Notes under the pieces: model-generated
Databases searched by the model: none
What the model saw: the letters and a program-made list of their open reading frames with translations, nothing else
Told to the model about the DNA's origin: nothing
Virus record (IMG/VR): IMGVR_UViG_3300034061_002582
Location: 1-37,607 of that record
Reading direction: 5' to 3' (one strand)
DNA from: a virus
DNA length: 37,607 nucleotides
Shown: one piece after another, positions 1 through 37,607 of the stretch
Position numbering within the stretch: the first letter of the stretch is position 1
Layout: the number at the start of each line of letters is the position of its first letter
Translations under genes and position numbers: made by a program

Positions 1-360
1 GACGTTCCCCGTAATCGTTGCCAAAATCATGCGGAAATCCTTTCCTAAATGCGGGCCTGAACATGCGCCCAGTATACCGGCTCACGGGCGTACAGCAACG
101 GGCTTCAATGAAACTGAGAAAAAATCCAGAGGTGGAATGTAAGTAAGTGCGTGTGCGCGCGGGGGGGCTCGGGGGCCGGTGCATCGCGTGCGTTCCATCT
201 AACCGGCGGCAAACGACTTCCGCTTCACGGTAGCGACCGATAGCGGGAAACGGCCTGCCGAAACCCTTGTTTTCTCCGGTCCATCCACGATGCGGAGTCT
301 GTCTTTTGTCAGCACGGCGACGACGAGTGATCGTCACTGTGACTGACACGGAGACGAACG
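1..360. other. Gene-free leader region
   Basis: I see no convincing gene in the first 360 bases. The stretch has an AT-richer patch near 107-130, a G-rich run near 159-180, and from 289 the first, incomplete copy of the box-hairpin unit that recurs through the left arm. It probably carries the 5' control region of the rightward genes, but I could not identify a -35/-10 pair with confidence. Confidence 0.5.
289..347 (+). promoter_or_regulatory. Box-hairpin unit 1 (incomplete box)
   Basis: The box reads TGCGGAGTCTG at 291-301 and lacks the leading GC of the consensus. It is followed by TCTTTTGTC, nearly as in unit 2. An outer inverted repeat GTCAG (308-312) / CTGAC (343-347) encloses AGTGA-TCG-TCACT (326-338). 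A GGAG at 350-353 and the ATG at 361 follow. Confidence 0.6.
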
Positions 361-549
361 ATGACCTACGTCTACGCGGTGCGGCTACACGACGGCGAGC
401 AGAGTTGGATTGGTGGCGTGTTCTCGACGCAAGAGAAGGCGGACACGACAGTCCCGTACTTCAACGCCAAGTACGGAGACTTTGTGAAAGTCGAGGTGTT
501 TCAGTACCCGCTCGACGCCGTGCCGTTTAGGCCCGCTGCGATCCGCTGA
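361..549 (+). CDS. Small hypothetical protein, 62 aa
   Basis: I do not recognise the family. The ATG at 361 is preceded by GGAG with good spacing. The protein is aromatic- and charge-rich, with a YVYAVRLHDG start and SWIGGVF near residues 15-21. The next gene shows a similar order of features (Y-rich start, MRL, W-x-G-L-F), so the two could be diverged tandem copies. It forms a one-gene block between box-hairpin units 1 and 2. A small accessory or host-takeover protein is possible, but nothing in the sequence shows a function. Confidence 0.7.
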   Translation: MTYVYAVRLHDGEQSWIGGVFSTQEKADTTVPYFNAKYGDFVKVEVFQYPLDAVPFRPAAIR

Positions 550-556
550 TTCCGCC

Positions 557-594
557 GCTGCGGAGTCTGTCTCTTGTCGGCACCGCGTTGGTGC
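557..594 (+). promoter_or_regulatory. Box-hairpin unit 2
   Basis: Box GCTGCGGAGTCTG at 557-569, eight bases after the stop codon of the 62-aa gene. Hairpin GCACC-GCGTT-GGTGC at 580-594 with a five-base loop. A GAGGGAG Shine-Dalgarno and the ATG at 630 follow. Confidence 0.8.
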
Positions 595-629
595 TGGCTG
601 TCCCGTGTCTCTCACTGAGGGAGTGTTCC

Positions 630-746
630 ATGCGTGACGTTCACTACTGGTACTGCTACATGCGGCTGTCGGGCTACGACCACTGGGCTGGCCTGTTTCT
701 TGCTTTCGAGATGCTTGCGGCTGATCGCAAGGGCTATCTCGTCTGA
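630..746 (+). CDS. Very small hypothetical protein, 38 aa
   Basis: The ORF runs ATG at 630 to TGA at 744-746 and has a GAGGGAG ribosome site 6-8 nt upstream. The product is Tyr/Trp-rich (YWYCYMRLSGY, then HWAGLF) and resembles the N-terminal half of the 62-aa protein upstream. It is flanked on both sides by box-hairpin units, which argues that it is a real translated block despite its length. Function unknown. Confidence 0.55.
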   Translation: MRDVHYWYCYMRLSGYDHWAGLFLAFEMLAADRKGYLV

Positions 747-752
747 ATCGCC

Positions 753-797
753 GCTGCGGAGTCTGGATGGTAGCGGGGCACGGTTCGCCGTCCCCGC
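753..797 (+). promoter_or_regulatory. Box-hairpin unit 3 with TTCG loop
   Basis: Box GCTGCGGAGTCTG at 753-765. The hairpin pairs GCGGGG (773-778) and ACGG (780-783) with CCGT and CCCCGC (788-797). It closes on TTCG, a classic stable tetraloop, with one bulged C. Confidence 0.8.
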
Positions 798-852
798 CTC
801 CACCCGCACTTCGCGGGAATGTTCGGTTGTTCTTTCACTGAGGAGATTTCCC

Positions 853-1323
853 ATGACTGTTGCTGACATGAAGGCCGCTGTTGCTCTCGCCGTCGAGCAG
901 GTTCTCGGACTGGTTCAGACGGACGATGCCCCGAAGGTTCCCGCTCCCACGCCCACGAAGGCCACGAGCGACGAACTGCGGGCGAAGCGGCTGGCGGGTC
1001 TGGAAAAAGCCCGTGCGGCGAAGAAGGCGAAGGCCGTCGCCAAGCCTGCTGCTGCGAAGCCTGCCGCTGTTGCCCCTGCTGCTGCGAAGCCTGTGGCAAA
1101 GCCCGCTGCGGAGTCCAAGAAGCAGACCCCGAAGCCCGGAACGTGGACTGTCAAGAAGCACACCACCACGAAGGGCGTGGAAGGCAAGATCGTCACGGTC
1201 GGGCCGTTCTCCGCGTGGATTCCGACTGGCGATGCCGCGAAGGAACAGGCCGCCATCGACGCCATCAACCTCGTGTTCCGCTCGACTGCGGCCGTCGATC
1301 TGGCGAAGGCCATTCGGGCCTAG
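853..1323 (+). CDS. Ala/Lys/Pro-rich protein with small C-terminal domain, 156 aa
   Basis: The ATG at 853 follows AGGAG and matches block spacing; an upstream in-frame ATG at 634 would cross box unit 3, so I reject it. Residues 1-35 look helical. Residues 36-95 are a low-complexity Ala-Lys-Pro stretch, like histone-H1 or DNA-binding tails. Residues 96-156 look like a compact domain (KPGTWTVKKH, then GKIVTVGPFSAWIPTG). An in-frame copy of the repeat box (1105-1115, read as AAES) sits exactly at the junction of tail and domain. Nucleic-acid binding through the basic tail is plausible but not shown. I do not recognise the C-terminal domain. Confidence 0.75.
   Translation: MTVADMKAAVALAVEQVLGLVQTDDAPKVPAPTPTKATSDELRAKRLAGLEKARAAKKAKAVAKPAAAKPAAVAPAAAKPVAKPAAESKKQTPKPGTWTVKKHTTTKGVEGKIVTVGPFSAWIPTGDAAKEQAAIDAINLVFRSTAAVDLAKAIRA
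1105..1115 (+). repeat. Repeat box inside a coding sequence (AAES)
   Basis: GCTGCGGAGTC in the sense strand of the 156-aa gene, read in frame as Ala-Ala-Glu-Ser between the Ala/Lys/Pro tail and the C-terminal domain. I see no clear hairpin after it, unlike the intergenic copies. Confidence 0.7.
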
Positions 1324-1325
1324 TC

Positions 1326-1388
1326 GCTGCGGAGTCTGACTAACGACGGCTCACACGACGCACCCTGTTGGCTCACGCTGGCAGGGTG
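1326..1388 (+). promoter_or_regulatory. Box-hairpin unit 5
   Basis: Box GCTGCGGAGTCTG at 1326-1338, two bases after the TAG of the previous gene. Perfect 7-bp inverted repeat CACCCTG (1361-1367) / CAGGGTG (1382-1388) with a 14-nt loop. The next start is ATG 1440 behind AGGAG. Confidence 0.75.
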
Positions 1389-1439
1389 TTCGCCTGCGCC
1401 GTTGCAGGAGTTCGTTTCCACCAACAGGAGAGTATCGCT

Positions 1440-1685
1440 ATGGCATCTGTGCCGACGTACGAGCCCGAAGATGCACCGCAGTGGGTCCGCGATGTAGTCG
1501 AGAACCTTCAACGCGAACACGACAAGCGCGTCGAGGAGTACACGAAGCTGGAGGATGCGCTTCCACGCGGACGCGAGAGGGACGCGATCCTCTTTGCCGC
1601 CAACACCCTCCGCGACACCGGGCACCCGCTCGATGCAAACATCCTTGAGCTTTACATGGAGCGGCTAGTCAAGTCCGACGGCTGA
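1440..1685 (+). CDS. Small hypothetical protein, 81 aa
   Basis: Start ATG 1440 lies behind ACAGGAGAG; an upstream in-frame ATG at 1368 lies inside the hairpin of unit 5 and is unlikely. The protein is highly charged and mostly helical by composition (residues 15-45 rich in Glu, Lys and Arg: WVRDVVENLQREHDKRVEEY), with no membrane segment or signal peptide. It is a one-gene block between units 5 and 6. Family not recognised. Confidence 0.7.
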   Translation: MASVPTYEPEDAPQWVRDVVENLQREHDKRVEEYTKLEDALPRGRERDAILFAANTLRDTGHPLDANILELYMERLVKSDG

Positions 1686-1687
1686 CC

Positions 1688-1728
1688 GCTGCGGAGTCTG
1701 GGATACGGGGCAGGACTGACACTGCCCC
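1688..1728 (+). promoter_or_regulatory. Box-hairpin unit 6
   Basis: Box GCTGCGGAGTCTG at 1688-1700, two bases after the preceding TGA. A perfect inverted repeat GGGGCAG (1707-1713) / CTGCCCC (1722-1728) follows. This unit has a second hairpin, listed separately as a terminator. Confidence 0.8.
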
Positions 1729-1749
1729 CAATCCTGCACTCGCAGGCTG

Positions 1750-1783
1750 CACCCATCGCACGTTGCGGTGGGTGTTTTTGTTT
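1750..1783 (+). terminator. Intrinsic terminator-like hairpin in unit 6
   Basis: A 10-bp stem, CACCCATCGC / GCGGTGGGTG with one G-U pair, closes on the loop ACGTT (1760-1764). It is followed at once by GTTTTTGTTT. This is the clearest rho-independent terminator shape in the left arm. The next gene starts 27 bases later. Confidence 0.7.
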
Positions 1784-1809
1784 CCACGTTTCCCCTGAGG
1801 AGTTTTCAC

Positions 1810-2043
1810 ATGATCCATCAAGACGTTACCGCCGTTCGCAACAGCAAGAGCCGTGTCGAGGCTGTCGTTTTCCCGGCCACTGGCGGCTTCTACTTCCTCG
1901 ACGTTCGCTCTGCGGCCCCGCCGGTCGGCCCGTTCCCCACGCGGGAGCGTGCGGCTGCGTCCGCCGACATCAACGTGGAACTCGACCGGGAACTCGACCG
2001 GATGCTCACGCCGATGGTCGGCAAGGGCCGCTGCATCCGCTGA
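1810..2043 (+). CDS. Small hypothetical protein, 77 aa
   Basis: The ATG at 1810 is preceded by CCTGAGGAG. The protein begins MIHQDVTAVRNSKSRVEAVV and holds a likely beta-hairpin (VFPATGGFYFLDVRS) followed by a charged helix repeating ELDRELDR. No motif or family recognised. It is a single-gene block between units 6 and 7. Confidence 0.7.
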   Translation: MIHQDVTAVRNSKSRVEAVVFPATGGFYFLDVRSAAPPVGPFPTRERAAASADINVELDRELDRMLTPMVGKGRCIR

Positions 2044-2049
2044 TTCACC

Positions 2050-2107
2050 GCTGCGGAGTCTTACTTTTGCGAACGGGGCCAGTCGTCACGTTGGCGGCTG
2101 GCCCCGT
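2050..2107 (+). promoter_or_regulatory. Box-hairpin unit 7 with long stem
   Basis: Box GCTGCGGAGTCTT at 2050-2062. A long stem follows: ACGGGGCCAG (2073-2082) pairs with CTGGCCCCGT (2098-2107) and continues inward through TCGTC/GGCGG with two G-U pairs. It closes on the loop ACGTT (2088-2092). I see no T-tract after it. Confidence 0.8.
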
Positions 2108-2132
2108 CGCGTTTCACACGAGGAGGTTCTCG

Positions 2133-2450
2133 ATGATCGCTGCTGTTGAGCCCCGCGAATACCGCCTGTCCCGGACTGGCGTGATCCAGAATCCGGGCAT
2201 GTTCGAGGGGTGCATGTTGTGGGTGCCGTACTTCTGGGACATCGCCCTCGACGGTCTGTACGACGAGCTTCCGGGCGGCGTCATGTCAGTGTCTGTCGAG
2301 AAGGACGACAAGGACTACTTCGCCTCTCTCGTGCGGGACAACCGCGATCCCACGCTCGACCAGCCACTGCGGGAAGTAGCCCGCATGATCCGCCGCCGCC
2401 GACGCATCCGCCTTGTGCAGCGTGACGACGGTTTCGTCTGCGAAGCGTAG
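2133..2450 (+). CDS. Hypothetical protein, 105 aa
   Basis: Start ATG 2133 follows ACGAGGAGG; an upstream in-frame ATG (2067) sits in the stem of unit 7. The middle is hydrophobic and aromatic (MLWVPYFWDIALDGLYDEL, residues 28-46), and an Arg-rich stretch MIRRRRRIR comes near residues 87-95. The arrangement could suit a small nucleic-acid or protein-binding factor, but I do not recognise a family. Confidence 0.7.
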   Translation: MIAAVEPREYRLSRTGVIQNPGMFEGCMLWVPYFWDIALDGLYDELPGGVMSVSVEKDDKDYFASLVRDNRDPTLDQPLREVARMIRRRRRIRLVQRDDGFVCEA

Positions 2451-2461
2451 CGGAAATCACC

Positions 2462-2490
2462 GCTGCGGAGTCCATCAACTGCGGCAGTTG
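2462..2490 (+). promoter_or_regulatory. Box-hairpin unit 8
   Basis: Box core GCTGCGGAGTC at 2462-2472, where TC is followed by C rather than T. A perfect palindrome CAACTGC-G-GCAGTTG lies at 2476-2490, closer to the box than in other units. A GAAGGAG and a GTG start at 2514 follow. Confidence 0.75.
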
Positions 2491-2513
2491 CCGCCCAACA
2501 GAAGGAGTTCCCC

Positions 2514-3005
2514 GTGCATGAGTATCGGTACGTCGAGTGCCTCGACGACGGCCACTACAGCTACCAGTGCCTCACCTGCAAGAAGTACCTGCCAGCCGCA
2601 GGGAACTACTGCATGTGCTGCGGCGTCAAGTTCGACAGGCAGTCGCAGTGCCGCCCGCGAGAATGTCCCGCGTGGGTATGGCGACTGTGGGGCAGCGACT
2701 GGTCTGATCGGTACTACGAGTACCGCAGACGCCTTCCCGAAAGGCCGGAGCCCGGACGCTGGCTACTGGAAAGCCGATGGCTGTACGAGGACATGAGTCC
2801 CGGCGAGTGGGGCTTCCTGTCGCGGAGCAGCCAGTGGCGAGAGCTGTCTGCCCATGAGTTCTACGAGCAAGTCCGCGACGACCTGACCGGCTCGGTGTTC
2901 ACTGACTGCACGATCCAATACCGATTCGTTCGCGTCACGAAAAGCGGGCGGTCTGTAAGTCGGACGTTCGAGCGAAACCCGCAGCGCATCGCTGCGGAGT
3001 CTTGA
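2514..3005 (+). CDS. Zinc-ribbon-like protein, 163 aa
   Basis: Two CxxC pairs near residues 20-36 (CLTC, then CMCC) form a probable zinc ribbon at the N terminus. The rest is Trp-, Tyr- and Arg-rich (WVWRLWGSDW, then YYEYRRRL) without a family I recognise. Start is GTG at 2514, chosen because GAAGGAG lies 5-8 nt upstream and the frame then opens directly into the zinc pairs; an ATG at 2518 is out of frame. The last four residues (AAES) are encoded by a copy of the repeat box, which runs into the TGA stop. A role in nucleic-acid or protein binding is likely for a zinc ribbon, but not specific. Confidence 0.75.
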   Translation: MHEYRYVECLDDGHYSYQCLTCKKYLPAAGNYCMCCGVKFDRQSQCRPRECPAWVWRLWGSDWSDRYYEYRRRLPERPEPGRWLLESRWLYEDMSPGEWGFLSRSSQWRELSAHEFYEQVRDDLTGSVFTDCTIQYRFVRVTKSGRSVSRTFERNPQRIAAES

Positions 3006-3033
3006 TTCTGGCCGTCGGCACGTTGCCGTCGGT
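2991..3033 (+). promoter_or_regulatory. Box-hairpin unit 9, box overlapping a stop codon
   Basis: Box GCTGCGGAGTCTT at 2991-3003 supplies the last four codons (AAES) and the first base of the TGA of the zinc-ribbon gene. The hairpin at 3011-3033 has a 9-pair stem with one T-T mismatch and loop ACGTT (3020-3024). Confidence 0.8.
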
Positions 3034-3064
3034 TGTCCCTTGTCCCTGTTTCTGAGGAGCTTCT

Positions 3065-3232
3065 ATGCGCACGCAGATTGCCAACACGATCCGGTTCATT
3101 CGCCTCGACACTGCCGCCCGCACGCTGGGGGCACAGTCCAAGCGTCAGTTCGTGGCCGACTTCCGCACGCTCACCAACAGAGAGCGACGGGAGATCGCGG
3201 AACTCCTGAGCGAGAAGGAGGGCCGACAGTGA
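3065..3232 (+). CDS. Small hypothetical protein, 55 aa
   Basis: ATG 3065 follows TGAGGAG. The product is basic and helical (IANTIRFIRLDTAART at the start, RERREIAELLSEKEG at the end) with no recognised motif. Its stop overlaps the GTG of the next gene in a GTGA arrangement, so the two are probably translationally coupled. Confidence 0.6.
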   Translation: MRTQIANTIRFIRLDTAARTLGAQSKRQFVADFRTLTNRERREIAELLSEKEGRQ

Positions 3233-3465
3233 AAGCCAGCTACGAGGCGATGCGGCACGGCCTGCGGATGCTGCGGTCACACTTCGCCGTCCTTTCGGGC
3301 GACGAGATGGGGCCGTCGCAGTCATCGTGGCAGGACGTAGCCGCCGACTGTGCCGCAACGCTGCGGCGATTGGCAGAGATGCTCGATGCGGCACGCGACG
3401 GGAAGGCCGAACCCTTCCTTGTGTTCCCATCGCTGAACGACTTGGACGGGGAGGCTGACGCATGA
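3229..3465 (+). CDS. Small hypothetical protein, 78 aa
   Basis: Begins at GTG 3229, overlapping the preceding stop by four bases, with GGAGG inside the previous gene as ribosome site. It looks all-helical (residues 1-20 YEAMRHGLRMLRSHF, then a second helix DCAATLRRLAEMLDAARDG). No family recognised. It is the second gene of a two-gene block. Confidence 0.65.
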   Translation: MKASYEAMRHGLRMLRSHFAVLSGDEMGPSQSSWQDVAADCAATLRRLAEMLDAARDGKAEPFLVFPSLNDLDGEADA

Positions 3466-3481
3466 GGTTCGACTGATCGTC

Positions 3482-3517
3482 GCTGCGGATGGCCGCTGCG
3501 GAGTCTGGTTTTTGCAG
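3482..3517 (+). promoter_or_regulatory. Box unit 10 with an extra half box
   Basis: A half copy GCTGCGGA (3482-3489) precedes the full box GCTGCGGAGTCTG (3495-3507) by five bases, suggesting local duplication. The terminator-like hairpin that completes the unit is listed next. The amidoligase gene follows. Confidence 0.75.
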
Positions 3518-3550
3518 GGCCGTCCCAACGTGGGGCGGCCTTTTCTTTTT
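3518..3550 (+). terminator. Intrinsic terminator-like hairpin in unit 10
   Basis: Stem GGCCGTCCC (3518-3526) pairs with GGGGCGGCC (3532-3540), one T-G pair included, around loop AACGT. TTTTCTTTTT follows directly. It stands between the repeat box and the amidoligase start, so transcription from upstream must pass it or be attenuated there. Confidence 0.75.
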
Positions 3551-3569
3551 CACCACTGAGGTACGAGCG

Positions 3570-4688
3570 ATGCCAACTGAGGAACAGTACGACGAGAACG
3601 GGTTCGATGAGAACCACGAACACCGCGACACAGGCGGGGCGTACGACCCAGAGGGGTACGACTATCGCGGCAACTCGCGATGCGACAACGGGGACTGCGA
3701 CGACTCCGACTGCGAACGATGCAACCCGCAGCCGGAGGACGACGAGACGTTCGATGAAAAGCTGCACGCCTACAACGCGAAGGCCACAGAGGCTCACGGC
3801 TGGTCCTATTCGCCGATGCGACTGGCGGACGGCGGGTGGTCGATGGACCGGACGCTGTACGCAGGCCACGAGATCGAGATGTATTCGGACAACGAGGACT
3901 ACGACGACGTTCTGACAGTCCTTCGCCAGCTTGACACGCCGTACAGGAACCTCAACCCACAGACGCGAACGAAACGCTGTGCGATTGCCAAGCACGACGG
4001 CTCGCTCGACGTTCAAGACGGCGGCTTCGAGGCCGTGACAGTGCCGCTCACACGGGCACAGACCTACGGCATCTTCGAGTCGTTCAAGATCGTCGGCAAC
4101 GGCAACTGCTCGGCGTGGAACATGGGCAACGAGGTGGGGCATCACATCCACCTGTCTCGTGCAGCCATCGGCCCGCTGACGCTCGGCAAGCTGCTCGTGT
4201 TCGCCAATGCGGACTCCAACCAGAGGTTCGTGGAGCGTGTGGCCTGCCGCCCGGCAGAGTTCAACGGCTTCTCTGCGAAGAAGCTGGTTGACGCCATGCG
4301 GGAGGAACCGAACGGCGACAGGTACGAGGTCATCAACGTGACCACGCACACGGTCGAGTTCCGCATGTTCAAGGCGAACCTCATGACCCGTGCGATCCTC
4401 AAGAACTACGAGTTCGCCGTGTCGCTTACGCGGTACTGCGAGCAAGTGACGCACGGCATGGACACAGAGCCGGAGTGGAGCAGCCATCCGCTGCACTACT
4501 TGCAGTACCGACGATGGGTTGCACAGCACCACGCAGAGTATCCGTACCTGCACCAGTTCTTTCTGGCCCATCCGTCAATGAGCCAGAACTACCGCTCCAG
4601 CAAGGGGATGAAGGCCAACGCAATCCCGAAGGAACGCAGCACCAAGTTCGCTTTCATCCGCACCCCATCGACCGTCGGCGGTGCCTGA
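3570..4688 (+). CDS. Amidoligase_2-type (glutamine-synthetase-fold) ligase, 372 aa
   Basis: Conserved blocks seen in order match the putative amidoligase family (PF12224 type): GHEIE (residues 99-103), KHDGSL (141-146), GFEAVTVPL (152-160), GHHIHLS (190-196) and TVEFRMF (261-267). In glutamine-synthetase-fold ligases the Glu, His and Arg residues of such blocks bind metal-ATP and substrate. Family members are expected to join a carboxylate to an amine with ATP. Residues 1-65 are an acidic tail with four Cys (CDNGDCDDSDCERC), perhaps metal-binding. Start ATG 3570 follows CTGAGG, with the terminator-like hairpin just upstream. The next gene is a class II glutamine amidotransferase, the partner reported for this family in phages and bacteria, where it would release ammonia from glutamine. 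The substrate (phage protein, cell wall or small molecule) cannot be told. Confidence 0.85.
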   Translation: MPTEEQYDENGFDENHEHRDTGGAYDPEGYDYRGNSRCDNGDCDDSDCERCNPQPEDDETFDEKLHAYNAKATEAHGWSYSPMRLADGGWSMDRTLYAGHEIEMYSDNEDYDDVLTVLRQLDTPYRNLNPQTRTKRCAIAKHDGSLDVQDGGFEAVTVPLTRAQTYGIFESFKIVGNGNCSAWNMGNEVGHHIHLSRAAIGPLTLGKLLVFANADSNQRFVERVACRPAEFNGFSAKKLVDAMREEPNGDRYEVINVTTHTVEFRMFKANLMTRAILKNYEFAVSLTRYCEQVTHGMDTEPEWSSHPLHYLQYRRWVAQHHAEYPYLHQFFLAHPSMSQNYRSSKGMKANAIPKERSTKFAFIRTPSTVGGA

Positions 4689-4728
4689 CAGTCTGCCACC
4701 AACCAACACCCACACAGGAGATACACGC

Positions 4729-5571
4729 ATGTGCCTCGCAATCTACAAGCCCGCCGACACAGCCGCCGACTGGACCGCCTACGAGAACGGCCACCTACAG
4801 AACAACGACTCGTGGGGATTCGCCGCAGTCGTTGACGGACAGATCGTCACGCGATGTGGCATCGGGAACTTCGCAGAGTTCCGCGAATCCTTCGAGCCGT
4901 ATGCCGACAAGCAGGCCATCATCCACTTCCGATGGGCCACGCACGGCAGGAAAGATGAGTCGAACTGCCACCCCTTCATGGTGTCCGACACGCTCGCTGT
5001 CATCCACAACGGCGTCATTCGCATCAAGTGCGACGAGAACCCGGCCATGTCTGACACTTGGCACTTCAACGAACTGGTTCTCAAGCCCATGTACGAACGC
5101 GACCCCGACTTCTACGGTCGGCCAGACGTTGTCTTCTCGCAGGAACTGGCGCACGACAGCAGCAAGTTCGTGTTCCTGCGGGCCGACGGCGACTACCAAA
5201 TCTGGAACTCGGACGACGGAGAGTGGGAGCGGGACGGCCACTGGTACAGCAACGACTCATACGAGGGGTATGGGATGCGAGGTGCCAGCCGGGCGGCGAC
5301 CACTCCGAAGAACCGAATCGGGTTCGACGCATCCATCCGATCCGACGCACCGACTTCGCGGTACGACGACGAGGAGGAGAAGCTGTGGCGGCGTGAGGCT
5401 GAGGCTGTCGGGCTGACTGTGGATTACTGCGACGACGAGGACGCGACGGACCACTACACCAAGATTCGCATTGACGACCTCCGCTCTTACGGAATGTCGG
5501 AGTCGGCAATCGAGGAAGTCCTCAAGATTTTCGGGGCGTGTGGCCTCGAAGCACTGCACGACGCTTACTGA
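4729..5571 (+). CDS. Class II glutamine amidotransferase (Ntn hydrolase), 280 aa
   Basis: Starts at ATG 4729 behind ACAGGAGA. This start puts Cys at residue 2, the catalytic nucleophile of class II amidotransferases once Met is removed, whereas an earlier in-frame ATG (4681) would bury it. Other family signs are NNDSWGF (25-31), HFRWATHG (66-73) with N-x-HPF soon after, and the VIHNGVI block. It would hydrolyse glutamine to supply ammonia. It lies 40 bases after the amidoligase in the same block, so ammonia transfer to that ligase is the natural inference. The C-terminal 120 residues (acidic, Tyr/Asp-rich, ending in a helical segment) go beyond the core domain and may contact the partner. Confidence 0.85.
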   Translation: MCLAIYKPADTAADWTAYENGHLQNNDSWGFAAVVDGQIVTRCGIGNFAEFRESFEPYADKQAIIHFRWATHGRKDESNCHPFMVSDTLAVIHNGVIRIKCDENPAMSDTWHFNELVLKPMYERDPDFYGRPDVVFSQELAHDSSKFVFLRADGDYQIWNSDDGEWERDGHWYSNDSYEGYGMRGASRAATTPKNRIGFDASIRSDAPTSRYDDEEEKLWRREAEAVGLTVDYCDDEDATDHYTKIRIDDLRSYGMSESAIEEVLKIFGACGLEALHDAY

Positions 5572-5581
5572 GGGAGCAAGC

Positions 5582-5800
5582 ATGAGCGCGTTCTGGTTCC
5601 ACTACAACAAGCCCGCATCGCGGGCGGCGGGCCATCCGGTGATGACGGTTCATCACAGGGACGCCTGCATCTTGGTTCGCAAGATCGTGTGTTCGGTCCC
5701 GGTGCGTAGCCGGGAGCGTAGGACACAGCCCCATGTCGTGATCGCTGGCAGAGGAATCGTCCACATCGCTGGCGACACGGCATACATCGAGAAGGAGTGA
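5582..5800 (+). CDS. Small conserved phage-type protein, 72 aa
   Basis: ATG 5582 follows GAGGGAG. The sequence FWFHYNKPAS (residues 4-13), TVHHRDAC, then VPVRSRERRTQPHVV resembles short phage and bacterial proteins of unknown function that I have seen with a similar FHYNKPAS and SR-x-R-x-QP pattern; this is from memory, not a search. It contains two Cys and several His and Arg, and could bind metal or nucleic acid. It is the last gene of the amidoligase-amidotransferase block, ten bases after it, so it may belong to the same pathway. Confidence 0.7.
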   Translation: MSAFWFHYNKPASRAAGHPVMTVHHRDACILVRKIVCSVPVRSRERRTQPHVVIAGRGIVHIAGDTAYIEKE

Positions 5801-5823
5801 CTGTCGCACGGCGGGGATTCCTC

Positions 5824-5845
5824 GCTGCGGAGTCTGGTTAGTAGC
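5824..5845 (+). promoter_or_regulatory. Box unit 11
   Basis: Box GCTGCGGAGTCTG at 5824-5836, 23 bases after the previous stop. The terminator-like hairpin that follows is listed separately. This unit precedes the sliding clamp gene. Confidence 0.8.
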
Positions 5846-5880
5846 GGCCGGTGGCATGGTGCCATCGGCCTTTCTCTTTT
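5846..5880 (+). terminator. Intrinsic terminator-like hairpin in unit 11
   Basis: A 10-bp stem, GGCCGGTGGC / GCCATCGGCC with one G-T pair, closes on loop ATGGT (5856-5860). TTTCTCTTTT follows. The clamp start codon is only 12 bases beyond, so the tract also sits in its 5' leader. Confidence 0.75.
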
Positions 5881-5892
5881 CTGGAGATTCAC

Positions 5893-6633
5893 ATGAGAAT
5901 TCCTGCGTTCATCAAACGGCTGGCGGCAGTGTGCGACAGGGAGTCGGCACGGTTCGCACTCGGCGGCGTCAAGTGCGAGAGCGACGGCACGACCGCCAAG
6001 CTCACGGCAACTGACGGCCGCATCCTTGCCACCGTTCACTGGAAGGACGAAGACACGGCGACGATGGACATGGTTGCCGACGCACGGCAACTGTCGTCGC
6101 TGCCAGCGAAGGCTTTCCTGCACCCGAAGGGCGTGCGGTTCGACGGCTCGACGCTGCGAGCCACTGTCGGGACGGACAAGACTGCCACGAAAGTCGAGGC
6201 AATCGACGGCAGGTTCCCCAAGTACGAGACAGTCATGAGCATCCATGACGACCCGTCCGGGTACGTCTCGGTCAAGCTGGACGCTGCCCTTCTCGGCAAG
6301 CTGTGCGACCTGTCGCACGCCATGAACGACGACCAGCACAAAGGCAAGGGGCTGACGCTGTTCGTCAAGGATCAGCAGTCGTGCGTGTTCGCAACCACTG
6401 TCAGCGAGGACGGGCAGCACGTTGCCCGCTTCGCCATCATGCCGCTGGCAGTGGACGACGACAGCCACAAGTACGTTTTCCCGGCCCGCCCCGCTGCGGA
6501 GTCTGGAAATGGGGAGAAGCAGCCTGCCCCGCCGCCGGAACTCATGGACGGTGACGCCATCGCAGAGGCAGTGACCCGCGAGCCTGAGCCGCTCGGCTCT
6601 CTCGTGGAGGACGGCACCCTAGCCGCAGTCTGA
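5893..6633 (+). CDS. DnaN-like two-domain sliding clamp, 246 aa
   Basis: Residues 20-187 resemble domains II and III of bacterial DNA polymerase III beta. Seen are a K-LTATDGRILA block (36-46), VEAIDGRFPKYETVM (101-115, like the VDGRFPDYRRV of DnaN), and a C-terminal MPL (183-185) where DnaN ends in MPMRL. It would encircle DNA and tether the polymerase. At about 190 core residues it has two domains instead of three, so a ring would need three subunits, as in T4 gp45 or PCNA, or a partner. After the core comes an in-frame repeat box (AAES, 201-204) and a Pro/Glu-rich tail. Start ATG 5893 follows CTGGAG. It is a one-gene block. No polymerase is visible in the window. Confidence 0.8.
   Translation: MRIPAFIKRLAAVCDRESARFALGGVKCESDGTTAKLTATDGRILATVHWKDEDTATMDMVADARQLSSLPAKAFLHPKGVRFDGSTLRATVGTDKTATKVEAIDGRFPKYETVMSIHDDPSGYVSVKLDAALLGKLCDLSHAMNDDQHKGKGLTLFVKDQQSCVFATTVSEDGQHVARFAIMPLAVDDDSHKYVFPARPAAESGNGEKQPAPPPELMDGDAIAEAVTREPEPLGSLVEDGTLAAV
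6493..6505 (+). repeat. Repeat box inside the clamp gene (AAES)
   Basis: Full GCTGCGGAGTCTG in the sense strand, read in frame as Ala-Ala-Glu-Ser directly after the clamp core. It sits where an intergenic copy would sit if the ancestral gene had stopped after the core domain. Confidence 0.7.
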
Positions 6634-6635
6634 CC

Positions 6636-6668
6636 GCTGCGGAGTCTTAGTTGCAAGGGAGGGCAACT
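6636..6668 (+). promoter_or_regulatory. Box-hairpin unit 13, ribosome site in the loop
   Basis: Box GCTGCGGAGTCTT at 6636-6648, two bases after the clamp TGA. Hairpin AGTTGC (6649-6654) / GCAACT (6663-6668) exposes AAGGGAGG, the ribosome site of the next gene, as its loop. The ATG is at 6671. Confidence 0.75.
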
Positions 6669-6670
6669 CA

Positions 6671-6766
6671 ATGACACACGGATGGACACACACGGAGATC
6701 GAACTGTTCCTGCTCATGTCGCTGGTGTTCATGAAAGCACTGGCGGCGTGGGCCAACCTCGACTAA
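6671..6766 (+). CDS. Very small hydrophobic protein, 31 aa
   Basis: ATG 6671 lies just after the hairpin of unit 13, whose loop carries the ribosome site. Residues 10-28 (IELFLLMSLVFMKALAAWA) form one probable membrane helix. Too short to assign; it could be a leader peptide or a small membrane effector. It opens a six-gene block. Confidence 0.5.
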   Translation: MTHGWTHTEIELFLLMSLVFMKALAAWANLD

Positions 6767-6778
6767 AGGGAAACCAAG

Positions 6779-7114
6779 ATGGCTCGTCCTCTTGACGACA
6801 TCGTGCAGTATTTCAAGCAGCATGGCGTGGACATACTCGCCACGAAGAAGAACCTCTACACGCTCTGCCTCGACCACTGCGACCGCGTGTACGAGGTGCT
6901 GCAATTACGCGGGTATCCCAAGCCCGACCTCATTCGCTCGGTGATTGAGGCAGAGCAGCACGCGCTGATGCTGGAGGAGGAACTCCGGGAGTCATGGGCT
7001 GACCGGCGTCGGCTTGAGCAGCAACTCAATATGGCACTCAACAAGGAGGAATCACATGCCAGACCTATCGCCACGACAGAGGGAGATGCTGGAGTTCATA
7101 GCCATAAGCACTGA
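6779..7114 (+). CDS. Hypothetical protein with C-terminal coiled coil, 111 aa
   Basis: ATG 6779 follows AAGGGAAACC. The N-terminal half (DDIVQYFKQHGVD, then KKNLYTLCLDHCDRVYEVL) looks helical, and residues 60-90 (IEAEQHALMLEEELRESWAD) form a probable coiled coil. No family recognised. The last 59 bases overlap the start of the LexA-like gene in another frame, which suggests tight coupling. Confidence 0.65.
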   Translation: MARPLDDIVQYFKQHGVDILATKKNLYTLCLDHCDRVYEVLQLRGYPKPDLIRSVIEAEQHALMLEEELRESWADRRRLEQQLNMALNKEESHARPIATTEGDAGVHSHKH

Positions 7115-7346
7115 GGCCAACGGCTACCAGCCATCCTACGACGAGATCGCCAAGCACTTCGGGTGGGCCAGCCGTGCTTACTGCTCGGCCATCACCCGGA
7201 GGCTGGCGAAGCTGGGGGTCGCACGCAACAGGGGCATGAGAGCCCTGTCGTTCGACTGGAAGAACTACCTCTCGACAAGCAGGCAACGTGACGCACCTGC
7301 CGCTCGAACAAGTCGTCGTCACAGAAAGCAACCCATTGCGCTATAG
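7056..7346 (+). CDS. LexA-type winged-helix DNA-binding protein, 96 aa
   Basis: Residues 3-62 match the LexA N-terminal DNA-binding domain: LSPRQREMLEFI at the start, GYQPSYDEIAKHFG (helix 2-turn) and a recognition helix SRAYCSAITRRLAKLG, then a wing ending RALSF. There is no serine peptidase domain, so it cannot self-cleave like LexA. The C terminus is a basic tail. ATG 7056 follows AAGGAGG. It probably regulates phage or host genes. Its targets may include repeats in this arm, which is speculation. Confidence 0.75.
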   Translation: MPDLSPRQREMLEFIAISTEANGYQPSYDEIAKHFGWASRAYCSAITRRLAKLGVARNRGMRALSFDWKNYLSTSRQRDAPAARTSRRHRKQPIAL

Positions 7347-7354
7347 GTGAACCG

Positions 7355-7549
7355 ATGTATACTATGCCTCGCAAAACGATTCCGACGGTCACGCTCCTCC
7401 TCGATCCACGCGAGATCGAACTCATCATCCGCTCCCTTGCGGAGTCAATCGAGGAGGAGGCTGAGTACGGCAACGACTCGCTGGCGGCGGAACTCGCCGT
7501 GCTGCAACGCAGACTCTCGAACTTGGACAAGGCTCTCATCACTCACTAA
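7355..7549 (+). CDS. Small helical protein, 64 aa
   Basis: ATG 7355 follows TAGGTGA; a second ATG at 7364 is possible. The protein is acidic and helical (DPREIELIIRSLAESIEEEAEYGNDS is one long amphipathic stretch; a second is AAELAVLQRRLSNLDKAL). No family recognised. A nine-base part of the repeat box (TGCGGAGTC, 7438-7446) occurs here in frame as AES. Confidence 0.6.
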   Translation: MYTMPRKTIPTVTLLLDPREIELIIRSLAESIEEEAEYGNDSLAAELAVLQRRLSNLDKALITH

Positions 7550-7560
7550 GGAGGTTTCCC

Positions 7561-8427
7561 ATGACTGACAGCATCTCCATCGGCGCACGCTCCGGCGGCG
7601 TCTGCATCCTCAACGCCGCGTCCGCACTGCGTGACACGGTGTTCGCCGCAGCCGAAGCCGTAGGCTGTGGCAAGTACGTCCCGAAGCAGCCCGCCACCAC
7701 CACGACGCTCAGTCTGGCGATGCGGGCCGTCGGAACCACGCTCTACGGCAAGCGGCGGAAGCAGCCCATCGTTGCGAGGCACATCGACGGCGATGCCTTC
7801 GAGTGCGTCCGGGTCGTGCCCGGCAGCGACAGGAACACATACCACCACCTGTTCTCTGCCAGCATCGACCGGCAGTGGAACGTGACAGTGCTGGCCCACA
7901 ACCACGACGCACACTCGTGGACTCTGGACTCGTCCCTGTCCAGTGCGGTGGTCACGATGCGTGATTACCTGCCGTCGCCTGTCGTGTCGCAGGTTGCGGT
8001 CAAGATTCTTTCCTCGTGGAAGGGCGTGCTGCTCAAGGACGACGGCGGCGTGTGGTTCCTTGCCGACGAGCATCTCGACAAGTACCGCACGCTTGCCGCT
8101 GGCCTGCGTCAGAACGGTCGTGGCCCGAAGTTCACGCTCACCACGTTTCCCATTGACGCCAACCCGGACACGGTCGCTCACGTTCTCCAGAAGGTGAGGG
8201 ACGCAGTGAACGAGGGCGTCAACCAGATCATGCAGGATGTGATGGAGGCCAGCGGCGGCATGAACGACCGCTCCATCAGCGTCCGACTGTCCCGTGCCAA
8301 CCGACTGCTCGCCCTCGTGGAGCAGTACCAGTCCCTTACCGGCATCGCCATGCCGGAACTGACCGATGCAATCGAGCAGTGCAAGCAGGCTGTTGCCGTC
8401 AACCGTCTGCTCGCTGCCTCCGTCTGA
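7561..8427 (+). CDS. Hypothetical phage protein upstream of MoxR ATPase, 288 aa
   Basis: ATG 7561 follows TAAGGAGG at ideal spacing. The protein is soluble, with alternating beta segments in the first two thirds (FECVRVVPGSDRN, then WNVTVLAHNHDAHSW, then KGVLLKDDGGVWFL) and a helical C-terminal third. Phage proteins of similar size and position often precede MoxR-type ATPases (possibly the DUF6744 group), but I cannot confirm membership by eye. It may be a partner or substrate of the MoxR-VWA pair 500 bases downstream. Confidence 0.65.
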   Translation: MTDSISIGARSGGVCILNAASALRDTVFAAAEAVGCGKYVPKQPATTTTLSLAMRAVGTTLYGKRRKQPIVARHIDGDAFECVRVVPGSDRNTYHHLFSASIDRQWNVTVLAHNHDAHSWTLDSSLSSAVVTMRDYLPSPVVSQVAVKILSSWKGVLLKDDGGVWFLADEHLDKYRTLAAGLRQNGRGPKFTLTTFPIDANPDTVAHVLQKVRDAVNEGVNQIMQDVMEASGGMNDRSISVRLSRANRLLALVEQYQSLTGIAMPELTDAIEQCKQAVAVNRLLAASV

Positions 8428-8462
8428 TGTAACCCACCACCCAGTAGAAAAGGACTTCAACC

Positions 8463-8849
8463 ATGCGTGCCCTGCGTATCAACGTGACTGAGTTCGTGAA
8501 GGAGTACAACGAGGCCGTCGCCGCCAACCTCTCCACGAAGGAGCTTGCGGCCATCATCGGCATCAACCAGACGAGTCTGTGGCACAGGGTCGATCAGTGC
8601 CGCAAGCACGGCATCGACCTGCCGCCGCTGCGTGGCGGGTTCCGCCTGTCGCCGGAGATCAGAACCCGACGACGGGCAAACCGCCGACGCACTGTGGCCC
8701 GCCAGCAGCGACAGCCAGCCCCCACGCGGCAGGTGACGACGGCGGCGGACATCGACCTGCTGTCCGACAAGGTGGCGGACAAGGTGTTCAACCGGCTGCG
8801 TGACACGCTCCGGTTCCAGTTCTTCGTCGGCCCGGAAATCCCGGCCTAA
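8463..8849 (+). CDS. Helix-turn-helix DNA-binding protein, 128 aa
   Basis: Residues 22-45 form a probable HTH (LSTKELAAIIGINQTSLWHRVDQ pattern), of the kind that picks one rule per site. A very basic linker follows (RTRRRANRRRT, residues 69-79), and a C-terminal acidic-to-amphipathic helix (DIDLLSDKVADKVFNRL) could dimerise. ATG 8463 follows GAAAAGGAC. The stop lies five bases before box unit 14. A local regulator is likely; the target is unknown. Confidence 0.7.
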   Translation: MRALRINVTEFVKEYNEAVAANLSTKELAAIIGINQTSLWHRVDQCRKHGIDLPPLRGGFRLSPEIRTRRRANRRRTVARQQRQPAPTRQVTTAADIDLLSDKVADKVFNRLRDTLRFQFFVGPEIPA

Positions 8850-8854
8850 TCGCC

Positions 8855-8875
8855 GCTGCGGAGTCTTGTTCTTAA
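8855..8875 (+). promoter_or_regulatory. Box unit 14 (last full copy)
   Basis: Box GCTGCGGAGTCTT at 8855-8867, five bases after the TAA of the HTH gene, followed by GTTCTTAA. I find no further full copy to the right. It heads the long MoxR-to-recombinase block. Confidence 0.8.
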
Positions 8876-8910
8876 GGGGAGGGGCGGAACCGTTCTGCCC
8901 CTCCCCTTTC
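8876..8910 (+). terminator. Strong hairpin with short T-tract in unit 14
   Basis: Stem GGGGAGGGGC (8876-8885) / GCCCCTCCCC (8897-8906) extends inward by G-T, G-C and A-T pairs to the loop ACCGT (8889-8893). It is followed by TTTCC. It is terminator-like but has a short T-tract. Confidence 0.65.
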
Positions 8911-8936
8911 CATTTACCTAGAGGAGTTCATCCATC

Positions 8937-10040
8937 ATGGCCCGTACCAATCTTGGAAATAGCCCCGCGTTCCTCGCCTCGCAGGTTGTCCCTACGCTCG
9001 TGCGTGGCGGCACTGGCGTCGGCAAGTCCTCAACGTGGGAGGCTCTCGCCGCCGCACTGGAGCGGACGTTCGTCCCGCTGCTGGGTGCAACGCACCTGCC
9101 CGAAGACTTCTCGGGCTATCCCACCCCGAACCACAAGGAAGGCATCGTGAACATGATGCCGACCTCGTGGGTCAAGAAGACGATGGACGGCAAGGCTCTG
9201 GTCCTCGTGGACGAGGTGACGAACGTGCCGTCTGCAACGCAGGCTGGCCTGCTGTCGGTCATCTCTGAGCGTCGGGTTGGCGACTACGTCATGCCCGAAT
9301 CCACGATGGTCGTCGGTGCCTGCAACCCGCCGGAACTGTGCCCCAATGCGGTGCCTCTGGCACCTGCGATGCGGGCCCGGTTCTTCCACCACGAGTGGGT
9401 CGTGGACTACGACCACTGGTTCTCCGGCCTGCGTGCCGGTTGCGAGTGGACGGCACCGGAGTTCCCGATTGTCCCTTCCCACTGGCGGGACTTCCTCCCG
9501 CAGTTCGGCTCGCTCGCTGAGGCTTTCCTCCGGGCGGCACCCGACTGCCGTGAGAAGCTGCCGACTGACGACGAGACGATGTCGTTCCCGAACTGCCGCA
9601 CATGGACGTACCTCGTCAAGTGCTTCGCTGCCGCAGCCGCCTGCGACTACGACCGCGAGCATCCAATGTACAAGGCTCTGGCTCTTGGCAACGTGGGCGA
9701 GGCGGTTGGCGGCGAGTTCCTCCGCTACTGGCGGAACCTCGACCTCGCCAACCCGGAGTCGTTCCTGTCTGGCGACGAGCAGTACCAGTACGTCAAGCGT
9801 CCCGACGCGAACATCTGCCTGCTCACGGGCTTGGTCAAGGGGCTGCGTGACAACACCAGCCCTGACCGCTGGGTCAATGCGGCGAAGGTTTTCGTGACTG
9901 TCGGGGAGCAGGAGATCGAGTCGTTCCTCATGCAGTTCAAGTCCTTCTGGCGTCCCATCAAGGACGGCGGCGTGCGGCCCGACGGCTGGACGCCCCCGAA
10001 GGATGTGCTTGCCAAGCTGATGGCACTGGTTCAGTCGTGA
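8937..10040 (+). CDS. MoxR-type AAA+ ATPase, 367 aa
   Basis: Walker A GGTGVGKS (residues 24-31), Walker B ALVLVDE (87-93), sensor-1 region VVGACNPPE (125-133) and an arginine-finger candidate in MRARFF (145-150) are all visible. The order and spacing fit the MoxR/AAA_5 group, ring ATPases that work with von Willebrand A partners to remodel proteins or insert metals. ATG 8937 follows AGAGGAG. Its likely partner is the HExxH/VWA protein at 10784 in the same block. The C-terminal 200 residues are typical lid and extension in size. Which complex it remodels is not shown. Confidence 0.85.
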   Translation: MARTNLGNSPAFLASQVVPTLVRGGTGVGKSSTWEALAAALERTFVPLLGATHLPEDFSGYPTPNHKEGIVNMMPTSWVKKTMDGKALVLVDEVTNVPSATQAGLLSVISERRVGDYVMPESTMVVGACNPPELCPNAVPLAPAMRARFFHHEWVVDYDHWFSGLRAGCEWTAPEFPIVPSHWRDFLPQFGSLAEAFLRAAPDCREKLPTDDETMSFPNCRTWTYLVKCFAAAAACDYDREHPMYKALALGNVGEAVGGEFLRYWRNLDLANPESFLSGDEQYQYVKRPDANICLLTGLVKGLRDNTSPDRWVNAAKVFVTVGEQEIESFLMQFKSFWRPIKDGGVRPDGWTPPKDVLAKLMALVQS

Positions 10041-10064
10041 CACGCAAACACAGGAGACACACAC

Positions 10065-10388
10065 ATGGCTCGCACATGGTACATGACAGAAGCAACCACC
10101 TCTGTGGCGTTTCTATCGGATGATACGGGGGAGGACGTTGCCGTTCTTGAGCGGCTCACCGACGAACTGTTTGACTCACACGCCCCGCTGAACGGCGAGG
10201 AATGGCAGGCAATGGTGAACTTGGTTGCGGCTGCTGGAGAGTTGCTGGCGGCACTGCGGCAGGCCAATGACGAACTGATCGACTTGTACGAGGAAGCGTA
10301 TCCAGACGACGAGTCCGACAACTCTGTGACGGCAGCGATTGACCGTGCCATCAGAGCAATCAAAAAAGCAGAAGGGAGGGGCGAGTGA
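10065..10388 (+). CDS. Acidic helical protein, 107 aa
   Basis: ATG 10065 follows CAGGAGAC. Strongly acidic, mostly helical in composition (EWQAMVNLVAAAGELLAALR, then LIDLYEEAYPDDESD). No family recognised. It sits between the MoxR ATPase and its VWA partner, so it may be an adaptor of that complex. The stop overlaps the next ATG (TGATG). Confidence 0.65.
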   Translation: MARTWYMTEATTSVAFLSDDTGEDVAVLERLTDELFDSHAPLNGEEWQAMVNLVAAAGELLAALRQANDELIDLYEEAYPDDESDNSVTAAIDRAIRAIKKAEGRGE

Positions 10389-10636
10389 TGGGATCGGATG
10401 TGATTTGGTTTGAGTGGCAACAGGCGGATGGGAGGAAGTGCCAGCCAGACAGCGAGCGTCGAGTGCTTGTCGCACAGGACGACGGGTACGTCGAGGCTGC
10501 GGTCTGGACGGGGAGCGAGTTCATCTACGACTGGCCCCCTAGCTACTACACCATCCCCACCCCATCAGTGCCTCGCGTGAGGTACTGGGCAGACATTCCA
10601 GAAGCACCTACGGAGGACGGCAAATCGCCGTTCTGA
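10388..10636 (+). CDS. DUF551-like small protein, 82 aa
   Basis: Begins at ATG 10388 in a TGATG overlap with the previous stop, with GGAGGGG upstream; GTG 10385 is also possible. Pattern IWFEWQQ near the start, RRVLVAQDDGYVEAAVW in the middle and YWADIPEAP near the end resembles the short phage DUF551 type (which ends in a W-x-x-LP-x-P motif). Function unknown. Part of the MoxR-VWA block. Confidence 0.6.
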   Translation: MGSDVIWFEWQQADGRKCQPDSERRVLVAQDDGYVEAAVWTGSEFIYDWPPSYYTIPTPSVPRVRYWADIPEAPTEDGKSPF

Positions 10637-10637
10637 C

Positions 10638-10787
10638 ATGAACAGGCCGACGGATCACGAATTGCTTATGGCTTCGGTGGAGGCCATGCAAACAAATCTC
10701 GCCAACATCTACGCCACATTGAAGGACATGGCGGAACTGATTCGCGACTTGATTGAGGAGGTTCACAGAACTGGGAGGAACACATGA
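10638..10787 (+). CDS. Small helical protein, 49 aa
   Basis: ATG 10638 lies one base after the previous stop; its own stop overlaps the VWA gene start as ATGA. The peptide is one long amphipathic helix (MASVEAMQTNLANIYATLKD onward), coiled-coil-like. It could be a small partner of the MoxR-VWA complex. The tight overlaps on both sides support its being real. Confidence 0.6.
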   Translation: MNRPTDHELLMASVEAMQTNLANIYATLKDMAELIRDLIEEVHRTGRNT

Positions 10788-12256
10788 CACCGAGACAGCT
10801 ACTGGGCCAAGCACGGGTGCATACCTTCGAGTATGTCCCGTACCTTGCGTCCTACATCTACAGCCTGCGAGAGCAGGAGACTCCGGGCATCGGCACGGCG
10901 GCAGTGGACGAAGCAGGGAACCTCTACTGGTGCCCGAAGTTCGTCGCTGAAATCGGCAAGGAGCAGACGGCCTACCTCGTGGCACACGAGGCACTGCACC
11001 TTGTCTACGACCACCACTCCCGTTCGCGGGAGATCATTGGCGAACACCCGGACGAGTTCAACAAGTACGTCTGCAACGTGGCTGGCGACCTCGTGATCGA
11101 GCAGACGCTGCACATGATGCGACACCTGCGACCGGCAGGCGCAGTCTACTTGGGGTGCGAGATTGCCTCATGGGGCATCAAGCTCGACTTCCCCGAGAAC
11201 AAGTCGATGCAGGAGTATTACCGCCTCATCCTTGAGAAGCTCAAGGGCAGGCCGCAGCAGCAACCGGATTCGACACCGCAACAGCAGGAGAGCAGCAATG
11301 GAAGCGACGACAGCTCTGACGGTTCGGGAGACGGCACTGGCGACGACGACGGCGAGGGCACTGACGACAACGCGGACGGCCAGCCAGACGGACAGAGCGA
11401 TGGCGGACAGGGTGAGGGCGAGCAGGATGATGGCTCGCAAGATACGCCTCCAAGCGGAGCGGGATCGCCTGCGTCTGGGAAGGGCGAGGCATCGCCACAA
11501 CCGGGCGCTCCGGGAACTGGCGGCTCGTGTGCGGACGGCCAGCCACGCCCCTACGAGATAGCCGACGACGGCTCGTGGGAGACATGGGGCAACGACATGG
11601 CCGCAGCGAAGGCTGAGGAGGCCATCGCTGAGTACGAGCAGCAGCACGGCATCGGCTCCGTTCCGGGCGGCATCAAGCAGGCACTCAACTGCAAGCTGCG
11701 TCCGCAGCCAGACCCATTCGACCAGTTGCGGTCGGCCGTGTGCAGCAGCGTGGCCTCGCCGGTCGGCGGCAGGGACTTCTCCCACCGTCGCCGGTCCCGC
11801 AAGCAGCCGCCGGGCGACAACGACCCGCTCCTGCACGGCCGCATCACAGTGCAGCCGCACGCAGTCGTGATCGTGGATACCTCCGGGTCGATGATGAACA
11901 AGGACACGATGGCCCGCGCACTGGCTGTCGTCGGTCAGGGAATCCGCAAGCTGTCTCGGGTCAAGGTGTTCTGTGCCGACACCCACGTTCGGTCGCACGC
12001 TTCGGTCGCCACGACCAAGACGTTCGACTGGTGCGGCGGCGGCGGAACGAACATGGCCCGTGCCATCGAGGAGGTGGATCGGACTGACAGGCCCGACTCC
12101 ATCATCCTCATCACCGATGCGGAAACCGGCTGGCCCGACAAGAAGCCCCACGCCCGCGTCGTCGTGGCCTACACCGGATCGGTCGGCAGTTCGTGGCACA
12201 CACGCATCCCGTCATGGTGCCGCACCGTAGCACTGCAAGGAGGGGGCAATGCCTAA
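10784..12256 (+). CDS. HExxH metallopeptidase-like/VWA protein (DUF2201 type), 490 aa
   Basis: The N-terminal domain has HEALH (residues 68-72), a zinc-peptidase motif, and resembles the DUF2201 N-terminal domain. Residues 158-255 are a low-complexity Gln/Ser/Gly/Asp linker. The C-terminal domain is VWA-like with a complete MIDAS: DTSGS (365-369), GGGGTN (418-423) and TDAETGW (444-450). Such proteins pair with MoxR ATPases (as ViaA-RavA or CobT-CobS do), and here the ATPase lies 740 bases upstream in the same block. ATG 10784 overlaps the preceding TGA. Whether the HExxH site is active is not known. Substrate unknown; metal insertion or protein remodelling are the family roles. Confidence 0.85.
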   Translation: MTPRQLLGQARVHTFEYVPYLASYIYSLREQETPGIGTAAVDEAGNLYWCPKFVAEIGKEQTAYLVAHEALHLVYDHHSRSREIIGEHPDEFNKYVCNVAGDLVIEQTLHMMRHLRPAGAVYLGCEIASWGIKLDFPENKSMQEYYRLILEKLKGRPQQQPDSTPQQQESSNGSDDSSDGSGDGTGDDDGEGTDDNADGQPDGQSDGGQGEGEQDDGSQDTPPSGAGSPASGKGEASPQPGAPGTGGSCADGQPRPYEIADDGSWETWGNDMAAAKAEEAIAEYEQQHGIGSVPGGIKQALNCKLRPQPDPFDQLRSAVCSSVASPVGGRDFSHRRRSRKQPPGDNDPLLHGRITVQPHAVVIVDTSGSMMNKDTMARALAVVGQGIRKLSRVKVFCADTHVRSHASVATTKTFDWCGGGGTNMARAIEEVDRTDRPDSIILITDAETGWPDKKPHARVVVAYTGSVGSSWHTRIPSWCRTVALQGGGNA

Positions 12257-13142
12257 GACAGAGAAGAAGGTCTACACGTTCGAGCAACTGGACAGGATTC
12301 TGTGCAGGCGAAGCGAGACGGACGGGTACTTGTTCATCGCCCGCCTGCGTGGCAGCACACGGGTGATCGCACCTGCGGCTGGCAGCAACTTCATCCGCAT
12401 CAAGTACAGCACAGGCCAAGCACAGTTCGACATCGCCCGCGTATACCGCGTGTATGGTGGCGACACTGTGTACGCCGTGCTGGGATGCACTGAGGAAATC
12501 CGCCGTCAGCCGAAGTACCGACAAGCCTACCGTGCGTATGTGAGTCGCCTCACTCCGATGACGCTGACGGGACGCTCACCTCTCAAGCACGGCGTCACGC
12601 TCTTGCGCCTCAGCGACGGAGCGGAGGTGCAGGCTGGATCACCAAGAGCCTTGACGCCAGTCGGCCCTCACAACTGCTCTCGCCTGCATCCGACCTGCGT
12701 TGTCCCGTCGTGCGTCAAGTGGTTGGAGGGATGGCGGGCATCGCTGCCGAAGTTCGTTGCCCGGAGCCGTGCGTTCCACTCGAACCTTCGGAGGGAACTT
12801 GGCGACGGACTGCCATGCGAGATGCAGTTGCTAACGCGAGAGCAGGGAGCCAAGACAAGGGTGCCGCTTCGCCCGAGTGCGGCGTGGCTGTACGCCCAAG
12901 TCTGCACGCCGCCTACGGTCAACTCGCCCGGACGCAGGCTTATGATCGTGACAATGCCGCACAGCCTAGAGTCGCGAAAGCACTTCGGCGTTGACGGCGA
13001 CTACGGCATCAAGCACTCGCAGTTCGAGGCGAGCGAGCTTGACGGCAAGCACGCAACCCTCCGCTGGCCCTGCGCCCGAGACGCCATAGCAGGAATCAAA
13101 GAGTGGGTTCTTTCGACTGTCTACATTCCCGGCCCAATGTAA
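12249..13142 (+). CDS. Hypothetical protein, 297 aa
   Basis: ATG 12249 lies eight bases inside the end of the VWA gene, behind AAGGAGGGG. I do not recognise a domain. Residues 1-100 look like a small alpha/beta unit (YTFEQLDRIL, then GYLFIARLRGSTRVIA). Four Cys/His fall near residues 142-155 (NCSRLHPTCVVPSC), a possible metal site. The C-terminal part has GRRLMIVTMPHSLESRKH. Coupled to the MoxR-VWA pair, it may be a target or helper. Confidence 0.65.
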   Translation: MPKTEKKVYTFEQLDRILCRRSETDGYLFIARLRGSTRVIAPAAGSNFIRIKYSTGQAQFDIARVYRVYGGDTVYAVLGCTEEIRRQPKYRQAYRAYVSRLTPMTLTGRSPLKHGVTLLRLSDGAEVQAGSPRALTPVGPHNCSRLHPTCVVPSCVKWLEGWRASLPKFVARSRAFHSNLRRELGDGLPCEMQLLTREQGAKTRVPLRPSAAWLYAQVCTPPTVNSPGRRLMIVTMPHSLESRKHFGVDGDYGIKHSQFEASELDGKHATLRWPCARDAIAGIKEWVLSTVYIPGPM

Positions 13143-13154
13143 GGAGCTTTCATC

Positions 13155-13334
13155 ATGTTCACATGGATCATTCGCATCGCAGTTTTTTGCTTCATGGCGT
13201 GGACGATGTCCATTCCGGGAACGGAGTGCTACATCTCGCCACTGCACTGGTCGATTCTGATTTTCATTTACTGGTTCGCCACGCACCCCATGCACGAGAC
13301 GTTCTACTTCACCCGCACCGACCGAAGGAGGTGA
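13155..13334 (+). CDS. Small two-helix membrane protein, 59 aa
   Basis: ATG 13155 follows AAGGAGC. Two hydrophobic segments are visible, IIRIAVFCFMAWTMSI (residues 5-20) and LHWSILIFIYWFA (30-42), joined by a short Cys-containing loop, with a basic C-terminal tail RTDRRR. A small inner-membrane protein is likely; holin is one option but the location is far from the lysis genes. Its stop codon lies inside the very strong ribosome site of the next gene. Confidence 0.6.
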   Translation: MFTWIIRIAVFCFMAWTMSIPGTECYISPLHWSILIFIYWFATHPMHETFYFTRTDRRR

Positions 13335-13337
13335 TCC
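13325..13337 (+). promoter_or_regulatory. Full-length Shine-Dalgarno of the serine recombinase
   Basis: AAGGAGGTGATCC is a 13-base perfect complement of the canonical bacterial 16S rRNA 3' end. AGGAGG is followed by seven bases and then the ATG at 13339. It includes the stop codon of the upstream membrane-protein gene. Confidence 0.8.
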
Positions 13338-13338
13338 C

Positions 13339-14076
13339 ATGCCTGTTGTCTATTGCTACGGACGGGCCAGCACCAGCAGCCAGACGCTCACGGAGTCTCA
13401 CCAGCGGGCCACCTGCGAGGAGTACGTCACTCGCTCGCTGGTGCCAAACGGCTACACCTACGGCGGCTGGCTCTACGACTCAGCCACCAGCGGCAGCAAG
13501 CCGATGTTCGAGCGCGACGAGGGCCGCAAGCTGTGGGCACTCGTTCAGCCCGGAGACAAGATCGTCTGGGCCAAGCTGGACCGGGCGTTCCGCTCTGTGC
13601 TGGACGCATCGCAGACGATGCTGCTGCTGACGCACAAGGACGTTTCCTTCAACTCGCTGGACTTGGGGCTCGACACCAGCACGCCAATCGGACGCTGCGT
13701 ATTCACGATCCTCACTGCGTTCGCTGAACTCGAACTGGAGTTCATCCGGCAGCGGACTCGTGACGGGCTGCGGGCCAAGCGTAAGAGCGGCAAGCCGACA
13801 GGGCGGCACGCTCCAATCGGCTGGCGGAAGGTTGGCTCCAAGAAGGATTCCTACTACCTGCCAGACCCGTCAGAGCGCGAGCAAGTGGAGGAACTCGTCG
13901 CCATGCGGCGGGCCGGTGCCTCGCTCGAACGTCTCACGCTTCACATGGTTGGCCGCAGGAGGCCCAACGGCAAGAAGTGGAACATCAACAGCATCACGCG
14001 GGCACTCATAGCGGCTGAACGTCACTTTCCAAAATCGTTCGTAGCACCGAAAGGGCGATCTCCAGCCGCCGTCTGA
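13339..14076 (+). CDS. Serine recombinase/resolvase, 245 aa
   Basis: The N-terminal resolvase domain is clear: YGRAS (residues 7-11) with the nucleophile Ser11, KLDRAFRS (79-86), and the E-helix region TPIGRCVFTILTAFAELELE (positions 119-138 approx.). A short basic DNA-binding region follows (KSGKPTGRHAPIGW onward) with a final helical segment. It lacks the long C-terminal half of large serine integrases, so an inverter, resolvase or transposase-like role fits better. Start ATG 13339 has an exceptional ribosome site. The 3' end overlaps the convergent sigma gene by 71 bases. It is the last gene of the plus-strand arm. Confidence 0.85.
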   Translation: MPVVYCYGRASTSSQTLTESHQRATCEEYVTRSLVPNGYTYGGWLYDSATSGSKPMFERDEGRKLWALVQPGDKIVWAKLDRAFRSVLDASQTMLLLTHKDVSFNSLDLGLDTSTPIGRCVFTILTAFAELELEFIRQRTRDGLRAKRKSGKPTGRHAPIGWRKVGSKKDSYYLPDPSEREQVEELVAMRRAGASLERLTLHMVGRRRPNGKKWNINSITRALIAAERHFPKSFVAPKGRSPAAV

Positions 14077-14524
14077 TAGTCCTCTGATCGCAGCCGACCT
14101 GCTCCCCGATTTCGCGTAACGACTGGCCCTTGTAGAACCGCAGTTGGATCAGTCGCCGCGACTTCGGGGGCAGGCGAGCTATCGCACAGTGCAGCTTGCC
14201 TGAGGACTGGCTCTTGGAGGCGGCAAGATGCTCCGCAAGCTCCATCGGGATGCGTGCCGCCGACCCGTACCGCATCGCCCTGTTGCGGTCTATCTCCCGG
14301 AGCAGTGCGTTGCGGACGGCGACCGAGAAGTACGTCGTTATCCGGGATTTCTCCGGGTTGTACGTCCTCGCAGCCCGGCACAACGCCAGATACGCCACGC
14401 TGGTGGAGTCTATGGCGTCCAGTTGCTTACGAAGCGTCGGATACCGGAGCCGAAAGGCCGAAATCACTTTCGGCACAATGGCTACAGCCTGCTCCACCAC
14501 GCTCTGTTGGTCGTCCGTCAGCAT
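14006..14524 (-). CDS. Sigma-70-family RNA polymerase sigma factor, 172 aa
   Basis: Region 2 is visible at residues 45-80 (AYLALCRAARTYNP, then RITTYFSVAVRNALLREIDR) and region 4 at about 112-163 (ARLPPKSRRLIQLRFYKGQS, then an HTH LREIGEQVGCDQRTIRRRL). The length fits small sigma factors with only these two regions. It would direct host RNA polymerase to phage promoters. I chose ATG 14524, which lies 38 bases after the tail gene stop; longer starts would run into that gene, and the ribosome site is weak. The 3' end overlaps the serine recombinase convergently, so the two transcripts are antisense there. Likely late or middle regulator. Confidence 0.8.
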   Translation of the reverse strand: MLTDDQQSVVEQAVAIVPKVISAFRLRYPTLRKQLDAIDSTSVAYLALCRAARTYNPEKSRITTYFSVAVRNALLREIDRNRAMRYGSAARIPMELAEHLAASKSQSSGKLHCAIARLPPKSRRLIQLRFYKGQSLREIGEQVGCDQRTIRRRLEIALSVLRTILESDVQPL

Positions 14525-14562
14525 CCACCCATGCGACCACGCGCAGGGCGATCTAGGAAGCC

Positions 14563-17262
14563 TTAGTAGGGCGCAGTAGGCGGCGTGAAGTTCGTGGTGT
14601 AAGCGGCGTAGCCCTTGATGATGCGGAGTTCGTCCATGTAGCCATTGAGCAGCCACACCGGGCCGGGAAAGCTTCCGACACTTGTTGTCGCTGCCGCCGA
14701 AAACGCCGCGCTCATCGTCCCGGTTGCGACGGCAACGCCGTTCACGAATATCTTGACTGCGCCGCTGCTCCTAGTCACGGCGAGATGCTGCCAGCTATTC
14801 ACTGACGTAGCACCAGCGGAAGAAGTCACGCCAGTGCCAGCGCCGCGATAGTCGCATAGTACGCTTCCGTCGGCAGCAACGCCGATAACGCAGCCGCCCT
14901 CCGCGCCGCTGCCGACAACGCCGTGATATTGCTCCGCGAGTAGGTAGAGCCAGCAGTCAACGGTAAAGTCGCCTGCTCCGAAATCCATAATCGACGCACT
15001 TGCTGTGACCTCTGCGCCTGTTCCGTCGAGGTACATACTCGCCCCGCCGAACTTGCTCTGCGTTGTGCTGATCGCTGCGCCACCGGAGGGAGTCACGGTC
15101 CAATTATTGGCTGACGAATCGGTGAACGTCGTGCTTTCGTTCGCCCCATCCATGTGCAGGAGCAAGGCGGGAGGAGGTGGCGGGTTGGAGTGCGGCGCGG
15201 TTGATGGGGTGAAGTTGGTCGTGTAGACCGCAGTCCCCGCCACGATGCGGAGTTCGTCGATAAGGATGTCGGAGGAAAAGGCAGAGTATGGAGCGCCGGG
15301 CACCGCGCCGACATTGGCAAAATACGGGCCCGCCGCAACCTCCTGCGACGTTGTGCCGTCAGCCACGCCATTGAAGTAGAGCGTGGTTGTACCGCCGCTT
15401 CGCACGGCGGCTATGTGAACCCACTGCCCAACTGGCACTGCGCCAGCACTGCTGGAAGCGGCGGCACTGCCGCCGTCATTGCAATAGCCAGAGCCGTCTG
15501 CATTCACGCCCAAGTGCAGCCCGCCTGCGAACCCCGAGTTGTCTGCTGCTCCGTTGAGCGATACCACACAAGCATACGCGGCAGCTCCGCTCAATCGGTA
15601 CACCCAAGCCTCCACCGTCCAGTCCACCCCTACAAGGCTAGGAATTCCGCGAGTAGTTGTCGCCAGCCCCTGCAGCGAATCGACGCTATACGAGGCATTG
15701 CCAAACTTTTTCGTGGTGGTGTTGAAACTTCCCGGCGGCGTAGTAAACGTCAGGGCGTTTGGCGAGGAGTCGGTTACGTCGCTTGGGCCATCCATGTGGA
15801 GGAGCAGCGCGAGGCCGGGCGCAACCGGGTCGGCATACGGCTGTGTCGGCGGGGTGAAGTTCGCCGTGTAGAGGCACTCGCCTTTGACAACCCGGAGTTC
15901 GTCCATCCAGCCGGTGAAGGACTCGCCGCTCCACTGCTTGCCAATGCTCGCGATGTTCGCGGTGAACGCCTGCGTCACGGTGTCGGAGTCCACCACTACT
16001 CCGTTGATGAACAGCCGCATCATGCTGGCGGAATCTCGTGTGACCGCAACGTGGACCCACTCGTCCGTCGGGAACGCTGTTGGGTCTTGGAGGAGAGCGG
16101 CGAAATTTTCTACCTGTAGCTGCTCGTTGGGATAGATCGTCAGGGCAAAGCGGGTAGCCGGGTAATCGCCGTAGGTTCCAAACTCCAGAAGGTTCTTGTA
16201 TGTCGAACCGCCAGTCACATGCACCCAGAAGTCCACCGTGAATTGGCCGGTCCCAAATGAGAGGGCTTCAACCGGCGAGCCATCGTCATCAACTACAGTC
16301 AATCGCGCGTCATCAAAGTAACCACTAGCCCCTCCGAACTTGCTCTGGTCTGTGCTGGTCATCGCGTCATACGGCGTGATGGTCAGCGGCGTGTAAGCCG
16401 AATTGGTGAACACGGCCCCCTCGTCCGCACCGTCAAAGTGCAGGAGGAGCGTCACTCCCGGAGACGCAAGCTGCACGGCTGCGCTTGCCGCGCTCAATGC
16501 CCCTAGACCAATCGCGTTTACGGCCCGAACGCGGAACTTGTACTCGTTGCCACTTGTCAGGCCGGTTACGGTAGCGGACGTTGTGGTGCTTACGATGTCC
16601 GCGAACGTCGCCCAAGTCGCACCGTCGTCGTCGGAGTACTGGATTGTGTAGTCGGTTATCGGCGGGACTGAACCGCCAGCCGGTGCAGACCACGACAAGA
16701 GGATGTCGTTCCCACTAACTACTCCCGTCACGCCGGTTGGCGGATTGGGGAGGAACGAATCCCAGCGGGGATCGTCTGCCGTAGTCAGAGTCGTGCCGTC
16801 CGCGAACGTAATGCCGTCCGCGCTGATCTCTACGTTGTCTTCTCCTTCGCCCGGAAACTCGATTGGCGAGTCGCAGTAGATCGGCAGCGGCGTGCCGGTC
16901 GTGTCGTTGATGAAGACATTCCGAAGATGGCTGGCCTGCCAGTTCAACTGGTAGCCGACGGCGCAGACGAGAGACACACCGCCCACGCCACCCATTTCTG
17001 TATCGAACGAGCCAGCGGTGACTTGCGTCCCGTTGTCCAGCGTCAGCCCGCTGCTTTCCGCTTCGGCATCTCCAGAAAGCGTTATCGAGTTGAACGTCAC
17101 GATGTCGGTCGTGTTTAGCGACTGGTCGTAGCCCGCAAGCGCGGCAATCTGCCCCAGCGTCACCTTCTCGGTGAGCGTTCCCGCCGCGTTGTCCGCCGCC
17201 ACTACGGCGCTGGGGTCCGCAGACGAGGCAGCAGGGAGTTGACCAATGGTTGTGTCAGCCAT
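14563..17262 (-). CDS. Tail/fibre protein with FnIII and three LamG-like domains, 899 aa
   Basis: N terminus MADTTIGQLPAASSADP is typical of phage tail proteins that attach to the virion. A fibronectin type III domain spans about residues 175-268 (ITDYTIQYSDDDGATW, then TGLTSGNEYKFRVRAVN). Three concanavalin/LamG-like domains follow (about 270-470, 478-690 and 694-899), each opening with LLLH(F/M)DG and closing with DELR(V/I)(V/I)KG or a variant and T-NFTP. These domains usually bind glycans, so receptor recognition is likely. Start ATG 17262 has AAGGA upstream, inside a short overlapping gene. Confidence 0.85.
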   Translation of the reverse strand: MADTTIGQLPAASSADPSAVVAADNAAGTLTEKVTLGQIAALAGYDQSLNTTDIVTFNSITLSGDAEAESSGLTLDNGTQVTAGSFDTEMGGVGGVSLVCAVGYQLNWQASHLRNVFINDTTGTPLPIYCDSPIEFPGEGEDNVEISADGITFADGTTLTTADDPRWDSFLPNPPTGVTGVVSGNDILLSWSAPAGGSVPPITDYTIQYSDDDGATWATFADIVSTTTSATVTGLTSGNEYKFRVRAVNAIGLGALSAASAAVQLASPGVTLLLHFDGADEGAVFTNSAYTPLTITPYDAMTSTDQSKFGGASGYFDDARLTVVDDDGSPVEALSFGTGQFTVDFWVHVTGGSTYKNLLEFGTYGDYPATRFALTIYPNEQLQVENFAALLQDPTAFPTDEWVHVAVTRDSASMMRLFINGVVVDSDTVTQAFTANIASIGKQWSGESFTGWMDELRVVKGECLYTANFTPPTQPYADPVAPGLALLLHMDGPSDVTDSSPNALTFTTPPGSFNTTTKKFGNASYSVDSLQGLATTTRGIPSLVGVDWTVEAWVYRLSGAAAYACVVSLNGAADNSGFAGGLHLGVNADGSGYCNDGGSAAASSSAGAVPVGQWVHIAAVRSGGTTTLYFNGVADGTTSQEVAAGPYFANVGAVPGAPYSAFSSDILIDELRIVAGTAVYTTNFTPSTAPHSNPPPPPALLLHMDGANESTTFTDSSANNWTVTPSGGAAISTTQSKFGGASMYLDGTGAEVTASASIMDFGAGDFTVDCWLYLLAEQYHGVVGSGAEGGCVIGVAADGSVLCDYRGAGTGVTSSAGATSVNSWQHLAVTRSSGAVKIFVNGVAVATGTMSAAFSAAATTSVGSFPGPVWLLNGYMDELRIIKGYAAYTTNFTPPTAPY

Positions 17263-17389
17263 CTTGGATAGTCCTTATAGGGTCGCCAGAAATAGTCACG
17301 ACGCGAAATCCAGAGATCGTTGCGAGAAAGCCGCCAAGCATGGCCATAGCCCTCGTAAGTGGGCGCAGCAGTCTGGGCGACATCGGCAT
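17255..17389 (-). CDS. Very small hydrophobic protein, 44 aa
   Basis: An ORF in the gap between the tail gene and the next gene to the right. ATG 17389 follows AGGACAAGAATC. It has one likely membrane stretch (AMAMLGGFLATISGF) with basic N-terminal residues. Its stop overlaps the tail gene start by eight bases, which suggests coupling. Weak evidence apart from position and ribosome site. Confidence 0.45.
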   Translation of the reverse strand: MPMSPRLLRPLTRAMAMLGGFLATISGFRVVTISGDPIRTIQDG

Positions 17390-17418
17390 GATTCTTGTCC
17401 TGCTCTGGGATACGACGG

Positions 17419-17691
17419 TCAGGGTTGAAGTTCGCCGGGTGCGCCGCTTCGCATGGCGTAAAGGAGCTTGGTCTGCTCCCTGACGGCGTTCGTTATGTCC
17501 CGCTGGGTAAGGGCCATTTCTTGCAGGAACTGCTGGTGGGCCGACACCATAGGCAGCACTAGGTCGGTCCGCACAAACCATAGGATTGCCGTCGCCAGCA
17601 CAAGCCCGAAGCCGTAGCGTTCGAGCATCCGCAATGCAGTTTCGTAAACTTCCACGCTGCTCACGACTTGCCTTTCAGTTCTTGCTGCCAT
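17419..17691 (-). CDS. Small single-span membrane protein, holin candidate, 90 aa
   Basis: A membrane helix (FGLVLATAILWFV, about residues 31-43) is followed by an amphipathic, charged C terminus (QFLQEMALTQRDITNAVREQ). Starting at ATG 17691 places it 31 bases inside the end of the neighbouring gene. Size and location beside a papain-like peptidase suggest a lysis or membrane role; holin is only a candidate since sequence motifs for holins are weak. Confidence 0.6.
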   Translation of the reverse strand: MAARTERQVVSSVEVYETALRMLERYGFGLVLATAILWFVRTDLVLPMVSAHQQFLQEMALTQRDITNAVREQTKLLYAMRSGAPGELQP

Positions 17692-18029
17692 GCTGTCATC
17701 TTCACGCGGTTCGAGGATCGCTCCAGCCACCACTTGAGAAGCATCTGCACGACGGCCGACGCCAGCCACATCAGCAGCATCGACAGCACGACAGAGCCAT
17801 ACCGCTTCGGGTCCGCAGACCGGCACTCTCCAAACACGGCGATTGCCGTCCTGCCAACCGCCTCTCCACCATCCTCGCTCGAACAGCCAGCCAGCAGTTG
17901 TTCGGCAGGCCAATGCCGAATGGCCGACATGGTGACGGCGTCTAGCCGCTGCTTGCCAAGCAGCTTCGCCCGCAGCGGAAGCTGCCGCTGCACATAGTCG
18001 CACAGGTCTTCTGGTCTGGACTCGCTCAC
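17661..18029 (-). CDS. Membrane protein, 122 aa
   Basis: GTG 18029 overlaps the previous stop as GTGA, with AAGGTG upstream; a second GTG three bases earlier is also possible. N-terminal half soluble (DLCDYVQRQLPLRAKLLGK), then a strong hydrophobic helix YGSVVLSMLLMWLASAVVQM at about residues 80-99, then a basic tail. Topology resembles accessory lysis proteins, but no family is recognised. Confidence 0.65.
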   Translation of the reverse strand: MSESRPEDLCDYVQRQLPLRAKLLGKQRLDAVTMSAIRHWPAEQLLAGCSSEDGGEAVGRTAIAVFGECRSADPKRYGSVVLSMLLMWLASAVVQMLLKWWLERSSNRVKMTAWQQELKGKS

Positions 18030-18304
18030 CACTTCACCTTGTTCGACCAGTAGCGTGCGGACAAGATGGACGGATCGTCGTCTTGTGCGTTGTGGCGGGC
18101 GTAGTAGCTCCGTCTGCGGGCCTTCTCCGCTTCTGTCTGCGGGCTGCTGCCAGCGCCCTCGACGCCCTGCTGGCCGAATCGGATCAGCTTCTCCTCGCCG
18201 TCGCTGCACGCTTTGACAACGTGCGACTTCGTGTCGTGCGATGGAGTCTTTCGCGGGCTGTTGCACTCCAGTTCTGATTTGAGCGAGCGAATCCTATCGG
18301 ACAT
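18026..18304 (-). CDS. Conserved phage-type protein, 92 aa
   Basis: ATG 18304 with modest ribosome site. The block LIRFGQQGVEG (residues 45-55), then RRRSYYARH and finally SARYWSNKVKW resembles a short protein type found beside virion genes in many phages; I recall the IRFG-Q-G, R-S-(F/Y)-x-ARH and YW-x-x-K-W pattern but not a function. Soluble and basic. Overlaps the next gene by a GTGA junction. Confidence 0.75.
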   Translation of the reverse strand: MSDRIRSLKSELECNSPRKTPSHDTKSHVVKACSDGEEKLIRFGQQGVEGAGSSPQTEAEKARRRSYYARHNAQDDDPSILSARYWSNKVKW

Positions 18305-18542
18305 GGCAACTCCCGCTTGTGCAGGTGGTGCCATTCAGAGTGATCTTCGGCCTGTTCTTCGCGCACGGGCAGGTGGCAGGGCAGCTACACGGCCCCCTGT
18401 GCAGCCTGTCTCCAGACCAGACCATCCCTGTTCCCTCGCAGGCATCGCAGCACTTGCCAGCGGGAACGGGCTGCGGGGACGGGGCCGGAGACGGCGATGC
18501 GAACGCCATCCAGACGGCAACTACGGCGGCGGAAATGCTCAT
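18294..18542 (-). CDS. Secreted Cys-rich protein with DnaJ-like zinc motif, 82 aa
   Basis: ATG 18542 follows AAGGAGGTG. Residues 1-15 are a probable signal peptide or membrane anchor (MSISAAVVAVWMAFA), then a Pro-Ser-Ala linker. CDACEGTG (residues 32-39) is a CxxCxGxG zinc motif as in DnaJ, followed by GPCSCPATCPC. It probably binds zinc or forms disulfides outside the membrane. Start overlaps the stop of the peptidase gene (ATGA). Confidence 0.65.
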   Translation of the reverse strand: MSISAAVVAVWMAFASPSPAPSPQPVPAGKCCDACEGTGMVWSGDRLHRGPCSCPATCPCAKNRPKITLNGTTCTSGSCHVR

Positions 18543-19477
18543 CCCAGCACCTCCTTCGCACCCCAGTCCTTGAGTTCTCGCTTGGGGAACCCGTTGACGT
18601 TGCTCACGGCGTAGGTTCCGCCAGCCTCGATCATTCGGGTGGCGACAGCCTGCGAAATCCAGAACGATCCCTCTGGCTGGTCGTGTACGCGAGGCCCGGA
18701 CACCCATGAAAAGCCCCACGAGTTCTGGACGCAGAAGCGGCAGTCTCCCTTACGGGTGTCATCCGCAGCCGTCCACTGCATCGCATGGGCCCACGACCCC
18801 TTCGGGAACAACATCCCCTCAGAGTTGCGGGTGGAGTTGAAGCCAACACCAGAGCAGCACACGAGGCCATACCCGGAGGCGATGCAGTCCCTCGCCTGCT
18901 GCCATGTGGTGACCAGCGAGATGGTGCCGACGCGGTGCTTGGATGCTTCTGCCGTGACGCTTGAAGGAACTCCACGACTTCCCCAGCCGATCCCAATGCT
19001 GGCCTTGTACAAAGACAGGTCTAGCCCAAGCTCGGGATACCGCTTTCGCAGCATCAGGCCGCCAGTCCGGTGAGCCCAGCCGACGATCTCGGAGCAACTG
19101 GCACCCTGCCCGCCATGACCGCGCGCCCCGTAAAGCGGCTCGGTAGCAGTCCGGTCGATCCAGTCCTCTGTGGTCTGGATGTCAGGGTCGTTCGCCCGTG
19201 CTTGATCGGAGCCGCCACGAACAGCCATCGACACACAGTCGCCTGTGGTCTGAACCTCGTCATACGGCACCCTGCCAGCCGCAGTCTCGAACGCAACCAC
19301 TGCCTTGAATGGCAGCGACAGCTTGCCCTCGCCTGCCCCAGACAGCGTGTCTCCGAACAAAGGCATCGGCAGTGACGCCAGCAGACGCTCGGTTGCGGCC
19401 GGGTCGCAGTAGGCACCCACAAGTCCATGCTCGTAGGCGTCTACGATCTCTGCCGGAGAGGCAAACAACTCGCTCAT
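18539..19477 (-). CDS. Papain-like cysteine peptidase, 312 aa
   Basis: A papain-type triad can be traced: Cys81 in TTGDCVSMA, with Gln76 as oxyanion-hole candidate; His231 in GSWAHAMQW; Asn252 in VQNSWGFSW, the strongly conserved NSW block. Spacing and order fit C1-like folds. No signal peptide is seen. It lies among small membrane and secreted proteins, so roles as an endolysin-type peptidoglycan peptidase, a virion maturation protease or an ejected effector are all open. Start ATG 19477. Papain-fold enzymes are uncommon as phage lysins, which makes this entry notable. Confidence 0.8.
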   Translation of the reverse strand: MSELFASPAEIVDAYEHGLVGAYCDPAATERLLASLPMPLFGDTLSGAGEGKLSLPFKAVVAFETAAGRVPYDEVQTTGDCVSMAVRGGSDQARANDPDIQTTEDWIDRTATEPLYGARGHGGQGASCSEIVGWAHRTGGLMLRKRYPELGLDLSLYKASIGIGWGSRGVPSSVTAEASKHRVGTISLVTTWQQARDCIASGYGLVCCSGVGFNSTRNSEGMLFPKGSWAHAMQWTAADDTRKGDCRFCVQNSWGFSWVSGPRVHDQPEGSFWISQAVATRMIEAGGTYAVSNVNGFPKRELKDWGAKEVLG

Positions 19478-19486
19478 TGCGCCCCC

Positions 19487-19903
19487 CTACCGGATTTCTG
19501 CAAACGCTTTAGCCGCCGCATCTCGCGACGACGGCGTCAGTTGCGAGTCGGTCTTGCCGACAGCGTCGAGGAGATAGGCGTCCAGCCTGTCGCCAAGCCC
19601 GGCATACTTTCCAACCATCCCGGTGCTGGCGAACGCCATCTGGAGGGCCGACTTGTGGCGTGCCCGGAGGTCGAAGGTCGTCTTGCAGACCGGGTCTGGA
19701 GCCTTCCCGTCGCGGACAACGATGTCGGCCATTGCGGCGTAGAAGTCCCGCAGCAGCTTGGCGTCGGCTGAACTGACTCCAGCCAGTATCGCGGACGGAA
19801 CCACAACCGGGTGAACTACTGGACGCAGTGCGGAACCGGCAACGCCGAAAGCCGCCGAACAGGCGGCGGCGATAAGCCCTACGGCAATGATTGCACGCCT
19901 CAC
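19487..19903 (-). CDS. Secreted hypothetical protein, 138 aa
   Basis: GTG 19903 follows GAAGGTAGCC, overlapping little with the preceding stop. Residues 1-24 (RRAIIAVGLIAAACSAAFGV) are a signal peptide; the Cys at 15 is near a lipobox-like run but position -3 is Ala, so lipoprotein status is doubtful. The mature part is helical (DFYAAMADIVVRDGKAPD). Function unknown; periplasmic location is likely. Confidence 0.65.
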   Translation of the reverse strand: MRRAIIAVGLIAAACSAAFGVAGSALRPVVHPVVVPSAILAGVSSADAKLLRDFYAAMADIVVRDGKAPDPVCKTTFDLRARHKSALQMAFASTGMVGKYAGLGDRLDAYLLDAVGKTDSQLTPSSRDAAAKAFAEIR

Positions 19904-19905
19904 GG

Positions 19906-20142
19906 CTACCTTCCCTTCCTCGCCGGGTTGACGAGAGCGTCGATCAGAGCCCTCGCGGCTACGGCCACCCCCTGCTCTCCAGCGGCATCAGAATCCGCAG
20001 CAAGGGCGAACAGCCGGTTGACCCACAAGGCCCGGCTGGCCGACGAAATCCCGGAGGACGACTTCGCGAACGGTAGGTATGGGTACGCAAACGCAGCAGC
20101 GGAAGCCGCCAGCGACACCACGATGATGATGGCAACCGTCAT
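19906..20142 (-). CDS. Small membrane-anchored protein, 78 aa
   Basis: ATG 20142 overlaps the upstream stop as ATGA. Residues 2-19 (TVAIIIVVSLAASAAAFA) are a membrane anchor or signal. The rest is Ala-rich and helical (LFALAADSDAAGEQGVAVAA). No family recognised. Part of the coupled minus-strand run of small envelope proteins. Confidence 0.65.
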   Translation of the reverse strand: MTVAIIIVVSLAASAAAFAYPYLPFAKSSSGISSASRALWVNRLFALAADSDAAGEQGVAVAARALIDALVNPARKGR

Positions 20143-20414
20143 TCCGGCACCTCTGTCAGGCTGACGGCGGTCGCCAGCTTCACGATGTAGTCCACAAGCT
20201 CGCGACCGGCTTGGCTCATAAGAACGGCTTGAATCCGCTCCAGCAGGTCGTCGTCAATGTGCGTGTTCGTTTTCGAGGCGACGAACCGCATGAGTTTGAG
20301 CGCCCCGTCGATCTGCTCTTGAGCCGTTTTTGCGGCGGATATTTCCGACACTAGCGACAATGCTGGTGCCCACTCCACAAGCTGCCGGATTTTTTCGCCT
20401 ACCGTTTGAGCCAT
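20139..20414 (-). CDS. Hypothetical helical protein, 91 aa
   Basis: ATG 20414 follows GGAGAGGCGACC. All-helical composition (EKIRQLVEWAPALSLVSEIS, then LLERIQAVLMSQAGRELVDY). No motif. Its 5' 160 bases overlap the 3' end of the gene at 20254 in another frame, an unusually long same-strand overlap. Confidence 0.65.
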   Translation of the reverse strand: MAQTVGEKIRQLVEWAPALSLVSEISAAKTAQEQIDGALKLMRFVASKTNTHIDDDLLERIQAVLMSQAGRELVDYIVKLATAVSLTEVPE

Positions 20415-20793
20415 TTGGTCGCCTCTCCGAGAGCCGTGAAACGTGTCTCACTAGGAGATTTATGTCCCGGCGAGGGCGGCCCCGTGACACGATTTTCCGG
20501 CGCACCAGAGACTCAGAAATGCCTATATCCCGGCAGGTCTGTGAGAACGTGAACTCCCGTCCAGTCCCGTGAAACACCCACCGGAACGCGGCAACCTGCC
20601 TCCGCAGAGTCTCTGCCGCCCCCTTCCCGGTTCGGTACACGATGTCGTGCCCGTCCCGGCGGTGTGCCTCAAACAGGTCAAGGCAGTGGCCGTAGGAGCG
20701 GATGACGACCTCGATGCAGAATCGCCGCCATCCGTCCTCGCAGAACTCTGTGATGTTCTGGTCGTCGTATTCCGGCTCAGGGAGCGCAATCAT
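20254..20793 (-). CDS. HTH-containing protein, 179 aa
   Basis: ATG 20793 overlaps the upstream stop as ATGA. Residues 1-95 are alpha-helical and rich in conserved-looking aromatic residues (WRRFCIEVVIRSYGHCLDLF). A likely HTH (TCRDIGISESLVRRKI) lies at about 92-107, followed by a very basic Arg-rich tail. The tail's codons overlap the 91-aa gene by 160 bases. The functional protein could end earlier by frameshift or the overlap may be real. A DNA-binding packaging or regulatory role is possible. Confidence 0.55.
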   Translation of the reverse strand: MIALPEPEYDDQNITEFCEDGWRRFCIEVVIRSYGHCLDLFEAHRRDGHDIVYRTGKGAAETLRRQVAAFRWVFHGTGREFTFSQTCRDIGISESLVRRKIVSRGRPRRDINLLVRHVSRLSERRPNGSNGRRKNPAACGVGTSIVASVGNIRRKNGSRADRRGAQTHAVRRLENEHAH

Positions 20794-21149
20794 TTGACTG
20801 GTGCCTCGCAATAGCCCGTTCGCAGCTTGCCCTCGTTCAACTCCGGCCAGACCTCCAGCGAGTGAATCGCACCCATGACATTCCACGCGGCGTGACCCAG
20901 ATGGTCCTCGTCGCGATTGCCCGACAGGAACATATAGATGTGCCGCAGGGCATGGTTGAGAAGGTCGTTCGCTGGCATACCCTTCTCCCAGTTGAAGTCG
21001 TCGTACTTCCTCGCTCCCTCCGCACACGCAGCCGCCACTGCCGCCAAGCCGATTGGCGTTATGAGGTCGTAGCGGAGCGACTCCGCGTCGGACGACCGCA
21101 CCGCACCAGACGAATACTCGACCGCACTGCCCTTCACTTCCTTTATCAC
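20790..21149 (-). CDS. dATP/dGTP diphosphohydrolase-like protein, 119 aa
   Basis: Conserved blocks RYDLI (residues 26-30), EGARKYDDFNWEKG (44-57), NHALRH (65-70) and EDHLGHAAWN (81-90) match the phage dATP/dGTP diphosphohydrolase N-terminal family (PF18909 type) as I know it. The acidic and His residues would bind metal and nucleotide. Start is GTG 21149, overlapping the HD gene stop (GTGA) with GAGGTG five bases upstream; an earlier ATG at 21200 is less likely. The adjacent HD hydrolase suggests that both act on the nucleotide pool. Confidence 0.75.
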   Translation of the reverse strand: MIKEVKGSAVEYSSGAVRSSDAESLRYDLITPIGLAAVAAACAEGARKYDDFNWEKGMPANDLLNHALRHIYMFLSGNRDEDHLGHAAWNVMGAIHSLEVWPELNEGKLRTGYCEAPVK

Positions 21150-21661
21150 TTCGTCACCTCCAGAAAACGTGCCTCGAACAACTCCTTCGCATCCTTCCAC
21201 GAACGCGGCGTCAGACAGCCGCCGATTGGCTCTGCGTCGATGCCCCAGTCATGCTGTACTGTCATGAGGGCATCCTTCTCGAAGATCAGCGCCCTGCTGT
21301 CCGCCTCCTTCACGGCCTGCGGAATCGGCCACCGCAGGCCGAATACCTTCGCGATCACCTGCTGAACGTGCCGCTCTAGCTCGACGTACTGAGGCAGCAT
21401 CACCTTGAGCGGGCGGGCAACGTCGCCTAGATACGCCTCGCTCGCATCGTGCATCAGCCCCCACAGAGCGTCCTCGTGCGACACCAGCTTCGACACGAGG
21501 ACGCTGTGCTGCGCCACCGAATACGGCTGCGTCGTGTGCCCCGTGAACCGATTCACGAGCGACAGCGAATGGGCTATGTCCGGTAGGCGAACGTCGCTCT
21601 CGCTGAACGAGCTAAGGTCAACAAGTTTTCCTGTAAATGTTTGCATCGTTGTGCTGTTCAT
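21146..21661 (-). CDS. HD-domain nucleotide phosphohydrolase (YfbR/DatZ-like), 171 aa
   Basis: Metal-binding residues of the HD superfamily are visible: NRFTGH (37-42), SVAQHS (48-53), MHDASEAYLGD (70-80). The opening TFTGKLVDL with DIAHSLS is shared by phage HD hydrolases that remove phosphates from deoxynucleotides; YfbR and the dATP-hydrolysing DatZ belong to this group. ATG 21661 overlaps the upstream stop as ATGA; an internal ATG at 21646 is possible. Coupled to the dATP/dGTP hydrolase that follows. No adenylosuccinate synthetase-like PurZ is seen in the window. Confidence 0.8.
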   Translation of the reverse strand: MNSTTMQTFTGKLVDLSSFSESDVRLPDIAHSLSLVNRFTGHTTQPYSVAQHSVLVSKLVSHEDALWGLMHDASEAYLGDVARPLKVMLPQYVELERHVQQVIAKVFGLRWPIPQAVKEADSRALIFEKDALMTVQHDWGIDAEPIGGCLTPRSWKDAKELFEARFLEVTK

Positions 21662-22185
21662 CCCTCGTACTCCTGACAAATGAGCGGCGTCACTGGGGAG
21701 AGGTCCGCCTTCGGCACGAAGTACGCCTCTCCGTATCCGCCGTAGTTCTTCCGATACCTGCCTGCCTTCGCGTCCTTCCCTCGCAGCCAGCCATGCACCA
21801 CGAAGTCGTTCGGACCGCCAGTCACGAGGACGAAGATGTCACCGTCCGCATCTCCGTCCCGCACGAGCAGGTCGTAGTCGTGCTTCGACCGCGTCCGCAC
21901 TTGGATCGCCCCAACGTCGCCTCCGTTCTTGAAAGTGTTCACGCTCCCCGACCAGTACCTCCCGGTGGCCTTCGCAAAGGCACACTCACCGAGAGCGCCG
22001 AGAATGTGGACGTGCCACTCGCTGTCGTTTGTTGGCCTTGAGTTTTCGAGCCCTTTTCTTAGTGCCTCGACGTTTCGGCTTACGCCGACCAGTGCTGCGC
22101 GGCTCACCTCGAACCACTCCAGCCTCACCCTCACTGGGCGCGTGGAGTCTGATCCACCCGTCGTCGTCTGGTATCGGGGAGCCAT
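21658..22185 (-). CDS. PD-(D/E)XK-like nuclease-fold protein, 175 aa
   Basis: Glu67 in GALGECAFAK, Asp90 in GGDVGAIQVRT and the Gln95-x-Arg97 pair resemble the E-D-(Q/E)-x-K arrangement of the restriction-like nuclease fold. Then come DLLVRDGDADGDIFVLVTG and HGWLRGKDAK. I have seen this layout in uncharacterised phage proteins. Activity is uncertain because Arg replaces the usual Lys. ATG 22185 follows GAGGAAGACT; TTG 22209 is a weaker option. The first 200 bases overlap another ORF on the same strand. Confidence 0.65.
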   Translation of the reverse strand: MAPRYQTTTGGSDSTRPVRVRLEWFEVSRAALVGVSRNVEALRKGLENSRPTNDSEWHVHILGALGECAFAKATGRYWSGSVNTFKNGGDVGAIQVRTRSKHDYDLLVRDGDADGDIFVLVTGGPNDFVVHGWLRGKDAKAGRYRKNYGGYGEAYFVPKADLSPVTPLICQEYEG

Positions 22186-22234
22186 AGTCTTCCTCGTCGT
22201 CGTCTTCAATCGGGCCGAAGGTTTTGTCCGACAT
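21986..22234 (-). CDS. Possible overlapping acidic-basic protein, 82 aa
   Basis: ATG 22234 is in a TGATG overlap with the HNH fusion gene stop. Residues 1-25 are strongly acidic (FGPIEDDDEEDYGSPIPDDD) and the second half strongly basic (RKPKRRGTKKRARKLKANKR). It shares 200 bases with the nuclease-like gene in another frame. The first 50 bases are its own. It could be a real overprinted gene or a non-coding frame; the precise junction with the previous stop favours the former. Confidence 0.4.
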   Translation of the reverse strand: MSDKTFGPIEDDDEEDYGSPIPDDDGWIRLHAPSEGEAGVVRGEPRSTGRRKPKRRGTKKRARKLKANKRQRVARPHSRRSR

Positions 22235-22935
22235 CACTGCGCGTCCATGACCTGCGAAACAAAGGTTGCAATCTGCTCAAGCGGAAACGTGACCAGCCAC
22301 TCAGAGTCGTTGCGTCGATGCAGCACGACGGGGACCAGCGAGCCGCACTGCTCGCGAGACTTCTCCATCACGGCCGTCAGGTTCAAAGCCTGCACGCGCT
22401 TGACCTCAAGCCAGAGATTCGGAGTTCCCGGAGCAATGAGGTCGCTTGCGCTTTCCGTGCCAGAGTGCTGCTGGCTGCGTCGTGCGTGCGCTCGCGGCAC
22501 GAGTCGGTTCCATTCCGCCGCAGCCTCAAGCTCTCCACGCTTTCCCTTCTGCCGACTGTTGATTGCCATGCGAACTAGCTCCGTTGGGATTCCGTTCTTT
22601 CGCCGCCACTCCAGCAGGTACTCAGGAAGCGGCTCAGGGCCGTACCCGAGATGGCGCTTGTGACGCAGCGCCGCAAGAAACTCAGGGTCGTAGTTGGCGT
22701 CGTCGCACTCACGCTTGGCCGTGAGGCACTGCCCCTTCGTGAGGTTGTTCTTTCCTCCGAAGTGCAGGCCGTCGTGGCACCACACGCAGAGCCGCAGGAG
22801 GGCCCGCCGATCATGCACGCGACCCGCCCCCTGCTGGAGGTGGTGGATGTGCAGTGCCTGCGAGCGGCTCCAGCAGACCGCGCAGAACTGCATCTGCGCG
22901 GCGAAGGCCGATAGTTCTTCTCGCCCATCGCTCAC
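22234..22935 (-). CDS. Fusion of HNH-like zinc domain and PD-(D/E)XK (Hjc-like) nuclease, 233 aa
   Basis: N-terminal half: Cys18 and Cys21, HIHH (29-32), Cys50, Cys53 and His54 form an HNH-type zinc-binding nuclease module. C-terminal half: NSRQKGKRGELE (126-137) with Glu135, Asp165 in SASDLI, and Glu177-x-Lys179 in WLEVKR reproduce a Holliday-junction-resolvase-like PD-(D/E)XK core. Both halves lie in one frame. It may cut branched recombination or packaging intermediates. GTG 22935 overlaps the preceding stop (GTGA). Catalytic status of the HNH part is uncertain. Confidence 0.75.
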   Translation of the reverse strand: MSDGREELSAFAAQMQFCAVCWSRSQALHIHHLQQGAGRVHDRRALLRLCVWCHDGLHFGGKNNLTKGQCLTAKRECDDANYDPEFLAALRHKRHLGYGPEPLPEYLLEWRRKNGIPTELVRMAINSRQKGKRGELEAAAEWNRLVPRAHARRSQQHSGTESASDLIAPGTPNLWLEVKRVQALNLTAVMEKSREQCGSLVPVVLHRRNDSEWLVTFPLEQIATFVSQVMDAQ

Positions 22936-23192
22936 TCCTCCTCCCTGTGGACTGCCTCCACGATGGCGGAAACGGCTCGCGAAAAGTTCTTGGCGTCCTC
23001 GACGGTGGAGAACTCAATCGTCCACTTCACCGTCGGGTGGCAGAACCCGTCGGTCGCCACGCCATGCTCGCGGACCTCCTCCACCCAGTTGTCCTTGCAC
23101 GCGGCCAGCCCGGCGACGATGCGGGCGTGAGCCAGCACCTCCTCGTTCTCCATCAAGAATCCGCTCAACGCTTTCGCCAGAAATCCGCTCAT
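22932..23192 (-). CDS. Hypothetical protein, 86 aa
   Basis: ATG 23192 follows GGGAG with eight-base spacing; an in-frame GTG at 23222 with GGAGGT would add ten residues. Helix-rich N terminus (GFLAKALSGFLMENEEVLAH), a His/Cys pair in the middle (DGFCHPTVKW) and a final helix. No family recognised. Overlaps the HNH fusion gene start by four bases. Confidence 0.6.
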   Translation of the reverse strand: MSGFLAKALSGFLMENEEVLAHARIVAGLAACKDNWVEEVREHGVATDGFCHPTVKWTIEFSTVEDAKNFSRAVSAIVEAVHREEE

Positions 23193-23223
23193 GATCGCTA
23201 CTCCCTTGAGAAAGTCGGACACT

Positions 23224-23490
23224 TCAACCTCCATGCGTTTTCAGCCAGTTGGCCGCTGTCGCGAACCAAAACGACAGCAGCGTCAAGTCCTCAGCACTTG
23301 TCACGTTCACCGTTCCGTCAGTGGCGATCACGACGACAGACTCCGTCGGCTGCTCCAGCCACAGCGGTGCGTCCGGGTCGCCGCCGACGATGTTCTCCAT
23401 GACCGACAGCCCCTCCTTCGGCCTGCACAGGGCCGCGAGCTTCGCTCCGTTCGATCCCGTGTACTTCAACAGCACCAAGTCCTTCGCCAT
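23224..23490 (-). CDS. Hypothetical protein, 88 aa
   Basis: ATG 23490 follows GAGAAGTGAG. Beta-rich beginning (AKDLVLLKYTGSNGAKLA) and two hydrophobic strands (SVVVIATDGTVNVTS) before a final helix. No motif recognised. It is the first gene after the structured intergenic region 23491-23773, whose hairpins would lie in its 5' leader. Confidence 0.65.
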   Translation of the reverse strand: MAKDLVLLKYTGSNGAKLAALCRPKEGLSVMENIVGGDPDAPLWLEQPTESVVVIATDGTVNVTSAEDLTLLSFWFATAANWLKTHGG

Positions 23491-23773
23491 CTCACTTCTC
23501 GCCGTGTGTGTAGACCGCTTCCGTGCTGAGTAGGCCGTACTGGCCTGCATCAGCTACCCCGTACTGGGGTTGCGGTGTCAGCCTTATTTGGCCTCAACCT
23601 CAGCAAACCACCGGGACGTAGCGGCTTGGGCCGTGTCTGGCTTGCAGCAGGATCGAATACCTGCCCGTTGCCCGGATTTCGTGCTGACACCACAGGACCG
23701 CTCGATCAAGTTCAGAGCGGGTTCTTTAGGCTCGACCGTTTTCACTTCTTGAGCGCTGACCGTTACGAGGAAA
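23491..23773 (-). promoter_or_regulatory. Structured intergenic region with twin hairpins
   Basis: The largest gap in the minus-strand run. Two small hairpins share a loop but have different stems: AGGCC-GTACT-GGCCT (23532-23546) and ACCCC-GTACT-GGGGT (23556-23570). A 9-bp perfect inverted repeat GGTGTCAGC (23574-23582) / GCTGACACC (23683-23691) frames the adjacent 100 bases, which contain GCAGG/CCTGC around 23645-23663. An open minus-strand frame ending at 23584 covers part of it but has no convincing start. It probably holds a promoter or an RNA element; I cannot place -35/-10. Confidence 0.5.
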
Positions 23774-24172
23774 TCAACAGCGCTTTGTTTTGATTTTTCG
23801 GAGGACGGAGATGTCGCTCCATTTCTCTGCGGCACGCCACCCAAGCCACTTGCGACCTTTCGTGGCTGCGACAGGGATGCAGGCGACAGCCCCACTGGTG
23901 ACGTTGACGAGGATGAACGCATCGACCTCTGTGGGGCAGTACGTTCCTTTCCCGTCCTTGCCGCGACGAAGGCGGATGCGGTTGCCGTTGCCGACAGACA
24001 AGGCAGAGGAAGCCTTGACTTGGATTCGCCAATGCCTGCGGTCCGAGAACGCGAGCAAGTCGTAGCCGTAGTCCACAAGCGGCACGGCAACGTCGTAGCC
24101 CGCCCGCAGCAGCCTCTCGACAGCGACGGCGATTCCGATTTCGCAGATGACCCGACCATCTCGTGACTCCAT
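23774..24172 (-). CDS. PD-(D/E)XK nuclease-like protein, 132 aa
   Basis: The layout fits the PD-(D/E)XK endonuclease group: an N-terminal helix EIGIAVAVERLLRAG (11-25), Asp34 and Asp38 in VDYGYDLLA, and Gln51-Val-Lys53 in WRIQVKAS. ATG 24172 follows GGAGGCGTGA. Such small proteins resemble archaeal resolvases or group-I-intron-type endonuclease folds. It lies just after the helicase and could process recombination intermediates. Confidence 0.75.
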   Translation of the reverse strand: MESRDGRVICEIGIAVAVERLLRAGYDVAVPLVDYGYDLLAFSDRRHWRIQVKASSALSVGNGNRIRLRRGKDGKGTYCPTEVDAFILVNVTSGAVACIPVAATKGRKWLGWRAAEKWSDISVLRKIKTKRC

Positions 24173-24184
24173 TCACGCCTCCGT

Positions 24185-25774
24185 CTAGGGGCGATCTTGC
24201 CCCTGCTTCCGTCGCTCAAGCTCGCTGCGGACAGCGGCCTTGAACGGCGAATCCTTCTTCTGGGCCTCCATGACCCAAGACAGATAGCCCTCCGGGATCG
24301 AGCGCAGAGGCTGACCCCGATACTTGCCGTACATCATTCGCCAGCCCCGCTCCTTCTTGCCCTCAGGCTTGGCGAATGGATCGCGAGTCTCGTGATCGAA
24401 CGTGACTCCGACGAGCAGCGACTTGCGCTTCTCCAGAAGCTCCTGAGCCTGCCGCTCCAGAGCCTCCAGCTCCGCAGAGTCGGCCTCGCGGATCGCCTCC
24501 ATCGGGTCGCAGCCGTCCATCGACAGGGCGGAAGCGAGACGCTCGCGGCGAGTCGGTGACTTCCGCAGCTTGGCGTCGAGAACGTCGAACACCGTCAGCA
24601 GTTGCTGATTGCGAAGGTTTCCGGTCAGGTCGTAGTAGGAGAAGTGCGGCTTGCCGCTTGCGAGGATGGCGGCACGACGCTCGTCGCGGCTCATCTCCGG
24701 GTGCAGCGTGCCACCCAGCGCACGGGTGCCTCTGCCGATTCGCTGTTCCAGCCTCGAAAGGCTCTTGGTCGGTGCTGCCGAATAGATGTTTCGGAGTTCT
24801 GGAAAGTCCCAGCCGAAGCCAAGAATCCCGACGTTGACGATGATCTTCCGCTCACCGCTGATGAAGGCGTCCATGTTCGCCTTCCGCTCGTCCGCCCGCT
24901 GCTTCGAGTAGACGACGCTGGCGGCGACACCGTACCGCGAAAACACCTCCACCAGCAGCTTGGCCTGCCGGATGGAGTGGGCGTAGACGACGCTAGGTTC
25001 CTGCTGGAACGTCGAGAGAACGAGCGACGTTACCTCCTGAGCGCAATGCTCGGCGGACAGGATGTCGCTGAGTTGCTTGCGATCCCACTCGCCAGCCACC
25101 TCGTCCACCAGCGTCAGGTCGATGCTCTTGGACTCGCTCAGAAAGCACTTGGGCGGCACCAGCCATGCGTCATCCAGAGCCTGCCGCAGCGTGTAGACCG
25201 ACTGCGGGCGAGGGAAGTACCGCAGCCCCTTGCCCTTGCCCTTGTACGGCGTTGCAGAGAAGCCCACGACGGTCGCACCAAGCGACTCGAAGTGGCAGAG
25301 CATCCGCTCCATCGAAGCGGTCATCTTGTAATGGCACTCGTCCACGCAGACCAGCGACACGCGGTCGTAGGCACGGGCCTTGTAGCGGTCGTTGGAGAGC
25401 AGGCTGTCACGCGAGCCGACGATCACGCGGCTCCGCAGCCCCTCAATCCACTCAGCCCGGCTCCCTTGATGCTCAACGTCGCACCGCTCTCCAAGCCGAA
25501 GCTCAAGGCGGTCCCGGCCCTGCCGCATGAGGTCGATCAGCGGCACGATGAACAGCGGGTGCTTCGCGAGGCGGCAAAGCTCCGCGACGACTTCGGTCTT
25601 GCCAGTGCCTACCGGCTGGCAGACCGTGATCCTTCGCTCGCCGTTTTTCGCCGCACGGCAAACGTCCTCGACGGCCTGTAGCTGGTAATCCCGCAGGAAC
25701 TGCCGCCTTTCGGCTCGCTCCACCTGCCGGGACACCTCAGCCGCACCAACGCACTCCGGGCAGTCGCTCGTCAT
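24185..25774 (-). CDS. SF2 DEAD/DEAH-type helicase with DUF3820-like tail, 529 aa
   Basis: Motif I PVGTGKT (54-60), motif II DECH (145-148), motif III SAT (173-175) and motif VI QRIGRGTR (about 337-344) are all present, so a working two-RecA-domain ATPase is expected. The C-terminal MMYGKYRGQPLRSIP with YLSWV resembles the short DUF3820 module, seen fused to or near phage nucleases and helicases. The N-terminal CPEC may be half a zinc site. ATG 25774 overlaps the upstream stop as ATGA. Likely helps annealing or replication with the ERF and exonuclease genes upstream. Confidence 0.85.
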   Translation of the reverse strand: MTSDCPECVGAAEVSRQVERAERRQFLRDYQLQAVEDVCRAAKNGERRITVCQPVGTGKTEVVAELCRLAKHPLFIVPLIDLMRQGRDRLELRLGERCDVEHQGSRAEWIEGLRSRVIVGSRDSLLSNDRYKARAYDRVSLVCVDECHYKMTASMERMLCHFESLGATVVGFSATPYKGKGKGLRYFPRPQSVYTLRQALDDAWLVPPKCFLSESKSIDLTLVDEVAGEWDRKQLSDILSAEHCAQEVTSLVLSTFQQEPSVVYAHSIRQAKLLVEVFSRYGVAASVVYSKQRADERKANMDAFISGERKIIVNVGILGFGWDFPELRNIYSAAPTKSLSRLEQRIGRGTRALGGTLHPEMSRDERRAAILASGKPHFSYYDLTGNLRNQQLLTVFDVLDAKLRKSPTRRERLASALSMDGCDPMEAIREADSAELEALERQAQELLEKRKSLLVGVTFDHETRDPFAKPEGKKERGWRMMYGKYRGQPLRSIPEGYLSWVMEAQKKDSPFKAAVRSELERRKQGQDRP

Positions 25775-26076
25775 TTCGACCTCGCCTTCTTCTTGCGTGT
25801 CTTGCGGACCTTCTTGGCTGGCTTGGCGAGCGGCTGGCGGTCAGCCCCGCTCCATCGGTCGCTGCAAATCGTGGCCTCGCAAGGCTTGGGCTCCTGCGGC
25901 ACCACGATCTGCAACGCCGACTCGAATCGCTGGTTCACCCGAGACAGCACCTCTAGCTCCGCGAGAAGCTGCGGAACGGCGTTAGCGCAGAACGCGATGG
26001 CGTTCTCCGCGTCCAGCTTGTTGGTCGCAGCGGCGATGCTGATGAGTCGGGCGTAGGCGAGCAGTTTTTCGTTCAT
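25771..26076 (-). CDS. Hypothetical protein with basic tail, 101 aa
   Basis: ATG 26076 is the start of the homogeneous part; the frame is open further to 26133 but the ribosome site is weak in both cases. Helical body (LLAYARLISIAAATNKLDAE, then PQLLAELEVLSRVNQRF) and a Lys/Arg-rich C terminus (KKVRKTRKKKARSK), which suggests nucleic-acid binding. No family recognised. Between ERF and helicase genes, so a recombination accessory is plausible. Confidence 0.6.
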   Translation of the reverse strand: MNEKLLAYARLISIAAATNKLDAENAIAFCANAVPQLLAELEVLSRVNQRFESALQIVVPQEPKPCEATICSDRWSGADRQPLAKPAKKVRKTRKKKARSK

Positions 26077-26151
26077 GGGAAAAAATGCCGGATGGCTTGG
26101 ACGCTGTCCGGCGCAACGCTGAGGTTCACCCAAACCTGTGTTTCTGGATGG

Positions 26152-26832
26152 TCAGGCCAACGCGGGCTGACGCTCTGCGGACTTGGCGAATTCCTTCGAG
26201 TCGAGGTCGGCGGCGATCTTCTCGATCCGCTCGACGGCAGAGGGCGGCAGCATCCCCTCCGCAGCGCCCTTCTTCGCACGGGCAACCTCTGCCTTTCGGC
26301 CAGCCGAATCCTTCGCGGCTCGCACCTTCGCAACGAGTGCCTGCTCAATGCGGGACTCGTCGTTGGCAACCGCTACTGCCATCGAACGATTGGCCGTCTC
26401 GCCGTCGTCGTCGTCGTCAGCGGCAATGCCGACGGCCGCACACAGGGCAACCCGCTTGAGGTAGGTCGCCGTCTTGGCGAGTTCCTGCGGCGGAATGTTG
26501 CCCTTCATCGGGAGGTAGGACCGCTCAAACTGGCCGCTGGAATGGCCGATGGTCGTGACGAGCATCACGCCACCGTCATCCTTGAACGGGTGGAAGGTCT
26601 GCCGGATGGACAGGCCGTTCTTCCCGTAGACGGCCCTTACCGTGTCGAACACGGTCGCGAGGTCCGCGTAGTCGGGCAGCAGCTTGCCCGTGTCGCGGTC
26701 CTTCTTGGCCCAGTTGGAAAAGCACGTTCGCGGAGCGTTGCGAAGCTCGCCAAAAGCCTTGCCCATAGCGGCGTAAAGCTCATCGACGGCCTCGCTACGC
26801 TCGTTCCAAATGCTCGTAGAAATCGCAGACAT
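26152..26832 (-). CDS. ERF-family single-strand annealing protein, 226 aa
   Basis: The ERF core is visible between residues 50 and 145: DYADLATVFDTVRAVYGKNG, then TTIGHSSGQFE, then ATYLKRVALCAAVGIAADDD, the typical YLKR-x-x-L-x-x-x-xGIA-x-DDD ending. It anneals complementary single strands during phage recombination. The C-terminal third is a charged helical region. ATG 26832 overlaps the upstream nuclease stop by one base (TGATG), so the exonuclease and annealing protein form a Red-type pair. Confidence 0.85.
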   Translation of the reverse strand: MSAISTSIWNERSEAVDELYAAMGKAFGELRNAPRTCFSNWAKKDRDTGKLLPDYADLATVFDTVRAVYGKNGLSIRQTFHPFKDDGGVMLVTTIGHSSGQFERSYLPMKGNIPPQELAKTATYLKRVALCAAVGIAADDDDDGETANRSMAVAVANDESRIEQALVAKVRAAKDSAGRKAEVARAKKGAAEGMLPPSAVERIEKIAADLDSKEFAKSAERQPALA

Positions 26833-27905
26833 CAGACTCTCCTCAGTGCATGGGCCGGAAACGGAAGCTCAACCACCTCGCCGTGTGATTCCGGCAACCA
26901 CCAGTCGAGGTTTTCACGAAGACGAAGATCAGCGAGGGCGCGGACCATCTGCTCGCGGCCCTGCTCAACGACCTGCTCTGGCAGCGTCACGACTTGAACG
27001 TCGTGCGGCAGCGAGGTCGAAATGACGATGTAGTGGATCGGCCGTTCGAGGAGGCCGCAGGCTTCCATCCCGGCGCGATACCACGCCTCCGAGAAGCCGT
27101 ATCGGAAGTCAAGCACTGACTTCCAGAAGTTTGCGAGGATGTCGGCCTCGCGAGTCGTCTTGAGGTCTACGACGATGCCGTCGCTCGTCAAGGCGTCGAA
27201 GCGGCAGCGAAGCAGGTGGCCGTCTGCCGTTTCCCAGCGGACGGAGAGTTCCCTCTCCACGATCCGCGACATCAGTTCGCGTGCAGCGGGATGCCGCTTG
27301 ATCGCCTCTGCCTCCAGCCGAAGCTGGCGGGCGAGCTTGGGCGACACCACTGTCGCGTCCGGGCCAGCCTCGTTTTTCGCCCACTCAAGGGCAGTTTTGC
27401 CAACCTGCCCGGTCGGTGTTAGCCTGTCTTCTGGAGGGACCGCCAGCGAGTCAAGGAAGGCATCGCCCTGCTCGAACCACGAGTGGAGCAGCAAGCCATG
27501 CTCTAAGGCATCGCTGCTCTGCTGGGGGATCGTGCGGGCGACGTAGCGGCCGTAGTAAAGCGCAGGCGAGTCAAGGAACGTCTTGACCCGACTGCAATTC
27601 CTATATGACTCGTCCCCGTGATAGTCGGCGTTGCTCTCTCCACGCCGAACATCCGCAACCGAAGGCCCTGCCGACGCAATCGAAAGAAGAGGGTGGCTGA
27701 CGGGACTCGAACCCGCGACCCCTAGAATCACAATCTGGGGGTCGGATAGCCCTTCGGTGGTGCCGATTTTATCGGACTCACCGATTGTGGGGGAACCGCC
27801 CACAGCGGTGCCGCCAAACTGGGGGTTGAGCCCTTCCGGTCCTGCCGGAAAAAAGTCACTTGGGTCTTGCGATGTGCGCCGTAACGCTTCGCCAACTACT
27901 ACCAT
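26832..27905 (-). CDS. RecE/PD-(D/E)XK-type exonuclease; 5' end uncertain
   Basis: The conserved domain starts near YHGDESYRNCSRVKTFL (about 27640 leftward) and carries ALEHGLLLHSWFE, then RCRFDALTSDGIVVDLKTT, where the two Asp and the Lys form the nuclease core of the RecE/DUF3799 type. It should degrade one strand of double-stranded ends for the ERF protein. The coordinates given are the full open frame from ATG 27905, but the first 85-90 codons run through attP and its tRNA-derived sequence and read like a spurious extension. No ATG lies between attP and the domain; a GTG at 27731 lies in the tRNA anticodon. The 5' end therefore needs experiment. Confidence 0.75.
   Translation of the reverse strand: MVVVGEALRRTSQDPSDFFPAGPEGLNPQFGGTAVGGSPTIGESDKIGTTEGLSDPQIVILGVAGSSPVSHPLLSIASAGPSVADVRRGESNADYHGDESYRNCSRVKTFLDSPALYYGRYVARTIPQQSSDALEHGLLLHSWFEQGDAFLDSLAVPPEDRLTPTGQVGKTALEWAKNEAGPDATVVSPKLARQLRLEAEAIKRHPAARELMSRIVERELSVRWETADGHLLRCRFDALTSDGIVVDLKTTREADILANFWKSVLDFRYGFSEAWYRAGMEACGLLERPIHYIVISTSLPHDVQVVTLPEQVVEQGREQMVRALADLRLRENLDWWLPESHGEVVELPFPAHALRRV
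27691..27735 (-). other. attP core: 3' part of a tRNA-His gene
   Basis: On the minus strand this reads as the anticodon loop TTGTGAT (anticodon GTG, His), the 3' anticodon stem, the T arm GGGTTCGAGTCCC and the acceptor strand AGCCACCC. The D arm and 5' acceptor are absent, so it is not a tRNA gene. A stem mismatch at tRNA position 28/42 (C against A) suggests the identity with the host gene ends at the anticodon stem. It lies 170-215 bases upstream of the integrase, as usual for tRNA-targeting integrases. Confidence 0.85.
27736..27903. promoter_or_regulatory. attP right arm and integrase leader
   Basis: This segment contains CCGAT-TTT-ATCGG (27763-27775), a second CCGATT at 27782, and GATTGTG (27783-27789), the inverted copy of CACAATC in the att core. 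These may be arm-type integrase sites or a hairpin. No clear Shine-Dalgarno precedes the integrase ATG. Confidence 0.4.
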
Positions 27906-28710
27906 GATCGACCTCCCTGCCGTCGCCTCTCGCTATTGCGAGCAGCACATCCTTGCCGACGAATACGCGAAGACTCTATTGCGTACCGCTCGGAATTGTC
28001 AACGGTTTACAAACGTAAATGACTTCCTTCGTCACCGCCTCAAGACCGTAAAGCCGATCACGGCGAAGAACGACCGTGCCATGCTGCTGATCTTGATGCG
28101 GTACGCCTACGAGCATGGGATGCTCAAGGAGTACCCTCGCGGAGTCGCGTCCATCAAAGCTCCGAAGGCTCCGACGAAGGCATGGACTTTAGAACAGTGC
28201 TGTACGGCTGTCAAGTCCGCCCGCCAGTGGCGTGGAAAGCGGTTCCGCAACGGTGCGGACAAGGGGGCGTTTCTTGAGTGCTGGATTCGGCTGGGCTACG
28301 CCACCGGAGCCCGCTACGCCGACATCATGGCGTTGCACAAGAAGCACTTTTCGGGAAATAGGCTGTACTACAGCCAGAATAAGACCGGGAACCCGATCTC
28401 CGCAGTGCTGAACGACGGCGTTGTGGCCTGCGTCCGTGAATTGCTGGCGAAAAGCCCGGACGGCAGGGTTCTGGGGTGGGTATGCGGCAAGCGGTGGGCC
28501 ATGCGGACGATGAAGAAGCTGCTGGCGGACTGCGATCTGGAGGGGTCGAGCAAGTGGTTGCGGCGATCTGCCGCCACCCACGTTGAAATGCAGCAGCGTG
28601 GGGCCGCAAAGCTGTTTCTGGGCCACCGCACGCAGGGGCTCGCGGACAAATACTATGTAGATTGGGGGCAGGTTGGGTCGGATTACCCGCCGCCACCAGA
28701 ACTCGCATAG
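27904..28710 (+). CDS. int: Tyrosine recombinase/phage integrase, 268 aa
   Basis: Catalytic blocks: Arg137 in ATGARYADI, Lys160 in SQNKTG, a box-II pattern KWLRRSAATH with Arg220 but Lys217 where His is usual, LGH with His241, and Tyr250 in ADKYYVD. An N-terminal SAM-like region (RYCEQHILADEYAKTLLRTA onward) covers the first 85 residues. It would recombine attP with a host tRNA-His gene, judging from the tRNA fragment upstream. ATG 27904 is the sensible start, since a longer frame would read through attP. Its stop abuts the convergent virion gene. Confidence 0.85.
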   Translation: MIDLPAVASRYCEQHILADEYAKTLLRTARNCQRFTNVNDFLRHRLKTVKPITAKNDRAMLLILMRYAYEHGMLKEYPRGVASIKAPKAPTKAWTLEQCCTAVKSARQWRGKRFRNGADKGAFLECWIRLGYATGARYADIMALHKKHFSGNRLYYSQNKTGNPISAVLNDGVVACVRELLAKSPDGRVLGWVCGKRWAMRTMKKLLADCDLEGSSKWLRRSAATHVEMQQRGAAKLFLGHRTQGLADKYYVDWGQVGSDYPPPPELA

Positions 28711-31700
28711 CTAGTCGAAAAGCGACGGCACCTGCGTGTCGGACTTCCGCCGGGCCTTGCGCTTGCCCTGCTCCTTGCGGGGCTTGCGGGCCTCCCTGCG
28801 CTCTCTGGCGAGGCTGCGTGACACCGCCAACTCTCGCAGGACGCTTGGCGGCACATCCGGCTCCATGTCTTTGGGAATGTACACCTGCTTGAACTCGCGG
28901 GTGTACGGGTCAATCGAACGCTCGATGTCTCGGACGGCTGCGGCCTTCGCCTCCTCGTCGGAAACGTCGCGGAACGAGGTGCCGGTCCCCATGTTCACGA
29001 CGGTCTTCAACCCTCGCGACCACAACGGAGCCTCTCCTCGCAGGTCCGTCAGCGAGCGCAGGGCATACAGCGGGCGAGCGGTAAACGGTGCGTTCTCAAT
29101 CAACGCTTCCGCCAGATACGGAACGTCGAAGCTGCGGTTGCCGGTGATGTTGCGTCCGATGGCGTCGAGCGTAGATGTGGATTCACCAAGCGGTCGGTCG
29201 GTGAAGAAGTCTTGGCCGGAGACTCCTTGCAGCAAAGCCTTGATGGCTGGATGCGTCTGCATCGCAAGCTGGCGAAGCGTCCCGCTCGCACCACCGGCTG
29301 CGTCGATGGTGTTCAGTTCCGAAAATCCCGGAAGCTGGAACTTCGTCCAATATCGCTGCGTTCCGGGAGCGGGCTTTCCGCCCAGCATCTCCGGCAGCGG
29401 GATCGCAAGCTGCGCCCGGAGCGAGGAAGGAATGTACTGCTGGTCGTTCTCGTCTTGGACGTTGTTCGCGGTTTGCAGTATCTGCCCGAAGCGACCACCG
29501 GGCCGCTCGACCAACTGCCGCAGCACCTCGCGGAACATCCTCGACTGGTAGGTGTACCATGGCAGCACGCCCTTGAGGTAGAGCCTCTCGAACTCGCTAA
29601 GGCTCGTCATGTCAACGTGGACGCGCTTCATCGCAGCGGCAGCAGCACTCGGCTCCATGCCCTGCCCGATGAGTGCCATATAGCCGCTGATGCGGTTGAT
29701 GCCGTCCGTCAGGGAGTTGAGCTTCTCGCCCGCCCGCATGATCGGATTCTGCGTCTCGACAAGCGGCTGGAGCTTCGACCTCCAAGTCATGAAGTCCTTG
29801 CCGAACTGCTTCCACGAGCGATCCGCCTGCGGCATTAGCTCGCTGGCTATAGAGGACAGGTTGACCGGCTGTGCCCCAACGATTGGGTCGAGCGCACGCT
29901 TGCCGATGGTGCTGGCCCCGATCTCGAAGCCCGTCGGGCCTTGAATGAGCCCGGTGCCAGCGAGGTCGCCGTAGAACTGCGCAACGCCGTCGTCGCCAGC
30001 GTATCGCGACTGCCTCGACAGCCACTCCCGGAACTTCGTGCTATCCGGCCCTTCACCCATCAAGGACTTGGCGGCGCTGATCGACGCCGGGTCGAAAGCA
30101 CCTTCCAGCCAGTTGCTCACGGCCCCTGAGTAGAGGTCGCGAACCGCACGCGAGGGCCATGTGAGGATCGACCCACGCCACGCCTGCGTGTAGTGGTCGA
30201 GCCAGTTCAGCAGACCGTTTGCCGCTTCTCCGGTGGAGTAGGCATCGCGGGCTCGGGTAAGACGATTGACGGCGTCTTCCGGGATTGAAACGTCTGCCAG
30301 AGAGACGTTGTCGGCCTTCGTCTTCCACAAGCGAGCCAATCGCTCGCGGATGTGCCGCTCGCCTCCGGTCGCACCCTCGTCGTAGGTTCTGGCTCCGATT
30401 CGACGCAGGGCCTCCTTCATGGAGATGTGCCGACCCTTGTCGGTGTAAGGCCCCTGCTCTGCGAACGTGGCAAGAGAGTCGTACATCGTCTTCATCGTCG
30501 CCTCAGACTCGGCTCGGCCGGTCAGGTACGATCCGATGCTTTCGACGGGATGCTGGCCGAACAGCGGGGCCTTCTTCACGACATCGTCCGGGAGGGCGTG
30601 CAGCGTTCGAGCAACGCGCAGGGCCTGCTTCCGCGTGATCGGCGGCTGGCCGGGCTGGATCATCGGCGCGAGCGTGTCGATGATGTGCTGCGCGGCTTCT
30701 TCGTCGCTCCCGGCACCACGCTTGGCACCAGAGACGAACGTGTCCTGCGACAAATCCATGATCGTGTCGCGTCCGCCGGGCAACTGGAAGGCGTCCGTCC
30801 GCCGCAGCATATCGCCAGTAAAGGCAGACAGCGCATCGCCTAGCTTGCGGTCACGCTTGGACTGCATCTCCAGAGCCGCCTCTGCCTTTCGCGGCAGGTA
30901 CTCCGATCCATACTTGTCCACAAGCTCGGCGTCGGTGAGGCCAGCGCGACGAGAGCGATCCAAAGCCTCCTCTCGGAGATTCTTCCATCCGGCGATGTAG
31001 TTCTCTGCGCCGGGCCGTTCGGCAAGCCATGCCCGGTCGCTGGCAGACCACGCATCCTGCGGAGTCTCCATCAGTCGCCCCATGACGCGGTTGCCTTCCT
31101 CCGTGAAGGCGTCTGGGGTCGTCTCGTACAGGCGAGCCCGGTTGTACGCATCGGCGTTGGCGGCGGCAGACCGTGCCGACTTCCGGGCATTGAAGTTGGC
31201 GACCTGCGTCAGTTGTTCTTCCGCGTCCACTGCGCCGCCGACCTTGTTGTCGAGCAGCGAGGCTGTGTATCTGCCCGGAGCGGACCAGCGAGCGGCCTGC
31301 CCAAGCGTGTCTAGGGTGTCGGCGTAGGCGTCACCAAAGCCCTTCCCAAGCCAATCGCCAGTGATCTTGGCATCGCCCAGCGGTAGCCCCAGACCAAAGG
31401 TGTCGGCCAGCCGCTCATTGCGGAACGTATCAAGGTTGTCGCCCAGAAGCCTCCTCGCTGCGTCCTCAGCCTGCTTCGGGTCGTCGGCGTGCCGGATGAG
31501 GTCGTCCAGCGTCACGGCTCTGCGGGCCGTCCTCGTGCCGTACAGAGGGCGTCCAGTGACGGCCGGGTCAAAAGTGCTGACGGTCTTGCGGCCAGCCTTT
31601 TGCAGTTCGTTCATCGTCCGCTTGGCGACCACCGGAATGTCGCCAGCAGCCGCAGCACCCGACGAGATTGCTTTCTTCGTGGCAACGGATGCAGCGTTGT

Positions 31701-32118
31701 CGAGCAGGCCAAGCGATTTCGCCGCCCTGCCCGCCTTCGTCAGTGCCGTCGCTGGACCTGACAGAAAAGAAAGGGGGTCCGTAACCGTGTCGGCAGCGAG
31801 CCCCAGCGCGAATGACCCCCAGTTGTTCTCCTCCGGGACAATGCCGTAGCTCTTGAGCAAGTCCCTGCCGCCGACACGCTCTCCCGGCTTCCCAGCCAGA
31901 ACGCCACGCAGGTAGTCGCCCGGCGCAGACAACGCATCGCCAACCATGCCGACAGTACCGCCAGCAAGCTCGCCAGCCTGACGCAGAACGGAATCCCGCT
32001 CGTATGGCGTGACCTCCGTCTGCTCGACAGGCTCGTCCCGCAGCGCAGCGTCGTCAAACAGCGGAAGATAGCCAGCAGCAGGCTTCCGCTTCGGACGCAG
32101 GTCGTCGTACAGCAGCAT
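28711..32118 (-). CDS. Large virion-associated protein (internal/ejection type), 1135 aa
   Basis: The N terminus has GDALSAPGDYLRGVLAGKPG followed by a DLL, NNWGSFALGLAADTVTDPLSFL stretch, the type of sequence I associate with large internal or ejected phage proteins. The middle is long and helical. A segment near residue 840 (LKGVLPWYTYQSRMFREVLR) is hydrophobic-aromatic and may contact membrane. The C terminus is basic (RKPRKEQGKRKARRKS). ATG 32118 follows AGGTGAGAT. No enzymatic motif is seen. Size and position with two other large genes support a virion role; podovirus-like internal core is a guess. Confidence 0.6.
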   Translation of the reverse strand: MLLYDDLRPKRKPAAGYLPLFDDAALRDEPVEQTEVTPYERDSVLRQAGELAGGTVGMVGDALSAPGDYLRGVLAGKPGERVGGRDLLKSYGIVPEENNWGSFALGLAADTVTDPLSFLSGPATALTKAGRAAKSLGLLDNAASVATKKAISSGAAAAGDIPVVAKRTMNELQKAGRKTVSTFDPAVTGRPLYGTRTARRAVTLDDLIRHADDPKQAEDAARRLLGDNLDTFRNERLADTFGLGLPLGDAKITGDWLGKGFGDAYADTLDTLGQAARWSAPGRYTASLLDNKVGGAVDAEEQLTQVANFNARKSARSAAANADAYNRARLYETTPDAFTEEGNRVMGRLMETPQDAWSASDRAWLAERPGAENYIAGWKNLREEALDRSRRAGLTDAELVDKYGSEYLPRKAEAALEMQSKRDRKLGDALSAFTGDMLRRTDAFQLPGGRDTIMDLSQDTFVSGAKRGAGSDEEAAQHIIDTLAPMIQPGQPPITRKQALRVARTLHALPDDVVKKAPLFGQHPVESIGSYLTGRAESEATMKTMYDSLATFAEQGPYTDKGRHISMKEALRRIGARTYDEGATGGERHIRERLARLWKTKADNVSLADVSIPEDAVNRLTRARDAYSTGEAANGLLNWLDHYTQAWRGSILTWPSRAVRDLYSGAVSNWLEGAFDPASISAAKSLMGEGPDSTKFREWLSRQSRYAGDDGVAQFYGDLAGTGLIQGPTGFEIGASTIGKRALDPIVGAQPVNLSSIASELMPQADRSWKQFGKDFMTWRSKLQPLVETQNPIMRAGEKLNSLTDGINRISGYMALIGQGMEPSAAAAAMKRVHVDMTSLSEFERLYLKGVLPWYTYQSRMFREVLRQLVERPGGRFGQILQTANNVQDENDQQYIPSSLRAQLAIPLPEMLGGKPAPGTQRYWTKFQLPGFSELNTIDAAGGASGTLRQLAMQTHPAIKALLQGVSGQDFFTDRPLGESTSTLDAIGRNITGNRSFDVPYLAEALIENAPFTARPLYALRSLTDLRGEAPLWSRGLKTVVNMGTGTSFRDVSDEEAKAAAVRDIERSIDPYTREFKQVYIPKDMEPDVPPSVLRELAVSRSLARERREARKPRKEQGKRKARRKSDTQVPSLFD

Positions 32119-32121
32119 ATC

Positions 32122-33978
32122 TCACCTGCGAGGGTAGGGAGACTGGTTGCCGCCGGGAACAAAGAGTGGCTGCGAGAGCATGGCGTCCATTTCCTGCTGT
32201 GCCGTCGTGGCCTGCGGCTCGGGAGCGCCGGGAGCCCCAGCCCATGCCGAAGCTGGAGCAGAGCTAAGGCTGTTCCAGATGTCTCCGGCCAAGTCGCCAG
32301 CCCACTGCGCCCATCCGCCAGACTGCTGCGGAGGAGCGACTCCACCAGCGGACGACTGAATGATTACGTCCGCTGTTTGCTCGATCTTCTCCGGCGGAAC
32401 AGTTCCCATTTTCGTCAGGATGCCAATGACAGCGGCCCGTCGCTGCGCAGGGTCGCCAATAGAGAGCGCCGACCCGATTTCTCGCTGGAACTGCTGGGCA
32501 TACGGGACGTTGCCCTGCGGCCCGCCTGCCCTGCCTGTCGCTTCCGCCTCCGCAGCAGCGGCCTTGCCCGCCGCGTCGGACTGCGATGCAGCGAGGGCAA
32601 GGTAGTCGTGGGCGGCTCGCTCGTTCCCAAAGGAACTGTGAACCGCAGCCACCTGCATCGGATCGCCGGTCTGGGCGGCCTGTTGCAGACTCCGCATGTA
32701 CGCCCCCTGAGCCACTCGTGGATTGTTCGCCATCCGCACCATGTTGATGTTGGCCCAGTTGTTGCGGACGTTCTGCTGCCGCAGGCCAGCGTCAAAGCGA
32801 CGGGCCGCGCGGTCGATGTTCCGCAACTGCTGCATACCTTCCGGCGTCTTGGCGGCAGCGTTGATCTCCTCGAACGTGACGAGCGGCTTGCCGCTTTCGT
32901 CCACCAGCCCCTTGTGGCGGGCGTACACCTCGTCGGCAAACTTGTTGCGGCGGCGCTCCTCCATAGCCGTGCGGGTCTTCTCGCTCGGGACGTAGACAAA
33001 GCCGCCCATCGGATTCGCCTCGATGGTGTACTTGCCCTCCATTGAGGCGTGCCGCTTCTGCTCGCGAGCAACGTCGGCCTTGAGCAAGTCCATGTCGTCG
33101 CCGTACTGCGTGGCGTCGATTCCATACGCCTGCGCAAGAGCCATCGTGTGCGAAGCGGAGTTCGCTCCCTGCTCGGGGTCAGCCGCAATGTCAGAAGCCA
33201 GAGACAGCATCTCGGGATTCGGGGCACGAGACGACGTAGAACCGTCCACGTTGTAGGTGGACGTACCGCCGAAACGGTCCATCGGCACTTCCGGGCTGTG
33301 GACATTGCGGGACATCTTCCGCCGCTGCTCCGGCGTGTACTGGCTAATGTCACGCCCCTCCGGCAACGGCTTTCCTGCGGCCTGCCGCGAGCCTGCCAGC
33401 CCGCTCTTTTCTCCCGGCAGCAGGTTGGGGTCTTGCCCTGCTTGGATTCGCGGAGTGGCTCGGGCGGAAGCAACGACTTCGCCCGGCGTCGATCCAGCGA
33501 AGTTCGCAGACAGCCAGTCCTCGTAGGTCATGGTCTGCGTGTGACCGCTTCCCTCATAGCGACTGCGAAGCCGCTTGGCATCGGAAGGGCTCATGGATGC
33601 GAGGTCTGGGACAGGCGCATCCACAGACGGCGGACCGCCAGCAGCCCACGCCTCTTTCCCCCGCTGGCGATCCGCAATCGGCTTCGAGTCATTGGCAACG
33701 CGAGTGCGGAACTCAACGGCAGCACGGGCCTGCTTCTCCTTCTCCGCTGCGTTCTGCGCAGCCAATCGCTTCTCGGCGTCGGGGCTGTAGTCGGGCTCGA
33801 ACTTTCCGGTGGTGCGGTCCAGCACCTCGACCTTCGGCTCGGGCGGGAACATAAATGCAGACTTGTCTCGCTCGTCGTTTGGATCAACGAGAGAAGGGCC
33901 GCGTGCTTCCGCCTGCCGCTGGCGCATCTGCTCCTGTTGGAGTTCGTACAGTCTGCGGGCGATGTCGCTTCCAGCCAT
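32122..33978 (-). CDS. Large Gln/Ala-rich virion-associated protein, 618 aa
   Basis: ATG 33978 follows GGAGGAACTGACAA, three bases after the upstream stop. Starts with a coiled-coil-like stretch (ARRLYELQQEQMRQRQAEAR). The protein is mostly helical and low in motifs, and ends in a Gly/Pro/Ala-rich tail (SAPASAWAGAPGAPEPQ, then MDAMLSQPLFVPGG). Between two large genes on the late strand, it is probably an internal virion or scaffold-like protein, but I recognise no family. Confidence 0.55.
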   Translation of the reverse strand: MAGSDIARRLYELQQEQMRQRQAEARGPSLVDPNDERDKSAFMFPPEPKVEVLDRTTGKFEPDYSPDAEKRLAAQNAAEKEKQARAAVEFRTRVANDSKPIADRQRGKEAWAAGGPPSVDAPVPDLASMSPSDAKRLRSRYEGSGHTQTMTYEDWLSANFAGSTPGEVVASARATPRIQAGQDPNLLPGEKSGLAGSRQAAGKPLPEGRDISQYTPEQRRKMSRNVHSPEVPMDRFGGTSTYNVDGSTSSRAPNPEMLSLASDIAADPEQGANSASHTMALAQAYGIDATQYGDDMDLLKADVAREQKRHASMEGKYTIEANPMGGFVYVPSEKTRTAMEERRRNKFADEVYARHKGLVDESGKPLVTFEEINAAAKTPEGMQQLRNIDRAARRFDAGLRQQNVRNNWANINMVRMANNPRVAQGAYMRSLQQAAQTGDPMQVAAVHSSFGNERAAHDYLALAASQSDAAGKAAAAEAEATGRAGGPQGNVPYAQQFQREIGSALSIGDPAQRRAAVIGILTKMGTVPPEKIEQTADVIIQSSAGGVAPPQQSGGWAQWAGDLAGDIWNSLSSAPASAWAGAPGAPEPQATTAQQEMDAMLSQPLFVPGGNQSPYPRR

Positions 33979-33981
33979 TTG

Positions 33982-36900
33982 TCAGTTCCTCCCAGTCCAG
34001 TTTTGAATCACTTGCGTAGTCGGCACCGACACGCCCATTCGGGAGCCACGAATTCTTGCCAGCGCACGGTCGATGGCACTCTCGTTTGAGAGTGCGTCCA
34101 AAGATGCTCCGTCTGATCCGGGCGGAACGGGCATCGGAGGAACATCAGACGCTTGTGCGCCAGTGCCGCTGCCGCCCATGTTGGACAGGGCCACTAGCCC
34201 GCCGACAGCGCCAGCACCAAGCAGCCAGCGAGGCAGGCTGGAGCGAGGCTTGTTGGGCTCGGGCTTTGGCCTTCTTTCGCCAGACGTCTTCGAGGTCTTC
34301 TTGGGCCCGGAGGTCGTCGCATCGTCCACTTTCTTTGCGTCATCCGCAGCGGCGATTGGCTCCGGCGTGCCGGGCGTAGCAGAATCAACTCTCGGCCCAG
34401 CGTCTGGAGTTGCTGGGGCATCGCCAACCGGCGGCAGCGAACCGGAGCCGTCAACGTCCCCGCCGACTTTAGTTGTCGATGCGGCAGGAAGCCCGGCAGT
34501 CGCCTCAACTGGAGCAAGCGACGGGCTGGCTGCTGCCGGAGCGGGGGCTGTGGTGGTAGCGGGAGCCTTAGATACAGTCGCGTTAGCCGCCTCCATTTCC
34601 TTGCGGACCTTAGCGGCTGCGTCGGCCCCAGCCTTCTTGGCGGCAGACCGGCTCATCCCCTCGTCGCTCGCCTGACGAATCGCCTCCTCGCGTGCAGCGT
34701 CTGCGGCCTCCTTGATCTCTGCCTTGCTGTAGGACTTAGACGGCGCAGGGGCTGCGGGGCCAGCGGGCGGTATATCTGTGGGATCGGAAATGTCGGTCGC
34801 AGACGAAGCTAGGTTTACGTCGCTCGCAAGCGGCTTTTGGCCCGGAAGTCCGACAGGCGGAAGCGATCCGGCAGTGGTTGCCGTCGGTCCCGGAAGCCCA
34901 ACGGGCGGAAGCGATCCGGCAGTTGTGGCCGTCGGTCCCGGAAGCCCGACAGGAGGCAGCGAGCCAGCAGGCACTGGGTTTACGGCAGTCACCGTGACTC
35001 CGGCCTGCGAAGCCGGGACAGTTCTTTGTCTTCCTACAGAGCTTGGAACCCATTCACCCTTAGCCGCATCCCATCGGACAACTCGCCGTGAGACTGGCGC
35101 AGCATCCGCGTCGAGGCCGGATGCAAACGAATCGAGCGTCGGCCCACGCATCGTCACGCTGCCAGCCCGGTCGGCGTCAGTAAGTCCGGGAAGCCCTGCG
35201 GACGGATCGGATACGCTTGCGAAAGCGTTGCTGGCTTGCTGCAACTCGCTCGCTGCGTCCGCGAGCTTCTGCTTCGCCTCAGCAATGGCCTCTGGGCTGT
35301 ACTTGTCGCCCTTCCTCATGGAAGCGCGAACGTATTCAGCGCGAGCGATGTCGTACCGCCCCTGCGCACGCCCAAGCTCGACCCGTCGCTGGTCAAACTC
35401 CTCAACTCCGCTAAACGGATTTTGGCGACCGGACGGCACGCGAAGGCCCGCAGCCTCGCTTGCCAGTTTCGCGAGCCGGGCAGGCTGCGGAAGGTCAGCT
35501 TCGTTCAGATAGACCGGGTTCCCGTTGCCATCCGTCGTTATCCGATTAGTCGTCGCTAGTTCCGTATCGCCGTTTCGTCTCGGAATAAACGGCAGCGCAG
35601 GGGCCTGCTCCGCGACATTCGGGCGGAATCCCTCGAACGGAATCGACGCCGGGTCGCGAGACGTTCCCTGCGGGACGGCGGGCTCAGTGGACACGGGTGC
35701 TGGCAGGTCGCGGGCAGAGCCGTCAGCAAGCTCGTTTCCGCCGTACATCTTCTCGATGTTTCTCGCAGCCTGCTCGCGGGCCATGATGTAGTCGGCAGTG
35801 CCGGGCTCATACGGACCCTTAGACAGCAGCTCGTCAGCGATCTGCTCTGGCGTCATGCCGTACTGGGCAAGCGGGTTGCGTCCACCGAACAGGAACTGCG
35901 CAGCGCCCTGCACTCGCTCAAGAGGCATCCGCCCGCCACGAATCCGTCCTCCCCCTCCGGGAGCATTGGAGGAGAGGTCTGCCTGCGAAACCTCTGTGTC
36001 CTTGCCGCCGACTTCGCCTCCGAACTCGTCTCCGAATTGCGAGACGATCTCCTCACGCTGCGCAGCGAGGTCATCGGGCGAGATTTCAGCCGACGACCTG
36101 TTGAGCCGCTCGGCAGCACGCGGGCGACTTCCACCCGCCAGAACAATCAAGGCGTCATCGTAGTGCCGCCTCTGCCCAAGCGAGTCTCCGCTCGCGTCAG
36201 CACGCTGTTCCAACGCCCCAGATGCACGGTCGCGGCCCTTTAGCCACAAAGGCAGGTCGCGAGTCAGCTTCTTGCTGGCAGCTTCTGCTTTGGCAATCGC
36301 CTTCGCATCACCAGACGCTCTGGCTGCGTCCAGATCGCTTCGCACTCGGTCTACAACATCGTCGCCATGATGCATGCGCAGCCGCGTCTCAAGCGGAAGA
36401 CCGGACGCCTTTCGGGCGTTTGCAGCCGCCGCCTCTGCCTCACGCTGCGCGCCAAGCTGGTCGTCAAGCCAGCTAGGTGGCTCGACGGGCGAGTCGAGTG
36501 CGACTTCGGGCGTCATGGCCCCCTGTCCGCGAAGCGACGGCTGACCCGGACTGGCGAGCGACTGCGAAGAATCCGACGCCTGATTCATAGCCGCACGCAA
36601 CTCAGCTTCGACGGCACGCCGTCGGCGGACGGCGGCTATGGCTGCGGCCCGGTCTGCGGCAGGGGCTTCGCGAATGAGGCTGCGGAGAGTTTCTGCCGTC
36701 TCCGGGTTGTGATATGGGTCCGCAAGAAGCGAGTCGAGTTCCTGCACCAACTCGTCAGCAGCGTTTGCAGGGCGCGCCAGCGACTCAAGCGTCTCGGGCA
36801 GCACGCGGGCGGCACCACCGGATACCTCGACCGCCTCGCGGGCAGAAGGCCCAAGCCTACGGACAATGTCAGCCTGCAAGGCCGAAGGAAGCGAGTTGAA

Positions 36901-37607
36901 TCGCGACACGAGCGGCGCAAGGCCGGGCTCCACGCCATCCAGAACAGCAGTCTTCGGGCCGCGAACAGCGCCAGATGAAGCCACTTCGCTGGCGGCTTCG
37001 TCCAGCCGCTTTGCAGCACCATACGACGGATCGCGCTTGGCATCGCCCGCCATTGAGGCAAGAGCCCCAAGCCGTCGCTCTGCTTCTTTCGGGTCGCCGT
37101 ATGACTGAACTAGGTCGGCACGCTCCTCCGGTGTCAGGGCGTCCACCTTCCGCTGCACATCTCGGACGAACTTCGGGCTCGCCGCCTCGCTGTCGGCCCC
37201 CGCACCCGTGAAGTTGTCGATCTTGTTCCTCAAGTCCTCCAGCTTGCTGGCTCGCTTGGTGCGGCCCTTTTTCAGCGAAGGAAATCCAGACGCCGCCTGC
37301 GTCTCATCGCCAAGCTCCACAGCCGACTGCTCAAGATTGCCGTCGCCAAGCGACGACGACGCATCCGACAGGACTGCCTTCCCTTCGCGGAGGTCGTCTA
37401 TCAAGATCAGTTCGTCAGGGGCAAGCGAGTCATAGCCCTCTGCCTGCACGCGAGCAATGAGCGCCCTCGCACGATCCATGTCGACGGGGTATGGGGCGGC
37501 GACAGGAACCTTCTCTGGAGGAGCGGCGGCTACGGCGGCAGCCGCAGGGTTCGGTCGCGGTATTTCGTCGCCAACCGCTGTGGCGGCGGACTTGCCAAGC
37601 TGCGAAC
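33982..37607 (-). CDS. Very large virion-associated protein, truncated by the window edge
   Basis: The frame is open to the window end; an internal ATG at 37479 would give 1165 residues, but the codons beyond it (Pro-Ala-rich, ...VAAPYPVD) continue the same composition, so the start is probably outside. The body is helical, charged and Ala-rich. Near the C terminus lie three copies of GSLPPVGLPG followed by TATTA, a Thr/Ala/Pro-rich region, a basic patch (RRPKPEPNKPRSSLPR) and a single membrane segment WLLGAGAVGGLVALSNM. A membrane segment in a large virion protein suggests an ejected or injection-related protein. No catalytic motif found. Confidence 0.6.
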   Translation of the reverse strand, partial: SQLGKSAATAVGDEIPRPNPAAAAVAAAPPEKVPVAAPYPVDMDRARALIARVQAEGYDSLAPDELILIDDLREGKAVLSDASSSLGDGNLEQSAVELGDETQAASGFPSLKKGRTKRASKLEDLRNKIDNFTGAGADSEAASPKFVRDVQRKVDALTPEERADLVQSYGDPKEAERRLGALASMAGDAKRDPSYGAAKRLDEAASEVASSGAVRGPKTAVLDGVEPGLAPLVSRFNSLPSALQADIVRRLGPSAREAVEVSGGAARVLPETLESLARPANAADELVQELDSLLADPYHNPETAETLRSLIREAPAADRAAAIAAVRRRRAVEAELRAAMNQASDSSQSLASPGQPSLRGQGAMTPEVALDSPVEPPSWLDDQLGAQREAEAAAANARKASGLPLETRLRMHHGDDVVDRVRSDLDAARASGDAKAIAKAEAASKKLTRDLPLWLKGRDRASGALEQRADASGDSLGQRRHYDDALIVLAGGSRPRAAERLNRSSAEISPDDLAAQREEIVSQFGDEFGGEVGGKDTEVSQADLSSNAPGGGGRIRGGRMPLERVQGAAQFLFGGRNPLAQYGMTPEQIADELLSKGPYEPGTADYIMAREQAARNIEKMYGGNELADGSARDLPAPVSTEPAVPQGTSRDPASIPFEGFRPNVAEQAPALPFIPRRNGDTELATTNRITTDGNGNPVYLNEADLPQPARLAKLASEAAGLRVPSGRQNPFSGVEEFDQRRVELGRAQGRYDIARAEYVRASMRKGDKYSPEAIAEAKQKLADAASELQQASNAFASVSDPSAGLPGLTDADRAGSVTMRGPTLDSFASGLDADAAPVSRRVVRWDAAKGEWVPSSVGRQRTVPASQAGVTVTAVNPVPAGSLPPVGLPGPTATTAGSLPPVGLPGPTATTAGSLPPVGLPGQKPLASDVNLASSATDISDPTDIPPAGPAAPAPSKSYSKAEIKEAADAAREEAIRQASDEGMSRSAAKKAGADAAAKVRKEMEAANATVSKAPATTTAPAPAAASPSLAPVEATAGLPAASTTKVGGDVDGSGSLPPVGDAPATPDAGPRVDSATPGTPEPIAAADDAKKVDDATTSGPKKTSKTSGERRPKPEPNKPRSSLPRWLLGAGAVGGLVALSNMGGSGTGAQASDVPPMPVPPGSDGASLDALSNESAIDRALARIRGSRMGVSVPTTQVIQNWTGRN
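34845..34968 (-). repeat. 48-bp tandem repeat in a virion gene
   Basis: About 2.6 copies of a 48-base unit encoding GSLPPVGLPGPTATTA within the large late gene. The copies differ by a few synonymous and non-synonymous changes. The unit keeps the frame and probably forms a flexible Pro-rich linker. Confidence 0.7.

Follow-up and report, generated by a model that had tools for sequence, protein, structure and literature searches.

A probable tRNA-His attachment site within the reading frame of a phage exonuclease gene, and the gene's predicted fate on integration

Introduction

What becomes of a phage gene when the attachment site lies inside its reading frame? The question is raised by a stretch of viral DNA of 37,607 nucleotides (the window, by which we mean the whole stretch analysed), in which part of a tRNA-His gene stands beside a tyrosine recombinase gene (int) and also falls within the open frame of a divergently oriented exonuclease gene (exo). 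A reading made earlier from the sequence alone had recognised the tRNA piece as an attP; it missed that this attP lies inside the exo frame and that the mismatch at its edge is a sense codon, CAG, set against a host stop, TAG. We argue below that the window probably comes from a temperate planctomycete phage whose attP is built into the N-terminal coding region of exo, so that integration would switch exo off and excision would restore it. The features discussed are collected in Table 1.

Table 1. Positions of the attP core, exo, int and neighbouring features in the window
Feature	Position	Strand	Remark
RusA-like	22234-22935		downstream cluster
DEAD/ResIII-type helicase	24185..25774	-	same leftward gene cluster as exo
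ERF-type single-strand annealing protein	26152..26832	-	next gene after exo; one-base overlap with exo stop codon
exo, exonuclease VIII / DUF3799 PD-(D/E)XK-type nuclease, 357 aa	26832..27905	-	open frame crosses attP core
attP core, tRNA-His (GTG) part	27687..27736	-	50 bases identical to best host, L062; starts at the 5' strand of the anticodon stem, includes the anticodon loop and ends shortly beyond the acceptor end
Inverted repeat around anticodon loop	27717..27743	-	GACCCC-C-AGA/TTGTGAT/TCT-A-GGGGTC
exo edge codon	27735..27737	-	CAG in phage, TAG (stop) at 23/23 host sites
exo start codon ATG	27903..27905	-	palindrome CATG shared with divergent int start codon
int, tyrosine recombinase, 268 aa	27904..28710	+	beside core
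Shine-Dalgarno-like GGGAGG of exo	27912..27917	-	within int codons
Promoter-like TTGACA-N18-TAGAGT for exo	27973..28002	-	within int codons

Results

Origin of the attP core

A run of 45 bases on the minus strand (27692-27736) corresponds to the 3' portion of a tRNA-His (GTG) gene, beginning within the anticodon stem and reaching the acceptor end; ARAGORN recognised no complete tRNA in the window. The sequence-only reading had placed an attP overlapping the 3' end of a tRNA-His at 27691-27735; the core is indeed there, displaced by one base. We searched for it, with C or T allowed at one position, in the genome contigs of 84,980 species, each represented by a single genome. All 23 exact matches were intact tRNA-His(GTG) genes of planctomycete MAGs. 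They are spread over 22 genomes (G001-G022; L057 and L061 come from the same one), every one of which belongs to a single 72-genome planctomycete family. A chance origin of the match is excluded, and both the overlap with a tRNA-His 3' end and the suggestion that the core offers a route to the host were borne out. The core likely corresponds to the insertion site in the host tRNA-His of freshwater planctomycetes.

Identity between the window and its best host stops exactly at a C/A mismatch, the point that had been proposed as its edge. Across the 11 phages that carry the core it extends for 47-51 bases, and past the mismatch not one further base matches in any phage when compared with its best host. 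An attL assembled in silico from the window and one host (L058) was recognised as an intact tRNA-His, in agreement with the earlier prediction that integration would restore the host gene; the attP and attR stretches were not recognised as tRNAs. The locus has the features of an attP used by a tRNA-targeting tyrosine integrase, namely the 3' part of a host tRNA, an adjacent tyrosine recombinase and a tRNA restored on integration (in silico, with one host). The inverted repeat around the anticodon loop probably provides the core-binding sites of the integrase, with the 7-base loop as the putative overlap region.

Once duplicate records were removed, 11 distinct phages with the tRNA-His core were left: the window, L004, L005, L012, L013, L014, L015, L016, L017, L073 and L077. 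Searches of viral contigs returned 5 loci with the window int protein, 41 with a six-sequence int alignment and 4 with exo; the core itself was found as 2 exact stretches and as 9 with the one C/T position. All 9 are attP forms, none with an intact host tRNA-His beside exo. The C/T-pattern scan missed the L015 record, which contains the pattern, so scans of this kind can miss records. For L077 and its copy L079, ARAGORN did call a tRNA-His, but the 5' half of this call consists of exo codons and lacks the usual TAGCTCAG element. Among the 43 non-duplicate loci examined first, 40 have exo beside int or, in L012, at the contig end, and no exo match was found in L027, L029 or L047. No phage record with a similar int was found, and 213 records had a similar exo, every one below 60% identity.

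Thirty related loci, here termed group B (19 distinct sequences, many near-identical), have no tRNA piece. The N-terminal codons of exo contain inverted repeats in some of them (L019, L034, L026, where the arms are 15 bases long, and others), which may serve another target, as attP cores or as operators. With no target identified, group B was left out of the attP-in-exo count.

The int protein matches phrog_1 in PHROGs (E 1.6e-13) and reaches 18 bits in Pfam, below the Pfam cut-off of 27.1. The best PDB fold match of its structural model (pLDDT 73, modest confidence) is lambda Int by E-value, at a TM-score of only 0.39, and from its length we infer that it has no lambda-type arm-binding domain. 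Many residues are invariant among six aligned int proteins, all of which have KWLR at the position that we take to be the HxxR motif. We considered whether integration splits int and rejected this, as the int ATG comes 166 bases after the core edge in the window and 109-166 bases after it in the 10 phages measured. Leftward, exo heads an exo-ERF-helicase cluster. Among the proteins scanned, which covered part of the frames, none was recognised as a repressor. Elsewhere in the window, a serine resolvase/invertase gene (13339-14076, plus strand; Resolvase 1.2e-29) lies near a large tail-like gene (14563-17262) and might act as a second switch, working by inversion. On the minus strand at 28711-37479, three very large frames (1135, 618 and 1165 aa) have no PHROGs or Pfam match.

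Reading frame and putative start signals of exo

The C-terminal part of exo matches DUF3799 (2.3e-15) and exonuclease VIII (phrog_412, 2.7e-46); its AlphaFold model (mean pLDDT 43) was too poor for use. The same frame is open from the ATG through the core into the nuclease in 11 of 11 phages, the core lying in frame within the N-terminal part of the protein. Translated in this frame, the core reads ..PQIVILGVAGSSPVSHP.. in the window and EIVILGV.. in L012 and L073. The distances from the ATG to the core edge are 168, 147, 168, 117, 165, 144, 150, 129, 111, 156 and 141 bases, each of them divisible by 3 (the value of 129, for L016, uses the outer ATG). Because these distances presuppose an open frame, we also counted stops with the int ATG as the sole anchor, in the 10 phages in which the int start is visible. 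From the ATG complementary to that of int, a stop-free frame runs into the core in all 10, at 9 different distances; read in the other two frames, these stretches contain 15 and 23 stops. L012, whose contig ends before int, has the same exo frame. Between the ATG and the core the sequence changes rapidly, with 84, 72 and 109 differences at codon positions 1, 2 and 3 in the six most similar pairs, which overlap; this distribution suggests a modest coding signal.

The start codons of exo and int share one CATG in all 41 loci that have both genes, L073 and L077 included; many of these loci are near-identical. Forty of these were counted by a script anchored on the int ATG, and L038, where homology to int starts too far in, by direct reading. 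A Shine-Dalgarno-like GGAG precedes the exo ATG in 10 of 10 tRNA-His loci with upstream sequence, and a TTGACA-N18-TA motif lies at -97/-100 from the ATG in 10 of 10 tRNA-His phages. When the int codons were redrawn synonymously, the promoter-like motif arose in 0.5-1.3% of draws; an independent scan of 27400-28150 found it as the sole promoter-like site, against 0.2 expected. None of the 30 group B loci has the motif, the exo/int layout being the same, so exo must start otherwise there. No consistent promoter motif was found in the int direction. The predicted start codon, Shine-Dalgarno-like sequence and promoter-like motif of exo are thus all placed on the integrase side of the core.

Perhaps this is an ordinary tRNA-type attP between divergent genes, with an open exo frame that is fortuitous or inconsequential and an exo that starts downstream? 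The poor conservation of the N-terminal stretch would fit, and so would the presence of possible later starts: the anticodon GTG lies within the core in 11 of 11 phages, and three phages have a further GTG or TTG within 80 codons of the edge codon (GTG at codon 30 in L004 and L015; TTG at codon 39, followed by later ones, in L077). In the remaining 8, however, the anticodon GTG is the only ATG, GTG or TTG in those 80 codons. Moreover, the frame is kept at every one of the 9 lengths, the Shine-Dalgarno and promoter-like motifs are conserved upstream of the CATG start, and the same CATG-started exo occurs in group B, where there is no tRNA piece. We consider an ordinary, inconsequential attP unlikely.

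If the attP is instead part of the exo gene, as we favor, the mismatch at its edge acquires a meaning. Read in the exo frame, the C/A difference puts a sense codon in place of an in-frame host stop: the edge codon is CAG in nine phages and GAG in two, and TAG at all 23 host sites. The attL assembled from L058 and the window brings two host TAGs into the exo frame, this one and, ahead of it, one within the TAGCTCAG element. From this layout and these stops, a prophage exo should be without a promoter of its own and, in most phages, without a likely start.

One codon deserves a separate look. In all 11 phages the anticodon GTG, directly behind the host TAG, is a possible in-frame start, and a lysogen might use it to make a shorter nuclease from the tRNA-His promoter, integration then altering exo and not silencing it. 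We think this very improbable. No Shine-Dalgarno sequence is evident before the GTG, which sits in the anticodon region of a tRNA, a structured and processed RNA, and no such start exists in the tRNA-Met form (G005) or in host tRNA-Val joined to the exo of L038, both described below. Silencing remains the reading that we prefer.

Integrated copies

No integrated copy of the tRNA-His clade bounded by the core was found in the genomes searched. A search of the genomes for close relatives of int gave 19 pattern matches and no relative, and the 22 host genomes and the 72-genome family contained only distant recombinases, 24-31% identical where aligned. It had been proposed to look in bacterial genomes for the 45-base core at the ends of tRNA-His genes with a prophage alongside. 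The tRNA-His ends were there in 23 of 23 cases, but no int or exo domain accompanied any of them within up to 8 kb; the exo matches at these loci consisted of tRNA-coded residues alone. Integrated relatives in another gene, named in advance as evidence against the proposed site, were not encountered for the tRNA-His clade.

Could the phages have ceased to integrate, the tRNA piece being a relic kept only as coding sequence? The lack of integrated copies is in keeping with this. Coding alone, however, would not require a core that is identical in all 11 phages, one C/T position aside, where the preceding exo codons vary in both sequence and length, and the many invariant residues of the six int proteins also argue against a relic. 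We give this explanation the least credence of those considered, and continue to regard the core as a probable working attachment site.

Two other observations were made at host loci. On contig C19 of G014 (12301-22076; L129/L130), a 9.7-kb island lies between an intact tRNA-His and a second, partial copy and contains a 591-aa recombinase-like frame, recognised by eye; the same tRNA-His is used there by another, different element. On contig C205 of G015 (L081/L086), two distant tyrosine recombinases lie in tandem; their identity to int is about 31% and 30%.

Other tRNA genes

Locus L038, whose int and exo are 43% and 47% identical to those of the window, has the same CATG arrangement, and the piece in its exo frame is the 3' part of a tRNA-Val(GAC). 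No ATG, GTG or TTG follows in frame from the core to codon 136. The 40-base core of L038 occurs exactly in 3 of 392 planctomycete genomes (G492, in two places, G636 and G613) and within 3 mismatches in 67 of the 392; 11 of the 12 loci given for it were called tRNA-Val(GAC), L166 being the one not called. In the two host tRNA-Val genes that we read, the D-arm contributes a TAG to the exo frame. Another planctomycete genome, G736, has 13 matches (4 forward, 9 reverse) to a tRNA-Val 3' end at up to 3 mismatches, and these multiple ends perhaps represent many integrated elements.

DUF3799 genes were matched in 44 of 392 planctomycete genomes, 41 of them over the cut-off, and we looked for tRNAs beside them at 30 loci and at L087-L098. 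Among the genes checked, only that of the MAG G005 directly follows an intact tRNA. Here a tRNA-Met is followed at once by an exo homologue and then by an ERF-like gene (23.9 bits, just under the curated 25). The exo frame is closed by a TAG of the tRNA and offers no ATG, GTG or TTG before position 6564, about 169 codons in. This would be the predicted integrated form, for an exo that is only distantly related. On the side of the element the contig stops before the element's other end is reached; neither an attR nor a close int was found in G005, and tblastn gave no viral relative of its exo among 7 pattern matches. In four planctomycete genomes, tRNA sequences lie close downstream of DUF3799 genes: a tRNA-Met in L104 (2297-2372), and tRNA-like 3' ends at about 2468 in L111, about 2372 in L118 and about 1308 (minus strand) in L126.

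Discussion

The arrangement suggests how integration could act on exo. In the circular or virion genome, translation driven by the promoter and the Shine-Dalgarno/ATG signals within int would cross the tRNA piece and continue into the nuclease, the phage CAG or GAG in place of TAG holding the frame open. A crossover at the anticodon loop would make the host tRNA-His whole again. At attR, beside int, would then stay what lies ahead of the exo coding body, namely its promoter, its ribosome-binding site and its ATG, and the nuclease body would come to lie behind the tRNA at attL, closed by the in-frame host TAG, as it is in the in-silico junction. Since the attP is inside the exo frame, insertion should sever the nuclease from its promoter and start codon; given an exo start on the integrase side and the host TAG, one and the same event should rebuild tRNA-His and behead exo. 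Integration would in this way silence exo, and probably the exo-ERF-helicase cluster with it, and excision would restore them. For the downstream genes (ERF, helicase, RusA-like), silencing is a prediction; host tRNA transcription might read into the cluster, in which case these genes could stay on.

A broader proposal can be made, which we put forward tentatively and with more doubt than confidence: integration itself may be the lytic/lysogenic switch of a lineage of planctomycete phages, the promoter, ribosome-binding site and start codon of an early recombination operon being placed across attP so that only the excised circle, and not the prophage, can express it. Such a design may have originated with, or been redirected to, tRNA-His, tRNA-Val and perhaps tRNA-Met. 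If true, it would be the mirror image of integration-dependent immunity, with attP in the head of a lytic-pathway gene and not in the tail of a repressor, and the state of the DNA would itself be the off switch. An attP built into a coding frame would then not be confined to a single phage gene or a single tRNA. Stop-codon avoidance would account for mismatches of one base at the edges of attP, and a group of uncultured phages would be tied to one planctomycete family.

How does this compare with known systems? In the integration-dependent immunity of mycobacteriophages (BPs and relatives), attP lies in the repressor gene, and in BPs a TGA stop arises at attL from the host base adjoining the core (PMC9262239; PMC8092301). 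The present case is alike in several ways: attP is inside a phage gene, the integrase is a tyrosine recombinase, attB is in a tRNA gene, the host base at the core edge replaces a sense codon by a stop at attL, and integration would change the product (PMC9262239; PMC8092301). In the mycobacteriophages, the repressor loses a C-terminal degradation tag and becomes active (PMC9262239; PMC8092301). Here, in contrast, the gene that holds attP is not a repressor gene but DUF3799/exonuclease VIII, and a recombination nuclease that loses its promoter and start should become inactive.

The suicidal integrases of SSV1, pTN3 and pT26-2 have attP in their own int gene and are stated to be exclusively archaeal (PMC8371274). 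Common to them and to the present phages are an attP in a coding frame of the element and a gene split on integration, and SSV1 also shares the tRNA target and the anticodon loop as overlap (PMC8371274). Unlike in those elements, attP here lies outside int, which stays whole, the neighbouring gene is the one split, and the phage is bacterial. Helper-embedded PICIs interrupt a prophage late gene on integration and restore it on excision (PMC10111431). A phage gene is likewise interrupted and restored in our scheme; the PICI is a satellite that interrupts a gene of another element (PMC10111431), whereas this phage would interrupt its own. A literature search, which covered mostly titles and the openings of abstracts and left subscription papers mostly outside, gave no report of an attP inside a phage exonuclease gene. 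The trick of placing attP within a gene is common to BPs and the suicidal integrases; what differs here is the gene and the opposite outcome.
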